64,000 bases of DNA from Enchytraeus crypticus (taxonomy: Eukaryota; Annelida; Clitellata; Enchytraeida; Enchytraeidae), in contig CAJHZI010000493.1 in NCBI GenBank assembly GCA_905160935.1, positions 1,074,501-1,138,500 of the forward strand, given 5' to 3'. This document shows positions 1-64,000 of this stretch, piece after piece. Within the stretch, counting starts at the first letter, position 1; each line of letters starts with the position of its first letter. Both the position numbers and the translations under genes were made by a program. Under the pieces are notes generated by a model. It was given only the letters and a program-made list of their open reading frames with translations. It ran no database searches and was not told the origin of the DNA.

Positions 1-594
1 CATAGAATAAAGAAAAACCCTAGAAGTGTCAAAGGCAATCTCAACCATTGTAAACATTGAGTTCAAGAATTGCAGAGATACCAACAACTAATTTTGCTAG
101 CCGGGGGTAAACAATGTCAGCTTATCGTTATTTAAAAGCATAAAATAATGAAGTTTTTGAACATTTTTAAAGCTTTTGAACGATAATGAAACACTTTAGG
201 AGCACTTTCATCGTCACATCTATCCAGTATATCGTCACGACAAAAAATTATTTGAAGCAAATTCCTATTAATTGCATGCATATTTTTATAATACAAAATG
301 CAAACAAATTTTATTTCAAATCTCTTAAAGTATATTTCCCGTGCTTTAGTTTCCAAATTTCTGAAATTTGTATATACAAATGCGCAACAATGTATCATCT
401 TAAAACCGTTTAGAGGCCGAATATCATGAAGTAAATCTGAAATTACAGAAATTACTCTTAAATACCCTTAAAACAAAGGGGCTTTGTTTATCCTCACGAT
501 TAAATGGAACACGCTGGAAATCAAGTCGCTCTTGTTACAAAACTGGTATAGCTGAAACAACAGTCATGCCATATCTACCTATTTTAAAGATCTT
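1..594. other. AT-rich unique sequence, no gene seen
   Basis: No coding exon, splice-bounded reading frame or dispersed repeat is recognisable here. On the minus strand it lies downstream of the last visible exon of the RRM gene (2989-3042), so it is probably part of that gene's third intron. Confidence 0.5.
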
Positions 595-596
595 TG

Positions 597-775
597 GTTT
601 AAACCGATAGTCAATTTACTTCACTATCCGTCAATGTCCAAGATTTTACTCTCAGATCAGCACGACCGAGAATCGAACCCACGAGAGTTAGATTCACCTC
701 AGGATCTGTCATTTATAATTTCATGGTATTACCTTACGCCTCTAACCCCTACGCCATTGAGACATTGACTTCAAA
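597..775 (-). mobile_element. SINE-2 copy (tRNA-derived)
   Basis: The plus strand shows the complement of a Pol III box B (GAATCGAACCCA) near 671 and of a box-A-like head (CTACGCCATTGAGACATT) near 752-770. The body (AAGATTTTACTCTCAGATCAGC) is shared with copies at 12757, 26541, 29163 and 49980. The element therefore reads on the minus strand. The copy is diverged and lacks the distal tail seen in the longer copies. Confidence 0.65.
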
Positions 776-1250
776 ATAAGCCCTACAAAACAAATCCTTT
801 AATTCTTGGGTTGATTTACTTTAATAGTTTAACTGAACAATGAGTTAAGACAATTGAGCAATGTATAGGCCCATGAATATTTACCTATTAATGAACAATT
901 ATTCAGCAGATAGTTTGCTAATGTTTCGTTACAGTATTAAAGCAGGTGTAAGGAACATTCCTCTAGCAGCAAAAGATGAGCAAAATTTTACCTGAGTCTG
1001 ATACTGTTAAATTAATTATTTGTGATGAGAGTGAAACGATTGAAATAATCTTGTTTTATAGTTGAGTGTTCGTGGAATAGAGCCGACGTTGGATAGATAA
1101 ATGTTTGATAGGCTGCAGGAATATCAGGTAGAAATAATTTAAAGCACGTCGTCATTAAAGAGAGAAAGAAATAACTGAGGCTCAATCAAACAGAAATCTA
1201 GGAAACATGCTCGATGCTTTACAGTGCGCGTGGTTATATTCAATCTCAAT
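776..1250. other. Unique intronic sequence
   Basis: AT-rich, without repeats or exon-like frames that I can support; inferred third intron of the minus-strand RRM gene. Confidence 0.4.
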
Positions 1251-1254
1251 ACTC

Positions 1255-1890
1255 TATCATCATAGATACACTATCGTTATCATAGGAACACTGTCATAGC
1301 AACAATATCCTAACAACATTATCATAGCAACAATATCTTAGCAATACTATCATAGAAACACTATCCTAGCAACAGCATCCTATCAACATTATCATAGCAA
1401 CATTATCATAGCAACAGTATCATAGCAACACTATCTTAGCAACACTATCCTAGCAACAGTATTCTAGCAACACTATCATAGCAATAGTATCATAGCACAG
1501 TATCATAGAAACACTATCCTAACAACATTATCATAGCAACACTTGCCTAGTAACACTATCATACCAACACTTGCCTAGTAACACTATCATAGCAACACTT
1601 GCCTAGTAACACTATCATACCAACACTTGCCTAGTAACACTATCATAGCAACACTTGCCTAGTAACACTATCATACCAACACTTGCCTAGTAACACTATC
1701 ATACCAACACTTGCCTAGTAACACTATCATACCAACACTTGCCTAGTAACACTATCATACCAACACTTGCCTAGTAACACTATCATACCAACACTTGCCT
1801 AGTAACACTATCATAGCAACAGTATCCTAACAACACTATCATAGCAACACTATCATAGCAACATTATCATAGCAATACTATCATAGCAAC
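1255..1890. repeat. Composite CAACA/ATCATAG minisatellite
   Basis: The left half is a loose array built on ATCATAGCAACACT. From about 1540 to 1815 it becomes a regular array of about 30 bp per unit (CTAGTAACACTATCATACCA plus CACTTGC), with about nine copies differing at single bases. The array carries no sensible protein. Confidence 0.85.
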
Positions 1891-2045
1891 ATAAGAGAGA
1901 GGAGAGTGAGAGGAAGAGAGAGAGAGAGAGAAGGGAGAGAGAGAGAAGGGAGAGACAGAGAAAGGAGAGAGAGAGAGAAGGGGAGAGAGAGAAGGGGAGA
2001 GAGAGAAAGGAGAGAGAGAGAAGGAGAGATAGGTAAGGGGAGGTG
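1890..2045. repeat. GA-rich low-complexity tract
   Basis: Purine-rich (GAGA)n tract with AAGG interruptions. Open frames on the opposite strand are Leu/Ser low-complexity translations of the tract, not genes. Confidence 0.9.
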
Positions 2046-2988
2046 GAAGGGAAAGATACCTGAGGCACTAGGCGGTTGATCTAAGTGATTTATAGTTGTA
2101 GTTGATATTTTTAATCGATTGATGTGGAATCAAAGCCGTTTACCATTAGATGTCGAAAACTTCTCCATTAGAAAACTACTCCATTAGAAAACCACTCCAT
2201 TACAAAATCTTATACATTTCATTTACTATAAAGTTGCAGAAAAATATATATATATGGTTGTTTAATATACCACTTTTAAAATTGGTAGATCAATTAAAAT
2301 ACTGCGTTATCATACGGTGAGTATCAGGTCTTATCTTGCTTTACTGGAAAATGAAAATTGGACTGGTTGAGAATTGTTTAAATGCCACTGGTTGCAAATG
2401 GTAGAAGATCAAAAGATGAAGGCGTCAAAAATCCTGATGAAGTATTTTGCAACAAATGGCGTTATAATATTTATGTTTTTTTTAACGGAATAACATCATA
2501 CGAGAGATGAAATTCTAACCTACATCAGCATTTAGTGTTTGAAAAACAAGTGATAGCCTGAGATCATCTTGGATTTTATTGTCTAACACAAATCAATATT
2601 GCCTGAGAGAAACTTTAATGTAAAATTGTGTCGAATACATCATTTAGGGCCTAAAATGATAGTGAGATTTGATGTGCCATGATATGATAGGCCGAAATAG
2701 ATGATGAAGATGATAATGAAGAAGATGACGAAGAAATGAAGAAGAAAAAGATGAGACGATGATATTATGGGATAACTGCTAACACTGCATGATATAGAAA
2801 TAGAAATTTAACGGCGATTTTCTTCTAAAGATTCACAATCCCAGAAGACTTATAATTGCTACTCTACGCTGTTTGTCTCGTTACGTTTTTCTATTGCACC
2901 GGTATATAGACTTATTTACATGTAGATTGTAACATCTAATATATCATTGACATGTTTTGTGTAATAAGTATTAAAGTTATTTACGTAC
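2046..2988. other. Intron sequence with a GAAGAT-rich patch
   Basis: Mostly unique AT-rich DNA. A GATGA/GAAGAAG-rich patch lies at about 2700-2760 and a short TA run at about 2245. The segment adjoins the donor side of the minus-strand exon at 2989-3042, so it is intron 3 of that gene. The next RRM exon (expected to begin PVGF) was looked for here and not found. Confidence 0.5.
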
Positions 2989-3042
2989 TGAAGTGGTTTT
3001 CCCGTTCTTTCCTCCCACCTTCAGCTGCGATGCTTCATAACC
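2989..3042 (-). CDS. cpo: RRM gene, short exon for loop and beta2
   Basis: An 18-codon exon, phase 0 at both ends, between minus-strand acceptor GTTGACAG and donor TCA|GTACGT. It encodes [18 protein letters not shown]. Couch potato proteins have GYEGSLLKVTSKNGK at this place, so the KNGK turn is kept, while S-L-L and T-S are changed to S-Q-L and G-G. The next exon should start PVGFVTF and must lie left of the window. Confidence 0.88.
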
Positions 3043-6000
3043 CTGTCAACAACAATGAAACATTTAAATATAAAAGAAATTATTGTAGAACATTCAGTAT
3101 TTAATGTAAACTATTGAGTAACATGAATGGATGTATTGATTGATCGATTGATTTTCATAATAGTAAAACTAAATAGCACATAATAGTAGTACTAAATAGT
3201 ATAGCGGCTTACCACTATAGCTAGCATCACTATAGCTAACATCAATATCACTGGCTGGAGCCAGTGGCGATGTCGGTAAGATACTCGACAGCGGATCAGT
3301 ACGTACGGGGTTCAATTCCTGGGCTGGCCCGTCACTGATATCGCTTTCGAGTGAGGAAACTGACGTTAACCTTAGCTTTACCATCCTTTTTATCGACAGC
3401 TTATATTCTACTGGCCTTTAATGATGATTAACAATCTTACATGTAATGAAGCTTCAATTAAAGACTTCCTTAATAGTAATTCAGGACATTTTATCGATGA
3501 GAACGAACTGTCTCATTTAGAAGATCATAATTTGTGTTTATACTTAAATTTTACTGCGCAGAGATTCAACACAGCATAACGCCATATCAACAGTGTTGGG
3601 TAAAATAGTATATTCAAATAAAATAGTATCAATCAATCAATCTATTAATTAGAATTTAACCTCCGGTTCCTCGCCATAAGGCAATGTCAGGGACGTCTTT
3701 TGCAGACTCTGCACAAACAGGGGCCAAAACACTAAACGATGACAATTTAGTATACAAAGACCACAATAGAGAGCGAGATTCAAACAGTGCAAGACAATGA
3801 CATGAGGCATTTGGATCAGATTGTTGACCAATGATGGAAAGAGACGGATTTTTAGCAGATATTCTTAGCATGCGTACATATAGGCTATCTCCTGACAAAG
3901 CATTTCATAGTATTATCTACTTCAGACAGATCTTACAATATACATGCAGTGTTTGGTTGGTCTATATTATATAGTCCCAGGCTTTATTCCCACCCCTGCG
4001 GATCTTTAGCATTCAGAAGCTGACGTTAAATTCAGTTATCTCAGGCGAGAGCTCCCAATTTACTGTTCCCTGCATTAATGTTTCAACTGATGCTTGGGTG
4101 CTATGTGCTTGTATGTCTACCTGTATCTGTCTGAATGTTTGGTGTGTGCTGGTATGTCTACATGTATCTGTCTGTATATTTGGTGTGCTTGTATCGGTGC
4201 TTTTATGTGTTGTTTGTCTAATCAGATCTAGTCTAAGTTCACTAGTGCTAAATTAACTTGAACTAGAACCAGATATATTTATTGATAGATAGATAATTAT
4301 CTACCTATCTATTATAAACAAATTATAATTTGTTTATTTTTCAGCAAAGACACAAAATGCATGAACCACATACAATGCCTAAACAGCAATTCCTACATCG
4401 AGACATAGATAGAGATATAGATGAAGCCATTGATAAAGCCATAGATAAAACTATAGATGGAGACATAGATAAAGCCATAGATAAAACTATAGATGGAGAC
4501 ACAGATAAAGCCATAGATAAAACTATAGATGAAGACATAGATAAAGCCATAGATAAAACTATAGATGAAGACATAGATAAAGTCATAGATAAAACTATAG
4601 ATGGAGACATAGATAGCTTTTCTTTGTCAATTTGCACTATAAAGAATAAAAGAAATAATACATTAAGTCCTAAATAGAGTTTAAAATACACGAGCACACA
4701 CACTCACACATACGCGCAATATAACATACGTATACACATAAATACACACAGACATACACAGGTACACGAAGGAGGACAGAGATGGAGAAAGGTATCGGAG
4801 TGCAAATGCTATAGATTTCTTCTAATGCATTGTCATATAATGGACACACAGCCGTGTAATGCCTGCCACTGAAGCACTGTGTATGCGCACCTATGAAATC
4901 AAGTATCAATGCGGCACAGGGATAACAACAACAACCCGCCTCTCTAATCAAATCAGCACATTTAACTCAACACGAGTCCAACGTAAACCTGGATAACACA
5001 GAAATAAACAAAGAATTCTCTAACAAATATTTATTTTTCAAATATAAATCGGTCAAATTTTAAGAATTCACTCGATACAAAATTTTTTTTTTTTTTTTAC
5101 CCCATGAATTACTATTAAAAACTGTAGGCATTGGAGATGAATCTACTGAAAACCCAGTGCAATACTCTGTGTTCTTGAGGTTATATGGATCTTCATGCCC
5201 ATAAGATCTATAACGTCTGTTTCCAAACCACACTGGATATATCCAGAAACAGCGCTACTGGGATTTGAACCGATAACCTTCTCATGCAAGCGTGTTATCT
5301 ACTGGATTATATAGCCGCTACAACTATCTGATCAAGTAATAATAATAATAATAATAATAAAGGTTTAGCGTCCGTTTCCTCATACAAGGATGATGTCAGG
5401 GACGTCCCCCCATCACATGTCACTACAAATCGATTCACCCCAAACAATTCGAAAACCAACATGTGCTGAAGAGAAATAAAAGATCCTAAACAGTGATAAA
5501 GGAACCCCATCATCACTCCACCAATCGTCGATGGAGCTTATCCAGTTCTCTACCTGGAGAGTTTTTATTGAATCCTGACAACTGATGTCTTACAACAAAC
5601 AGTCACAGGGTTCAACCTCCCATCCATCAAGTGATGAATTGAAACAGCTGATCACTGCAGCGCTAATGTAGCATCTGTATCTACTACTTTATACCATAAA
5701 TCTGCTGCGTTATCTATATACTGTATCTACTACTTTATACCATAAATCTGCTGCGTTATCTATATACTGTATCTACTACTTTATACCATAAATCTGCTGC
5801 ACTATCTACATATCTACTACTTTATATCCATAAATCTGCTGCACTATCTACATATCTACTACTTTATACCCATAAATCTGCTGCACTATCTACATATCTA
5901 CTACTTTATACCCATAAATCTGCTGCACTATCTACATATCTACTACTTTATACCCATAAATCTGCTGCACTATCTACATATCTACTACTTTATATCCATA

Positions 6001-9000
6001 AATCTGCTGCACTATCTACATATCTACTACTTTATACCCATAAATCTGCTGCACTATCTACATATCTACTACTTTATACCCATAAATCTGCTGCACTATC
6101 TACATATCTATTACTTTATACCCATAAATCTGCTGCACTATCTACATATCTACTACTTTATACCCATAAATCTGCTGCACTATCTACATATCTACTACTT
6201 TATAGTCATAAATCTGGTTCACTATCTTTATTTATCTCTACTACTTTATAGTCATAAATCTGCTGCATTATCTTCTTTTGTATCTCTATTACCATTAAAT
6301 CTGCATCATTTTCTTTATTTATCTCCACTCTGTATTCTCATAACTCTGCATCATTATTAGACGCTGCTTCTTGGATGCAAGGCTCTGTGACTCTGTATTA
6401 ATTACGATGCACTGCTTGTGAATGCTGCAGAATATTGTAAAGATGAGAACACATAAGATGTAAGATTTTAAACTCTAGATAATATCTACCATCTTACATT
6501 ACCATATACTGACAGTTGAAAACAACAACAACAACAACATTCTGGTCATATAATAGTCAATGACAACATCATGCACGGCATGCTGGCGCTGTATCATTCA
6601 GTTTGAGATCAGCTCCCGTGTTTAGCGCAATGCTCTGACTGCACCAGTACAATTAACTAATTCAATGCTACCACACCAGTACAATTAATTAACTCAATGT
6701 TACCACACCAGTACAATTAAATGACTCAGTGCTAGCACACCAGTACAATTAATTGACTCAGTGTTACCACACCAGTACAATTAACGGACTCAGTGTTACA
6801 ACATCAGTACAATTAATTCACTCAGTGTTAAATTGACTCAGTGTTACCACGCCAGTACAATTAACTGATTCAGTGTTACCACACCAGCACAATTAATTCA
6901 CTCAGTGTTAAATTGACTCAGCGTTACCACGCCAACAATATAAATACCTTGAAGGACTGAAAGAGCAGGTAGAGTTCTCGAGGCTTGGCGTCCATAGGCA
7001 GCCCACTTACAAACAGCGTCCTCACCTGCGTGCAATACAATACAATAAAATACAATTCAATGCAATCAATAAATCAATCAGTTAATCACTCAATCATTCA
7101 ATCAATCAATCAATCACTCAATCAATAAATAATTCATCAATTAATCAATCAATCGTAAATCAATCAATCATTTAATAGAGCAGTCAATTAGTATATTTAT
7201 ACAACGGAATGGAACATAAGGAACGCTCCATCGCTATCGAGGCTGCTTACGTGCATTGATCACAGGCAGTCAAGTTATGAAGCTTAGAGTAAAATCTCGG
7301 ACAAACCTTGGGCGACGTCGGTAAGATATTCGACTGCGGATCAGTATGTGCGGAGTTCAAATCCTGGGCTCACCCGTCAGTGACATCGCTTTCGAGTGAG
7401 GGAACTGACATTAACATTAGCTTTACCAGTTTTTTTAAACAAAGAAACGATACATGGATAATTTCCTAAAAAAGATGTTTAATTAAGTCATACTTGTAGA
7501 ATCAAATATGCTAGATATCCTATTGGGTGACCATTGCAGAAATAAAGCGACTTAATGCACATTTGACAAAGTCGTTTAACTCTACCTACATATAGTTAAA
7601 GATGCTGCATATAGAACACTAATCACGTCATATAGCCTGACCTCTCGTATATAATAATAGCTTCCTTCAATCATCCTCATCTTATAAATTCTATATAATA
7701 ACAGAGATTGATAGACTTAGATTAGAATCAACATGCAATCTAGCAACACGTGATCTAGGGTTGAGTAGCCGAGTGGTTAGCGCATTTGCCTCGAGCCACT
7801 AGGCTGGAGCCAGTGGCGAGGTAGGTAAGATATTCGACCGCGGATCAGTATGTGCTGGGTTCAAATCCTGCGCTCACCCATCACTGACATCGCTTTCGAG
7901 TGAGGAAACTGACGTTAACATTAGCTTTTTTCTCGTAACCAAGAGGTTCAGTTTCCTGCTTACATGGCATTGAAGTCTTCATCGCAGGAAGACATCGGCG
8001 TTAAAATACTTCAAGATACGACGTCAGTAAAATTGTAAAGAATTGCTTCAGAAAAGTCTGACGAAGAATATTGAATTTTAGATTTTAAATATTAAAAATA
8101 CCGTTCACTACATACTCTACAGTTAAATAACTTCAAGTATAACCTGGAAGAGCTATAGGTCACATTTCAATGAGCTCACAGCAAATTTGATTTTAAACAA
8201 CAACAGAACTTTAAGTTAACGCAGCCATCTCTATCTGCAACACAGCTCAACTGTATTAATCCTACTTCTTCTTCAGTGCACTGCCAAGTGGCAGGTTCAA
8301 GGTACAGATTCATATTCACTATTTGCTTTCGCGCTCCATAAGAGCACTCCTTAGATAAAAAAGTTAATCCCTTTACAAAGTCTATGCCTTATCCATACCT
8401 TAAGTAGCCTTTAGCTTGGGAAAAGTATGGCTTCTGAGGTGGTTTCCCGTTGCCTTCTCAGTTTGGTGGATTAATTACCATTTAATCCTGGGGAAAATAT
8501 TTCATGGTGAGGTGGGTTCCCTCTTTGCATCCTCAGCTCCTGCCTTTAGTCGCCTCTTACGTACACGCGGCAGATTGTTTGCGGTTGCCCAATTCTGCAG
8601 TGGTCCAACCACACCCGAGCACAACACGGGTATTAATCCTATATTATTATTATTATAATAAATTTTTTGGTATGTATTAGTGTGCGTTATTATGTATATA
8701 ATTATGTATTAGTAGGTAATCCTATATAACAACAACAACAACATTAGATTGCTGCTATTGTCCGCAACAACTTTTAATACAGTATATAAGAGCTATAGCA
8801 ATTAAAATTTTTCAATTCTTGTTTTATATTAATTTATCGGCTATAAAATTAATCCTTTCTAGCTTCATGAATAATTTATTATCTACTTCACATACACAGT
8901 AGTCTCTTCTTTGAATCACATAAGGCTTTGGTTAGGTCGATTTTTATCGCAATGTAAATAAGAACAAGAATGCTGAAGCTATGCTGCACTCAATGACATA

Positions 9001-10369
9001 GCGAGGGGGTGTGCCGCCCAAGGCGCCATGCTACAATTGAAATTTATACCAAAATATAAGTGCACAAGATTCTTAAAATGCTGATCTGAGAGTAAATTCC
9101 CGGGCATTCATTGGACTGGTTATATGGAAAATGGTTTAAATTGCCCAAAGGTTTTAGCATGTTGCATTAAAAGTGATAAATAGTAACATGGCTGATCATT
9201 TCACTAAAATGAGTGCTATTTATTTATTTAAAGTGTGTGCCTTCCCCCGATGTCCAGCTAAGTCACTTGTTACACAAGAAACAGTTTGATAAGCTGATTG
9301 TCTGATTGATTGATTGACCGTTGTTTGCTGGACTGATTGATAAGTTAATAGATTATGTTACAGTTTTTCTCACTTAATGTGCTATCTCTCGTTATATGTG
9401 TCAGTCCAATGGTTGTATTGCTCTTATTTAAATACAAACGGTTCACGTTGTTTACACGACTACAAAGCAACGCATTACAACACCTTATCCCCCGCATTCT
9501 GCATGACAAGCGTAAACTCCCAGACTGGGAATTCCCCCACTTCTAAAATAGAATTAGGCGTCCATTGGACTGCGCTAGTATCTCCGGGGATTCCCTAATT
9601 ACAGGTTAATCTCTGGGCTCAATACACGAGGGTCCTAGGAACAATACTAGCATAGCTCTCGTTGTAAGGTCAGAAAACATTGAGTTACATATACAACGGT
9701 AACTAGCTAGATTCTGCTGTTCATTGTAAAGATTTAACACATTATAATGATGATTTAACGTCCAGTTCCTCACCAGAGACTGATATCAAGGACGTCTCAA
9801 ACAGAACTTGCATATACAAGCTGTTTTAAATGACCTGAATGCACTGGTAACTACATAGACCTTAGAGAACGTGACATCTGTAGCAGTGCAGTTTATTATT
9901 CAGAGAGAAGAAGAAAAGGAAGTGTCTAAAGAGGAAATAGAACAGCTGTTTAGTGCTCACAGGTTGTTGCAATATCAGCAGAGGAGAGAAGATCAGGAGG
10001 CAGAGAATTCCAAAGTGTAGGACCAGCAAAACCGAGTGATCGTCTTCCAACAGACGAGACAATATTACATAATTATATTACATGTTAAAGTTGTCTTGAG
10101 ATTCTCCTATACTTTATATAATGTAGTTCCATACTGATTTTCAATTGTAATAAACTAAAAGCCTGCAAAGCTAGGTGTGAAGTCATCTTTAACTTATGAT
10201 TTACTGTGTCTATATCTGTTCCGTATATCTCTTCTCTGTATCTCGTTTCCTTATCATTTCTCCCTGCGTCTTCTCATCTCTCTTATTATCTATCTTTTCT
10301 CTCTTTGTATCTCTCTCTACTCTATTCTTTCACTCACATTCAGAGCTAATAATAGGGAGAAATTGTTAA

Positions 10370-10400
<31 letters not shown>

Positions 10401-10422
10401 AATTCAATCTCTTTCTCTTTTT

Positions 10423-10459
<37 letters not shown>

Positions 10460-11384
10460 CTCATACTCTCTCTCTCCGCTCATACTCTCTCTCTCATCCT
10501 TCTAGACATATCTTTATCAATCGTCTCAAATGATAAGATGTTCCCGTATCATTGTTGGATGATAAAGAAACGAGTAAGAAGCATTCAATTCACATTGTGT
10601 GCCATTCATAACTTTGAGAGTAAACCAATACAAACAACTACACTACATGCGCGCCGATGTGACAACACTAGAGGTACCTTTACATCTATGGTCTCTATCC
10701 ACCTCATTGGCAGGTCCAATACACAAATTCACTTTTACTTTTTGCCATGAAAATCATTTTCAAGCACTCTATTATACAACATTTTCGAAACACTAACCAT
10801 GTCGATAGCACAACTATGAGAAAATGCAACTTCTGTGGTAGTCGGTCATTTGCAAATAATCCAGTTTTAGGTGGATAAAGTCTCAACCTTCCACAAGAAC
10901 CGCTTTCCTATCTCACTCCATTTATCTCAATGCAATCTGCCAATTGTCTCTTATAACAAACAATTAACAAAAAAATTCTTGTAAATTATAAAGGCGACTA
11001 AAGCACAACAATTCAAACCAACGTCACAAAAGGCATTCGGTTGGAGAGCGCCTAGGCTCCAGAAATTGCTACAACATTTTCTAAAAAGAATGGAAGAATT
11101 TTAATATGGTTTGGAACAGAGATTGGTGGAAAAGATACATTCGTATTGCGATCCTAGTTAAATTGGGATTTAAGGGAAGAAGAAGAAGATGATGATGATC
11201 AATATATATTTACTATATATTGATTATCATCTATAAATAAGAGTAAGAGTAATGCTGCAAGCTAACGGTTGAATGATCGAATGCGTTAGTTTAACAGAAT
11301 TAGTTAGAATGCATGCTAGTTTAAAACACAAGATGCCATAGGTTCGAACACCAGCTTAGCTAACCGTCTCTAAGCTACATATAT

Positions 11385-11426
<42 letters not shown>

Positions 11427-14332
11427 CTATGATAGGGAAGCAGATTTATACTAAACTTTACAGAACTTTATCGCTGAGAGATTGTTTCAGTGCACAGTGC
11501 ATGAAAACATTAGCTCTCTCCATCCAATGCATTCTTCTCTCATCCTCTCCATGACTTTATCTAACCTATTGTTTTCAGCCACTCTCTCTCCCTCACTCTC
11601 TCTCTCTCTTTCTCTCTCTCTCGCTCTCTCTCTCTCTATGTCTATCTCTCTCTCTCTCTCTCTCTCTCTTGTCTCTCTCTCTATCTCTCTCTCGCTCTCT
11701 CTATCTCTCTCTCGCTCTCTCTCTCTATCTCCATCTCTCTATCTCTCTCTCTCTCTCCCACCCTCTCTCTAACTATCTTTCTCCATATTCTATCTTAAAA
11801 TACTTATTAGAACGCGAGTTGATCTAGATGTGTACCGGTTCAATCGTTATTAATTTTTTTCTATACCTGATTCTGCTAAATGTAAACTCAGATTTTGCTT
11901 TACTTTTCATCACATCCTCTCTTTTACTTCTGCCTGTACCTCTTTCTATGTATACCCGTACCTCTCTGTACGTCTAGCTGTACCACTATGTACGTCTAAC
12001 TGTACCACTCTGTACGTCTAGCTGTACCTCTCTGTATGACTGTCTGTACCACTCTGTATGTCTGTCCGTACCTCTAAGTACGTTTAACTGTACCTCTCTG
12101 TACGCATAGCTGTACCTCTGTACCTCTTTGTACATCTAACTGTATCTCTATGTACGTCTAACTGTACGTCTAACTGTACCACCCTGTATGCCTAGCTGCA
12201 TATCTCTGTACCTCTCTGTATGACTAGCTGTATCCCTCTGTATCTCTCTGGACTTATCTGTACGTCTTACTGTACCTCTCTGTACGGGAGCCTCTCGATT
12301 GTTCCAGCCTCCAGTCATCACGTGGATTCTATTCCAAAGCCGTTACCATCACCTCCCTCTCTCCATACCAACCTACCCCTCCCACCTCTCCACCTCTTCC
12401 ACCCATTATCTCAGAAGAACAAAGCCTGTCTGATAAATCAATTACTGTGCTGCAGGTATCGGCTTCATTGGCCGCCTGGCTACCGAATCTTCCTCATAAA
12501 CAAAAGAGGCCAGGCTCAGTGCCTAATCTCTCTTGTGATAACGAAACAGGCGCTAAAGGGGTTTAGAGGATTGAGTTATTTCGTCATGTATCACGACAGT
12601 TTGAGGGGGTAAACACGTGCGTGGTGTCATGTGTGTAAAATAAACGAGAAAAGAGATAAATTAGCATACCATAGTTAGCTAAGGTAACCAATCGATAGAC
12701 ACGAAGGTCAGTTTAATGTGACAAGAATAATAATACTAATAATAACACACATTATAGTGAAATGATCAACTACGTTGATATCTATCACTTTTAGTACCAC
12801 ATGTTAAATCCGTTAGACAATTTAGTACATTTTCTGTGGAACCAGTCCAGTGAATGTCCAAGATTTTACTCTCACATCAGCGCGGCTGGGATTCGAACCC
12901 ACGATGGTTCAATTCAATTCTGTCATTTAATACTTCATGACGTTATCTACACCCCTAACCATTGCGCTATTGGGACACTCAATATGAAATATCAGAAAAT
13001 TGTGTGCGAAATTTAAAAAAAAACTTTCCCTTTTGTAAGATCTGCAAATACAGACACTCTAGGTAAGAACCGATTTTTCTGCCATTTGAATTCTGAACAC
13101 CATTTAAGAGATCTGAGCATATTTCAGATTGGCCGAATACTTGTCTATACAGTTATGATGCAGCTAAACTAACGAACCTTGCTTCGATGCATCTGAGACT
13201 TTGTTAAGACTTCAATATAAAAGTTTGATTGGTTGACCTACAGGTCAACCAATCAAACTTTTATATTGAAGTTGTAACTCGTTTCGATAATATTTATGCA
13301 AGTAAGAAAACTTTATTTCTTTAAATATTTTCGAAACATAACACTTGCAATCCTGAAATACACTTAATTATCACATCACATGTAATGTTGATATACACGT
13401 ATTTATCACATCACATGTAATGTTGATATACACGAATTTATCACATCACATGTAATGTTGATATACACGTATTTATCACATCACATGTAATGTTGATATA
13501 CACGAATTTATCACATCACATGTAATGTTGATATACACGAATTTATCACATCACATGTAATGTTGATATACACGATATACACGTATTTATCACATCACAT
13601 GTAATGTTGATATACACGTATTTATCACATCACATGTAATGTTGATATACACGTATTTATCACATCACATGTAATGTTGATATACACGAATTTAACCCAA
13701 CATAAGTAATAGTGATATACAAAACGCGGATAATCCGCATATCACTTAAGGCATTGAGATCTTGCGCACGCTATGAATAATTTCTCTTATTTATTGATTG
13801 AATGTTAGACATATCGTACTTTAGTTTTTGCATGATAGGCTGTTTAATGGATTGATCGTTAATACTAAACGCGCTGACTGATTGATTTATTGATTGTTTT
13901 GGATAAATGAATTGATACATTTGAAAGACTGACTGATTTATTGCTTCACCAATTGATTGATTGATTGATAAATGACTAATTGATTGATAGATCAAATGCT
14001 TTTCTTGATTCATTGACAGTCAAACCAATGTCGAAATTGTTTGCTGGATTGTTACACTATTATCATCATCTTCACACCTGCAGTGGCTCAGGCAGTAGTT
14101 AGAGTGGTTAGCCTGTTGAATACCTGCAGTTAGCCGAGAGATTATGCTAATCTCATGCTAATTTATTCTCCGTGGATCTGTCAAGCATGTAGCAAAGCCT
14201 TTAACCTTCTCTAACAACTGAACGAATGTAGCACATTCAGCATAAATAATTTCCAGTGATAGGCAACAGGCATAGCATTGCATTCAGCCTGATTATAATC
14301 CACAGTGATAATCTGCTAGTCCAGTATATCAT

Positions 14333-14398
<66 letters not shown>

Positions 14399-14403
14399 TA
14401 GAG

Positions 14404-14434
<31 letters not shown>

Positions 14435-15651
14435 TATATATATATATATATGTTTCTTTCAGCATCAACACCAAATCACTGACAAATACAAATAGCAATA
14501 AACATTTAAAAGATATAAAATATAAATTCCGAGAAACATAGGGCATAAAACATTCTGTAAAAACTAAATTAAATAAAATTAACTCAAATTGGACTAATGC
14601 AAGGCTAGTTTTAATCGACCGCATTTTAATGGATTTGTTAAATTAGTTGTCAAGTATGTGTTGCAGTTACAAGATATATGAGCCCCAACTGTCGCCAGTA
14701 CGGAGCGAGAAAACAGACTTTGAGTATGAATATGTACCATGGACCTGCCACTTGGCAGTGCACTGAAGAAGAAGTAAACAGTAAAATTATTACTAAAACT
14801 GTTTAGTCATTTAAGACTCTTCTACTGTTGACTTTCATTTTGACTGCCGCAATTATTTCATTAGAGATTTCTAGCAAAAGAAATAAGACCCAAATTTAAA
14901 CCCGCCCCTCTACTACTGTCCATTATCATATTGAACTCTATTTCATTTTCTGACTTCAACCATCTATCTTCAATTTTATATTGGCTCAATATTGATGTAC
15001 ATCACTTTGATTTCTGTTACAGTAAGTATCCATTGCTATCTTTTGCTTTAACTATACTTAACACTGTTTTTCTATATTTTTATAGTTACCTTATCTTTAT
15101 GGGCAGTAATTAATATGTATGGCTGCAATAGGTTCTACATTATTCAGTAGCACAGAAAATAATTAGAAAACGAATTTGTTATTCTTAGGTGTTGCTACTG
15201 ACTGTATTACCTCACAGAGCTTAGGCTCTTTTGTGATTTTCTCCTTGTTCTTGATGGTTCGTTTAGTTTCTAGTTAAGTATGCTGTAGTTGCTGTTTCTT
15301 ATGACATGAAAAACAAATAAAAGGTTGAATTACAAAAATTGAACTATGCTTCTATATATCATTGCATGGCAGCGATAGTCGGTAATACAAGTAGTTAACT
15401 TAAGTTACAAAAAACTGTTAAGCTGATAATCCGCAACCATGCATCACTGATGTTAATAGTTTTACTAAGTACCAGTTACTAACACTCAGATGAATGTTAG
15501 ACAGGCAGCGAACAGGTTAAAAAGCTGGTGAAGCTAAGGTTATCGTCAGTTTCCATTTTTAAATATATATTTAATTTCTTTTAAATGTTTATTTGTATTT
15601 GTATTTGTCAGTGATTTGGTGTTGATGCTGAAATAAACACACACACACACA

Positions 15652-15708
<57 letters not shown>

Positions 15709-15731
15709 TCTCCCGTCACTGACATCGCTAA

Positions 15732-15787
<56 letters not shown>

Positions 15788-17849
15788 TTCACACTGGTAA
15801 GCGATGTCAGTGACGGGAGAGCCCAGGATTTGAACTTCACATATACTGATCCGCGGTCGAGTAACTTAACCAACCGCTGAGCGGATTACCGACCGACCGT
15901 TATAGATAATGTTCTCGTTTACCTGACTTCATTCACAGCCGAATGTTTCTATTATAGACCTACCTATATCGCGAATTAAAATGAGATTTCAACGAATTAT
16001 CTTACAATTATAGTTAATCCTAAAAATCTGACCTAAAATGTAGGATATTGAATCTCTCTCTAATGTTCTGCAAAGTGGCAGGTCCACGGCACGCGTTCAT
16101 ACCCACAGTCTGCTTTCACGCTCCGTATAGAGCTCTCCGTAGATCAACAAGTTAATCCTTACAAAATGGGCTGTGCCTTAACAACACAGTAATCAATTGC
16201 TTGGAAAATTATGTCTTCTGAGAATACCATTCAAAAATATCATTAATTTCACGCGTTTATTTATATAAATAGTTAGATTTCATTTTCCCTTATTTATACC
16301 TTATTGAAAACTCTCTCTTCTCTCTTCAGTGTACTGCCAAGTGGCAGGTTCGAGGTACATATTCATACTCGAAGTCTTCTTTCTCGCTCCACAAGAGCAC
16401 TCCTTAGATCAACAAGTTAATCCATTCACAAAGTCTATGCCTTATCCATACCTTACGTAGCCTATAGCTTGGGAATATTTAAAACTATGTTTAAGTTAAT
16501 TAAAGTTAAGCTCAATGGATTGGCGAAGTCGGTTTTATGCGTGTCAGACAAAATTCACTACTAGTAAGACTCTCAATAGCGTAATTTACATAAGTGTGGT
16601 ATTATGTCAAATGACAGGGGAGGGGGGTGAATCATAGCGGAGGGTGTAAAGAGATTAGTGTTGAGGCAGCTAATAAAATATGTATTGACCTACCTCTAGC
16701 GTATCTACAGCAAGTGATCCCCATAGGATTAACATCAGCCTATAACTCCATCATCATAGCTACAGCTATAGATCTCCATGTATCGCTTTATCGTATCGAT
16801 TACATTTACTTGCCGAGGCAAATATGATGGAAGCAGTGGAAAACCACCTCACAACCTAAATCTAATTGCTGTTATGCTACCACTGAAATCAACTATACTA
16901 TTGCTGTTGTTAAACCGAAGGACTCACTATATTGGGCCGTGAGTAGCGTTACTAAAAACTAATAGTCGTCTAATTAAGTTAATTAACAATTTAATGCTCG
17001 ATGTTGTCATGAACGCCTGTAGCACTTTAGTTGTTGGTATTCTATGTTATATTTTACTTTTTAAAAACACTACACTTAATAATACTTTTTAATACTTCTT
17101 TTGCTTGCTAAAGAATTAATATAATTGAATTTTACTGGTTTAATTGTCTGCGTTTGATCTGGTGAAATAAATAAATAATAAATTAAGAACTTAATTTATT
17201 TTAATGGAGACGTGAATTTAAATAATAAATAATTTACAAGATTATGCCCGTTACTGATTTATAAACTATGAAAGGCTAGTCTCAGAGTAAATCAGATGTA
17301 ATTAGAATTACTGGAAAAAACTTTTTAACTTTAAAACCCTTTTTAGAAAGAAATGAAGAGAGAGGAAGGAAGAGAGAGAAAGAGAGAGAGAGAGAGAGGG
17401 AAATAAAGAGAGAGAAAGAGAGAGAGAGAGATTTAGAGAGAGAGGAAAATGAAGAGAGAGAGAGATGGAGAGAGAGAGAGAGAGGAAAATGAAGAATGAG
17501 AGAGAGAAATGAGAGAGAAGAGAGATTTATATATGCGCATATGTTAGACTTTGTCTCATCCAGATCTCAGCAGATTCTCTCGTTGTAAACATGCATAATA
17601 ATTATCAATCAGCTAAATCACTGAACCATTACAAGCTTTAACGACTTGTAGATTTATCACTTTATCTCTCTCTTTCTTTCTCTCTCTCTCTCTCTCTGTC
17701 TATGTCTCTTTATCTCTATCTATCTATCTCTATCTCTACCTCTATATCTCTATGACAATCTCTCTATCACTTTCTCTCTTACTCTCTGTTTCCCTGTATC
17801 TATGTCTCTTTATCTCTCTCTGTCTATCTCTATCTCTGTATCTCTATGA

Positions 17850-17889
<40 letters not shown>

Positions 17890-18831
17890 AACTTAGCCCA
17901 TAATCTATTCAAGTAACGGACCTGGATGCAAAGCTAGCTGGCTACACAACAATATCACACCACAAAAATGCGAAGAGAAACTTTATAGTTTAAATCTTAA
18001 ATTTTAAAAATATATCAATTTTACATAGGTGCACAAGACGAGGACAAAATAAAGGCAGACCATGTCTCGCGCTGAACACACTTGTAAGTTTTACGAGAAG
18101 TTTTACTCAGATTGACTTCACATCAGTCAATAAAAGATGAGAGAAGGAAAAATTCAACTAGATACACAATAACAACCGAACTTAGGCCCCAGTTATCTAC
18201 ATATCTCAATAAATGCCTGCACATACATATATTTATCTATATATCTCCATAACACTAATATTAATAAATGTATACACATATTTATCGACATGTATTTATA
18301 GGCCTAAATGTACACACATATTTATATATGCATATACATATCAATAAATGTACACACATATTGACCTCCCTATATCAATAAATGTACACACATATTTAAC
18401 TACATATATCAATAAATGTACACACATACTTATCTACATATATCAATAAATGTACACACATATTTACCTACATATATCAATAAATGTACACACATATTTA
18501 CCTACATATATCAATAAATGTACACACATATTTATCTACATATATCAATAAATGTACACACATATTTATCTACATATATCAATAAATGTACACACATATT
18601 TATCTACATATATCAATAAATGTACACACATATTTATCTACATATATCAATAAATGTACAAACATATTTATCTACATATATCAATAAATGTACACACATA
18701 TTTATCTACATATATCAATAAATGTACACACATATTTATCTTAGCATCTCAACTTTGTCACTTCGGAAGTAAGACGAGAATGTAGAACATTTTTAGGAAT
18801 TTAGGCTACAGAGCGTCTACAGAGTGAGAGA

Positions 18832-18863
<32 letters not shown>

Positions 18864-20160
18864 CTGAAAAGAGGCAGAGAAAGAGAGGGAGAGAGAGTGT
18901 GTCAGAGAGGTACAGATAGATATACAGTTAGAGAGATAGAGAGATAGAGAGAAAGAGAGAGATAGAGATAGAGAGCGAGAGAGAGAGAGAGAGAAGAAAG
19001 ATACATAGATCACGGGCACACGTTTGTAGACTCTTTGATACTGTCTCTAGAATATTTCAATAAATTGACATTACACATTCCACCGATATCTCTCACTTAA
19101 GAAATCTGTTAGGTAAACATCTTGACACAGAGTACTGAAGTTAGTACTACCTGAAGTGTACTTGAGTACAATCCTACATGATCTATCTATGTAATGCTGC
19201 ACTAGATGAACTTGTTAGTTCATGCAAGCAATCTCTTCAAGCACATATAATTTAAACCAACTTGCTTCAGATATGCAATTAAATACACGTACATTGTACA
19301 TGAGAGTTTATACTAAATCTATATTCTTTTATTATATAATGTCAAACTAATCAGCTAATGCTAAGATATGAAACTGAGACATAAACATATCATATTAATT
19401 GATTAGATGGTTGATTAATTTATTGCTCTATTGATTGATCAGTTAATAGAGTGAGTAAAACATTGATGAATGGATTTATTAATTAATATGATTTATTACT
19501 TTGTTCATAGCGACCCACAGAATTATAGTAGATTCCATTTCTTAGTCATACCCCGTCACCTCAGATTAGTAATGATGCGAGAAAGTGCTTTCTAGCTAAC
19601 AGTAGAACTTCTAAAGAGATTTAATCAATCAACCAATAAGACTTTAACGTCCGGTTACTCGCCATAAGGCAATGGCAGGGACGTCAAACAGAGAAAAGAG
19701 ACTGAAAGATAAAGATATTCAGTCACTTCGCGGAGACTTTGAAAGCCACGTTCCTTCTCAGGAAGTATCTAGGAAACCTTCTGGCTTTAACCACCCCAGC
19801 AGTGCCCAGTCGATATAAGATGAAGAACATTGTAGGAAGTCAGCTGTGGCCAATCATCATTTGATACCAGACCCTGAGTGCTTGAATACCTGCAGTGCTT
19901 GCTGGGTGCTCGAGTGATGCTCTGTAGAAGAAGAAGAAGAAGAAGAAGAAGAAGAAGAAGAAGAAGAAGGCTACTTTAATTTGATTGATTTATTGATCAT
20001 AAAAATGTGTATTGACTGGCGGATTGATTGATTTAAATATTTTTATTGATCATACCTGTTCGTCATTGCTGTCTGTCTGCTGGTATTGCCGCATGTCTGT
20101 TTCTGTACCTGTCGAGTCCTGTGACGTCACTGATTGTTGTGACGTCATCGTCTGCGTCAT
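2989..20160 (-). CDS. cpo: Couch-potato/RBPMS-type RRM RNA-binding protein (5' part of gene)
   Basis: Three exons on the minus strand, read 20160-20056, 7025-6948 and 3042-2989, join in phase 0 at consensus splice sites into a 79-residue N-terminal part: a polar leader of 35 residues, then [18 protein letters not shown], and the next exon [18 protein letters not shown]. This matches the start of the single RRM (beta1 with RNP2-type LFVSGLP, helix 1, loop and beta2) of couch potato (arthropods) and RBPMS/hermes (vertebrates). Those proteins bind pairs of CAC motifs in RNA as dimers and act in neurons, muscle and germ cells. The exon boundaries fall where RBPMS exons do (before VRTLF, after the helix, before PVGF). 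The RNP1 strand and C-terminus lie beyond position 1. Introns are about 13.0 and 3.9 kb. Family identity is strong; the choice between the cpo and rbpms names is convention. Confidence 0.85.
3251..3392 (+). mobile_element. SINE-1 copy (tRNA-derived, 5' truncated)
   Basis: Shares CCAGTGGCGATGTCGGTAAG, a box-B-like GGGGTTCAATTCC, CGTCACTGATATCGCTTTCG and the end CTTAGCTTTACC with the other SINE-1 copies listed. The tRNA-like head with box A is missing. It lies in intron 2 of the RRM gene, in the opposite orientation. Confidence 0.75.
3650..3890 (-). mobile_element. ACGTC-tail family copy (LINE 3'-end-like)
   Basis: The plus strand begins TTTAACCTCCGGTTCCTCGCC and GGCAATGTCAGGGACGTC, the hallmark of the family. 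Read on the minus strand these are the last ~50 bp, ending GACGTTAAA-like before a microsatellite. The family is read as 3' ends of a LINE because the copy at 9752-10062 has RT-like C-terminal codons upstream of the same end. The right border of this copy is uncertain. Confidence 0.5.
3893..4395. other. Intron sequence with short GTATCTGTCTG repeats
   Basis: No gene seen. At 4085-4200 there are two to three loose copies of a roughly 60-bp segment (TGTCTACATGTATCTGTCTG). Confidence 0.4.
4399..4612. repeat. 36-bp minisatellite (ATAGATAAAGCC type)
   Basis: About five to six units of 36 bp built on GACATAGATAAAGCCATAGA plus TAAAACTATAGATG. Because 36 is a multiple of 3 and the unit lacks stops, a 115-codon frame crosses it (4330-4677, repeated [10 protein letters not shown]). 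It has no splice context or complex sequence and I treat it as non-coding. Confidence 0.85.
4690..5080. other. CA-rich then unique intronic DNA
   Basis: A degenerate CACACA/CATACA stretch at 4690-4770 is followed by unique sequence without recognised features. Confidence 0.4.
5082..5322 (-). mobile_element. SINE-3: tRNA-like head with poly(A) tail
   Basis: Read on the minus strand, the element opens with a tRNA-like segment. This has a D-arm-like TATAATCCAGTAGATAACA, an anticodon-loop-like TGCATGA, and a near-perfect box B (CGGTTCAAATCCC). About 150 bp of unrelated body follow, then an uninterrupted A-run (T-run at 5083-5098 on the plus strand). The T-arm stem does not pair well, so it is not an intact tRNA gene. 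Only one copy is visible in the window. Confidence 0.55.
5333..5510 (-). mobile_element. ACGTC-tail family copy with (TTA)n end
   Basis: The plus strand starts with (ATA)n at about 5337-5360, then GGTTTAGCGTCCGTTTCCTC, ATGTCAGGGACGTCC and ATGTCACTACAAATCGATTC. On the minus strand this is an element whose 3' end is ACGTTAAACC-like plus (TTA)n. It closely matches 41288-41450 and, more loosely, 25125-25300. It sits directly against SINE-3. Confidence 0.7.
5665..6265. repeat. 42-bp minisatellite (CTGCTGCACTATCTACATA)
   Basis: About 13 units of 40-44 bp built on TCTGCTGCACTATCTACATA plus TCTACTACTTTATACCCATAAA. The centre is highly uniform and both edges are diverged, as expected for local slippage or unequal exchange. 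Confidence 0.9.
6266..6640. other. Unique intronic DNA
   Basis: Unique sequence with a short (CAA)n at about 6520-6538. No gene seen. Confidence 0.4.
6645..6925. repeat. 32-bp minisatellite (CACCAGTACAATTAA)
   Basis: About eight to nine diverged units of about 32 bp (ACCACACCAGTACAATTAAT plus TGACTCAGTGTT). The array ends only about 20 bp from the donor side of the RRM-gene exon at 6948-7025. Confidence 0.88.
6948..7025 (-). CDS. cpo: RRM gene, exon with RNP2 strand
   Basis: A 78-nt exon of 26 codons in phase 0 at both ends. It is bounded on the minus strand by acceptor TTGCACGCAG and donor AAG|GTATTT. It encodes [18 protein letters not shown] followed by YLLFQSFK, which covers beta1 and helix alpha1 of the RRM. 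LFVSGL is the RNP2 core. The usual RBPMS residues after LLF are R plus two variable residues; here they are Q-S-F, a mild departure. It is GC-richer than the surrounding intron. Confidence 0.9.
7036..7175. repeat. CAATA then AATC-rich low-complexity tract
   Basis: ATACAATACAATA repeats pass into degenerate (AATC)n, immediately upstream of the acceptor of the exon at 6948-7025. Confidence 0.7.
7306..7437 (+). mobile_element. SINE-1 copy, 5' truncated
   Basis: Contains the family's GGTAAGATATTCGACTGCGG, box-B-like GTTCAAATCC, and the ACATTAACATTAGCTTTACC end. The 22 bp before it (AGAGTAAAATCTCGGACA, 7284-7303) match SINE-2, so two family fragments abut. Confidence 0.75.
7440..7755. other. Unique intronic DNA
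   Basis: AT-rich sequence without features I can support. Confidence 0.4.
7758..7932 (+). mobile_element. SINE-1, full-length copy with tRNA head
   Basis: The most complete SINE-1. A tRNA-Ser/Leu-like head carries an exact box A (TAGCCGAGTGG, 7766-7776) and continues TTAGCGCATTTGCCTCGAGCC. Box B (GGGTTCAAATCC) is at 7857-7868. The roughly 80-90 nt spacing fits a type II tRNA with a long variable arm. The family body and TTAGCTTTTT end follow. Transcription would be by RNA polymerase III and mobility would depend on a LINE. It lies in intron 1 of the RRM gene, in the opposite orientation. Confidence 0.85.
7935..8262. other. Unique intronic DNA
   Basis: No gene or repeat recognised. Confidence 0.4.
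8266..8640 (-). mobile_element. H-GAA family element, near full length
   Basis: About 370 bp. Read on the minus strand it begins CCCGTGTTGTGCTCGGGTGT, passes CGTAAGAGGCGACTAAAGGC, and ends CTTGGCAGTGCACTGAAGAA, i.e. a short (GAA)n tail. Full-length relatives are at 23780-24153 and 29810-30166. It has no open frame of note, so it is non-autonomous. The head is shared with the H-GAT family. Confidence 0.75.
8645..9078. other. AT-rich DNA
   Basis: Short TTA and CAA runs beside the previous element, then unique DNA. No gene seen. Confidence 0.4.
9081..9208 (+). mobile_element. SINE-2 fragment
   Basis: CTGATCTGAGAGTAAATTCC, CATTGGACTGGTTATATGGA and GGCTGATCATTTCACT match the body and tail of SINE-2 (compare 29270-29385). 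The tRNA-like head is absent. Confidence 0.65.
9210..9748. other. Unassigned DNA
   Basis: A GATT-rich patch at 9295-9325 is followed by unique sequence. Small open frames at 9355-9598 have no recognisable domain, no splice sites and no conserved-looking composition; I do not call them genes. Confidence 0.4.
9752..10062 (-). mobile_element. 5'-truncated LINE 3' end (ACGTC-tail family)
   Basis: On the minus strand, codons near 10040-9950 read [17 protein letters not shown] and continue to a stop, matching the LWNSLP motif at the C-terminus of CR1/Jockey-like reverse transcriptases. About 140 bp of 3' UTR follow, ending in the ACGTC hallmark (complement of TTTAACGTCCAGTTCCTCAC at 9763-9782) and a short (ATC)n. 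This copy links the short hallmark fragments elsewhere to a LINE. Confidence 0.6.
10063..10365. other. Unique to pyrimidine-rich DNA
   Basis: No gene. From about 10200 the sequence becomes CT-rich and merges into the GA/CT tract; the plus-strand open frame there is low-complexity. Confidence 0.4.
10369..10500. repeat. Inverted (GA)n/(CT)n pair
   Basis: (GA)n at 10370-10396 is followed about 35 bp later by (CT)n at 10428-10495. Together they can pair as a long imperfect hairpin. Confidence 0.85.
10510..10985. other. Unassigned DNA
   Basis: Unique sequence. Overlapping 60-70-codon frames on both strands show no domain or splice context. Confidence 0.4.
10990..11199 (+). mobile_element. H-GAT family element, 5' truncated
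   Basis: Shares AAGGCGACTAAAGCAC, GGCATTCGGTTGGAGAGCGC, CCAGAAATTGCTACAA and TGGGATTTAAGGGA with the longer copy at 24238-24523. It ends in (GAA)n(GAT)n at 11177-11199. Confidence 0.7.
11268..11362 (+). mobile_element. tRNA-like SINE remnant
   Basis: GTTAGTTTAACAGAATTAGTTAGAATGC resembles a degenerate D-arm/box A, and about 50 nt later ATAGGTTCGAACACC resembles box B with one extra base. A single copy is visible. It could be a decayed tRNA-derived SINE or a decayed tRNA pseudogene. Confidence 0.4.
11380..11772. repeat. CT-rich microsatellites
   Basis: A (CT)n block at 11388-11425 and a longer interrupted CT/TATCTC block at 11577-11772. The 11426-11576 gap is unique, without a gene. Confidence 0.9.
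11930..12290. repeat. 22-bp minisatellite (TGTACCTCTCTGTACGTCTA)
   Basis: About 15 diverged units of 20-24 bp alternating TGTACCTCTC and TGTACGTCTAAC. Short frames through it are repetitive only. Confidence 0.85.
12291..12755. other. Unassigned, locally GC-richer DNA
   Basis: 12300-12560 is less AT-rich than its surroundings and carries an open plus-strand frame (12220-12612) with no recognised motif. A CTGCAG|GTATCGG site could act as acceptor or donor, but nothing ties it to an exon. The remainder is unique intron of the RRM gene. Confidence 0.35.
12757..12981 (-). mobile_element. SINE-2 copy
   Basis: The plus strand shows the complement of box B (GGGATTCGAACCCA, 12888-12901) and of the head (box A on the minus strand TAGCGCAATGG, near 12960-12970), with the tail GTGAAATGATCAACTACGTT at its left edge. 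One of the best copies for box A and box B together. Confidence 0.8.
12985..13205. other. Unique intronic DNA
   Basis: No feature recognised. Confidence 0.4.
13209..13272. repeat. Perfect 31-bp palindrome with 2-nt loop
   Basis: The arm at 13209-13239 (beginning ACTTCAATATAAAAG, ending GGTTGACCT) is followed by AC and then its exact reverse complement at 13242-13272. The match ends abruptly at G versus T on the outside. No copy of the arm is seen elsewhere in the window. Confidence 0.92.
13370..13700. repeat. 35-bp minisatellite (TCACATCACATGTAATGTTG)
   Basis: About nine near-identical units of 35 bp (TTTATCACATCACATGTAAT plus GTTGATATACACGTA or GAA). One unit has a small internal duplication of ATACACG near 13570. 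Confidence 0.92.
13785..14010. repeat. Degenerate GATT-rich tract
   Basis: Interspersed TTGATTGATTGA runs. An 80-codon minus-strand frame reads through as INQS repeats and is not a gene. Confidence 0.75.
14020..14335. other. Unique DNA with a tRNA-like fragment
   Basis: 14080-14115 (GGCTCAGGCAGTAGTTAGAG plus TGGTTAGCC) resembles a tRNA D-arm, but no box B follows. Otherwise unassigned. Confidence 0.35.
14337..14452. repeat. (GA)n and (TA)n microsatellites
   Basis: (GA)n at 14337-14400 followed by two (TA)n blocks separated by GAGAGAGA. Confidence 0.95.
14690..14776 (+). mobile_element. H-GAA family 3' fragment
   Basis: ACGGAGCGAGAAAACAGACT, ATGAATATGTACC and CTTGGCAGTGCACTGAAGAA with a (GAA)n end match the 3' end of the 23780 copy. 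Confidence 0.75.
14780..15515. other. Unique intronic DNA
   Basis: AT-rich. A 60-codon plus-strand frame at 14931-15113 is hydrophobic but unrecognised and unsupported. Confidence 0.4.
15516..15560 (-). mobile_element. SINE-1 fragment
   Basis: TTAAAAAGCTGGTGAAGCTAAGG and CGTCAGTTTCC match the complement of the SINE-1 3' end. About 230 bp further on, the rest of a minus-oriented SINE-1 appears (15790-15890), so the copy may be split by the (TA)n expansion between them. Confidence 0.55.
15658..15789. repeat. (TA)n tract inside an inverted repeat
   Basis: Two (TA)n blocks flank a 40-bp island. The island's CTCCCGTCACTGACATCGCT (within 15709-15729) is the exact reverse complement of 15800-15820. 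The whole segment is a palindrome centred on the second TA block, with AAAGATAT facing ATATCTTT and a 10-nt asymmetric insert. Confidence 0.85.
15790..15890 (-). mobile_element. SINE-1 copy
   Basis: AGCGATGTCAGTGACGGGAG, CCCAGGATTTGAAC (box B complement) and CTGATCCGCGGTCGAGTAAC match SINE-1 on the minus strand. Its 3' part is also present inverted at 15709-15729. Confidence 0.75.
15892..16064. other. Unique intronic DNA
   Basis: Nothing recognised. Confidence 0.4.
16066..16225 (-). mobile_element. H-GAA family fragment (diverged)
   Basis: AAAGTGGCAGGTCCACGG, GCTTTCACGCTCCGTATAGA, CCGTAGATCAACAAGTTAAT and GCTTGGAAAA match the 3' third of the family, at lower identity than its neighbour at 16318. 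Confidence 0.65.
16318..16480 (-). mobile_element. H-GAA family 3' fragment
   Basis: TCTTCAGTGTACTGCCAAGT, GGTACATATTCATACTCG, CACTCCTTAGATCAACAAGT and TATAGCTTGGGAA match the 8266 copy. It is truncated at the same point as the 16066 copy, which suggests either a tandem arrangement or a shared truncated source. Confidence 0.7.
16482..17340. other. Unique intronic DNA
   Basis: Contains a G-run (AGGGGAGGGGGG) at about 16615-16626 and a 66-codon plus frame at 16627-16827 without recognisable homology. No gene is supported. Confidence 0.4.
17347..17890. repeat. GA-rich and CT-rich tracts around unique DNA
   Basis: Interrupted (GA)n at 17347-17520 and interrupted (CT)n/TATCTCT at 17662-17887, about 140 bp apart and mutually complementary. 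Confidence 0.9.
17892..18230. other. Unique intronic DNA
   Basis: Nothing recognised. Confidence 0.4.
18235..18745. repeat. 34-bp minisatellite (ATCAATAAATGTACACACAT)
   Basis: About 14 units of about 34 bp (ACACACATATTTATCTACAT plus ATATCAATAAATGT). The right two thirds are almost identical and the left units are diverged. Confidence 0.93.
18820..18995. repeat. GA-rich tract
   Basis: Interrupted (GA)n with GATAGAGA variants. Confidence 0.92.
19000..19635. other. Unique intronic DNA
   Basis: AT-rich with a few ATTGATTGAT motifs near 19400-19450. No gene seen. Confidence 0.4.
19641..19969. mobile_element. ACGTC-tail fragment followed by (GAA)n
   Basis: 19641-19686 carries the hallmark (CTTTAACGTCCGGTTACTCG and GGCAATGGCAGGGACGTC). 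Unique DNA follows, then a clean (GAA)n at 19926-19969. Confidence 0.55.
20056..20160 (-). CDS. cpo: RRM gene, first coding exon
   Basis: On the minus strand the frame opens at ATG (20158-20160), after an in-frame TAG four codons upstream, and runs 35 codons, ending in NDEQ before a donor CAG|GTATGA. Two further in-frame ATGs exist, the last at 20092-20094 starting MRQYQQ. The first ATG is chosen because it is the 5'-most. The leader is polar (Q, S, T, D) with no domain, like the variable N-termini of RBPMS proteins. It joins in phase 0 to the exon at 6948-7025. The start could instead lie on an upstream exon if the TAG is preceded by a splice acceptor (GGTTAG is present). Confidence 0.7.
20122..20147. 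promoter_or_regulatory. Pair of TGACGTCA (CRE/ATF-type) palindromes
   Basis: Two exact TGACGTCA octamers, at 20122-20129 and 20140-20147, 18 bp apart, lie within the first coding exon of the RRM gene just inside its 5' end. CREB/ATF proteins bind this sequence when it lies near promoters. Here the sites are also codons (TGA CGT CA across V-T-S and M-T-S), so function is only inferred. Confidence 0.45.
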
Positions 20161-20169
20161 TCTCTAACC

Positions 20170-20580
20170 ACGCCTCTAAACGAGTTATTTATAGCTCTTG
20201 TAAACTTTCCTACTATCCTAAGCAGTAGCGTGTCTCTAGTGTGGCGTGTATTAGATTATATTAGCTTATCTTATCATAAGCACTGGGAAAATCTCATGAA
20301 GCAGTCAATCGCTATGATATTACGAATGGGAAATGTCTGCTTTAAGTAAACGTCACTTTTAATACAAATGCATCTCTTCTAAAATATTAACTTCTCCAGT
20401 CTGTAAGTAGAAAGTTAGTTTTTAAACTCTAGAAAATGAACGATGGTAACAACAGCTTTGTGATAATAGTAAAAGAGTGATAATAATAGAGATGCGATAA
20501 AAATAGACAAGTGATGATAATCATATTCCATTAAGCAAGTTATATTCCACTAAACAAGTTATAAGCTTATTCCATTAAAT
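20170..20580. other. Upstream region of the RRM gene
   Basis: Unique AT-rich DNA upstream of the first coding exon. I see no certain TATA box or initiator. Confidence 0.4.
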
Positions 20581-20629
20581 CAATCAACCAGCTATCTCTC
20601 TCTCTCTCTCTCTCTCACTCTACATGTTC

Positions 20630-20647
20630 CCCTAACCCTAACCCTAA
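20630..20647 (-). repeat. Short interstitial telomere-type repeat
   Basis: Three exact CCCTAA units, i.e. (TTAGGG)3 on the minus strand, directly after a (CT)n run and before the 17-bp array. Too short to imply a chromosome end. Confidence 0.7.
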
Positions 20648-20684
20648 ACAAGTGAAAATAATAGAGACATGATAAAAATAAACA

Positions 20685-21055
20685 AGTGTTAATAATAAAC
20701 AAGTGTTAATAATAAACAAGTGTTAATAATAAACAAGTGTTAATAATAAACAAGTGTTAATAATAAACAAGTGTTAATAATAAACAAGTGTTAATAATAA
20801 ACAAGTGTTAATAATAAACAAGTGTTAATAATAAACAAGTGATAATAATAAACAAGTGTTAATAATAAACAAGTGTTAATAATAAACAAGTGTTAATAAT
20901 AAACAAGTGTTAATAATAAACAAGTGTTAATAATAAACAAGTGTTAATAATAAACAAGTGTTAATAATAAACAAGTGTTAATAATAAACAAGTGATTATA
21001 ATAAACACGTGATAATATTAAACATGTGATAATAATAAACAAGTGATAATAATAA
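20685..21055. repeat. 17-bp minisatellite (AATAAACAAGTGTTAAT)
   Basis: About 20 units of 17 bp, most of them identical; edge units have GTGATAAT variants. The unit is AT-rich. Confidence 0.95.
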
Positions 21056-21104
21056 AAAGTTAAATTCCATTAAATCATTCCACCCAACTACTATTAGCAT
21101 TTCT

Positions 21105-21137
21105 ATCTCTCTCTATAGCGCTCTCTATCTCTCTCTA

Positions 21138-21195
<58 letters not shown>
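21105..21195. repeat. CT-rich tract
   Basis: Interrupted then pure (CT)n. Confidence 0.92.
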
Positions 21196-21197
<2 letters not shown>

Positions 21198-21199
21198 AG

Positions 21200-21310
21200 T
21201 TCTCCTCCGCCCCACACAAACATTCACGAGGAAACAAGAAGATGCCTCACAGCTCCTAGATTCTGGAATTCTCTGCCTCATATCTGCTGATCTCTCCTCT
21301 AAACTACCAC
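21200..21310 (+). mobile_element. Possible decayed LINE C-terminal fragment
   Basis: One frame reads APRFWNSLPHI (about 21254-21288), which resembles the LWNSLP motif of CR1/Jockey-like reverse transcriptases, but stops and a shifted upstream frame surround it. It may instead be chance. Confidence 0.35.
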
Positions 21311-21368
21311 GTGAGTCCTAAAACAATATTGATTTTCATTAGCAGCTCTATGTCTGAATGTCTGAGGA

Positions 21369-21602
21369 TAGATACGCAAATACGCAAAGACTGCAGTTAA
21401 TTGGAAGACAACTCAAGGAAAAATGAAACGAGGAAGACCTAGAAGTACTTGGCTAAATACGATCAACAAGGATTTGAGAGCATTAAACATTTCACGGGAT
21501 GGCGCTGTGAAGATTGCTGAGATTGCTGATGATAGAAACGAATGGAGGAATGTTGCCGCCCAATGTTCTGAACAGAACTCAAGGAACTGATGATGATGAT
21601 GA
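21369..21602 (+). mobile_element. 5'-truncated LINE 3' end (RTE-like)
   Basis: The frame from 21372 to the stop at 21588-21590 contains KRGRPRSTWLNTINKDL, then a helix ending EIADDRNEWRNVA. This is the GRPR...W...(I)..DL...A...DR..WR pattern at the C-terminus of many invertebrate RTE/'craniofacial protein 2-like' endonuclease-reverse transcriptases. The stop is followed at once by a (TGA)n tail to 21602. Only the last ~73 codons remain, as expected from incomplete reverse transcription. Confidence 0.8.
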
Positions 21603-22087
21603 GCAGCTCTATAAAGTAAATCTGAACTGATGTATTATACTAACCCACTACAATTACATGTTTTTGCAGTACAGTGGATTTCTGGTCCTATCCATGCTTA
21701 CATCATTCTGTACTTTATGCTTATAAACAACTCTAACACCAGGTGGCTATGCCTCCAAGTCATTAAGTGCAATAGATCTCTAAGATAGTTTCTCTTTGCC
21801 CTACTCAGTTTATTCGCAATTCATACCCGATGAAGTGGTCTTGTAAAAACACTGGCGGATGCCGAGTGATCTATTTTCAATATTAATATGTAAAAATACT
21901 ATTATGCTAGAATTTTAGAAAGCTAGATATTTAATGTTTCTTGTGAATTATTTCTTTTAAAACGTCTTTATTTACTATATTTAATTTGTTACCAATTGAC
22001 AATTTGAAGCTGCTAAGTGCCTGTATCTTACATTGTATATCTAACTATATGTACATAAATTATTAGTAGCGCTTAATATTAGGTTCT

Positions 22088-22125
<38 letters not shown>

Positions 22126-22340
22126 ATCTGTTCGTATCCATGCTTAGCGTACATGTGCACTTCATGCTTATAACTATAATACCAGGTGTACTATAATATA
22201 CCTCCTCCTAAGTCATTAGGTTCTACTGTATACTGAGATAACTCTATGCTACTGCTGACCCGCTCACTGCTAATTAATGATTGTTATGCGCATCCTCTGC
22301 TATACACATATCATCTGAGTACACACCGTGCAGCTCTCAG
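21603..22340. other. Unassigned DNA
   Basis: Two diverged copies of a segment with ATCCATGCTTA and ACTTTATGCTTATAA occur near 21690-21740 and 22138-22190. A TA run sits at 22094-22120. No gene seen. Confidence 0.4.
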
Positions 22341-22349
22341 TCCCTACTG

Positions 22350-22397
<48 letters not shown>

Positions 22398-22437
22398 GTG
22401 CGTGATTTAGATATTTAGAGGTAGATAGTAGAGATGA

Positions 22438-22481
<44 letters not shown>

Positions 22482-22532
22482 AAGTGGGAGAGGGAGATAG
22501 AGATAGAGTGAGAGAGGGACATAGAGTGAGTG

Positions 22533-22577
<45 letters not shown>

Positions 22578-22650
22578 TGGGAGGGAGAGTGAGATAGATA
22601 GAGAAAGAGAGAAATAGAGATAGAGAGAGAGAGAGAGAGAGAAAGACATG
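22350..22650. repeat. (TG)n then GA-rich tract
   Basis: (TG)n at 22352-22402 and interrupted (GA)n at 22438-22645. Several overlapping Leu/Ser frames on the minus strand are translations of the tract. Confidence 0.95.
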
Positions 22651-22716
22651 TAGACTGAGGCTGAGACACACAACAGAGCGACATATTCCTCGCGTCACGT
22701 GACTTAACCACGCCCA

Positions 22717-22750
22717 CTTACCTGTCCGCTACCTGTTCATCTCATCTAAC
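22717..22750 (-). other. Candidate 5' untranslated exon end with strong donor
   Basis: On the minus strand GGTAGCGGACAG|GTAAGTGGGC is a near-perfect splice donor. It lies 2.6 kb upstream of the RRM gene's first coding exon, which has an acceptor-like GGTTAG just before its ATG. A 5' UTR exon is possible; there is no coding content to confirm it. Confidence 0.25.
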
Positions 22751-22769
22751 TCACCCAACCATACAAACA

Positions 22770-23345
22770 CATGTACAGAGAGATACAACCATACAACAAC
22801 ACGCACACAGAGATACAACCACACAACAACACCTACACACCATTCAACAACATGTGCACACAGAGATGCAACCATACAACAACACGTACACACAGAGATA
22901 CAACCATACAACAACACGTACACACAGAGATACAATCATACAACAACACGTACACACAGAGATACAAGCATACAACAACACGCACACATAGATATACAAT
23001 CATATAACAACACGTACACACAGAGCTACAACCATACAACAACACGTACACACAGAGATACAGCCATACAACAACACGTACACACAGAGATACAACCATT
23101 CAACAACACGTACACACAGAGATACAGCCATACAACAACACGTACACACAGAGATACAGCCATACAACAACACGTGCACACAGAGATACAACCATACAAC
23201 AACACGTACACACAGAGATACAACCATTCAACAACATGTGCACACAGAGATACAACCATACAACCACACATACATGTAGAGATACAGCCATACAGCAACA
23301 AATGCACACAGAGATACAACCATACAACAGCACATACATGTAGAG
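22770..23345. repeat. 32-bp minisatellite (CACAGAGATACAACCATACA)
   Basis: About 18 units of about 32 bp (CACGTACACACAGAGATACA plus ACCATACAACAA), fairly uniform, with ACATGTAGAG variants at the right edge. All frames are open on both strands in places, giving many repetitive false frames. Confidence 0.93.
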
Positions 23346-23489
23346 ATATATATTTTTCTGTGTAGATGGCAACTCTGTAGCTTCATTAGCACTTTAGCAC
23401 ATTAGTCCACTAATCAATTGAATTAAACACCATTCAGCCTGCTAATACCTCGATATACTGTTCATTAACATAGCCCTTTGTCTCTCCCT

Positions 23490-23500
23490 GTCTTTCTCTC

Positions 23501-23545
<45 letters not shown>
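23490..23545. repeat. (CT)n tract
   Basis: CT microsatellite ending in a short (GT)n. Confidence 0.92.
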
Positions 23546-23549
<4 letters not shown>

Positions 23550-23592
23550 TTGCTTGTTAGGTCAAATTCTCTAACAATCACTAAGCTAATTC

Positions 23593-23597
23593 ACCAG

Positions 23598-23639
<42 letters not shown>

Positions 23640-23641
23640 CT

Positions 23642-23682
<41 letters not shown>

Positions 23683-23779
23683 TGTATATATATATATAAA
23701 TACATGTATATATATGTATATATATATACATGTATATATATGTATATATAATATATATATATATACATATATATATATT
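23593..23779. repeat. (TA)n with embedded palindrome
   Basis: ACCAGCC at 23593-23599 and its complement GGCTGGT at 23638-23644 enclose a pure (TA)n, forming a perfect ~52-bp palindrome. More (TA)n with ATACATGTAT variants runs to the next element. Confidence 0.92.
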
Positions 23780-24153
23780 ATCCCCGTGTTGTGCTCGGGT
23801 GTGGTTGGACCACTGCAGAATTGGGCAACCGCAAACAATCAGCCGCGTGTACGTAAGAGGCGACTAAAGGCAGGAGCTGAGGATGGAAAGAGGGGACCCA
23901 CCTCATCATGAAATATTTTCCCCAGGATTAAATGGTAATTAATCCACCAAACTGAGAAGGCAACAGGAAACCACCTCAGAAGCCATATTTTTCCCAAGCT
24001 ATAGGTTACATAAGGTATGGATAAGGCATAGACTTTGTGAAGGGATTAACTTGTTGATCTAAGGAGTGCTCTTACGGAGCGAAAAAACAGACTTTGAGTA
24101 TGAATATGTACCTTGAACCTGCCACTTGGCCATGCACTGAAGAAGAAGAATAT
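23780..24153 (+). mobile_element. H-GAA family element, full length
   Basis: Starts CCCCGTGTTGTGCTCGGG directly after (TA)n. It continues GGTTGGACCACTGCAGAATT, CGTAAGAGGCGACTAAAGGC, ATGAAATATTTTCCCCAGGA, GGATTAACTTGTTGATCTAA and CTTGGCCATGCACTGAAGAA, ending in (GAA)n. Non-coding. About 370 bp; it serves as the reference copy for the family here. Confidence 0.8.
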
Positions 24154-24164
24154 ATTATACATAC

Positions 24165-24167
24165 ATG

Positions 24168-24208
<41 letters not shown>

Positions 24209-24237
24209 CATATATACAGTATATCTATATATATATT
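24165..24237. repeat. (TA)n tract
   Basis: TA microsatellite linking the H-GAA and H-GAT elements. Confidence 0.93.
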
Positions 24238-24523
24238 TTTCCCCGTGTTGTGTCCGGGTTGTTTGAAGAATTGACCAACAAGTGACTGCACGTGTCGAAT
24301 AGAAGGCGACTAAAGCACTAAGATCCATACCAACGTCAGAAAGGGCATTCGGTTGGTGAGCGCCTAGGCCCCAGAAATTGCTACAAAAATTTAAACGAAT
24401 GGAAAATTCTCAGATAAGGGATTGGCTGGAGGTGTAGTGTAGGACAGAGAGGATTTGAGGCAGTCTATTTGTATCCCGACCCTAGTTTAACTGGGATTCA
24501 AGGGATGATGATGATGATGATGA
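24238..24523 (+). mobile_element. H-GAT family element, full length
   Basis: Starts CCCCGTGTTGTGTCCGGG, like the H-GAA head. It then diverges, regains AGAAGGCGACTAAAGCAC, and continues GGGCATTCGGTTGGTGAGCG, CCAGAAATTGCTAC, ATCCCGACCCTAGTTTAACT and GGGATTCAAGGG, ending in (ATG/GAT)n at 24504-24523. About 285 bp and non-coding; the tail type fits mobilisation by a LINE. Confidence 0.78.
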
Positions 24524-24604
24524 TATATATATATATATATATACATGTATATATATATACATGTATATATATATATAGGGCTACCTGTTAATCGGTATAT
24601 ATAT

Positions 24605-24651
<47 letters not shown>

Positions 24652-24655
24652 ACTT
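24524..24655. repeat. (TA)n/ATACATGTAT tract
   Basis: TA-rich with self-complementary ATACATGTAT steps and a short unique island (GGGCTACCTGTTAATCGG). Confidence 0.9.
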
Positions 24656-24831
24656 GCCTGGGTGTTTAACTCCTAATACCAACCCAAACATTAACGTCCA
24701 ATTCTAGCCCAAACCTTTATGTTTACTAATTTTAACCCTAAGCCAAAGTTAATTGGCCTAAAACCTACAGGTAGTTAATCAACTGCTTTATTTAAATTAT
24801 AGTGAGAGATATAGCTATATAACCAAACCGT

Positions 24832-25012
24832 AACCCTGTGTCTAATCATAACCCTGTGTCTAATCATAACCCAATGTCTAATCATAACCATGTGTCTAAT
24901 CATAACCCTGTGTCTAATCATAGCCCTGTGTCTAATCATAACCCTGTGTCTAATCATAACCCTGTGTCTAATCATAACCCTGTGTCTAATCATAACCCTG
25001 TGTCTAACCATA
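24832..25012. repeat. 18-bp minisatellite (CCCTGTGTCTAATCATAA)
   Basis: About ten units of 18 bp. All three frames per strand can stay open, giving false frames such as repeated SNHNPV and RHRVMI. Confidence 0.95.
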
Positions 25013-25124
25013 TCAATGAGAACTGTTAAAGAGGTTATAGCCAAAGGTTCCCATGTGATCAGTCCCTCAATCTTAAAGCACTGCCGATAATTTAAAAAGT
25101 TCCGCAACATACTGAATACGTCTC

Positions 25125-25300
25125 CACGATAATAATAATAATAATAATAATACAGTGTTAACATGTATTTCTCATACAAGGATGATGTCAGGAAGGTCCC
25201 CACAGCACACATCACTACAGAATAATTCACCCAGACCAATCTGCAAAAGAAATGTGCTGAGGAGAAGTAAGGTCCTTAATGAAAGCCAGTCCGGTGATCA
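25125..25300 (-). mobile_element. ACGTC-tail family copy with (TTA)n end
   Basis: (ATA)n at 25129-25152, then TTTCTCATACAAGGATGATG, TCACTACAGAATAATTCACC and ATGTGCTGAGGAGAAGTAAG, matching the 5333 and 41288 copies in order. Confidence 0.65.
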
Positions 25301-25304
25301 AAAT

Positions 25305-26220
25305 ATGGTTAGGACAGATAGAGTATGTCTATGTTTTCGAGAAACATAATCACCGTCTTAATACAAATAATTAATAAATAATAATAAATAATTACTTAAT
25401 AATCATCGACTTAACGTAATCATGATGAAAAAGTGCAAATTTTTCTGAAAGAGGTCAGAATTTTTCTGATTGAGGTCGTACACTGGATTTCAGTCACTAT
25501 TGGTAGGGAATCCTACCCCCTCCCATAATGCTAATTTTTTGGAGGAGCTGAGTTCTTGTTAGAGAAAATCTAAACCATATTCAACAATCTTTTTTGCATA
25601 ATTATTAATTAGATAATAATAATAATTTAATTAATTATTAAGATATTCTTTAGTTTATCTGCAAAAACGTACGCACACATTGATGCACGCCACCTACACA
25701 AAATGTGTACACGTACAGATATTATGCGCACATACATACGTGTATAATATTTTCACGTACAAATAATTTGTCCACGTATACATAATGCTTTATTGTGCAC
25801 ATCTCTAGACATACAGATTCGTACACTCACAGCATACGTCACGCAATGAGTAAAGATCGGAAGCTAGATATAAGAGGGAGGAAGTTTAAAGACAAACTAA
25901 AAAAACTCTATAACATGTTAACTCTGCACGCAATCTTTAGAACTAAGAAAATCTCAAGAAGACAACAGGAAGTCACCTCGAAGACTTATATTATTGTCGT
26001 GATGTCAGGCAATGACTGTAAAAATAGCCTGTGCGTGGAACATGTAGATCTAAGCTAAAGATTTCTACACTAAAGGTTAGGGTTGAGTTACCGCTAACTT
26101 CTATCTCTAAGCTAAACTAATAGTAACCTTTTCAATTCAGAAACCTAGGATTTCTTAACTTTCCTAACCCTCTACATGTAGTGTAGATGTCAAGTTGTAT
26201 ACTCAGCAGAGAGTGAATTC
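25305..26220. other. Unassigned AT-rich DNA
   Basis: An 87-codon plus frame at 25795-26058 is basic (many K/R) but has no recognised motif and no splice context. I do not call it. Short ACGTACA-type motifs occur at 25670-25790. Confidence 0.4.
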
Positions 26221-26221
26221 T

Positions 26222-26475
26222 ATTGAACTTTGCATTGTATTGAACATTGTATTGTATTGAACATTGTATTGCATTGAACATTGTATTGCATTGAACATTG
26301 TATTGTATTGAACATCGTATTGCATTGAACATTGTATTTTACTGAACGTTGTACTGTATTGAACGTTGTGTTGTATTGAATGTTGTGTTGCATTCAACGC
26401 TGTATTGTATTCAACGCTGTATTGTATTCAATGCTGTATTGTATTCAATGCTGTATTGTACTGAACATTGTATTG
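26222..26475. repeat. 17-bp minisatellite (GAACATTGTATTGTATT)
   Basis: About 15 units of 15-17 bp, with CATT/TATT and ACATT/ACGTT/ACGCT variants grading left to right. Confidence 0.9.
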
Positions 26476-26540
26476 TGAAGGTTCTAAACCAAGCTCATAT
26501 TGACGACCAATCAGAGTACAGGTACAGGCATATTCATATT

Positions 26541-26762
26541 TTAAGTAAAAGTAAACACGCTTTCTAGTTAAATGATCAACTATGTTGATATCTATCACTT
26601 TTAATATCACATGCTTAAACCGATAGGAAACTTAGTCCATTATCCGTATAACCAGTCAAGTGAATGTCCGGGATTTTACTCTCAGATCAGAGCGGCTGGG
26701 ATTCGAACCCACGAGGGTTCAATTCACCTCAGGATCTGTCATTTAAAACTTCATGACGCTAA
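26541..26762 (-). mobile_element. SINE-2 copy
   Basis: Left edge AAGTAAAAGTAAACACGC and ATGATCAACTATGTTGATAT (3' tail on the minus strand). It also has the body GATTTTACTCTCAGATCAGA, box B complement GGGATTCGAACCCA, and ends before the box A head. Confidence 0.8.
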
Positions 26763-26764
26763 AA

Positions 26765-27225
26765 TGTAAAAGGTAAAATGTTTAAGATCAAAGGCTACAA
26801 TATCATTTTCTTGTGTGAAATAGCCGACTACTAATTGGAGCTCGAGCTTTGAAAATTTATCATCATTTAAGAGTTAATGACTCATATTTATTGGTTTACT
26901 TTTGTAATAATTAAGCAGGTAATAACCTAGTAGGTAATGAGGTCAACTTTATGCAACAAGTTATTCATTATATTTATATGCTGTAAAATAGTTAGGCATG
27001 GCAGCTGGTATATGTCTAACTCAATAAAAATAGGTCAGGTCAATAGATGGTTTATAATCAGGTCAGAGGTTGAGCAGTAGAAGTGCCTCAAGATTATTTA
27101 ATGCTAAATGCACAACAGATAAGGCGGAAAGTTTTTAAAGATTTTTTTGCGAGATACATTTCTTACTTATGTCTTCCAGTTTAAGGTTTAAGGCTTCTGC
27201 TGCATTCCTATCTATTCTATTCCTG
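26765..27225. other. Unique DNA
   Basis: Nothing recognised. Confidence 0.4.
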
Positions 27226-27228
27226 TCC

Positions 27229-27372
27229 TGGCTGGTGCAGTGGCGATGTCGGTAAGACATTAGACAGCGAATCCGTATGTGCGGGGTTCAAACACCTAGG
27301 CTCGCTCGTCACTGACATCGCTTTTGAGTGAGGAAACTGACGTTAACATAAGCTGCTTTAGCTTTGCTTTTT
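27229..27372 (+). mobile_element. SINE-1 copy, 5' truncated
   Basis: GCAGTGGCGATGTCGGTAAG, GTGCGGGGTTCAAACACC (box B), TCGTCACTGACATCGCTTTT and GACGTTAACATAAGCTGC match the family. Confidence 0.78.
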
Positions 27373-27497
27373 CCTGAAGTTCTGAATCTGGTGAAGATTT
27401 TCCAGGAAGAAAATATCAACTCTTCACATATTTTGACGAGTTTTGAAGAACATTTATGGTAAAGAGCTCAAAATTCTCATACTACTGCTGAATGTGC

Positions 27498-27768
27498 GGA
27501 TGATTGGGTGAACACAGGGTGATTGGGTGAACACAGGATGATTGGGTGAACACAGGGTGATTGAGTGAACACAGGGTGATTGGGTGAACACAGGGTGATT
27601 GAGTGAACACAGGATGATTGGGTGAACACAGGATGATTGGGTGAACACAGGGTGATTGGGTGAACACAGGGTGATTGAGTGAACACAGGATGATTGGGTG
27701 AACACAGGATGATTGGGTGAACACAGGGTGATTGGGTGAACACAGGGTGATTGGGTGAACACAGGGTC
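27498..27768. repeat. 19-bp minisatellite, left part (AACACAGGGTGATTGGGTG)
   Basis: About 14 units of 19 bp with GGG/GAG and GGG/GGA variants. The same array resumes at 28196 after a LINE insertion. Confidence 0.95.
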
Positions 27769-28195
27769 AGATGGTTCGGGTCAACTTATTCGGCCGAGAA
27801 CAAATGCCTCGCTAGGTGACCGAGCCTGGCCTTCTGCCGCGGCTTTCGTTTGGAATGGTTTGACACCTAACAGTCTAAGATATGAGTCTAACTATTCAGA
27901 TTTCCGTCGTGGTGTGAAAACATTGTTGTGGTCGCGTAGTTTTTCTACATGAAAGTACTATACACGAATGTATGTTCATTATGAGTATTTTGTATTATGA
28001 AGTCTGTAATGAGTGTTGCTGGATAGCGTAAAGTTCCGCTCATCTGTAGAAATTTTTACTAGTTTAGATATTAATTTAAATGTAATTGTTATTCAGCTCA
28101 TGATTACAATTGAACTCTTCCTGTAAAGAAGTCTCAAAGACCGAGGTTGGCCATGACACTGCTATATAAGTTTTCGTTGTTAATAATAATAATAA
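27769..28195 (+). mobile_element. 5'-truncated LINE 3' end inserted in the minisatellite
   Basis: The frame from the boundary to the stop at 27950-27952 carries RPRTNASLGDRAWPSAAA, FVWNGLTP and a final RRGVKTLLW segment. This is the 'PRT...GDRAF..A...WN.LP......F+..LK..L' C-terminus of CR1/Jockey-like reverse transcriptases. About 235 bp of 3' UTR and a (TAA)n end at 28179-28195 follow. The flanking DNA on both sides is the same 19-bp array, so the element inserted after the array formed. Confidence 0.8.
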
Positions 28196-28362
28196 TGGGT
28201 GATTGGATGAACACAGGGTGATTGGATGAACACAGGGTGATTGGATGTACACAGGGTGATTGGATGAAAACAGGATGATTGAGTGAACACAGGGTGATTG
28301 GGTGAACTCAGGGTGATTGGATGAACACTGGATGATTGGGTGAACATAGGGTGATTGGTTGA
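28196..28362. repeat. 19-bp minisatellite, right part
   Basis: About nine units of the same 19-bp repeat as 27498-27768, but with GGATGAACAC variants common and more divergence. Confidence 0.92.
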
Positions 28363-28524
28363 ACTCTAGACCCTATTAATTACAACGAATGGTAAGATGA
28401 TTGAGAGAACCCTGAACTCTATTAGCTACATTGAGCCATGCAGAGGTTAGTTTTAACAGTCTCCATCTGTTGAGTGTTTGTTACAATAGTATTTAAAGAG
28501 AAGCTGGTTTAACAAGAGAACAGC

Positions 28525-28835
28525 GCTCAACATTCAGCGTGTATTGTAGACAACAATTAGCGTGTATTGTAGACAACATTCAGTGTGTATTTTATGCAAC
28601 ATTCAGCGTGTATTGTAGACAACATTCAGTATGTATTGTAGTCAAGTTTCAAGGTGTATTGGTTGTCTATTCAGCCTGTTTATATTTTTTGATTATAAAG
28701 CCTGTTTATATTGTTTGATTATAAAGTCTGTTTATATTGTTTGATTATAAAGCCTGTTTATATTGTTTGATTATAAAGTCTGTTTATATTGTTTGATTAT
28801 TAAGCCTGTTTATATTGTTTGTTATGCCTGTTTAT
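28525..28835. repeat. Two short arrays (CATTCAGCGTGTATTGTAGA; GTTTGATTATAAAGCCTGTT)
   Basis: About five units of about 25 bp at 28525-28640, then about six units of 26 bp at 28672-28830. Confidence 0.88.
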
Positions 28836-28839
28836 ACTG

Positions 28840-29140
28840 TACTGTATTAGCTTGTATAACAATTTCCAATAAATAATTTGTGTATGCATTTAACAAGCTA
28901 ACATACTTCGAATTTGAACCGATTCGTTTTTATGTGCATTCTATTTATATTTTTATTTGTAATTATATTGTTTGTTTACATTGTATTGAGCGTATGTAAG
29001 TATTTTTGGGCCATTTTGTCCGTATTTACGTTTTAAACATGATATTTAGAGATTGATTTGTGAAATTCGTGAATTAAAGATTATCTCGTCTTGTCTCGCT
29101 TACAGGTAATCTTAATTCTGCTATAAATTAAGATAATCTA
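28840..29140. other. AT-rich unique DNA
   Basis: Nothing recognised. Confidence 0.4.
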
Positions 29141-29143
29141 TTG

Positions 29144-29185
29144 CTACGCTATTAAGACATTCAATAGAATGTCTTATTAGCGTAG
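29144..29185. repeat. Fold-back of the SINE-2 head
   Basis: The 19-nt arm at 29144-29162 (CTACGCTATTAAGACATTC) and its complement at 29167-29185 differ at one base and are separated by AATA. The right arm is the SINE-2 tRNA-like head; the left is an inverted copy of it. Confidence 0.88.
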
Positions 29186-29425
29186 GGTTAACGTCATAAA
29201 GTTTTAAATGACAGATCCTGAGGTGAATTGAACCATTGTGGGTTCGAAACCCGGTCGCTCTGATCTGAGAATAAAATCTCGGACATCCACTGGACTGGTT
29301 ATACGGAAAATGATCTAAATTGCCCAACGGTTTAAACTTGTGGCATTAAAAGGTGATAGAAATCAACACAGTTGATCATTTCACACTAGAGCTATTCAGA
29401 CACACATACTGTGTTTACTTTTCTT
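29163..29425 (+). mobile_element. SINE-2, near full length
   Basis: Head GAATGTCTTATTAGCGTAGG, box B TGTGGGTTCGAAACCC (29238-29253), body CTGATCTGAGAATAAAATCT, tail GTTGATCATTTCAC, and a right end GTGTTTACTTTTCTT. Best plus-strand example of the family. Confidence 0.82.
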
Positions 29426-29640
29426 GCTGTATGCGTGGACTTTTAAGTTAATTCATACGTGTACTGTAGAAGCAATGTGGCTCATGATTAAAACCTGTTT
29501 CATTCTATTTGAACGTTAGGACTCTGCATGAGTAATCATATTGTTATAATATGCAGGGATTGCGGCATAAATGAGAGCAATATTCTAATAATATAGAATT
29601 CTTCTTTGATGTTTTGTATGATTATTATGGTGCGCTTATG
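29426..29640. other. Unique DNA
   Basis: Nothing recognised. Confidence 0.4.
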
Positions 29641-29729
29641 TGCATATGTGTGTGTCCTTGTGTTGACCCAATGTGTGTCTAACTGTATTTGTTCGTGTAT
29701 GCGTGCCAATGTATGCAAGTATATTTTAG

Positions 29730-29808
29730 CAGGTAGTTGTCTATCTGTGCAGGTATGTGTGTTTATGTGTGCAGGTATGTGTGTCTATGTGTGCAGGTAT
29801 GTGTGTCT
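29730..29808. repeat. 20-bp minisatellite, left part (TGTGTCTATGTGTGCAGGTA)
   Basis: Three to four units. The sequence before it (29630-29730) is a diverged TGTGTG-rich stretch. The array is interrupted by the element at 29810. Confidence 0.8.
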
Positions 29809-29809
29809 C

Positions 29810-30166
29810 TTCTCTCTCTTCAGTGCACTGCCAAGTGGCAGGTTCAAGGTACACATTCATACTCAAAGTCAGTTTTCTCTCTCCATAAGAGCACTCCTTA
29901 GATCAACAAGTTAATCCCTTCACGAAGTCTATGCCTTATCCATACCTTATGTAGCCCAAATAGCTTGGGAAAAATATGGCTTCTGAGGTGGTTTCCCGTT
30001 GCCTTCCTCAGTTAGGTGGATTAACTACCATTTAATCCTGGGAGAAAATATTTCATGGTGAGGTGGGTCCCCTTTTGACATCCTCAGCTCCTGCCTTTAG
30101 TCGCCTCTTACGGTTGCCCAATTCTGCAATGGTCCAACCACACCCCAGCACAACACGGGGAACAAC
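29810..30166 (-). mobile_element. H-GAA family element inserted in a minisatellite
   Basis: Near full-length: CTTCAGTGCACTGCCAAGTG at the left, CTCTTACGGTTGCCCAATTC and CAGCACAACACGGGG at the right. The roughly 18 bp CGTACACGCGGCAGATTG present in the 8266 copy is missing here. The same 20-bp array flanks it on both sides. Confidence 0.82.
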
Positions 30167-30250
30167 ATGTGTGTCTATGTGTAGATATGTGTGTCTATGT
30201 GTAGATATGTGTGTCTATGTGTAGATATGTTTGTCTATGTGTGCAGGTAT
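30167..30250. repeat. 20-bp minisatellite, right part
   Basis: About four units (TGTGTCTATGTGTAGATA and one with TGCAGGTA). Confidence 0.82.
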
Positions 30251-30650
30251 GTTTAAAGTCACTTTTAAATTTATTGCATAAATGTCAATAACAAAGAACT
30301 CTCCGTAAATGAACTTTTTAATGACGCCGTTTCATACATTAGAAACCAGTGTTTTATTCACTATTAACTGGAAATTGATCAGTTATTCAATCGATCAGTC
30401 AATCAATCGAATAGTCAATCAAACGATGAGCAACTCAATCGATCACATAAAGATATCGGTCAGCTAATCTATCGATCTGCCAAATTATCATTCAATCAAT
30501 CAGCCATTCAATCAGTCAATAGAGATGTTGAAGATTATTTCTATTTGCATGTATTTCCCATAAACCTACAAGAAATTGGTTACACGTTAAATGTTACCAG
30601 ATATCAAGCAGATTGTTCAACTTTTCATCATTTTCATGTTCAGACACTTT
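30251..30650. other. Unique DNA with ATCGATCAGTCAAT-rich patch
   Basis: 30370-30520 is a degenerate AATC/ATCG repeat. No gene seen. Confidence 0.4.
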
Positions 30651-30754
30651 ACCCCCCTCCCTGAATCCTAGCCCTCCCCTACCCCGCTAATCCCTCATCC
30701 ATTCTTCTCACTAAGACCGGATTAACGGCTTTTAATCGTCTCGTCTGCCCTGTC

Positions 30755-30767
30755 GTTGCCTAGCAAC
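30755..30767. promoter_or_regulatory. X-box-like palindrome (candidate RFX site)
   Basis: GTTGCCTAGCAAC is a perfect half-site inverted repeat (GTTGC, CTA, GCAAC) matching the X-box bound by RFX factors, which in animals drive ciliary genes. It lies in a locally C-rich, CpG-bearing patch (30650-30830). No ciliary gene start is recognisable next to it. Confidence 0.4.
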
Positions 30768-30831
30768 CCTTTCGCTCAAGCAGTTCACATTTTTGTCACC
30801 AGAGCGCGCAGATAGAATGAGCTAGCAGCAG

Positions 30832-30935
30832 CTGTGATCAATGCAGCTGTGATCAGCAGCAGCTGTGATCAGTGCAGCAGCTGTGATCAGTGTAGCAGCT
30901 GTGAGCAGTGCAGCAGCTGCAGCTCTTAGTGTAGC
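30832..30935. repeat. AGCTGTGATCAGTGCAGC short array
   Basis: About six units of 15-18 bp rich in the PvuII-like CAGCTG and in TGATCA palindromes. Confidence 0.85.
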
Positions 30936-31075
30936 TGCAGCTGTTTCAATTTCTCTTCTTCTTTTAACAGAGGCTATCTGAAGCTCACACTACAGTGGTC
31001 ATGAACTCAGTTAGTTACGGCCTGATTCTATTTCCAAGGCTTTCTTAAGAGCACCAGTGATACAGGTGTAGACAC

Positions 31076-31475
<400 letters not shown>

Positions 31476-31509
31476 ATGAGATTGACGACCCTAGTTATGT
31501 AATTAAATA

Positions 31510-31744
31510 TCAGAGTTGATCCCTTGAAGAGAGAGAGAGAAAGAGACAAGTGATGTGTCGCTGTAGATCAGGTGAAGAGAGAGAGATACATAATGTGTCG
31601 CAGGTGAAGAAAGAACAGAGGTGGTGGGGTGAGAGGGCTGTAGGTTGAGGTGGTGGGTGGAAAGCGATGAACGTGTTCCGCTCTTTCTTAATCCTCTCAT
31701 AATGATTCTGTCCCGTCGCATCAGCGCTACCGTCATCCATGAAC
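31510..31744 (-). other. Candidate exon (minus strand), unidentified
   Basis: On the minus strand a good acceptor (TGTGTTTGTATAG) at 31745-31757 is followed by a frame reading FMDDGSADATGQNHYERIKK, then a Pro/His-rich stretch. The charged, non-repetitive composition looks coding. No donor is convincing and the 3' half falls into CT-rich repeat. It could be an upstream exon of the RRM gene or chance. Confidence 0.25.
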
Positions 31745-31829
31745 CTATACAAACACATGCACACATAGTAAACAGCTGTCAATAAATGACTAACTTCAGA
31801 TTTATTACCAACCGACAACTCCATTTCGA

Positions 31830-32245
31830 GAGATCTAGGACGACAATTAACACGTCACTAAACACAACGTCAGGGACATACGTGTAGAAAAAACTAGGAC
31901 GACAATTAACACATCACTTGAGGATTCCTGAAGGACCTATAGTTATATGAGAGCACAGATGAGAAAAGAAGACATAAAACAGTGCACGTCCAATGACTTG
32001 AGCGAGAGCTATTAACTGTGGGAGGAAACTGATGTGATATAAATTTGTATAGGAAAGTTTTAAGCATCAATCGATGAATCGATTCATCAATGACAAAGTG
32101 AAAAGTGTGTTTTAGGGGGCTTAGTCTAGCTCAGCTGTAGATAAACAGTTTGATGGGCGGAGCCTAGCTATCACGGGTGAGAGAACACTGGAATGAATTT
32201 GAGATGGAAGAAAAACGATCTGCCTGACCAACAGTGAATGAACGT
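31830..32245. other. Unique DNA with one short duplication
   Basis: A segment with CTAGGACGACAATTAACACG and TCACT occurs twice (about 31828-31860 and 31892-31922). No gene seen. Confidence 0.4.
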
Positions 32246-32249
32246 GTAC

Positions 32250-32540
32250 CTCTCCGTGCCTCTGCGTTTGTATGCATAGTTATACGTGTGGATTTCTGTT
32301 AGTACCTGTCAGCTTCTCTGTGCTTGTATGTCTAGTTATACGTGTGGATATCTGTTAGTACCTGTCAGCTCCTCTGTGCTTGTATGCCTAGTTATACTTG
32401 TGAATATCTGTTAGTACCTGTCAGCTCCTCTGTGCTTGTATGTCTAGTTATACTCGTGGATATCTGTTAGTACCTGTCAGCTCCTCTGTGCTTGTATGTC
32501 TAGTTATACTCGTGCATATCTGTTAATCCTCTTCACATGC
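32250..32540. repeat. 56-bp minisatellite (CCTGTCAGCTCCTCTGTGCT)
   Basis: About five units of 55-56 bp containing TGTATGTCTAGTTATAC and GGATATCTGTTAGTA. Confidence 0.92.
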
Positions 32541-32599
32541 ATCGTTAACTCTGTGGGTACTATCAGTACATGTATCCGTCTACGTGATAATGTGTAGAT

Positions 32600-32720
32600 A
32601 TGCACTGGTTTTCATATTATACATTTAGATGCATATCATCTGTACGTACACATATTATACATTTAGATGTATATCATCTGTACGTACACATATTATACAT
32701 TTAGATGTATATCTGTTCTT
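32600..32720. repeat. 38-bp repeat (CATATTATACATTTAGATG)
   Basis: About three units (with CATCTGTACGTACA). Confidence 0.88.
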
Positions 32721-32849
32721 ACACATACCATTATAGTCTGTATGTCTAACTGTTTGCTTGCATAGCTCTGTTTACCGCTGAAACAATTAATTTAGGAGTT
32801 AATCCAAGAAATAAACGGAACTGACGCTATTCTATACCACACGTGTCAT

Positions 32850-32914
32850 AATAATAACAATATTAAAGGTTTAACGTCCGTTTCCTCATCCAAGGATGAT
32901 ATCAGGGACGTCTA
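32850..32914 (-). mobile_element. ACGTC-tail fragment
   Basis: ATAATAACAATATTAAAGGT, TTAACGTCCGTTTCCTCATC and GATATCAGGGACGTC: only the terminal ~60 bp of the family is present. Confidence 0.65.
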
Positions 32915-32944
32915 TTAATATGATAAGATAATAGTCAGGGACTA

Positions 32945-33290
32945 CTATCATCACATTTGATGATCACATGTGATAATAGATGATGTGTGATCACATGATA
33001 ATGATGATATGTGATGACAATAGATATCATCACATGATAATGATGATGTGTGTTGATAATATACATGTATATCGCATGATAATGATGATGTGTGATAATA
33101 ATAGATATCACATGTGATGATAATATACATGTATATCATCACATGATAATGATGATGTGTGATAATAATAGATATCAACACATGATAATGACGATGTGTG
33201 TTGATAATATACATGTACATCGCATGATAATGACGATGTGTGATGATATTAGATATCAACAAACGACAATGATGATGTGACCATATCGAT
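32945..33290. repeat. ATGATGTGTGATAAT-type minisatellite
   Basis: Alternating units of roughly 36-45 bp built on CATGATAATGATGATGTGTG with either TTGATAATATACATGTA or ATAATAATAGATATCA. It contains many ATCACATGTGAT-like palindromes. Confidence 0.88.
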
Positions 33291-33299
33291 TTTGACATT

Positions 33300-33520
33300 G
33301 ATGACAGTAGCACTCCAGTCGATGTTGATGTTGTTGATACTCTCAATAAAATAGTCGAATGAAACGGACGTCAACTCTAGTTCATGAACACACACGAGGA
33401 ACTGGGTGAGTATTTGTCAGCCATTGATGGTTGGAGACTTGAGTGTATAAACATTAGTCTAAGACTTGAAGATGGAATTTAGAGAACCACTTGTTTGACA
33501 TCAATTGATTTGGATTATCT
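33300..33520. other. Unique DNA
   Basis: Nothing recognised. Confidence 0.4.
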
Positions 33521-33525
33521 ATTAT

Positions 33526-33575
33526 TGTTTTACGTCCCTGACATTGCCTAATTGCGAATAACCTTACGTTTAATT
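33526..33575 (+). mobile_element. ACGTC-tail fragment, opposite orientation
   Basis: TTTTACGTCCCTGACATTGCC followed by GCGAATAACCTTACGTTTAA is a diverged terminal fragment in the orientation opposite to most others. Confidence 0.45.
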
Positions 33576-33829
33576 CTTATTGATCGATTGATCTCGCGAC
33601 ATTCAATAAGTATAACTAGAATATTTATATTATGATTTCATATTTCTTCATAAAACATGAATTAAGGATTTACAAACAAAAACACATCAGTAGATTTCAA
33701 GCAGATTGAGTGAACAAGTGAACGCGTGGAGAGATTGAAGAGTGAAGTGAAAAAAATGAATCAGTGAATAAGTGAGCAAGTTAAGAGTGAATAAGGAAGG
33801 AGTGAAGTTTCGGTATGAGTGCATCAGTT

Positions 33830-33960
33830 AAAAGCTGGTAAAGCTGATACAGCTAAGGTCAACGTCAGTTTCCTCACTCTGTATCTACGTCAGTGTCGAG
33901 CGAGACCAGGATTTGAACCCCGCACATTCTGATCCACGGTCGAGTATCCTACCAGCCACG
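33830..33960 (-). mobile_element. SINE-1 copy
   Basis: TAAAAGCTGGTAAAGCTGAT, GTCAACGTCAGTTTCCTCAC, CAGGATTTGAACCCCGCACA (box B complement) and CTGATCCACGGTCGAGTATC. Confidence 0.78.
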
Positions 33961-34790
33961 TAAAGATAATAGAGTGAGATAATAAGTGAAGTCTAAACAA
34001 GAAATAAATGGTGGACTTTGAGCGGAACTGGAAATGACAGCCGGACACTGGACCAGCCAGGAGGAAGACAATTATTGAGTGGAAATGGGATACGTGTTGA
34101 TTACACGAGGGATTGAGAGTCCGAGCCTTTCAATCAATCCAGAGCACCGGCCGTTCTTATGGACCCGATCCATACGTGGAATTAACTTCCACTCTGTTCC
34201 TTCTTCCACTCGGTTCATGCACAAATAGATCTTTAAACCTTTACAGTGAGAGTTTAGATTAATAGTTATAATTGGATAATTAACAATAGTGGCTTCCTAG
34301 TCAAATGAGCTTCATAAGAATGAGCTAACAATTCGCTACCGTTTTCTAGATTTTTTAGAAATTGTACCATAGCATAAATTTATTGAAGGCCTTACGACAA
34401 TGGAATTACACAACGTCGTGAAAGTGTCATCGCTAAATATCAAGTAGGTAATGGGAGTTGAAAGTTTAGAAATTTCAAGTTAAATCTTAGAAGTGCCAAG
34501 ACACAAAGGTGTTGTGTTAATAAGAAATTTCAATGACCCTACAGCTGTGGCATGCGCATAATTGCACAGAAGTTACTTCTGGATGATTTGCAGACGTTCT
34601 GTTCATTCATACTTAGTGAACGCAGAGGAGGATGGTGATTGTGGGTATTATATCATCAAATTTGTCTACAATATCCTCTTAGTTTTGAATTAGGTTAAGA
34701 AGTAGCAATAAAGAGCTTAGGCACCGTGAGACACCTAGAGAGTTTGAACAAAATATATCATTAGCCCCATGTATCATTATAAATACGTAC
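33961..34790. other. Unassigned DNA
   Basis: Unique sequence, GC-moderate at 34020-34210. No exon frame with splice sites could be supported. Confidence 0.4.
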
Positions 34791-34795
34791 TTATA

Positions 34796-34893
34796 AAGAG
34801 AGAAAGAGGGAGAAAGAAAGAAAGAGAAAGATAGAAAAAAGAGAGAGAACAGGATAGAGAAAAAACGAAAGTGAAGAAAAGCTAAAGAGAGAC

Positions 34894-34946
<53 letters not shown>

Positions 34947-35013
34947 GGAGAGAGAGATTGTGTGAGAGAGAAAGAGGTATAATTGGAGAGAGAAAGAAAG
35001 AGATGCATAGTAA

Positions 35014-35053
<40 letters not shown>

Positions 35054-35250
35054 AAGGCAAACACAAGGAAGGTAGAAAGAAAGAGTGAAGGAGAGAGAGA
35101 GAGAGAAAGAAAGAAAGGCGACTGGAGCGGAAGTCTAATGATGGAATAATACAGGAAACACAAGCTCGTTATTTACCGACCTTTCTTATTCTTCATTACT
35201 GTCACGTGATGAGCATTGCACGCCAACTCACTGCCTCGTTAACATCTCTT

Positions 35251-35287
<37 letters not shown>

Positions 35288-35290
35288 TCA
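34796..35290. repeat. GA-rich tracts and a CT block
   Basis: Interrupted (GA)n/(GAAA)n at 34796-35120 and (CT)n at 35250-35287. Overlapping Leu/Ser and Glu/Arg frames here are artefacts of the tract. Confidence 0.93.
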
Positions 35291-35357
35291 TCTTCGTATT
35301 TCTATAGATAGGCCTACATGTATCTCTCTTCGACGTATATCGAGGTGGCGGCAGAAA

Positions 35358-35895
35358 CAACAGCTGCTGAAGCTGCTGAAGTAGATATCTGCTGAAGTAG
35401 TAAATAGCTTTGGATAAAATAGCTATTGTAATAACAGCTAAAGTAAATAGCTGCTTAAAGTAGTAAATAGCTTTATATAGAACACCTGCAGCAGCAGCTA
35501 TAGTAAATATCTGCTTAAAGTAGTAAATAGCTTTAGATAGAACAGCTGTTGTAACAGCTGTAGTAAATAGCTGCTGAAGTAGTAAATAGCTTTAGATAAA
35601 ACAGCTGCTGTAATTAACAGATGAAGTAAATATCTGCTGAAGCAGTAAATAGCTTTAGATAGAACAGCTGCAGCAGCAGCTGAAGTAAATATCTGCTTAA
35701 AGTAGTAAATAGCCTTAGATAGTGTTGTAACAGCTGTAGTAAAGAGCTGCTGAAGTAGTAAATAACTTTAGATAAAACAGCTGCTATAATTAACAGCTGA
35801 AGTAACTAGCTGCTGAAGTAATACATAGCTTTAGATAAAACAGCTGCTATAATTAACAGCTGAAGTAACTAGCTGCTGAAGTAGTAAATACAATG
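35358..35895. repeat. ~63-bp compound minisatellite (GCTGAAGTAGTAAATAGCTT)
   Basis: About nine units of 55-65 bp combining CTGCTGAAGTAGTAAATAGC, TTTAGATAAAACAGCTGC and a variable TAATTAACAG. CAGCTG palindromes recur throughout. Confidence 0.9.
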
Positions 35896-36049
35896 TTAAA
35901 TATTTATATATTTAGAAAGGTATTTTCAAAATACTAGTTTATTTTCTATTTTAAAAATACTTTAAAAAATTATTTTACTTTAGTTACTTTAAAGAAGTAT
36001 TTTGCCCATCACTGTAGATGGCTAATAGTTACCTTATAGATAAATAAGA
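35896..36049. other. AT-rich unique DNA
   Basis: Nothing recognised. Confidence 0.4.
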
Positions 36050-36103
36050 ATACTAAAGGTTGTTTAACGTTCATTTCCTATACAAGGATGATGTCAGGGA
36101 TGT
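36050..36103 (-). mobile_element. ACGTC-tail fragment
   Basis: TTTAACGTTCATTTCCTATA and CAAGGATGATGTCAGGGATG. Confidence 0.55.
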
Positions 36104-36390
36104 AACTGATTAGCTACGTAATATATTAGTTTCTTATGTCCGATAACTAATACGATAGGTAATACATATTGCTAATAGTTGCCTTATGGATCTCTGGCTA
36201 TTTAATATGTGAAGAAATAATATCTTAATAAAATGGGAATAGTAGAGTTTTATCTTCCAAGTATTTGCAACAGATATTTGAAATATCTTTCTCAATGTGT
36301 TATTCTCTTGTGCAAATCTAAAGAGTAAATTTATATTAACAAATCCATATCTCATTCTACAGTGAGCACACTATCGACAAATCTACAAAA

Positions 36391-36500
36391 AAGCTGTATA
36401 GCCTATGTTAGCGTCAGTTTCGTCTCTCGAAAGGGATATCAGTGACGGGAGAGCCCAGGATTTGACCATCGCAATCGTCTCCAGTCAGTGGCGATGACGT
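36391..36500 (-). mobile_element. SINE-1 copy, diverged
   Basis: AAGCTGTATAGCCTATGTTA, GCGTCAGTTTC, TATCAGTGACGGGAGAGCCC and CCAGTCAGTGGCGATGACG. The central box B region is partly deleted. Confidence 0.7.
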
Positions 36501-37398
36501 AAACTTTCATAATATGCGCTTTGTCTCTTACAGCGATAACATGTAGTTTTAACTTATAAAATAAAAAGTATTGAATTCCGAAATACTTTTCCGTTCACCT
36601 TTAACAAAAATTTAAGATTCGCTTTGGTGTAATTAATTAGCAAATTAATTAGCAGGTTATTTAAAAATAGAAAAATTAAAAAGTGAAAGTTAAATAATAT
36701 ATTATAATAAACAGAATAGTATAATTTCTATACTTAACTCAATCCACGTTAAATAAAACTAAACTGCGCAGCGCTACATCCATCTAACAGCTGAACTTCA
36801 AATAAGAAATGGCCGACGGTCGCATGCAACTGTCTAGCAAAGATTCTGCTAAGTACAACTGTGCATAAATTAAAACTTCCTTTCTGAAAATCTCACTAAA
36901 ACTGAAGAAGACTGTTAAACTTTCCATGTATTAAAACAGTGAACTGTAGCTAGAATTTCATTTCCAGGTGCAGATTGGTAGAAAAACTTGTGACAGAAGT
37001 GAAATGTTGTATACGGCGATCCTATTGGTTGAACGAGTAATGTAACGATCAATTCTACTGGCCAGCCTGTGATGAAGGATTCCCCTGATGCCTCCAGGAC
37101 TTGCAGAAGTCTAGGAAGCCATACTGGAATTAATTCTGACCGGTTTATCGGATTGTAGTTAATTCTACTTTACATTTTCAAACCATAAAATACTAGCTAA
37201 CACAGTAACGCTGTCACAGTAGCGCTGTAGCAGTAACGTTAAATCTGCGAGCAATATTTATTAGAGTTAACTCCTGCTTAATCATTGTTATTAGGGTGTC
37301 TATCTATTCAATGCAGTATCTGCAAGCAACCTGATTAATACGATCTACTACTGATAAATTAGTATAACAAATAATTAATTATTTAACTAGATGTGGAT
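36501..37398. other. Unique AT-rich DNA
   Basis: No gene or repeat recognised. Confidence 0.45.
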
Positions 37399-37399
37399 T

Positions 37400-37552
37400 C
37401 ATCATCATCATCATCTTCCCTTGAATCTCAGTTTAACTAGGGTCGGGATACGAATAGACTGTCTCAAATCTTCTCTGTCCTACATCATATCATTCATCAG
37501 TCAGTCCCCTATTTGAGACATTTATATTCGTTAAAAGATTCGTTACAAGATG
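37400..37552 (-). mobile_element. H-GAT family 3' fragment
   Basis: On the plus strand (ATC)n at 37401-37414, then CCCTTGAATCTCAGTTTAAC, TAGGGTCGGGATACGAATAG and TGTCCTACATCA: the complement of the 24238 copy's 3' half. Confidence 0.75.
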
Positions 37553-38095
37553 TGGATTAAGAATTCATTTCTCGTTTATATCCAGTTAATGCTACATTCG
37601 TTAGAAAATTCTTTGTTGAACGATCACTCCTGGGTCAGGCAATGGTTGACCTGTTTCAGTGGTCGCCCGTCAATCAATAGACTGACGGTTCTAATCCCAA
37701 CTTTGCTGCCTCTGTTTTGTTCCCTTGAAATTAATATAACCTGAAATTCAGCTGACGCTAAGTGTATTCTTTATTTCAGATTGCTCTGTTGCATAGACGA
37801 TAGAGTTCATATATAAGAGCGTTTAATTCGTATTCTATTTTATCCCCTCGGCTTCTGACCTGTACGTTAAACACATTATCAACAACAACAGCAAAAACGT
37901 TTTCTATTTCTGTGCGACAACAGTGCGACAGGTGAAAGAATGATAGGACAAATATGAATGACTGTTTGGTTTAACATCTCCAAGTTGTCTTTTTCATTGG
38001 AATAATCAAACATGGGTCACGATGGATGGGTCTAACAAAACACAGCAAAGCTCATTGGTTAACTGTCTTCTTTACAATATCTCAGGATTAAAGAG
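37553..38095. other. Unassigned DNA upstream of the transporter gene
   Basis: 37630-37740 has a tRNA-like flavour (GGGTCAGGCAATGGTTGAC with a box-B-like GGTTCTAATCC about 50 bp later), possibly another decayed SINE. The rest is unique. No promoter element is certain. Confidence 0.35.
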
Positions 38096-38099
38096 ATAG

Positions 38100-38180
38100 C
38101 GAGAGACAGAGAAAAAAGACAGAGGAATAGAGAGAGAGACAGAGAGACAGAGATAGAGAGAGAGAGAGAGAGAGAGAAGA
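38100..38180. repeat. GA-rich tract
   Basis: Interrupted (GA)n about 240 bp upstream of the transporter start codon. Confidence 0.9.
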
Positions 38181-38418
38181 GTATGATTGATAGAGGAATG
38201 AACTGAACTGAAATTAAACATGTGTAGAACAGTACTACTTAAATACCATTCTTAGAATTGTTCAGTTTCATCATCGTTAAGCTGCCTCTGAGAATAAATA
38301 TTGAATCAGATGTGTTAACGTCTCCAACATAAAACACAGTAGCATAAACGGACGATAAATACTGCTACAACATCCCGAGCACCCCACACAGCTTCAGAAG
38401 AGGACGTTAGACAACAAG

Positions 38419-38671
38419 ATGGCGGCTCTGATATCTAGCGCTAAGTCACTGGGGGAGAAGGTGAAGGACCTGGGTGGAGCCCTGGTCGCTAAGACCCTGC
38501 TAAAGCTTGAGGGGGCAGGCCGGGTGATAAGGGCGGACAGGAAGGGCTGGCTGGTCTGCGCCCTCGTGCTCGCTATCACAGCAGTGCGCAGTAGTGTCAC
38601 CTACAGCTTCGGCACCTTCATCGTGCCCATGAAGGAAGAGTACAAACTGAGCGAATCTATGGGCAAATCTA
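38419..38671 (+). CDS. Transporter exon 1 (start codon, helix 1)
   Basis: ATG in a good context (ACAAGATGG) with no longer in-frame extension. It encodes 84 residues plus one base; helix 1 is at about residues 44-69 ([16 protein letters not shown]). The donor CTA|GTGAGT is the first of several near-identical donor-like sites, because a 36-bp tandem repeat starts at this exon's end. An alternative donor one repeat later (AGCTCT|GTGAGT) would add 11 residues in phase 0, which does not fit exon 2. Confidence 0.78.
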
Positions 38672-41600
38672 GTGAGTGTTTTATATACAGCTCTGTGAGT
38701 AAATCTAGTGAGTGTTTTATATACAGCTCTGTGAGCAAATCTAGTGAATGTTTATATACATGTGTAGGTATACACTCACTCTATGAGCCGAATTCAGTAG
38801 TGAATAAATTTTGAGCCCCACCCACAGAAATTTGTCTGGTTGCGTCACATGTCCTGAATAAGGCGGGGCGTAAGCAAAAAAAAGGTACTCTAAAAAAATT
38901 TCGGGCCCCCCTTAAATATTTCCTGGATCCTCCCCTGCATGTATACATGTGCGTAACCTATTATTGTATACATGTACGTATATGTACTGTACATGCATGC
39001 GTGCATGTACATACCGTAATACAGTAAAGTACTACTGTAGAACTGTATACATGAATGACATTGAATGAACATGTATACATCATACAATAATTCAGTAAAG
39101 TTTTACTGTATCACTGTACACTTGTATATATATCTACATGTATACATATATGTACAATTGTACATGTATACACCGTACAGTAATACGGTAAAATATTAAT
39201 GTATTAGTATGACTTAAACACCGTACAGTACATGTAAAACAATTGGTAATTAGTGTAGACCTACGTAAAAGCCTGAAGCATTGTACAGCTCTTGATACCT
39301 ATGAGTAGACAGGCTTTATATGAAGTGCTGTAGGAACAAGAGTAATAGTTGAACGTATATATGTCAAGTGTAACGTATCTAAATTAGACGACAAAACCGG
39401 AAGAAAGAAAATTGAGAAACAGAACAGATTTGGTTATAATTGGAGTGAAGACTTTTATTAGAGAAAGTAAACAGGTGATTTTCTTCAAACATTTCTGTTG
39501 AAAAAGCGTGAAAATATGATCAGATAAAGTGGATGAATAGCTTCACTTCTTAAAAGAGACTGTTAAGTTCAGTATAATATTATATTAGGATTAAGACTTA
39601 AGAGACTATCAAGCATCAAAAACCTGCTCAAAATTACTGATTCAAAACAGAATAGTTATTTCTTCATCTGGATTAAATTAAGCTTCACAAAAAGTGGTCT
39701 CTCTCTCTTAGTACACAGTGTATTAGCAGGTCCATGGCACATAACTTCTCCTCATGATAGAATTATATAATCGATTTTCTGTTTATTGCAACCCTATTTG
39801 GCATTTCTTCGTTTGCAAATTTGTCAGTCCATTAAATCTCCTTTATTCTTCTCCATAGCCACATTTTGAATTTTTCCAGTTTCCTTATACCTTCCTTTCT
39901 TAACGTTCATGTTTCACAACAGCACAGGAGCTTGGTACACACTAACGACCTAACAATCCTTATCTTTGAGGATTTCTTCAAACCTTTTTTAGTAGTTCTT
40001 TGCTCTAACAGAAGGCCTCTTTCGTGTGCTTTGTGGGTTAGACTTGAGAACGCTTGTAAGAGCTGGGTGGTATCGATATCACTAGCATGTCATCAATACT
40101 TATTCACTGATTGATCAATTTATTAATATAATTAGTGATTTAGTGAATATCATATTGATCTATGAAGCCTGTTTTACAGTTAACTTGATATATGAAATTA
40201 TTAGTAATAGTTTCTAGGAGGATAGACAATACATGTAGAAGTTTTGCGGATAAATGATGTCTATAAATTGGATCAGAGAACACATAAATATTATACTGAA
40301 GCAATAAAAAATTGTTTGGAAACTGAACACAGATAGTGTGTGAGAGAGAGAGAGAGAGAGAAAGAAAGAGAGAGAGAGAGAGAGAGACAGAGAAAGAGCG
40401 AGAGACTGAGTGACATATAGAGAGAGACTGAGAGACATAGAGAGAGAGACTGAGAGACATAGAGAGAGAGAGAGAGAGAGAGACTGAGAGACAGAGAGAG
40501 TAAGAGAGAGAGAGAAAGAGAGAGAGAGAGAGGCTGAGAGTTAGTGTGAGAGATAGAGACAGAGAGAGAGTGATACACCTATGATGTATTATGGCATGTT
40601 AAGCACGGTAGATAATAAGCTTGGTTATGTGAGACTGGCTGCCTGTTGGTGTATAATACAGCTTCAGTCTATGGAAGAGAGGCAGTGTATCACCACACAG
40701 GGGTTGAAGGGTGAAATCAGTATATCTCCTAATCCTTCTTCATCCAACGTTCTCCCACGAAATTGCCATTTTTAAATATTCCAAGTGTAGGCACGTAAAT
40801 ATGCAATATGATACAATGCGCGTATTGCATGTATTATGTGTGCACTACATACAGTGCACTGTATTAATTGTGTATTGTATGTAGTGTGCTGCAGTGCATT
40901 GTATTAATTGTGCACTGTATGTAGTGTGCACGATATTAAGTGTGCATTATCGGCAGTTTGCATAAAGATTAATTTTTTATAAAAGCTTTTTCGCCACTGG
41001 CACTGGCTCCATTGAGCCAGTCTCCTTCGATTAAGAACAATATGTTAATCTTAGCTTTACCAGCTTCTTTTACTTTTCTATTCTCTCTCAGACGTTTTCT
41101 TCTTCTCGGTCTCGGTTCTGATTTCATTTTAGTGTTGATTTGTCCAATTTCGATTTATAAATGTGAACTATTGCACACGTTTCATACTTTTAGAGGCAGA
41201 TAATGTAGAACTATGATTTACTTGTAGTTGTGTTTCCACATGAGAAGTCCTTCACATCTCCCTCGATTAAGAACAATACGTTAAATATTGATAATAATAT
41301 TAATAATAATAAAGCTTTAAGGTCCGTTTCTTCATACACGGATGATGTCAGGGACGTCCCCCAGCACATGTCACTACAAATCGATTCACCCCAAATGATC
41401 TGAAAAAACATGTGCTGAAAAGAAAGAAAAAGATCCTAAACGGTGCCGGTCTGTTTTATTATGTCATAAAATGGCGGATTGGTATATTCTATATTCTAGA
41501 AATCTCTTCAATGGAACTCTTATATAGTTCTTAGACTCTTCGAGTTCTTTGCCTCGATTTCTGCTTCACTTATTATTGTGAAAGTAAAGGTAGCAACATG

Positions 41601-42044
41601 CCGGAGGTGTGAGGGGGGGGGGAGAAATAGCAAGGAGGGATATAATGCTGAGAGAATAATGGAAACTGATGACACGAAGAGAGAGCATGATCACATTAAT
41701 ACTCGTCAGATAATATCAGTGGATAATATACGTGCTGTTTATTCACAGCAATGCTCTCAGCTTATTACAATTAAGTTCTCTGCTCTAAGCAATGCAATGA
41801 AGATTTAACGTACGGTTCCTCTCTCGCGGATGATGTCAGGGACGTCCATCCATCCTACCCTGAAGATAAGGTAGAGTTAAAGTTAACCTCAGATCTAGAA
41901 CCTCATTTACTCTCACCAGACTATCCCCTTTAATACAATATGGGGAGTCAATAAGATATATTTCACTGTTAACAAAGGAACAAAGGATATAGCGTGGACT
42001 TTTTTGGTAGCCAATTCTAATTGCCATCGTCCTGCCCAGATATA

Positions 42045-42095
<51 letters not shown>

Positions 42096-42178
42096 ATATA
42101 AATAAATATATCTGTATATATATATATTACATATATAGGAATATTTATATATATATATATATATTTATACAGTATATA

Positions 42179-42223
<45 letters not shown>

Positions 42224-45200
42224 TTTAGTACATTTTTCTATAGAAAACTGTCAGTTTTACAAGTTTTATAAGTTAATATTACGAAGTGTAGGTGATACGA
42301 TGAGATGTGAGAGGGGTGAGTGAATAGGATGAGAGGAGCGTGGGATGAATGGAAGGAGGGGTAGAGAGTGTGCGAGGTGCGAGATAAGAAACATCCGTCA
42401 CTCACGTGACACAACATCAGTAGCAGTGTAGCAGTCGTGTCCCGTGACACAGCGTCAGTAGCAGTCGTGTCACGTGACACAGCATCAGCAGCAGTCGTGT
42501 CACGTGATGAAACATCAGTAGCAGTCGTGTCACGTGACACAGTGTCACAAGAGATTGTATCAGTGGTGTTGGTCACTATTTAATATATTGCCTTACAAAT
42601 ATATTTATTTATTTATGAGAGGACTAACTCTTTGGTAGATTGAGTGATAGAATAACTGTTTATTTGATTTAAATAAATGGTTAAATTATTGCTTAATTTA
42701 TTGATTTACTGATTGATTGATTTACTTATTTTCTGATAGACTGATTGCTTGATGATTGATTGGCTGCTTGCTCGATTGATTAACTGATTGATTGATTCAT
42801 TGATCGATCGATTGATTGTTTAATTGACACACAGATTTTATAGGCACCCTCTCATTCTGCATATCTCTGTCTTGCTCACCTCTCTCAGTGAACTTCATCA
42901 GGCTGATGGGTCACAAGGGCTTCAGACACGCCGGGCTCATAGGCACAGTCATCCTCAGCGTCAGCTGTATCGGTACCTCCTTCGTGCCCAGCATGAACTG
43001 GCTCTTCCTCACCCATAGCCTCATGTACGGGATCGGCTCCAGTCTCCTCTACATGTCCTCCTCCCTCATCATCGGTGACTACTTCAACAAAGAACACAAG
43101 TACCACGTGCTCGCTACCAGCATCCTCCTGTGTGGCTATCCCGTGGGTGAGTGCTGGGAAAGATACATCCTTTATATCATTGCTATTTAAGCTTCTATAT
43201 TTTTGTATAAGAGATTTGTTATGTGGGCATTCTATAATTGCTAAGGTTTAAATTCGATTTAAACCCGTTTTTTAAGAGTGTATTTCTTATACTCCTATTG
43301 TAGGCCTAGTCTTCGACATTTGGTGTTTAAATGATATGTTGGTATTCTAAATAGTAAATCCTGGCCTCACCCGTCACAGACATCACTTTCGATTGCGAAA
43401 ACTGACGTTAAAATTATTTTGACAAGCTTTGATGCTAAAGTGGATTAATTCGATTTAAACCCGTATTTTAAGAGAGATTTTATCGACTCCCAAATTTAGA
43501 AAAATAAATGGAATCTTACACCTGTCATCTGGTGATACTTGTGATTTAATTTTATAATCATGAAATCAGGTTGTTATACGATTTGATAAAATAATATTTT
43601 TTAGATCAAAATTAATATTTTTTATTTAACGTCTAAAAGGGAATTCGAGTTGTGAGCGCCAACGATCCAGACATTGCTCTAAAAATTCCTTAAAGAATTA
43701 GAAAGGAAATGGTCAATTCATATCGCGACCCTTTGTTAAACTAATATTCATGGGAAAATAATGATGATGGTGATGATAAGTATTTTCTAATTTTGGACAT
43801 GCAATTAAAATTTACTGTAATTTAAATAAGTAATTAATTAATGGGTTGCATCATACATTTTGTAACATAACTAAACACCATTATTTTGACAGGAAGTTTT
43901 ATATTTAATCCATTCAACGCTTGGCTGATCAGCGCCTTCACGTGGAGGACGGCGTTCAGAGTGACGAGCGCCCTGGTGCTGCTCGTGGGCATCCCGTGCT
44001 GCTGGAACTTCACGGCCCGGGAGAGCATCACCGCCCAGCGCCTGTCCTCCACCGAGGAGGAGAGCGGCGGGCCCGATCCCGTCAGGGACGAGGTGGACGA
44101 CATATTCGCCTCGGAGGGAGAATCGATGCCGGGCGGTGTGGACGGGGTGAGTAGGGAGAAGAGATGGGCCAGTCTGCTGCTGGAGGTCAGACACAGGCCG
44201 GAGATAGCAATGTGGTTCATGGGAAACATGTTCAGCTACCTCGGCTTCTACATGCCCTTCGTCAACCTAGTATGTGTATACTCTCTCCTTTAGTTCTACA
44301 GGCGATATTTTAACATATCGCCTGTAAGCCGTCGTATGAAACATTGCGAATTTTATATTACAACTGTTTTCGTTATTTATTAAATCGTAAATGAAAATAT
44401 GCATTGCTTAGCTGATGTTAATTTACAAGTTTCTCTGATAAAGTCAGACTACACACACCGTACCATTATTTGTAGGGCCTACTAATTTATTTAAATCATT
44501 GTGTTCTGATAATTATGTTTAATCATTATGTCTAATCATTATATTATTAGACTCTAGTTTTGAATGTGTATGCTTTATCCCTGCCCGTGAAGATCATAAC
44601 GCTAGTATTTTATAAGTAGTCATGTTTTGATGACGCAAACAGCGTCTATTCAATAGTTGATCATGACGTCAACGTTTTAAGTCTACTCATGTTGCGATGA
44701 CGTAGGCATCGTACATGCAGGAGCAGGGTATAGACGCTACAGAGGGCTCTGTGGCCGTGACCTTGCTGAGTCTGGCAGAGTGTGTGACCTACATGGTGGC
44801 CTCGTTCCTGGGTGACTACCTCAAAGACAACCTCGTGTTCGTCAACATCGCGTCGTCAGGGGCGCTAGCTGTCATCTGTCTCGTCTGGCCTCTCATCGAC
44901 AAAGCCTACTGGGTCATACTCGCCATATCACTCTGTACGTTCTTCTATCAGTCTATAACTCAGCTTACTTATCAATCAATCAGATAAGTAATTATTCAAC
45001 CGAGAAGAATTCTAGTTATAACAATCAATACGTCCATAAATAATTCACTGACTCATCTTACTGATCAATTATCAGATAAATAATCAACTACTCGAGAAAC
45101 AAAATGGTTATATCAAAACGTTCACCCATCATTCATTGACTTATCGAACTAATCCATCAATCAATCCACTAATTAATCATTCATTGACTTATCGAACTAA

Positions 45201-47751
45201 TCCATCAATCAATCCATTAATTAATCATTCATTGACTTATCGAACTAATCCATCAATCAATCCACTAATTAATCATTCATTGACTTATCGAACTAATCCA
45301 TCAATCAATCCACTAAATAATCATTCATTGACTTATCGAACTAATCCATCAATCAATCCATTAATTAATCATTCATTGACTTATCGAACTAATCCATCAA
45401 TCAATCCACTAATTAATCATTCATTGACTTATCGAACTAATCCATCAATCAATCCACTAATTAATCATTCATTGACTTATCGAACTAATCCATCAATCAA
45501 TCCACTAATTAATCATTCATTGACTTATCGAACTAATCTATCAATCAATCCATTAATTAATCATTCATTGACTTATCGAACTAATCCATTAATCAATCCA
45601 CTAATTAATCATTCATTGACTTATCGAACTAATCCATCAATCAATCCACTAATTAATCATTCATTGACTTATCAAACTAATCCATCAATCAATCCACTAA
45701 TTAATCATTCATTGACTTATCGAACTAATCCATCAATCAATCCACTAATTAATCATTCATTGACTTATCGAACTAATCCATCAATCAATCCACTAATTAA
45801 TCATTCATTGACTCATCGAACTAATCAATCAGTCAACTAATTAACCATTCATTGACTCATCTTCCTATAGAATTAATGGAGCCATTAATTAACCGTTAAA
45901 TGACTCATATTCCTAATTAATCCACCAGACTACTAATTAACTTCAGCTGCTCTTCTTCCTAATCAATCAATCGAACCATTAATTAACCATTCAATGACTC
46001 ATCTTCCTAATCAGACCACTAATTAATCATTTATTGACTCATTTTCATAATCAATCAACCAGACCACTAATTAAACATTAAACGAGTCGTTTTCCTAATC
46101 AATCAATCATACAACTAATTAACCATTCAACGACTCATCTTCCAAATCAATTAATCAGACAATTAATCAACCATATGAGAAAAAAATGCATTAACCACTG
46201 CAGTCAAAGTCTTCTTCTTTTCTCTGCGTGACGTCACTTTGTGGACACCAGAGTAGCCTCTTTTACTTTTTGTCTCCACTGATACCGGTCCTGGGTATGA
46301 TCATACACATCACTCTGTGCTAGGTTATATTTAGGGTCTATTTGTTTTATATCTTTATTATATTGTTTAATTAAAGTATATTTATTTCCCATACCTAGTT
46401 TCATTTTATTATTTGTTATTCTATAATTTAGAGCTTTTCTTACTGGAGTATTTTCATCCAATCTTAGCATATGTCCTATCCAATTGAGAATTTTGAATTT
46501 TATTAATTCACTTCATGGCTTTTCTTGTGTTCATATAATGTAGGAGTAGTCATAGTAGTCAATGTCTACTATGTCTTGTAGATAGTCAGTCTCGAGAAAA
46601 TAGTGAACTATTCAGTATCGAGCAAAAATTAACCACTTTTGAACTTTTTGGTAATTTCATTTGTGTCTGCAGGAGAGTTTTTGGTAGTTAAAGAGAATAT
46701 ATTGAAGATTTAAATGTTGATAAGTTTTGCCTGTTTAACGAGCCGAAGCTCGTACCACCAATCTCGGACGAGAGCGTCTAACAAGGTTAGATATTCTGCG
46801 GAATATATCGAAACAATAAATGAAATATACTGTTGTGTATTTACTGATCTATTGATGATTTTTCTAAAAGCAATTAAACTTCAGTTTTATGGCTTTGAGA
46901 AAAATCATCACTGCATGTTTTGTATCAATTTGTAATATTTGTATTCTGCATAAATATAGAGTTTCATATCTTATTGCAATATATTGTATTGTACTTTACG
47001 TCATAGCACTATGTAAAACGTACTATATTCTACCGTACAGTATTTTACTGCACATTACTGTGCTGTACTATGCTGCACTGTACTGTACTGCACTCTACTG
47101 TACTGCACTGTACTGTACTGCACTCTACTGTACTGCACTCTACTGTACTATATTTTACTCTTCACTCCTGTACTTTACTTTGACGTACTATGCTGTACTG
47201 CATTGCCTGTACTGTACTGTATTTTTGCTATACATTACTGTACTGTAGTCTGCAGTACTGTAATGCACTCTATTTATTGCTCTGTATTGTACTGTAGAGT
47301 GGATTTTGTATTTGGCTAAGCTATGTATTATGTTCTTGGTACAGCTATATATTGTGTATTTGGCACAGCTATGTATTGTGTATTTGACACAGCTATGTAT
47401 TGTGTATTGGCACAGCTATGTATTGTGTATTTGACACAGCTATGTATTGTGTATTTGACACAGCTATGTATTGTGTATTGACACAGCTATGGGCGGGTTC
47501 CTGGGGCTGAACATAGTCTATACGTATGCGGCATCAGGAGAGGTGACGGGACTGCCTATAGACGTCGCCTGGTCTCTAACTAACTTCTGGTCCGGTATCG
47601 GCATCTTAATGGGACCCCTGTTCACTGGTGCGTCTTGAGAGAGATAGAGAGAGAAAGAGAGAGAGAGAGAGATAGAGAAAGAGAGAGAGAAAGAGAAAAA
47701 AGAAAGAGAGAGAGAGACTGAGAGAGAGAGAGAGTGGGAGAGATAGAGAAT

Positions 47752-47812
<61 letters not shown>

Positions 47813-48095
47813 GTAGGTAGGTAGGTAGGTAGGTAGGTAGGTAGGTAGGTAGGTAGGTAGGTAGGTAGGTAGGTAGGAAGGTAGGTAGAAAGGTAGGTAG
47901 GTAGGTAGGTAGGTAGGTAGGTAGGTAGGTAGGTAGGTAGGTAGGTAGGTAGGTAGGTAGGGAGGTAGGTAGGTAGGTAGGTAGGTAGGTAGGTAGGTAG
48001 GTAGGTAGGTAGGTAGGTAGGTAGGTAGGTAGGTAGGTAGGTAGTTAGGTAGGTAGGTAGTTAGGTAGGTAGGTAGGTAGGTAGATAGATAGATT

Positions 48096-48144
<49 letters not shown>

Positions 48145-49657
48145 GTAGATAGGTAGATAGGTAGATAGGTAGATAGGTAGATAGAGAGAGAGAGGGGGAG
48201 AACGAGAGAGATAAAGAGAGAGAGAGAGAGACAGAGAGAAAGATAGAAAGATAGAGAGAGAGGGGGGGGGGTATAGAGAGAAAGAAACGGAGAGGGAGAG
48301 GGGAGGATAAAAAGATAGGCCATTGTTCCTTAATTTTAGGCTGCTGATGATGATGCACCATTGAAATATTTTTGCTTCGCCTGTCACTGTTGTTTTCTAC
48401 GTGATAAGAACTTACATTACAACTCTGTGACTTTGAGGTACAGCGTAATTGATTATTTTTAGTGGATCAGGCATTTGATGTGTCCTTATCCAATTGACTA
48501 CTGTTATTGTTTTGTTATTGTTTTGTTCTTGTTATGTTATTGTTATGAAATTGTTATGTAATTGTTGTTATTGCTATGTTAGTGTTATGTTCTTAAGTAA
48601 TTGTTATGGTATTGTTCCATAAAAACTGCAATAAATGTATATAATTTTAGTATTCTGTATAAATTTTATTTATTCAAGAACTGATAAAATACACTGATAG
48701 AAGCACTTTTCCATACCATATCGGCGACTAGCTAGATAGAGCAATGCCCTCACTAGGGACCGATTGAATAGTATTGGGCTTGTTTTACTTTCATTGCATC
48801 ATTCATTGTGTTTGTTGTAAGCTCGTAGTTTTATTTCTCTTTTTGTACACTTTGTATGTATGCGACTTTGCACTGAGGTTGTTGAATAAACATATATCTC
48901 TCTCTTGTTATATTAATCTATGTTATGCTATGTTAAATAATTCCATCACTAGTCAATGAGGATATTAATTGTTGAAATAACAATTTTCACAATTATCTAT
49001 CATTTAAACTGAACGATGACCTAATAATTAATTAAATATCAGCATATGCAGTCAACGTTCAATTTGCTCATACATTCAAGCATTCTTTTTAGTGTTTAAA
49101 GTTCGTAATTGATGTTTAGCAGGCCTATTATACTGTGTGTATATTTAAATGTTTAGTGTTGTACTTTGCAGAATGTATCACTCCACATGTTAATAACATG
49201 ACACGCAGGCTTTATCTTTGTGTAGCAAGATATCTTCATGTAATAGCTTATTGAATAACGTTGAAGTTGTTGTACAACTGAACGCTGTGACTTATTTCTC
49301 GCAGGTTTTGTGGTCGACATAAGGCACAAGTATCACGACGTGTTTAGAGTGGTGGGTGTGGTTTATCTCATAGACACCGCCTGTTTTGCCGCCATACCCC
49401 TCCTACAGCGGTGGAGAGGAGAGGCCAAGGACGATGTGCTCGGAAGTGGAACAAAGTTCGAGACCTTCAAAATAAAGAGGTCAAGTTCAAGGACGAGCGT
49501 AAAAGAGAACGGCGAGGTATCTGGGTCAGTGGGAGGGACCACAACAGAAAGAGGACAAGTAGGAGGAGCCTATGGGACTCTGAGTAATTTTCACGAACCC
49601 TCTTCGCCCCCGGCCTACACAGCCGTGGCTCAACAGCTGTCGTTCAGTGAGACCTAG
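38419..49657 (+). CDS. Monocarboxylate-transporter-like MFS protein (SLC16 type), six exons found
   Basis: Exons 38419-38671, 42889-43146, 43893-44269, 44706-44934, 47487-47627 and 49305-49657 join in phase (1,1,0,1,1) at GT-AG sites into 536 residues with one stop. Evidence for the family: an N-terminal cytosolic lead, then [12 protein letters not shown] as helix 1; [15 protein letters not shown] then CGYPVGG, the 'YF.KRR.LA.G....G' loop of MCTs; WRTAFRV after helix 6; a long acidic central loop; helices 7-12; and a ~90-residue polar tail. MCTs carry monocarboxylates, thyroid hormone or aromatic amino acids across the plasma membrane with H+ or by facilitated diffusion; the substrate cannot be told here. 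The canonical DGGWGW motif before helix 1 is reduced to DRKGW. About 20 residues covering helix 2 are missing between exons 1 and 2, so an exon is unlocated, lost from the assembly or truly absent. Exons are much GC-richer than introns. Confidence 0.8.
38663..38757. repeat. 36-bp tandem repeat spanning the exon 1 donor
   Basis: Two and a half units of 36 bp (AAATCTAGTGAGTGTTTTAT plus ATACAGCTCTGTGAGT), starting inside the last codons of exon 1. Each unit carries the donor CTA|GTGAGT and a second GT near CTCT|GTGAG. Confidence 0.9.
38760..39783. other. Transporter intron 1, left part
   Basis: Unique AT-rich DNA with TGTACATGTATAC-rich palindromic stretches at 38935-39190. No helix-2 exon was found here. 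Confidence 0.4.
39785..40085 (-). mobile_element. Decayed LINE reverse-transcriptase fragment (RTE-like)
   Basis: The minus strand reads [55 protein letters not shown] with stops in between. This is the 'YG.E.WTL.K....RLE.FEMW..RRM..I.W....TNEEVL' block near the C-terminus of RTE-type reverse transcriptases. It is antisense in transporter intron 1 and clearly inactive. Confidence 0.8.
40120..41285. other. Transporter intron 1, middle part
   Basis: Interrupted (GA)n at 40338-40572, a degenerate GTGCACTGTATTA-type array at about 40840-40935, and a small SINE-1-like scrap at about 40992-41075 (CGCCACTGGCACTGGCTCC; TTAGCTTTACCAGC). No exon found. Confidence 0.5.
41288..41450 (-). mobile_element. 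ACGTC-tail family copy with (TTA)n end
   Basis: ATAATAATATTAATAATAAT, AGGTCCGTTTCTTCATACAC, ATGTCAGGGACGTCCCCCAG and TCACTACAAATCGATTCACC; nearly collinear with the 5333 copy. Confidence 0.7.
41797..41848 (-). mobile_element. ACGTC-tail fragment
   Basis: GATTTAACGTACGGTTCCTC and ATGATGTCAGGGACGTCC. Confidence 0.55.
42040..42225. repeat. (TA)n tract
   Basis: Three (TA)n blocks with short interruptions in transporter intron 1. Confidence 0.95.
42405..42555. repeat. 30-bp minisatellite (CAGTAGCAGTCGTGTCACGT)
   Basis: About five units of 24-30 bp containing CACGTGACAC, i.e. a repeated CACGTG E-box palindrome. Confidence 0.9.
42650..42835. repeat. GATT-rich tract before exon 2
   Basis: Degenerate (TTGATTGA)n immediately upstream of the exon 2 polypyrimidine tract. 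Confidence 0.8.
42889..43146 (+). CDS. Transporter exon 2 (helices 3-5)
   Basis: Acceptor TCACCTCTCTCAG and donor GTGG|GTGAGT, 258 nt, phase 1 at both ends. It encodes [15 protein letters not shown] (the helix 2-3 loop), two helices, then the conserved loop [16 protein letters not shown] leading to CGYPVG. Joining to exon 1 gives GKS-M-NFIRL, which lacks the W-x-x-S-I helix 2 of other MCTs. Confidence 0.82.
43356..43430 (+). mobile_element. SINE-1 3' fragment
   Basis: AAATCCTGGCCTCACCCGTC, ACATCACTTTCGATTGCG and AACTGACGTTAAAATTA; the 5' half is missing. Confidence 0.65.
43634..43784 (+). mobile_element. H-GAT family 3' fragment
   Basis: GGGAATTCGAGTTGTGAGCG, CCAGACATTGCTCTAAAAAT, TATCGCGACCCTTTGTTAAA and (ATG)n-type tail GATGATGGTGATGAT; diverged. 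Confidence 0.65.
43893..44269 (+). CDS. Transporter exon 3 (helices 5-7 and central loop)
   Basis: Acceptor TATTTTGACAG, donor CTA|GTATGT, 377 nt. It encodes [23 protein letters not shown], helix 6, an acidic cytosolic loop ([18 protein letters not shown]) and the start of helix 7 with [16 protein letters not shown] short perfect hairpin (44296-44306 with 44313-44323) lies just after its donor. Confidence 0.85.
44330..44700. other. Transporter intron 3
   Basis: Unique AT-rich sequence. TGACG-containing half-CRE motifs occur near 44628-44703. No further exon. Confidence 0.45.
44706..44934 (+). CDS. Transporter exon 4 (helices 8-10)
   Basis: Phase 0 start at [18 protein letters not shown], continuing [20 protein letters not shown] (the MCT 'LLS..G......G...D' pattern). 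The acceptor GATGACGTAG has a poor pyrimidine tract; an in-frame alternative, TACATGCAG, lies 15 nt downstream. Donor CTCT|GTACGT. Confidence 0.8.
45129..46190. repeat. 48-bp minisatellite in transporter intron 4
   Basis: About 15 almost identical units of 48 bp (CATTGACTTATCGAACTAAT plus CCATCAATCAATCCACTAAT and TAATCATT) at 45129-45840, then decaying AATTAACCATT units to about 46190. The unit length (16 codons) keeps a 234-codon frame open ([16 protein letters not shown] repeats); it is not a gene. Confidence 0.93.
46206..46515 (-). mobile_element. 5'-truncated LINE 3' end (RTE-like)
   Basis: The minus strand reads [20 protein letters not shown], then an Asn/Lys-rich linker and [16 protein letters not shown] to a stop at about 46234. 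This is the 'W.GH..R.......+AL....+.........DR..WR' C-terminus of RTE-type reverse transcriptases. A (GAA)n-like tail follows (TTCTTCTTTTC on the plus strand). It lies antisense in transporter intron 4. Its A-rich codons differ from the other LINE remnants, so it is probably another subfamily. Confidence 0.8.
46516..47035. other. Transporter intron 4, unique part
   Basis: AT-rich; no exon seen. Confidence 0.4.
47040..47290. repeat. CTGTACTGCACT-type array
   Basis: Degenerate 5-10 bp units (CTGTA, CTGCACT), about 250 bp. Confidence 0.88.
47331..47492. repeat. 24-bp array reproducing the exon 5 acceptor
   Basis: Six to seven units of 23-24 bp (ACAGCTATGTATTGTGTATT plus TGAC). The last unit overlaps the true acceptor and the first exon bases (ACACAG|CTATG), so every unit holds an AG|CTATG acceptor look-alike. 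Confidence 0.92.
47487..47627 (+). CDS. Transporter exon 5 (helices 10-11)
   Basis: Acceptor TTGACACAG, donor ACTG|GTGCGT, 141 nt. It encodes [20 protein letters not shown] and [20 protein letters not shown], matching MCT helices 10-11 (the 'G......G....GP...G' spacing). The acceptor and first seven exon bases are repeated upstream in a 24-bp array. Confidence 0.8.
47640..48285. repeat. GA / GATA / GGTA compound microsatellite
   Basis: (GA)n at 47640-47745, (GATA)n to about 47811, (GGTA)n for about 270 bp to 48083, (GATA)n again with GGTA mixtures to 48180, then (GA)n and a G-run at 48265-48272. It starts 12 bp after the exon 5 donor. Confidence 0.97.
48290..49300. other. Transporter intron 5, unique part
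   Basis: A loose GTTATTGTTATG repeat lies at 48500-48620; otherwise unique. No exon until 49305. Confidence 0.45.
49305..49657 (+). CDS. Transporter exon 6 (helix 12, C-terminal tail, stop)
   Basis: Acceptor TTATTTCTCGCAG. It encodes [17 protein letters not shown], helix 12, and a polar tail rich in S/T/G/E ending QQLSFSET before TAG. The tail has no PDZ motif I can be sure of (C-terminal SET). Confidence 0.85.
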
Positions 49658-49974
49658 ACCAGTGTAGAATTGTTTAAGGCGTTGAACAATTGTGGACTTC
49701 CTATATTGCAATTTGCATGTGTATTTGTTTTCAACGTTATGTCAGATTTCATGTAATATACGAAGACATAAAATTAGCTTATTTATTAGCGAAATTATCA
49801 GCAAATTAGGATACAAAATTATTGATTATAACTTGTTATACAGAAGCGACGAGTATAAGGTTTAAGTGAGTCTAAACTAGCAGATCTCCGTTGAGTGTGG
49901 GTAGTACATTTTTGAAGGAGATAAATGTCTATTGAAGTAACTGAGAGTTCAAACACTGAACACAACTGTCTGAT

Positions 49975-49980
49975 AATAAA
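49975..49980 (+). promoter_or_regulatory. Possible polyadenylation signal
   Basis: AATAAA 318 bp after the transporter stop, the first exact copy downstream. It coincides with the A-rich end of a SINE-2, so it may be fortuitous. Confidence 0.3.
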
Positions 49981-50252
49981 AAAAGTAAAAGTAAACACAC
50001 ACTGTAGTGAAATGATCAACTTCGCTGATATCTATCACTTTAGGCAATTTATACCTTTCTCCGTGTATGCAAGGGTTCAGTCAGTGGTGTATGCAAGGGT
50101 TCAGTCAGTGAATGTAAGGGTTCACTCAGTGAATGTCCGAGATTTTACTCTCAGATCAGCGCGGCTGAGATTCGAACCCACAAGGGTTCAATTCTCCACA
50201 GGATCTGTAATTTAAATCTTCATGACGTTATCCCTACGCTATTGAGACATTC
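49980..50252 (-). mobile_element. SINE-2 copy with internal tandem duplication
   Basis: Left edge AAAAAGTAAAAGTAAACACA, then GTGAAATGATCAACTTCGCT. Near 50068-50130 a segment containing AGGGTTCAGTCAGTG is present about three times. The body then continues to box B complement GAGATTCGAACCCA and the head (CCTACGCTATTGAGACATTC). Confidence 0.82.
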
Positions 50253-50254
50253 TA

Positions 50255-50900
50255 AAAGAAGGCATACCATTCCATGCAACTAAAACAACGAGTATGTAAT
50301 ACCTGATTTGAATTCTTCCTGGTTTTCCTCTGGATTAAATAAATCAGCAGCCGATAGAATGTCTTGTTGCTGCTATACTACATGCCTGTAATGACCACAA
50401 CAAGAAGCCTCGGTGGTTGTATGCATCTCTATTATAACGTTTTGACAGATTTAATTGATTCTTAAATCTTGGACTCAATAATATTGGGGATGTACTAGAG
50501 TGAGCGAATGTTGGCAATTTGATATCATTTCTTAGATGATATGAAAAACTTGGTTTTCTGTTCAGTATATATTGATTGTTGATCATTTAGAGTTTTAATG
50601 AAAGCTGTCTCTCTCCTCCCTCTATCCATTTCTCCCTTTCTCTGTGAAAGTCTACCCTTCTGTCACTCAATAATAAAATATTCTCTTAAATATTTCACTC
50701 ATTCTATTCGTATACCTGGTTTCATAGATTTAAGAGAGCAGTTAGTCCACCAATAGTAAACTAAGCTTTTTCTAAATCGAGGCATTTGACGGTGACGTCT
50801 CAAACTGATTTAATTTCTATATTGATGCGACTGATGTATTCACTCACTTTTTGATGACTTTACTCATTCATACTGATGAATTCTGATGCATCAGAAGTGA
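50255..50900. other. Intergenic unique DNA
   Basis: An 80-codon minus frame at 50344-50586 has no recognised motif or splice context. No gene called. Confidence 0.4.
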
Positions 50901-50904
50901 ATTA

Positions 50905-50960
50905 TGGAGTGGAGAAAGTCTATTCGTATCCCAAACCTAACTGAACTGGGATTAAAAGGA
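50905..50960 (+). mobile_element. H-GAT family 3' fragment
   Basis: AAGTCTATTCGTATCCCAAA and TAACTGAACTGGGATTAAAA match the family's last 50 bp, without the GAT tail. Confidence 0.55.
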
Positions 50961-50961
50961 A

Positions 50962-51270
50962 AATAGTGATTAAATAGTAATTATCATGATGATTAGATAT
51001 TTAATTACGTAGAAATTGAAGGCGTTCATAATTTATCAAAAGAATTTCTTTGACAGTTAATTAACGAAAATATTACTGAATCTCATTGTTGATTGACAGA
51101 TTCACACACAACCAGCCAGGTTCAGTTGAGATGTCCCTGATATCATCAAGGGATGAAGAATCTGTCTCTAAACTGTCCTATTATTATCATCTGTTGTTTT
51201 CCCATGTGTTATATTCAACTTGACTCTCTCCGGAGCAATTCATGTGTAGAACAATGATTGTTGTTCGCGC
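50962..51270. other. Unique DNA with a duplicated segment
   Basis: The motif CCTGATATCATCAAGGGATG with AACTGTCCTATTATTAT (about 51128-51190) recurs diverged at about 53575-53625, suggesting an unclassified dispersed repeat. Confidence 0.4.
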
Positions 51271-51274
51271 TTAT

Positions 51275-51500
51275 ACGTGCTTGGCGAACTTTCACATGTT
51301 ATTGTATTTCGCATGTTTACAGGTATACATGTTATCACTCAATGCATTATAACTTTCACATGTTATTGTAATTCACATGTTTACAGGTATACATGTTATC
51401 AATCAATGCATTATAACTTTCACATGTTATTGTATTTCACATATTTAGTTAAAATTATACAGTGCTATTACTCAATGCATTAAAACTTTCACATGTTGTA
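51275..51500. repeat. ~63-bp tandem repeat (TTCACATGTTATTGTATTTC)
   Basis: About three and a half units containing CACATGTTTACAGGTATACA and ATCAATGCATTATAAC, with diverged relatives to about 51610 and again near 53640-53960. Confidence 0.85.
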
Positions 51501-51754
51501 GTATTTATATGTTTAGAGTTAGATTTTATTGGTCAACGCATTTGCGCATAACTTTCACATTGACGTTTCACATTCACATTGATTTCACATTGATTCGCAT
51601 GTTTAGAGATATTTAATTTATTCTTTGACGCAAATATTTCACATTGTGTTTAGTAAGAAAAATTAGAACTATTTTCATGATATTGGGATGTACATGTATA
51701 TACCACTATATAGCATTTAGATATTGAGGTGTTTACATTACAGTTGATGTTCTG

Positions 51755-52020
51755 ATCATGACTGATCATGACTGACTAATCATGACTGATCATGACTGGT
51801 CATGACTGACTAATCATAACTGGTCATGACTGACTGATCATGACTGGTCATGACTGACTGATCATGACTGGTCATGACTGACTGATCATGACAGCTTATG
51901 ACTGATCATGACTGACTAATCATGACTGGTTATGACTGACTGATCATGACTGATCATGACTGGTCATGACTGACTGATCTTGACTGGCCATGGCTGACTA
52001 ATCATGACTGGTCATGACTG
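51755..52020. repeat. 24-bp minisatellite (GATCATGACTGGTCATGACT)
   Basis: About 11 units alternating TGATCATGAC and TGGTCATGACTGAC. Rich in TGATCA and TCATGA palindromes. Confidence 0.92.
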
Positions 52021-52021
52021 G

Positions 52022-52410
52022 TTCCACTCAACCTCTCCTGCATTTGAGTTTATCCGAGAAAAAAACGGATCAACTGATCAGCGGTTACAGTGGGAATTGA
52101 AAGCGAGGGGAACGATAAGAAATTTTCTGGTAATGTTTAAAGGGTGTCTGAGTTTCAAATATGGGCTACTAGCAGGAGAACCACCTCAGAAAATGAGAGC
52201 TAGGGAGACGCTGTTCCTCTGCGTCCCCTCACTTTAATTTAGTTGTGGTATCACTCTACTCCCATCTTTGAACTCTAAGAATTATTTTATGCAGCTTTTA
52301 GTGGAATTTAGATTTCTTCATTGAGCTTTCTTAACTTTTTCATTTTAGTTTACACTCCCAAGTGCAAACCGGAAATAATCCAGAAGCTCATCTGAATATG
52401 TGTAACGGAA
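52022..52410. other. Unique DNA with an unsupported frame
   Basis: The plus frame at 52004-52237 (78 codons) begins inside the minisatellite and shows no domain or splice sites. It may hold an exon of an unknown gene, but I cannot support it. Confidence 0.35.
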
Positions 52411-52414
52411 ACAA

Positions 52415-52735
52415 CACTGGTCAATATAGTGTTAACATTGTGTTAACATAGACTGAACTAACACTGGTTAACAATGTGTTAACATAGGCTAAACTAACAC
52501 TGGTTAACATTTTGTTAACATAGACTGAACTAACACTGGTAAACATAGTGTTAACATAGACGGAACTAACATTGGTTAACATTGTGTTAACATAGACTGA
52601 GCTAACACTGGTAAACATTGTGTTAACATAGACTGAACTAACACTGGTTAACATTTTGTTAACATAGACTAAACAACACTGGTCAACATTGTGTTAACAT
52701 AGACCGTTATTTCAGTCTATGTTAACGCTAACAGT
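52415..52735. repeat. 36-bp minisatellite (GTTAACATAGACTGAACTAA)
   Basis: About nine units of about 36 bp with CACTGGTTAACATTGT. A GTTAAC palindrome occurs twice per unit. Confidence 0.92.
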
Positions 52736-52794
52736 TTAGATTTGAGAGAGACCCTTAATATTAACAAGGACTGCTTTGTAACTTTGTAACCTTG

Positions 52795-53110
52795 CTTTGA
52801 TATTGATAGAGTTAATAAATATCATCACTGCTTTGAAATTGATAGAACTATTAAATATCATCACTGCTTTGATATTGATAGAACTAATAAATATCATCAC
52901 TGCTTTGAAATTGATAGAGTTAATAAAATATCATCACTGCTTTGATATTGATAGAGTTAATAAAATATCATCACTGCTTTGATATTGATAGAGCCAATAA
53001 ATATCATCACTACTTTGATATTGATAGAGCTAATAAATATCATCACTGCTTTGATATTGATAGAGCTAATAAATATCATCACTGCTTTGACATGGATAGA
53101 GTTATTAAAA
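52795..53110. repeat. 36-bp minisatellite (ATATCATCACTGCTTTGATA)
   Basis: About nine units of 35-36 bp with TTGATAGAGTTAATAA. One-base length changes move the frame. Unrelated to the preceding 36-bp array, 60 bp away. Confidence 0.92.
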
Positions 53111-53190
53111 TATCTTTATTATGCTATATTAGGTTTATCAATATCATGATCAACATATGCCATTTGACGGGCATCTTAGACTTGTTACAC

Positions 53191-53280
53191 TGGAAGTAAA
53201 AAAACTCGAGATCTTCCTTTCTCATGGGCTTTGGGTCAAACAAAGGGCTTTTCTTCAGCCTCTTCTCCCTGGTCGTACCG
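53191..53280 (-). other. Candidate exon (minus strand), unidentified
   Basis: On the minus strand, after AAGGATAG, a frame reads GTTREKRLKKSPLFDPKPMR and then KEDLEFFYFQ before CA|GTGTAA. The charged, complex composition looks coding. The frame would be phase-compatible with 54891-54957 read as ...HGTNY-S. No protein family is recognised. Confidence 0.3.
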
Positions 53281-53289
53281 CTATCCTTA

Positions 53290-54405
53290 TAATTACATGC
53301 ATATTGGCGGAATGAAATAAATAACTTTGTCTAAAATAGCATCAATATGTTGCTCAGATTTGATTTAATATCAATCCAAGTGAGTTTAATAACACTACAA
53401 GTGGATATGGGTGATATCCCAAAGCGATATTGTGTTTACTGCTAATAAGTTACTATACTATGTAGAAATAGAAGCCACAAGTGTTTAAGGCTAAACTAGC
53501 TAAACCATCAATATCTCAGTATTAACTGTAACGTATGTTAAAAACAACAGAACCAGCACTCAGGTACGATGTCTCTATTATCATCACGGGATGAGAAAAC
53601 TGACTCTAAACTGTCCTATTGTTATAATTTGTTATTCGCACATGAGTTATGTACAGCTAGACTTTCACAAGAGTTATTAATTTTATATGGAGAACAATTT
53701 TATTTATGCAAGTGAATTCCTACACGATGAAATTTCACATTAGTGCATTTCACATATTAATTTACAGAAATTAATATATATTAATATACAGTAATTTAGA
53801 ATTGTTTTTAAATTTTTCATCGCATAACTTATACGCAGGCCTATATATTGTGGTATTTCTCATATTTGGATATACTTATCTTGTTCAACGCATAGCTATC
53901 ACATAGCATAGCATTGCACATATTTGGAGATATTTCATTCGTGACTGCAGATGTTTCGAACTCACTTTCACACGAGAAGATCTAAGTATTTTCTTGATAT
54001 TTGGGTATAGCATTTATTTCAAGGTTGCTTTTATTGTTATCCTAGTAGACTTAACTTTCACATTAGGTTCTACTTCAGAGCTTATTTGCGCTTAACTTTA
54101 ATTGCGCGCTAAGATTGCAGTCAGGAGCTGGGTAGCTGCTACACTTGACCCGATAACGATAGGCCGCATGCAATGACAGTGCAATAATTTGTAAAGTATT
54201 GCAAGAGAAATTCCTTCTGCGAATAATGACAAATTCATTAGAACTTCAGCATTTTCTTATTTCTTTTATTTTAAAATTTCGACGAAACTTCTGATCTGCG
54301 TGCTTGCACGAGTTGCTATAATTCATAATAATCACACATGTCGTAATATTGTAATGTTAAATAGGGATATTATGTTAAATAGGAAAAGAGCGTTAAATAG
54401 GGAGC
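53290..54405. other. Intergenic AT-rich DNA
   Basis: Contains diverged relatives of the 51128-51500 segment (see 53575-53960), and nothing else recognised. Confidence 0.4.
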
Positions 54406-54410
54406 TGGCA

Positions 54411-54550
54411 AAAAGCTGGTAAAGCTAAGGTTAATGTCAGTTTCCTCATTCGAAAGCGATGTCAGTGACGGGCGAGCCCAGGATTTGAACCCCGCACCTA
54501 CTGATCCGCGGTCGAATATCTTACCGTCTTCGCCACTGGCGAAGTCGGTA
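54411..54550 (-). mobile_element. SINE-1 copy, well preserved 3' two thirds
   Basis: AAAAGCTGGTAAAGCTAAGG, AATGTCAGTTTCCTCATTCG, GCGATGTCAGTGACGGGCGA, AGGATTTGAACCCCGCACC and CGGTCGAATATCTTACC. Immediately after it a 35-bp segment (ATAATTACATGGCACAATAT) with CAGTGGCGAA is duplicated. Confidence 0.82.
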
Positions 54551-54890
54551 ATAATTACATGGCACAATATTAGCCAGTGGCGAACTAATAATTACATGGC
54601 ACAATATTATTGATAAATTTTAATGCATTTCTGTTTCAGTAGAATAGAAATCTCTACGTTATATAGCCAAGCTCTGATATTTGCATAATTCTCTCAGTTA
54701 CTTTTTATAATTTACATCATAAAAACATATTTATGAATAATAATATATTAGCTAAGCTCACTACCAAGGGGACTTATTGAGGGGACGAACTTTATAGGAT
54801 GAAGAATTATTTGAGGGGCGAAACGATAAGTTCGCCCATCGCAGAAATTATTCTTCCTAGGGTCGCGGATACTGCCTATAGCACACTTAC

Positions 54891-54957
54891 CTGTAGTTTG
54901 TACCATGCGCTGGCCTAGTCTCAGCACATAGCGATATTCCTTGATGGCTTGAGTGCG
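54891..54957 (-). other. Candidate exon end with consensus donor (minus strand)
   Basis: On the minus strand the frame AIKEYRYVLRLGQRMVQTT runs into CAG|GTAAGTGTGC, a near-perfect donor. It is not repeat-derived as far as I can see. No acceptor is convincing on its 5' side. It may be the end of a first exon of a minus-strand gene between the transporter and the ankyrin gene. Confidence 0.3.
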
Positions 54958-55282
54958 TTAGGTAGGATTATTCATAAAACAAACACTTACTAGTCATATA
55001 AATGCAGCCTAAATTATGAAATAGATAGTCCTATATACAGTTTGATATTCACATTCAAAATTATGTTGTTTTCACTATTTTGAGGTTTCTCCTAAGCTTG
55101 CTTAATGCTATTGAGCTACAATGTGGCGCAATTGCGTCAAACTTTAACAAGTGGCCGGCCAATTGATTTATTTTAAAAGTCGCACAAATTCATGTAGATA
55201 TATTCAGAATTTTCGATATTAATATAAGACGTTTCCAAGTCCAAGAAATTAAGAGCAGAAGGAAACTTTGCATCAGTTTAGG

Positions 55283-55410
55283 ATAAGGAATAGACTTCGT
55301 GAAGGGATTAACTTGTTGATCTAAGGAGTGCTCTTATGGAGCGAAATAACAGATTTTGAGAATGAATATGTACGTTGAATCTGCCACTTGGCAGTGCACT
55401 GAAGAAAAAT
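55283..55410 (+). mobile_element. H-GAA family 3' fragment
   Basis: GACTTCGTGAAGGGATTAAC, TTGATCTAAGGAGTGCTCTT and CTTGGCAGTGCACTGAAGAA, about 270 bp before the ankyrin exon. Confidence 0.78.
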
Positions 55411-55691
55411 TAATATAAATTAATTAAAATATGATGCGAATTCTTTTTGAAAGGGAATAAAAGTAAAAAAGTGCATAAGCCTATATAACTGCACTTATAA
55501 AAAGAAAAAGCTGCGGCTCCACTTTAGTACTGCACGAAGGCTTATATAATAAATATCTGAAGTTAATGAAAGATGTCATATGTAGTAGCCTATTTGAAAG
55601 TACTGAATAACTGTATTTTTCAGACATAGCAGCTTCACTAATTGCGAAATTTCCTTTGGTTTTAATTTTATTTGCAGTTATAAAAAGTCGC

Positions 55692-58600
55692 ATGGACAAT
55701 GAGGAAATGATGAGTTACGCAGAGGAAGAAAATGATGAATCATCCACGTCGCACGGTGCAGACGCAGAGGAGATGACTCTAATGATATGTATAGAGGAAG
55801 GAAAAGAGGCGTTGGCCATATCTCAGATGAAGAGAGGACTTTCAGCAGAACAATATGTAACAAGTAATGGTCGTACAGCGCTGATGATGGCTGTTGAATG
55901 TCAGAGATCTGCTGAATTAGTGCGAGCAGTGCTTCAACATGGTGGATCATGTAACGTTGACAAGAGGAACAATCGTGGTCACACAGCTCTCATGTTAGTT
56001 GCTGAGAGAGGTAACAATGACGTCACGAGGACACTGATAGAATCTGGAGCTGATGTTAATGCTAGAGATACTAAGAACGGAATGACAGCGCTGATGTTTG
56101 CTGCTTGGAGAGGTAGAAATGACGTCACGACGACACTGATAGAATCTGGAGCTGATGTTAATGCTAGAGATACTAAGAACGGAATGACAGCGCTGACGTT
56201 TGCTGCTTGGAGAGGTAACAATGACGTCATGAAGTCACTGATAGAATCTGGAGCTCATGTTAATGCAAGAGATACTGAGAACGGAATGACAGTGCTGATG
56301 TATGCTGCTGAGAGTGGTAACAATGACGCCATGAGGTCCCTGATAGAATCTGGAGCTGATGCTAATGCTAGAGATACTGAGAGCGGAATGACAGTGCTGA
56401 TGTATGCTGATTGGAAAGGTAGAAATGACGTCATGAGGACATTGATAGAATCTGGAGCTGATGTTAATGCTAGAGATACTAAGAAAGGGAAGACACCGCT
56501 GATATATGCTGCTGAGAGTGGTAACAATGACGTCATGAGGTCGCTGATAGAATCTGGAGCTGATGTTAATGCTAGAGATACTGAGAACGGAAAGACAGTC
56601 CTGATGTATGCTGCTGAGAGTGGTAACAATGACGTCATGACGTCGCTTATAGAATCTGGAGCTGATGTTAATGCTAGAGATACTGAGAGCGGAATGACAG
56701 TGCTGATGTATGCTGCTGAGAGTGGTAACAATGACGTCATGAGGTCGCTGATAGAATCTGGAGCTGACGTTAATGCAAGAGATACTGACAACGGAATGAC
56801 AGCGCTGATGTTTGCTGCTTGGATAGGTAGAAATGACGTCATGAGGACATTGATAGAATCTGGAGCTGATGTTAATGCTAGAGTACTAAGAAAGGGAAGA
56901 CCCGCTGATATATGCTGCTGAGAGTGGTAACAATGACGTCATGAGGTCGCTGATAGAATCTGGAGCTGATGTTAATGCTAGAGATACTAAGAAAGGGAAG
57001 ACACCGCTGATATATGCTGCTGAGAGTGGTAACAATGACGTCATGAGGTCACTGATAGAATCTGGAGCTGACGTTAATGCTAGAGATACTGAGAACGGAA
57101 TGACAATGCTGATGTATGCTGATTGGAAAGGTAGAAATGAAGTCATGAGGACATTGATAGAATCTGGAGCTGATGTTAATGCTAGAGATGCTGAGAACGG
57201 ACAGACAGCGCTGATGTTTGCTGCTTGGAGAGGTAACAATGACGTCATGAAGTCACTGATAGAATCTGGAGCTGATGTTAATGCAAGAGATACTGAGAAC
57301 GGACAGACAGCGCTGATGTTTGCTGCTTGGAGAGGTAACAATGACGTCATGAAGTCACTGATAGAATCTGGAGCTGATGTTAATGCAAGAGATACTAAGA
57401 ACGGAATGACAACGCTGATGTTTGCTGCTTGGACAGGTAGAAATGACGTCATGAGGACATTGATAGAATCTGGAGCTGATGTTAATGCTAGAGATACTGA
57501 GAAAGGGAAGACAGCGCTGATGTATGCTGCCGAGAGTGGTAACAATGACGTCATGAGGTCGCTGATAGAATCTGGAGCTGATGTTAATGCTGGAGATACT
57601 GAGAACGGAAAGACAGCCCTGATGTATGCTGCTAGGAGTGGTAACAATGACGTCATGAGGTCACTGATAGAATCTGGAGCTGACGTTAATGCTAGAGATA
57701 CTGAGAACGGAATGACAATGCTGATGTATGCTGATTGGAAAGGTAGAAATGAAGTCATGAGGACATTGATAGAATCTGGAGCTGATGTTAATGCTAGAGA
57801 TGCTGAGAACGGACAGACAGCGCTGATGTTTGCTGCTTGGAGAGGTAACAATGACGTCATGAAGTCACTGATAGAATCTGGAGCTGATGTTAATGCAAGA
57901 GATACTGAGAACGGACAGACAGCGCTGATGTTTGCTGCTTGGAGAGGTAACAATGACGTCATGAAGTCACTGATAGAATCTGGAGCTGATGTTAATGCAA
58001 GAGATACTAAGAACGGAATGACAACGCTGATGTTTGCTGCTTGGAAAGGTAGAAATGACGTCATGAGGACATTGATAGAATCTGGAGCTGATGTTAATGC
58101 TAGAGATACTAAGGAAGGGAAGACACCGCTGATATATGCTGCTGAGAGTGGTAACAATGACGTCATGAGGTCGCTGATAGAATCTGGAGCTGATGTTAAT
58201 GCTAGAGATACTGAGAGCGGAATGACAGTGCTGATGTATGCTGCTGAGAGTGGTAACAATGACGTCATGAGGTCGCTGATAGAATCTGGAGCTGATGTTA
58301 ATGCTAGAGATACTGAGAACGGAATGACAATGCTGATGTATGCTGATTGGAAAGGTAGAAATGACGTCATGAAGACATTGATAGAATCTGGAGCTGATGT
58401 TAATGCTAGAGATACTAAGAACAGAATGACAGCGCTGATGTATGCTGCTTGGAGAGGTAACAATGACGTCATGAGGTCACTGATAGAATCTGGAGCTGAT
58501 GTTAATGCAAGAGATACTGAGAAAGGGAAGACAGCGCTGATGTATGCTGCCGAGAGTGGTAACAATGACGTCATGAGGTCGCTGATAGAATCTGGAGCTG

Positions 58601-61600
58601 ATGTTAATGCTGGAGATACTGAGAACAGAATGACAGCGCTGATGTTTGCTGCTTGGAAAGGTAGAAATGACGTCATGAGGACATTGATAGAATCTGGAGC
58701 TGATGTTAATGCTAGAGATACTAAGAAAAGGAAGACACCGCTGATATATGCTGCTGAGAGTGGTAACAATGACGTCATGAGGTCGCTGATAGAATCTGGA
58801 GCTGATGTTAATGCTAGAGATACTGAGAGCGGAATGACAGTGCTGATGTATGCTGCTGAGAGTGGTAACAATGACGTCATGAGGTCGCTGATAGAATCTG
58901 GAGCTGATGTTAATGCTAGAGATACTGAGAGCGGAATGACAGTGCTGATGTATGCTGCTGAGAGTGGTAACAATGACGTCATGAGGGCGCTGATAGAATC
59001 TGGAGCTGATGTTAATGCTAGAGATACTGAGAACGGAATGACAATGCTGATGTATGCTGATTGGAAAGGTAGAAATGATGTCATGAGGACATTGATAGAA
59101 TCTGGAGCTGATGTTAATGCTAGAGATACTAAGGACAGAATGACAGCGCTGATGTATGCTGCTTGGAGAGGTAACAATGACGTCATGAAGTCACTGATAG
59201 AATCTGGAGCTGATGTTAATGCTAGAGATGCTGAGAACGGACAGACAGCGCTGATGTTTGCTGCTTGGAGAGGTAACAATGACGTCATGAAGTCACTGAT
59301 AGAATCTGGAGCTGATGTTAATGCAAGAGATACTAAGAACGGAATGACAACGCTGATGTTTGCTGCTTGGAAAGGTAGAAATGACGTCATGAGGACATTG
59401 ATAGAATCTGGAGCTGATGTTAATGCTAGAGATACTAAGAAAGGGAAGACACCGCTGATATATGCTGCTGAGAGTGGTAACAATGACGTCATGAGGTCGC
59501 TGATAGAATCTGGAGCTGATGTTAATGCTAGAGATACTGAGAAAGGGAAGACAGCGCTGATGTATGCTGCCGAGAGTGGTAACAATGACGTCATGAGGTC
59601 ACTGATAGAATCTGGAGCTGACGTTAATGCTAGAGATACTGAGAACGGAATGACAATGCTGATGTATGCTGATTGGAAAGGTAGAAATGAAGTCATGAGG
59701 ACATTGATAGAATCTGGAGCTGATGTTAATGCTAGAGATACTAAGAACAGAATGACAGCGCTGATGTATGCTGCTTGGAGAGGTAACAATGACGTCATGA
59801 AGTCACTGATAGAATCTGGAGCTGATGTTAATGCAAGAGATACTGAGAACGGACAGACAGCGCTGATGTTTGCTGCTTGGAGAGGTAACAATGACGTCAT
59901 GAAGTCACTGATAGAATCTGGAGCTGATGTTAATGCAAGAGATACTAAGAACGGAATGACAACGCTGATGTTTTATGCTTGCAGAGGTAGAAATGACGTC
60001 ACGAGGACACTGATAGAATCTGGAGCTGATGTTAATGCTAGAGATACTAAGAACAGAATGACAGCGCTGATGTATGCTGCTTGGAGAGGTAACAATGACG
60101 TCATGAAGTCACTGATAGAATCTGGAGCTGATGTTAATGCTAGAGATGCTGAGAACGGACAGACAGCGCTGATGTTTGCTGCTTGGAGAGGTAACAATGA
60201 CGTCATGAAGTCACTGATAGAATCTGGAGCTGATGTTAATGCAAGAGATACTAAGAACGGAATGACAACGCTGATGTTTTATGCTTGCAGAGGTAGAAAT
60301 GACGTCACGAGGACACTGATAGAATCTGGAGCTGATGTTAATGCTAGAGATACTAAGAACGGAATGACAGCGCTGATGTTTGCTGCTTGGAAAGGTAGAA
60401 ATGACGTCATGTGGACATTGATAGAATCTGGAGCTGATGTTAATGCTAGAGATACTAAGAACAGAATGACAGCGCTGATGTATGCTGCTGAGAGTGGTAA
60501 CAATGACGGCATGAGGTCGCTGATAGAATCTGGAGCTGATGTTAATGCTAGAGATACTGAGAACGGGAAAAAACGTACTGATGTAGCTGCTGAGCGTGGT
60601 AACAAGAAGTCAGACCGTCGCTTTATCAGAATCTGGAGCCGGATGTTAATGCTAGAGATACGGAGAGGGGAAATGACAGGCTGATGTATGATGCTGAGAG
60701 TGGTAACAATGACGTCATGAAGGTCGATGATAGAATCTGGAGGCTATGTGAAGGTAGAGATACTGAGAACGGAATGACAATGCTGATGTATGCTGATTGG
60801 AAAGGTAGAAATGATCTCATGAGGACATTGATAGAATCTGGAGCTGATGTTAATGCTAGAGATACTAAGAACAGAATGACAGCGCTGATGTATGCTGCCG
60901 AGAGTGGTAACAATGACGTCATGAGGTCACTGATAGAATCTGGAGCTGATGTTAATGCAAGAGATACTGAGAAAGGGAAGACAGCGCTGATGTATGCTGC
61001 CGAGAGTGGTACCAATGACGTCATGAGGTCGCTGATAGAATCTGGAGCTGATGTTAATGCTGGAGATACTGAGAACGGAAAGACAGTCCTGATGTATGCT
61101 GCTGGGAGTGGTAGCAATGACGTCATGAGGTCACTGATAGAATCTGGAGCTGATGTTAATGCTAGAGATACTGAGAACGGAATGACAGTGCTGATGTATG
61201 CTGCTAGGAGTTGTCGTAATGACGTCGTGAGGACATTGATAGAATCTGGAGCTGATGTTAATGCTAGACTTAAGAACGGAATGACAGTGTTGATGTATGC
61301 TGCTTCGGGAGGTAGCAGTGATATTATGAGGACACTGATAGAATCTGGAGCTGATGTTAATGATAGAGTTACTAAGATCGGAAAGATAGTGCTGATGTAT
61401 GCTTCTTCTGCTTGGCATGGTATCAATGACGTCATGAGGACACTGATAGAATCTGGAGCTGATGTTAATGCTAGAGATACTAAGAACGGAATGACAGTGC
61501 TGATGTTTGCTGCTTGGAGCGGTAGAAATGACGTCATGAGGATATTGATAGAATCTGGAGCTGATGTTAATGCTAGAGATACTAAGAACAGAATGACAGC

Positions 61601-64000
61601 GCTGATGTGTGCTGCTTGGAGAGGTAACAGTGACGTCATGAAGTCACTGATAGAATCTGGAGCTGATGTTAATGCAAGAGATACTAAGAAAGGGAAGACA
61701 GCGCTGATGTATGTTGCTGAGAGTGGTAACAATGACGTCATGAGGTCGGTGATAGGATCTGGAGCTGATGTTAATGCTAGAGATACTGAGAACGGAATGA
61801 CAGTGCTGATGTATGCTGCTAGGAGTGGTAATAATGACGCCGTGAGGACACTGATAGAATATGAAGCCGATGTTAATGTTAGAGATATACACGGAGTGAC
61901 AGCGTTGATGTATGCTGCTGGGATAGGTAGAAACGATGTCGTGAGGACACTGATAGAATTTAGTGCTGATGTTAATGTTAAGGATTTATACGGGGCGACT
62001 GCGTTGATTAAGGCTGTTGCGGGAGATAAAAATTATATACATGTAGTGAAGACGTTATTAGAAGCTCAAGCTGACATCAATGCTAAAGATGAGGACGAAG
62101 CTACGGCGCTAGTATTAGCCGCAAGAGGCTTTAAAAGTTCAATATTCCAATTGCTACAACTAAAACTTTTGGAAACAGATAGGCCTACACAAAACATATT
62201 TTCCCGAACCACAATCATGCTATTCGAAGAGCTTTCTCAGTTTGACATCGGTGATAATATTCTTAAATTTAAAATGTGGAACATCAAGAATGAATCATGG
62301 AGTGACATGTCTTTGGAAGAATCCTCTTTAGAAAGATTAGAAGAATCTATTAGGAGTGATACCTCTGATGTCATAGCATACGACTTGTCTGCGAATGAAG
62401 AGTTTGACAGGACTAGTTACTCTCTTACTGGATGTTCTAATGGAGAGTTTCAAGACAAAGCAATAAATTTAATCTTAAAACTATGTTGTAGCAAACAAGA
62501 GAATTATCGGTTTTTCACCCGCGCTAAATTTACCAGTGTGAGGGATAAAATATGTCGCATGAGTAACGTTAAAATACTGGTAAATGTTCCTAAAGGTTCA
62601 GTGTATGATTCAGCTCAAGTACATTTAAGAGAACACTACAGAAAAGAGCAAATAAGAAATTGTAACAAGCCGCTCTCATCGTGTTCAGGTAAAGATCGAT
62701 GTTTACGACATTTTACTATGACAGCTGTGTGGATCATTGATGATCCAGGTGATGTTGAGATAGAAAGCTGTTATGATAGCTCTATTGAAATTGCATCTAT
62801 TGTAATATCGGATAACCAAGGCAATAAAGCAATAGCTAATATTAAAAGAGGGAGTTTCATAAGCTGGGAAAATATTCAAATTGAATTTAGCAAACTTTCC
62901 GGTAGCAAAGAGAAACTCTGTGTGTATGCCGTAATGCTGCCACTAGAACCTTACAAAGTAAATGAACTGAATATTTATGAAACAAAGAAAATCCTAAGAA
63001 TATGTATTTCAAGATACCATGGATTCGCAGACATTCTGTATATATATTCTGGAAACATACATGATAATGAATGTTTATTAGACGTCATATTAGATACTCA
63101 CTTGAATTTTGAAAGTTCCTTTGACCTGTCTCAACTTCTTGAACTTCTGATACGAAGCGGATTAAATTTAAACAACTGCTCAAAAAAGTCTCTTCTGGAA
63201 GAAATATTGAATCGGATTTGTCGTTTCACAAATATTGAGGAGATTTTGAATATTTTGATAAATAATTTCAGAACTCACTTGTGTCTGACAAATCAACAGA
63301 GAATTCGCATAGTTTGTAAATTCGTAGGTATGAAATTAGGTGAATACTTTTCGCTTGACGATAAATTGTATGATTTACCATCTGATGCAGCGAACGTATT
63401 GAAACAACATGTTGATTTTTCGACTATTCAAAAAGTAGATAGGCAAATGTTCGAATATCAGCGCTTTTGCTCGGAATGTACGAATAAATTAAAGCATTTT
63501 AACCTGCCAATACCCGAATTATGCAACCCTTATCTACTACTGCAATCAAATGATCTTGACGCTTGTCCAAATACGTATGAACTTGAAGACATAACACATC
63601 AAGACTGTAATTGTTCAAAAATTTGCAGAGTTTCCTATATCATAAGATGTTTGTTTAAAATGCATCAGTACAAGCGAATTAGCTCATGCGAACATAGTAA
63701 ACGCTCTGACGTTATTGTGGATTACACTACGGATTCGTTATTCTTTAGGAAGAATTGCAAGAGCTTCGCGGTCGACACACTTGGTAGAAATATATTACAT
63801 ATTTTCCCTTTCATTGAAGTAGAACTTCAATCTACCCTAGGCCCATATAGCGTCTATTATTTCACGACACTACTGAGGACATTTCATCACTCTCTTATCA
63901 ACCTAGCTGACAATTTTGGACAAACCCCGCTGCATTATTTGGCAAGGTATGGCAATAGAGAGGAATTTGAAATGTTTCAGCGATTAAACGTTGATAGTGA
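55692..64000 (+). CDS. Giant ankyrin-repeat protein (one exon, runs off the window; two frame-break clusters)
   Basis: The exon appears to begin at 55678 after a strong acceptor (TTTTAATTTTATTTGCAG). The first ATG inside it is 55692 (CGCATGGAC), followed by an acidic leader (DNEEMMSYAEEENDES), which I take as the start; a 5' UTR exon or an internal exon are both possible. From about residue 58 the protein is about 61 ankyrin repeats of 34 residues (pattern NGMTALMYAAESGNND, VMRSLIESGADVNARDT), then a C-terminal region of about 600 residues ending in two more ankyrin-like units (LGRNILHIF; DNFGQTPLHYLARYGN), still open at 64000. Ankyrin repeats mediate protein binding; no partner can be named. 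No signal peptide or membrane helix is evident. Frames: 55692 to about 56884 in one, about 56906-60684 in the next, from about 60770 back in the first. Lesions are single-base indels. Either assembly error or a decaying gene could explain them; the intact remainder favours the former. Confidence 0.8.
56883..56906 (+). other. First frame-break cluster in the ankyrin exon
   Basis: Against the repeat consensus, one A is missing in GAG(A)TACTAAG and another in GAC(A)CCGCTG, 18 bp apart. The net loss of 2 nt shifts the frame and gives a stop at 56919-56921. Confidence 0.85.
60560..60770 (+). other. Second, broad frame-break and mismatch cluster in the ankyrin exon
   Basis: Two repeat units show a sudden burst of substitutions and indels (for example GGGAAAAAACGTACTGATG, AAGAAGTCAGACCGTCGC, GTCATGAAGGTCGATGATAG), while units on both sides are near consensus. 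The frame returns to the first one afterwards. The pattern fits poorly resolved reads in a long array better than natural drift. Confidence 0.75.
62150..64000 (+). other. C-terminal region of the ankyrin protein, unrecognised
   Basis: About 600 residues without frame breaks. Visible landmarks: NVKILVNVPKGSVYDSAQVH at about 62565-62625; MTAVWIIDDPGDVEIE at about 62718-62765; a Cys-rich stretch near 63475-63700 (CSECTNKL, DCNCSKICR, SSCEHSKRS); and ankyrin-like VDTLGRNILHIF and NLADNFGQTPLHYL near the end. The codons are not repetitive, so this part is under ordinary coding constraint. I cannot assign a domain. Confidence 0.7.

Follow-up and report, generated by a model that had tools for sequence, protein, structure and literature searches.

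A long array of 34-residue ankyrin units in Enchytraeus crypticus probably belongs to a cGAS-like protein of the Mab-21 superfamily

The window analysed here, a stretch of 64,000 nucleotides from the genome of the annelid Enchytraeus crypticus, carries a long ankyrin array and a conserved middle region, and at its end a second, short run of ankyrin repeats begins (Table 1). On sequence grounds, the defining part of the gene is a Mab-21/cGAS-like nucleotidyltransferase that lies just outside the window, and the final sense codon ends 2161 bases beyond the window end. A pyrimidine-rich AG like the putative acceptor of the window copy is present at the equivalent site in the family members C400b, C3b, C3c, C121a and C121b; no similar one was found in C3a within the stretch examined. 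Odd Pfam matches on the repetitive open reading frames (HEM4, CreS_N and others) were disregarded, and a tRNA scan of the window found none.

Table 1. Features of the window gene and of its continuation past the window end.
Feature	Position	Strand	Remarks
Putative 3' splice acceptor, TATTTTTCAG	55614..55623	+	Inferred; exon start would be 55624
Earliest in-frame ATG of the long exon	55692..55694	+	Further ATGs at 55707 and 55710
Ankyrin array, 60 units in register	55965..62087	+	DNA unit anchors; Pfam Ank families
Unit 10	56883..56982	+	Two 1-nt deletions, otherwise equal to unit 6; introduces a stop at 56919-56921
410-bp exact repeat, copy 1	57024..57433	+	Copy 2 at 57636-58045, offset 612
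Three-unit block, units 38-40	59737..60042	+	99.3% identical to 60043-60348 (units 41-43)
Indel patch, units 46-48	60553..60860	+	16 gap events and 14 mismatches vs closest clean units; restores frame
Middle region, 575 aa	62151..63875	+	Family-conserved, 23-65% identity to window copy (alignment A1, 17 rows)
Second short ankyrin stretch, start	63900..64000	+	Pfam Ank_3 27.6 bits, cut-off 22.3 (L015:1-2262)
Mab-21/cGAS-like nucleotidyltransferase region	contig C400:1138679-1140340 = L015:280-1941	+	Same frame, 179-1840 bases past window end

The preliminary description of this DNA had reported about 61 ankyrin repeats of 34 residues. The repeat length is borne out, as 52 of the 60 units measure exactly 102 nt (34 codons) and TRF returned a period of 102 (58.5 copies, 56006-61977); the remaining units comprise four in-frame length variants at the 3' end of the array (99, 108, 99 and 105 nt) and four frame-shifting units (100, 104, 103 and 101 nt). 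The count is fair too, because one extra diverged repeat is seen by eye on each side of the 60 anchored units. This window count relies on DNA anchors, whereas the paralog counts given below rely on a family-type protein anchor. The proposed copying of six-unit (612-bp) blocks also holds, since units six apart average 91.7% identity, a value that none of 2,000 shuffles of the unit order reached, and so does that of a three-unit (306-bp) block, units 38-40 recurring as units 41-43. None of the eight other lags tested in these shuffles was significant (lag 3, p 0.06).

Neighbouring units had further been described as almost identical, including at synonymous sites, which we did not observe: adjacent units show 89.0% DNA identity, against a core-pair mean of 89.1% (p 0.59 vs random order), and synonymous sites enjoy no special conservation, because pS is 0.096 vs a pN of 0.112. 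The mean protein identity of core units is 79%, and for 46 of 47 the best neighbour reaches at least 85% (for highly internally conserved repeats, PMC4986451 sets a criterion of >85% over at least 100 aa). There are 35 distinct DNA units among the 47, with many distinct linked variants, and the array is a set of shuffled types, not a row of near-identical neighbours. The suggested recent expansion or homogenisation is supported, since all 51 window units compared with 56 units of other genes find their best match in their own gene, ties counted.

The gene belongs to a family of 18 loci of one E. crypticus assembly, which join ankyrin repeats to the conserved middle region and to a region resembling nucleotidyltransferases. 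C3a, C3b, C3c and C121b are open in the assembly, C121b with 33 anchors in one open frame, while C136b and C136c have common stop codons and have lost the third catalytic Asp, which is also missing from C757, a copy with one stop. For their stops, L038 was omitted from alignment A1 and L032 (C757, one stop) from alignment A2. The ankyrin repeats of C717, C473, C202a and C121a are diverged (several are detected by Pfam) and are undercounted because the protein anchor is of the family type. Units of the longest arrays resemble those of their own gene most closely, with the unit types shuffled, whereas in short arrays the majority of units best match another gene; long arrays arose independently in different family members. 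C136b and C136c have 22 vs 33 unit anchors though they are 99.7% identical where aligned, a difference that lends indirect support to the variable repeat number suggested in the preliminary description but could equally stem from assembly or haplotypes.

Several comparisons point to the cGAS-like nature of the nucleotidyltransferase region. Pfam Mab-21 (PF03281) scores 28.7 bits on L015:1-2262, above its curated cut-off of 24.1, and is found at E<=0.01 in 15 of the 17 members scanned; Mab-21_C is found in 1 of 17 (E 0.0087). For the cGLR criterion of homology spanning the nucleotidyltransferase core as well as the C-terminal helix bundle (PMC9980059), the relevant observations are this single match and the two stretches of 8gjw mentioned next. 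A 17-member profile searched against the PDB retrieved Cv-cGLR1 (8gjw, E 7.7e-10, in two stretches, the second one weakly aligned), Sp-cGLR1 (8gjy, E 3.3e-5), engineered cGAS entries (E 2.9e-4 and 7.8e-4) and, less strongly, further entries of cGAS (E 0.014-0.025). A single-sequence search speaks against this reading, as it gave ankyrin and DARPin entries only, among the best 60 of 205 matches. The AlphaFold2 model appears to resemble cGLRs: Cv-cGLR1 and cGAS lead the Foldseek matches, the top one being 8gjw (E 1.4e-10). Its low confidence (mean pLDDT 47) and the TM-score to 8gjw of 0.51, or 0.34 by query length, weigh against the reading.

The catalytic E and D are kept in all 17 alignment rows, and the third D in 13 of the 16 rows that reach that far; the third acidic residue is lost in C136a, C136b, C136c and C757. 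The window copy contains the pattern [DE]h[DE]h with a later h[DE]h (EFDF and IDI), separated by 114 residues, which is outside the 50-90 residues that the cGLR authors use as a criterion (PMC9980059). It reads VGN where the other 16 of 17 rows read VGS, so that it lacks the looser activation-loop motif G[S/G] that these rows possess; the strict cGLR motif h[QT]GS is absent from it, and a Q or T precedes GS in none of the 17 rows. Because of this GN for GS, the catalytic ability of the window copy appears doubtful. Pairwise dN/dS of the nucleotidyltransferase among five genes is 0.42-0.71. The E. crypticus genome also yields ten matches to the STING ligand-binding domain above cut-off, one of them only with its neighbours; these are exon-sized pieces, that is, candidate exons.

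The middle region of the window copy matched no Pfam family at E<=0.05 and gave no Foldseek match at E<=0.001 (AlphaFold2 model, mean pLDDT 54.7). Five Pfam families, each in one member only, four weak PDB matches (E 0.044-0.37) and Foldseek matches of E 0.052 or worse were rejected as chance. Its pairwise dN/dS among five genes is 0.62-0.99, which together with the nucleotidyltransferase values points to rapid evolution beyond the array as well.

Arrays of this kind had also been described as able to act as fast-evolving binding surfaces, an idea that the data support. Taking the contact positions from DARPins and comparing nonsynonymous variation there with random position sets, we found amino-acid differences between units enriched at the paratope positions in five of the eight arrays tested. 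Out-of-register paralog units were dropped from this test and genes with fewer than five usable units (10 of 18) were excluded; the dN/dS tables use only units of exactly 102 nt. The p values are 0.016 for the window, <0.0001 for C400b, 0.011 for C3a, 0.031 for C3c, 0.0012 for C121b and 0.018 for the 33-mers of C757; the test was not significant for C136a (0.09), C136b (0.32), C136c (0.39) and the 33-mers of C121b (0.061). The C136 genes were dropped as a clean negative control, because C757, with its stop and missing third Asp, shows the pattern, and because the arrays of C136b and C136c are almost copies of each other.

From these data we propose, with a probability of about 0.6, that the array forms the N-terminal part of a cGAS-like protein of the Mab-21 superfamily, and that the family comprises immune sensors related to cGAS, with ankyrin arrays that evolve in the manner of fungal NLR arrays and form natural DARPin-like repertoires. 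From the kinship with cGAS and the many variable residues at the sites where ankyrins grip their targets, it follows that the window gene may be a fast-evolving immune sensor. The ankyrin solenoid would serve as the recognition surface, ligand binding would switch on the nucleotidyltransferase, and the nucleotide product would signal through STING, for which the genome has candidate exons; duplication and exchange of units would create new surfaces, as for fungal NLRs. More tentatively, and somewhat against the odds, the family might be the animal equivalent of the NLR repertoire of fungi, made of cGAS-like enzymes gated by natural DARPin-like arrays whose units are gained, lost and shuffled so quickly that the arrays differ between individuals; unit turnover would then let recognition evolve while the signalling enzyme stays fixed.

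The preliminary description's single open exon is not what the assembly contains, since the reading frame is broken into the open frames 55611-56921, 56890-60684 and 60603 onward, by a shift of -2 at unit 10 and of +2 over units 46-48 (net zero). Were these frameshifts real, the window copy would be a decaying gene, truncated some 409 codons downstream of its first ATG, with a drifting array and active relatives. Decay does occur within the family, because C136b and C136c share stops and a lost third Asp, and the GN of the window copy and its middle-region dN/dS (0.77-0.99 in pairs with it vs 0.62-0.68 in the six other pairs) would fit it as well. Yet the breaks are confined to the array interior, the frame downstream of them stays open for 1,853 codons, and they are clustered indels with sharp edges (of the core units 2-52, units 10 and 46-48 hold 18 gap events and the other 47 hold none) that look like long-read sequence left uncorrected, the assembly being a MaSuRCA hybrid of PacBio and Illumina data to which 80.6% of the PacBio reads map back; the C400b array also has a deletion-rich patch, as judged by eye. 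The breaks are therefore likely assembly errors, and decay of the window copy is improbable. The same indel patches and hybrid assembly, together with the unequal anchor counts of C136b and C136c, make it a real possibility, if not the favoured one, that the size and order of the array are partly an artefact, the assembler having given a plausible but wrong number and order of 102-bp units. Against this speak the many distinct units with their linked variants and the open C121b, which mean that the family does possess long arrays, even were the window count wrong.

Neutral turnover is a further possibility, though again not the favoured one: the array would grow by unequal crossing-over, and the positional pattern would mirror only fold constraint at the consensus positions rather than selection for diversity. 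It would account for the whole-unit dN/dS of 1.18 (interval 0.98-1.42, window units), for recurrent variants (29 nonsynonymous vs 6 synonymous) near the roughly 3:1 ratio of sites, and for the equal variability of positions 8, 17, 22 and 23, which do not belong to the chosen set; contact positions are inherently weakly constrained, and the C136 arrays, devoid of the positional pattern, still give a pN/pS of 1.3-1.45 at the chosen positions. But constraint alone should not raise pN over pS, and the ratio at these positions is 2.3 in the window array (block bootstrap 2.03-2.65), 2.5 in C400b, 3.9 in C3c, 2.1 in C757, and 1.4 (34-mers) and 3.1 (33-mers) in C121b, pS being zero in C3a. Cytoskeletal ankyrins of the ANK1/2/3 kind end in a ZU5-UPA-death domain tail; ZU5, UPA and death domains are absent among the Pfam families listed for the window gene, and this identity was rejected. 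Membrane-cytoskeleton adaptors gained partly by horizontal transfer, the interpretation that the genome paper proposed for a 19-gene ANK expansion that may overlap the present genes (PMC8460440), are very improbable here, the window gene having a Mab-21 nucleotidyltransferase domain. For this soil-toxicology model, the cGAS-like sensor reading would instead offer another view of at least some of the reported ankyrin expansion.

The proposed cGAS-like sensors have counterparts in known systems. The window family and the cGLRs of PMC9980059 have in common the fusion of ankyrin repeats with a nucleotidyltransferase of the Mab-21/cGAS-like kind, and gene radiation; according to that paper, 87% of cGLRs consist of the enzyme alone, with no signalling domains added, many have unknown ligands, and three from the coral S. 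pistillata carry extra domains, ANK and death domains among them. Unlike these, the window gene has a long array with a higher-order repeat and an intervening region of about 575 aa, and the window copy has a longer catalytic spacing and lacks the GS serine. With the fungal NLRs that carry highly internally conserved ANK, TPR or WD repeats (PMC4986451, PMC2873952), it shares a likeness of units inside one gene, traces of concerted evolution and variable residues on the face with which ankyrins bind; the fungal genes, however, carry NACHT or NB-ARC and other effector domains, none of which is among the Pfam families listed for the window gene, and their repeat-number variation and positive selection were shown on alleles, whereas the window family is known from one assembly. 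As in DARPins (PMC8683736), a constant framework accompanies variation after the D, the G and the AA of each repeat, but the window units are natural, are 34 residues long, the additional one lying in the beta-turn finger, and vary at positions 8, 17, 22 and 23 too, while 27 and 34, varied in DARPins, are nearly fixed. In the sections of the literature searched, no report was found of a long evolving ankyrin array combined with a cGAS-like enzyme. A variable ankyrin surface joined to such an enzyme suggests that the enzyme can be redirected to protein sensing, and would provide a concrete animal case where recognition may diversify through repeat turnover. Both halves of this arrangement are known separately.

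The ankyrin array of the window gene comprises 60 in-register units at 55965-62087, of which 52 are exactly 102 nt (34 codons) long, and TRF finds in the window a tandem period of 102 with 58.5 copies. By eye, the extra residue sits in the beta-turn finger, which reads D-x-x-x-G versus D-x-x-G in the 33-residue units of paralogs. The 47 core units (those of 102 nt among units 2-52) share a mean pairwise DNA identity of 89.1%; 35 of them are distinct at the DNA level, and the recurring protein types follow one another in shuffled order. Adjacent core units showed no extra likeness over random pairs (p 0.59, order shuffles), and the identity of units six apart was 91.7%, a value reached by none of 2,000 shuffles (nine lags tested). 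The longest exact repeat of the array spans 410 bp at an offset of 612; identity is 97.5% between the six-unit blocks 11-16 and 17-22, 97.9% for the top 612-bp pair (units 20-25 and 33-38) and 99.3% between the three-unit blocks 38-40 and 41-43. Given this likeness at lag six, the block copies and the shuffled unit types, the array is a higher-order repeat built of several types of units.

Stop-to-stop reading frames of the window gene (window numbering)
Feature	Start	End	Strand	Remark
Frame 1	55611	56921	+	
Frame 2	56890	60684	+	
Frame 3	60603	66161	+	ends beyond the window

The two frame shifts of the window array cancel out. Unit 10 is unit 6 minus two 1-nt deletions, with no other difference, and units 46-48 differ from their nearest clean units by 16 gap events and 14 mismatches, versus no gap event in the remaining 47 units of 2-52. 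Outside this range, alignment gaps also occur in unit 1 and in units 53, 54, 59 and 60, which are diverged; in all of these the length is still a multiple of three. Since the indels are clustered in a few units, the shifts cancel and a deletion-rich patch lies inside the array of the paralog C400b (paralogs are named by contig), we read these breaks as uncorrected long-read sequence, real frameshifts being a possible alternative. The assembly comprises 524 Mb in 802 contigs, of which C400 holds the window (1074501-1138500) and C802 is the mitochondrial genome (15,205 bp), with the protein genes and most tRNA genes on one strand, in what we take to be the annelid type of gene order. The array region lies in generally repeat-rich sequence, with minisatellite and simple-repeat stretches at 5700-6360, 45052-45840, 47518-48466, 51752-52022 and 52431-53114 of the window; by eye, several exon-sized frames at 38359-49657 resemble a monocarboxylate-type (SLC16) major-facilitator transporter. 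The published genome of this species, described as built with MaSuRCA from PacBio and Illumina reads, has 525.2 Mbp, and its mitochondrial genome 15,205 bp and the gene order of Lumbricus (PMC8460440).

The C-terminal part of the third frame matches Pfam Mab-21 with 28.7 bits (cut-off 24.1). In a single-sequence PDB search with this part, all of the 60 matches listed, out of 205, were ankyrin or DARPin chains. A profile of 17 family members matched the cGAS-like receptors (cGLRs) 8gjw (E 7.7e-10) and 8gjy (E 3.3e-5), two engineered forms of cGAS (E 2.9e-4 and 7.8e-4) and, at E 0.014-0.025, further cGAS entries. Foldseek placed 8gjw first (E 1.4e-10) and human cGAS next for an AF2 model of mean pLDDT 47, whose TM-score to 8gjw is 0.51 by 8gjw length and 0.34 by query length. 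The catalytic E and D occur in 17 of 17 alignment rows, and the third Asp in 13 of the 16 rows reaching that site, being substituted in C136a, b and c, as it also is in C757. The GS motif is present in 16 of 17 rows, the sole exception being the window copy (GN), in which the acidic motifs lie 114 residues apart versus the 50-90 used to define cGLRs. From these matches and this motif tally, the window gene is a relative of the cGLRs and may function as they do, while falling outside the strict published motif. A Thr/Ser/His/Glu-rich C-terminal tail at L015:1973-2997 (a piece of contig C400) is coded by a second, shorter tandem repeat; by eye, repeats of this type extend beyond the stop of the window gene, and C3c has a comparable tail.

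A protein search of the genome with the middle region, the conserved stretch between array and nucleotidyltransferase, yielded 20 places, or 18 loci once split matches were joined, and tblastn found the nucleotidyltransferase region at all 18. The array DNA matched 53 places on eight contigs. Genome-wide, there are 32 Mab-21 matches, the strongest lying outside the ankyrin-array family; C121 and C173 carry additional long frames. Among the distant members, those scanned with Pfam (C202a, C473 and C717) also have ankyrin repeats, as does C121a. Family-type unit anchors number 27 in C400b, 14 in C3a, 8 in C3b, 9 in C3c, 4 in C121a and one in each of C202a, C202b, C473 and C717; unit anchors number 33 in C121b (all in one open frame), 33 in C136c, 22 in C136b and 21 in C757. 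In the three C3 copies the frame is open from the array through the gene end. Because C121a and C121b are sisters (support 100/100), we infer that long arrays arose independently at least twice. The copies at C136:43275-45086, 77836-79744 and 133127-135034 and at C757:50759-52651 have in-frame stops or frame breaks besides the lost third Asp, and are apparently decaying genes with long arrays. A related array at C130:97585-99668, on a contig without a middle-region match, has 68-72% DNA identity to the window array.

With ties counted, the best unit match came from the same gene for 51 of 51 units tested in the window and 8 of 8 in C400b, and for 1/4 in C3b, 1/5 in C3c, 3/6 in C121b and 3/17 in the C136 genes. 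The window copy and C400b differ by a dS of 0.22 over the middle region and of 0.14 over the nucleotidyltransferase, versus about 0.10 between units inside the array; this lower divergence is consistent with the array having been expanded or homogenised after the two copies split. Where they align, C136b and C136c have 99.7% identity, but their anchors number 22 and 33, which hints at length change within the assembly, the alternatives being assembly or haplotypes.

In the 33-residue repeat of the DARPins matched in the PDB search, the variable residues are 2, 3, 5, 13, 14, 26 and 33, which we take to be the library positions; carried to the 34-residue unit, they become 3, 4, 6, 14, 15, 27 and 34. 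The choice of this set came after the window position table was known but preceded the tests on other genes, and DARPins were its source. Compared with random sets of seven positions, its mean nonsynonymous difference was significantly higher in five of eight arrays (window, p 0.016; C400b, <0.0001; C3a, 0.011; C3c, 0.031; C121b, 0.005 with 6 units) and not in those of C136a (0.09), C136b (0.32) and C136c (0.39), the units of an array not being independent of each other. On longer sequence, p was 0.0012 for C121b 34-mers (20 units) and, for 33-mers, 0.018 in C757 (14 units) and 0.061 in C121b (8 units). At the chosen positions of the window, pN is 0.222 versus a pS of 0.096, a ratio of 2.3 (block bootstrap 2.03-2.65; units non-independent). 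Against a diversity reading, the whole-unit dN/dS of 1.18 in the window has an interval that includes 1; the recurrent variants, 29 nonsynonymous versus 6 synonymous, are close to the 3:1 of sites; and positions 8, 17, 22 and 23 are as variable as the chosen set, of which 27 and 34 are nearly invariant.

We propose that the ankyrin solenoid would bind a ligand or partner, and that the middle region would couple it to the nucleotidyltransferase, which would produce a nucleotide signal. The genome contains 10 matches over the cut-off to the STING ligand-binding domain, one of them only when neighbours are counted, in exon-sized pieces on three contigs; these STING-like exons (C790, C276 and C406) apparently belong to more than one gene. 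Outside the array, dN/dS is 0.62-0.99 in the middle region and 0.42-0.71 in the nucleotidyltransferase (ten pairs each), high values that would fit immune genes but also relaxed constraint.

The genome paper presents an ankyrin expansion of 19 genes, not necessarily the 18 loci described here, which it interprets as membrane adaptors that horizontal transfer may have contributed to; neither "cGAS" nor "Mab-21" occurs in its main text (PMC8460440). A limited literature search found no report of an ankyrin-fused cGLR combined with an internally conserved array of the kind seen in fungal NLRs. Fusions of cGLRs to ankyrin repeats are themselves already on record (PMC9980059). As for the arrays, the ankyrin repeats of fungal NLRs are described as combining high internal conservation, rare in metazoa (0.8%), with variation in repeat length, and as having positive selection that maps mostly onto the binding face (PMC4986451).
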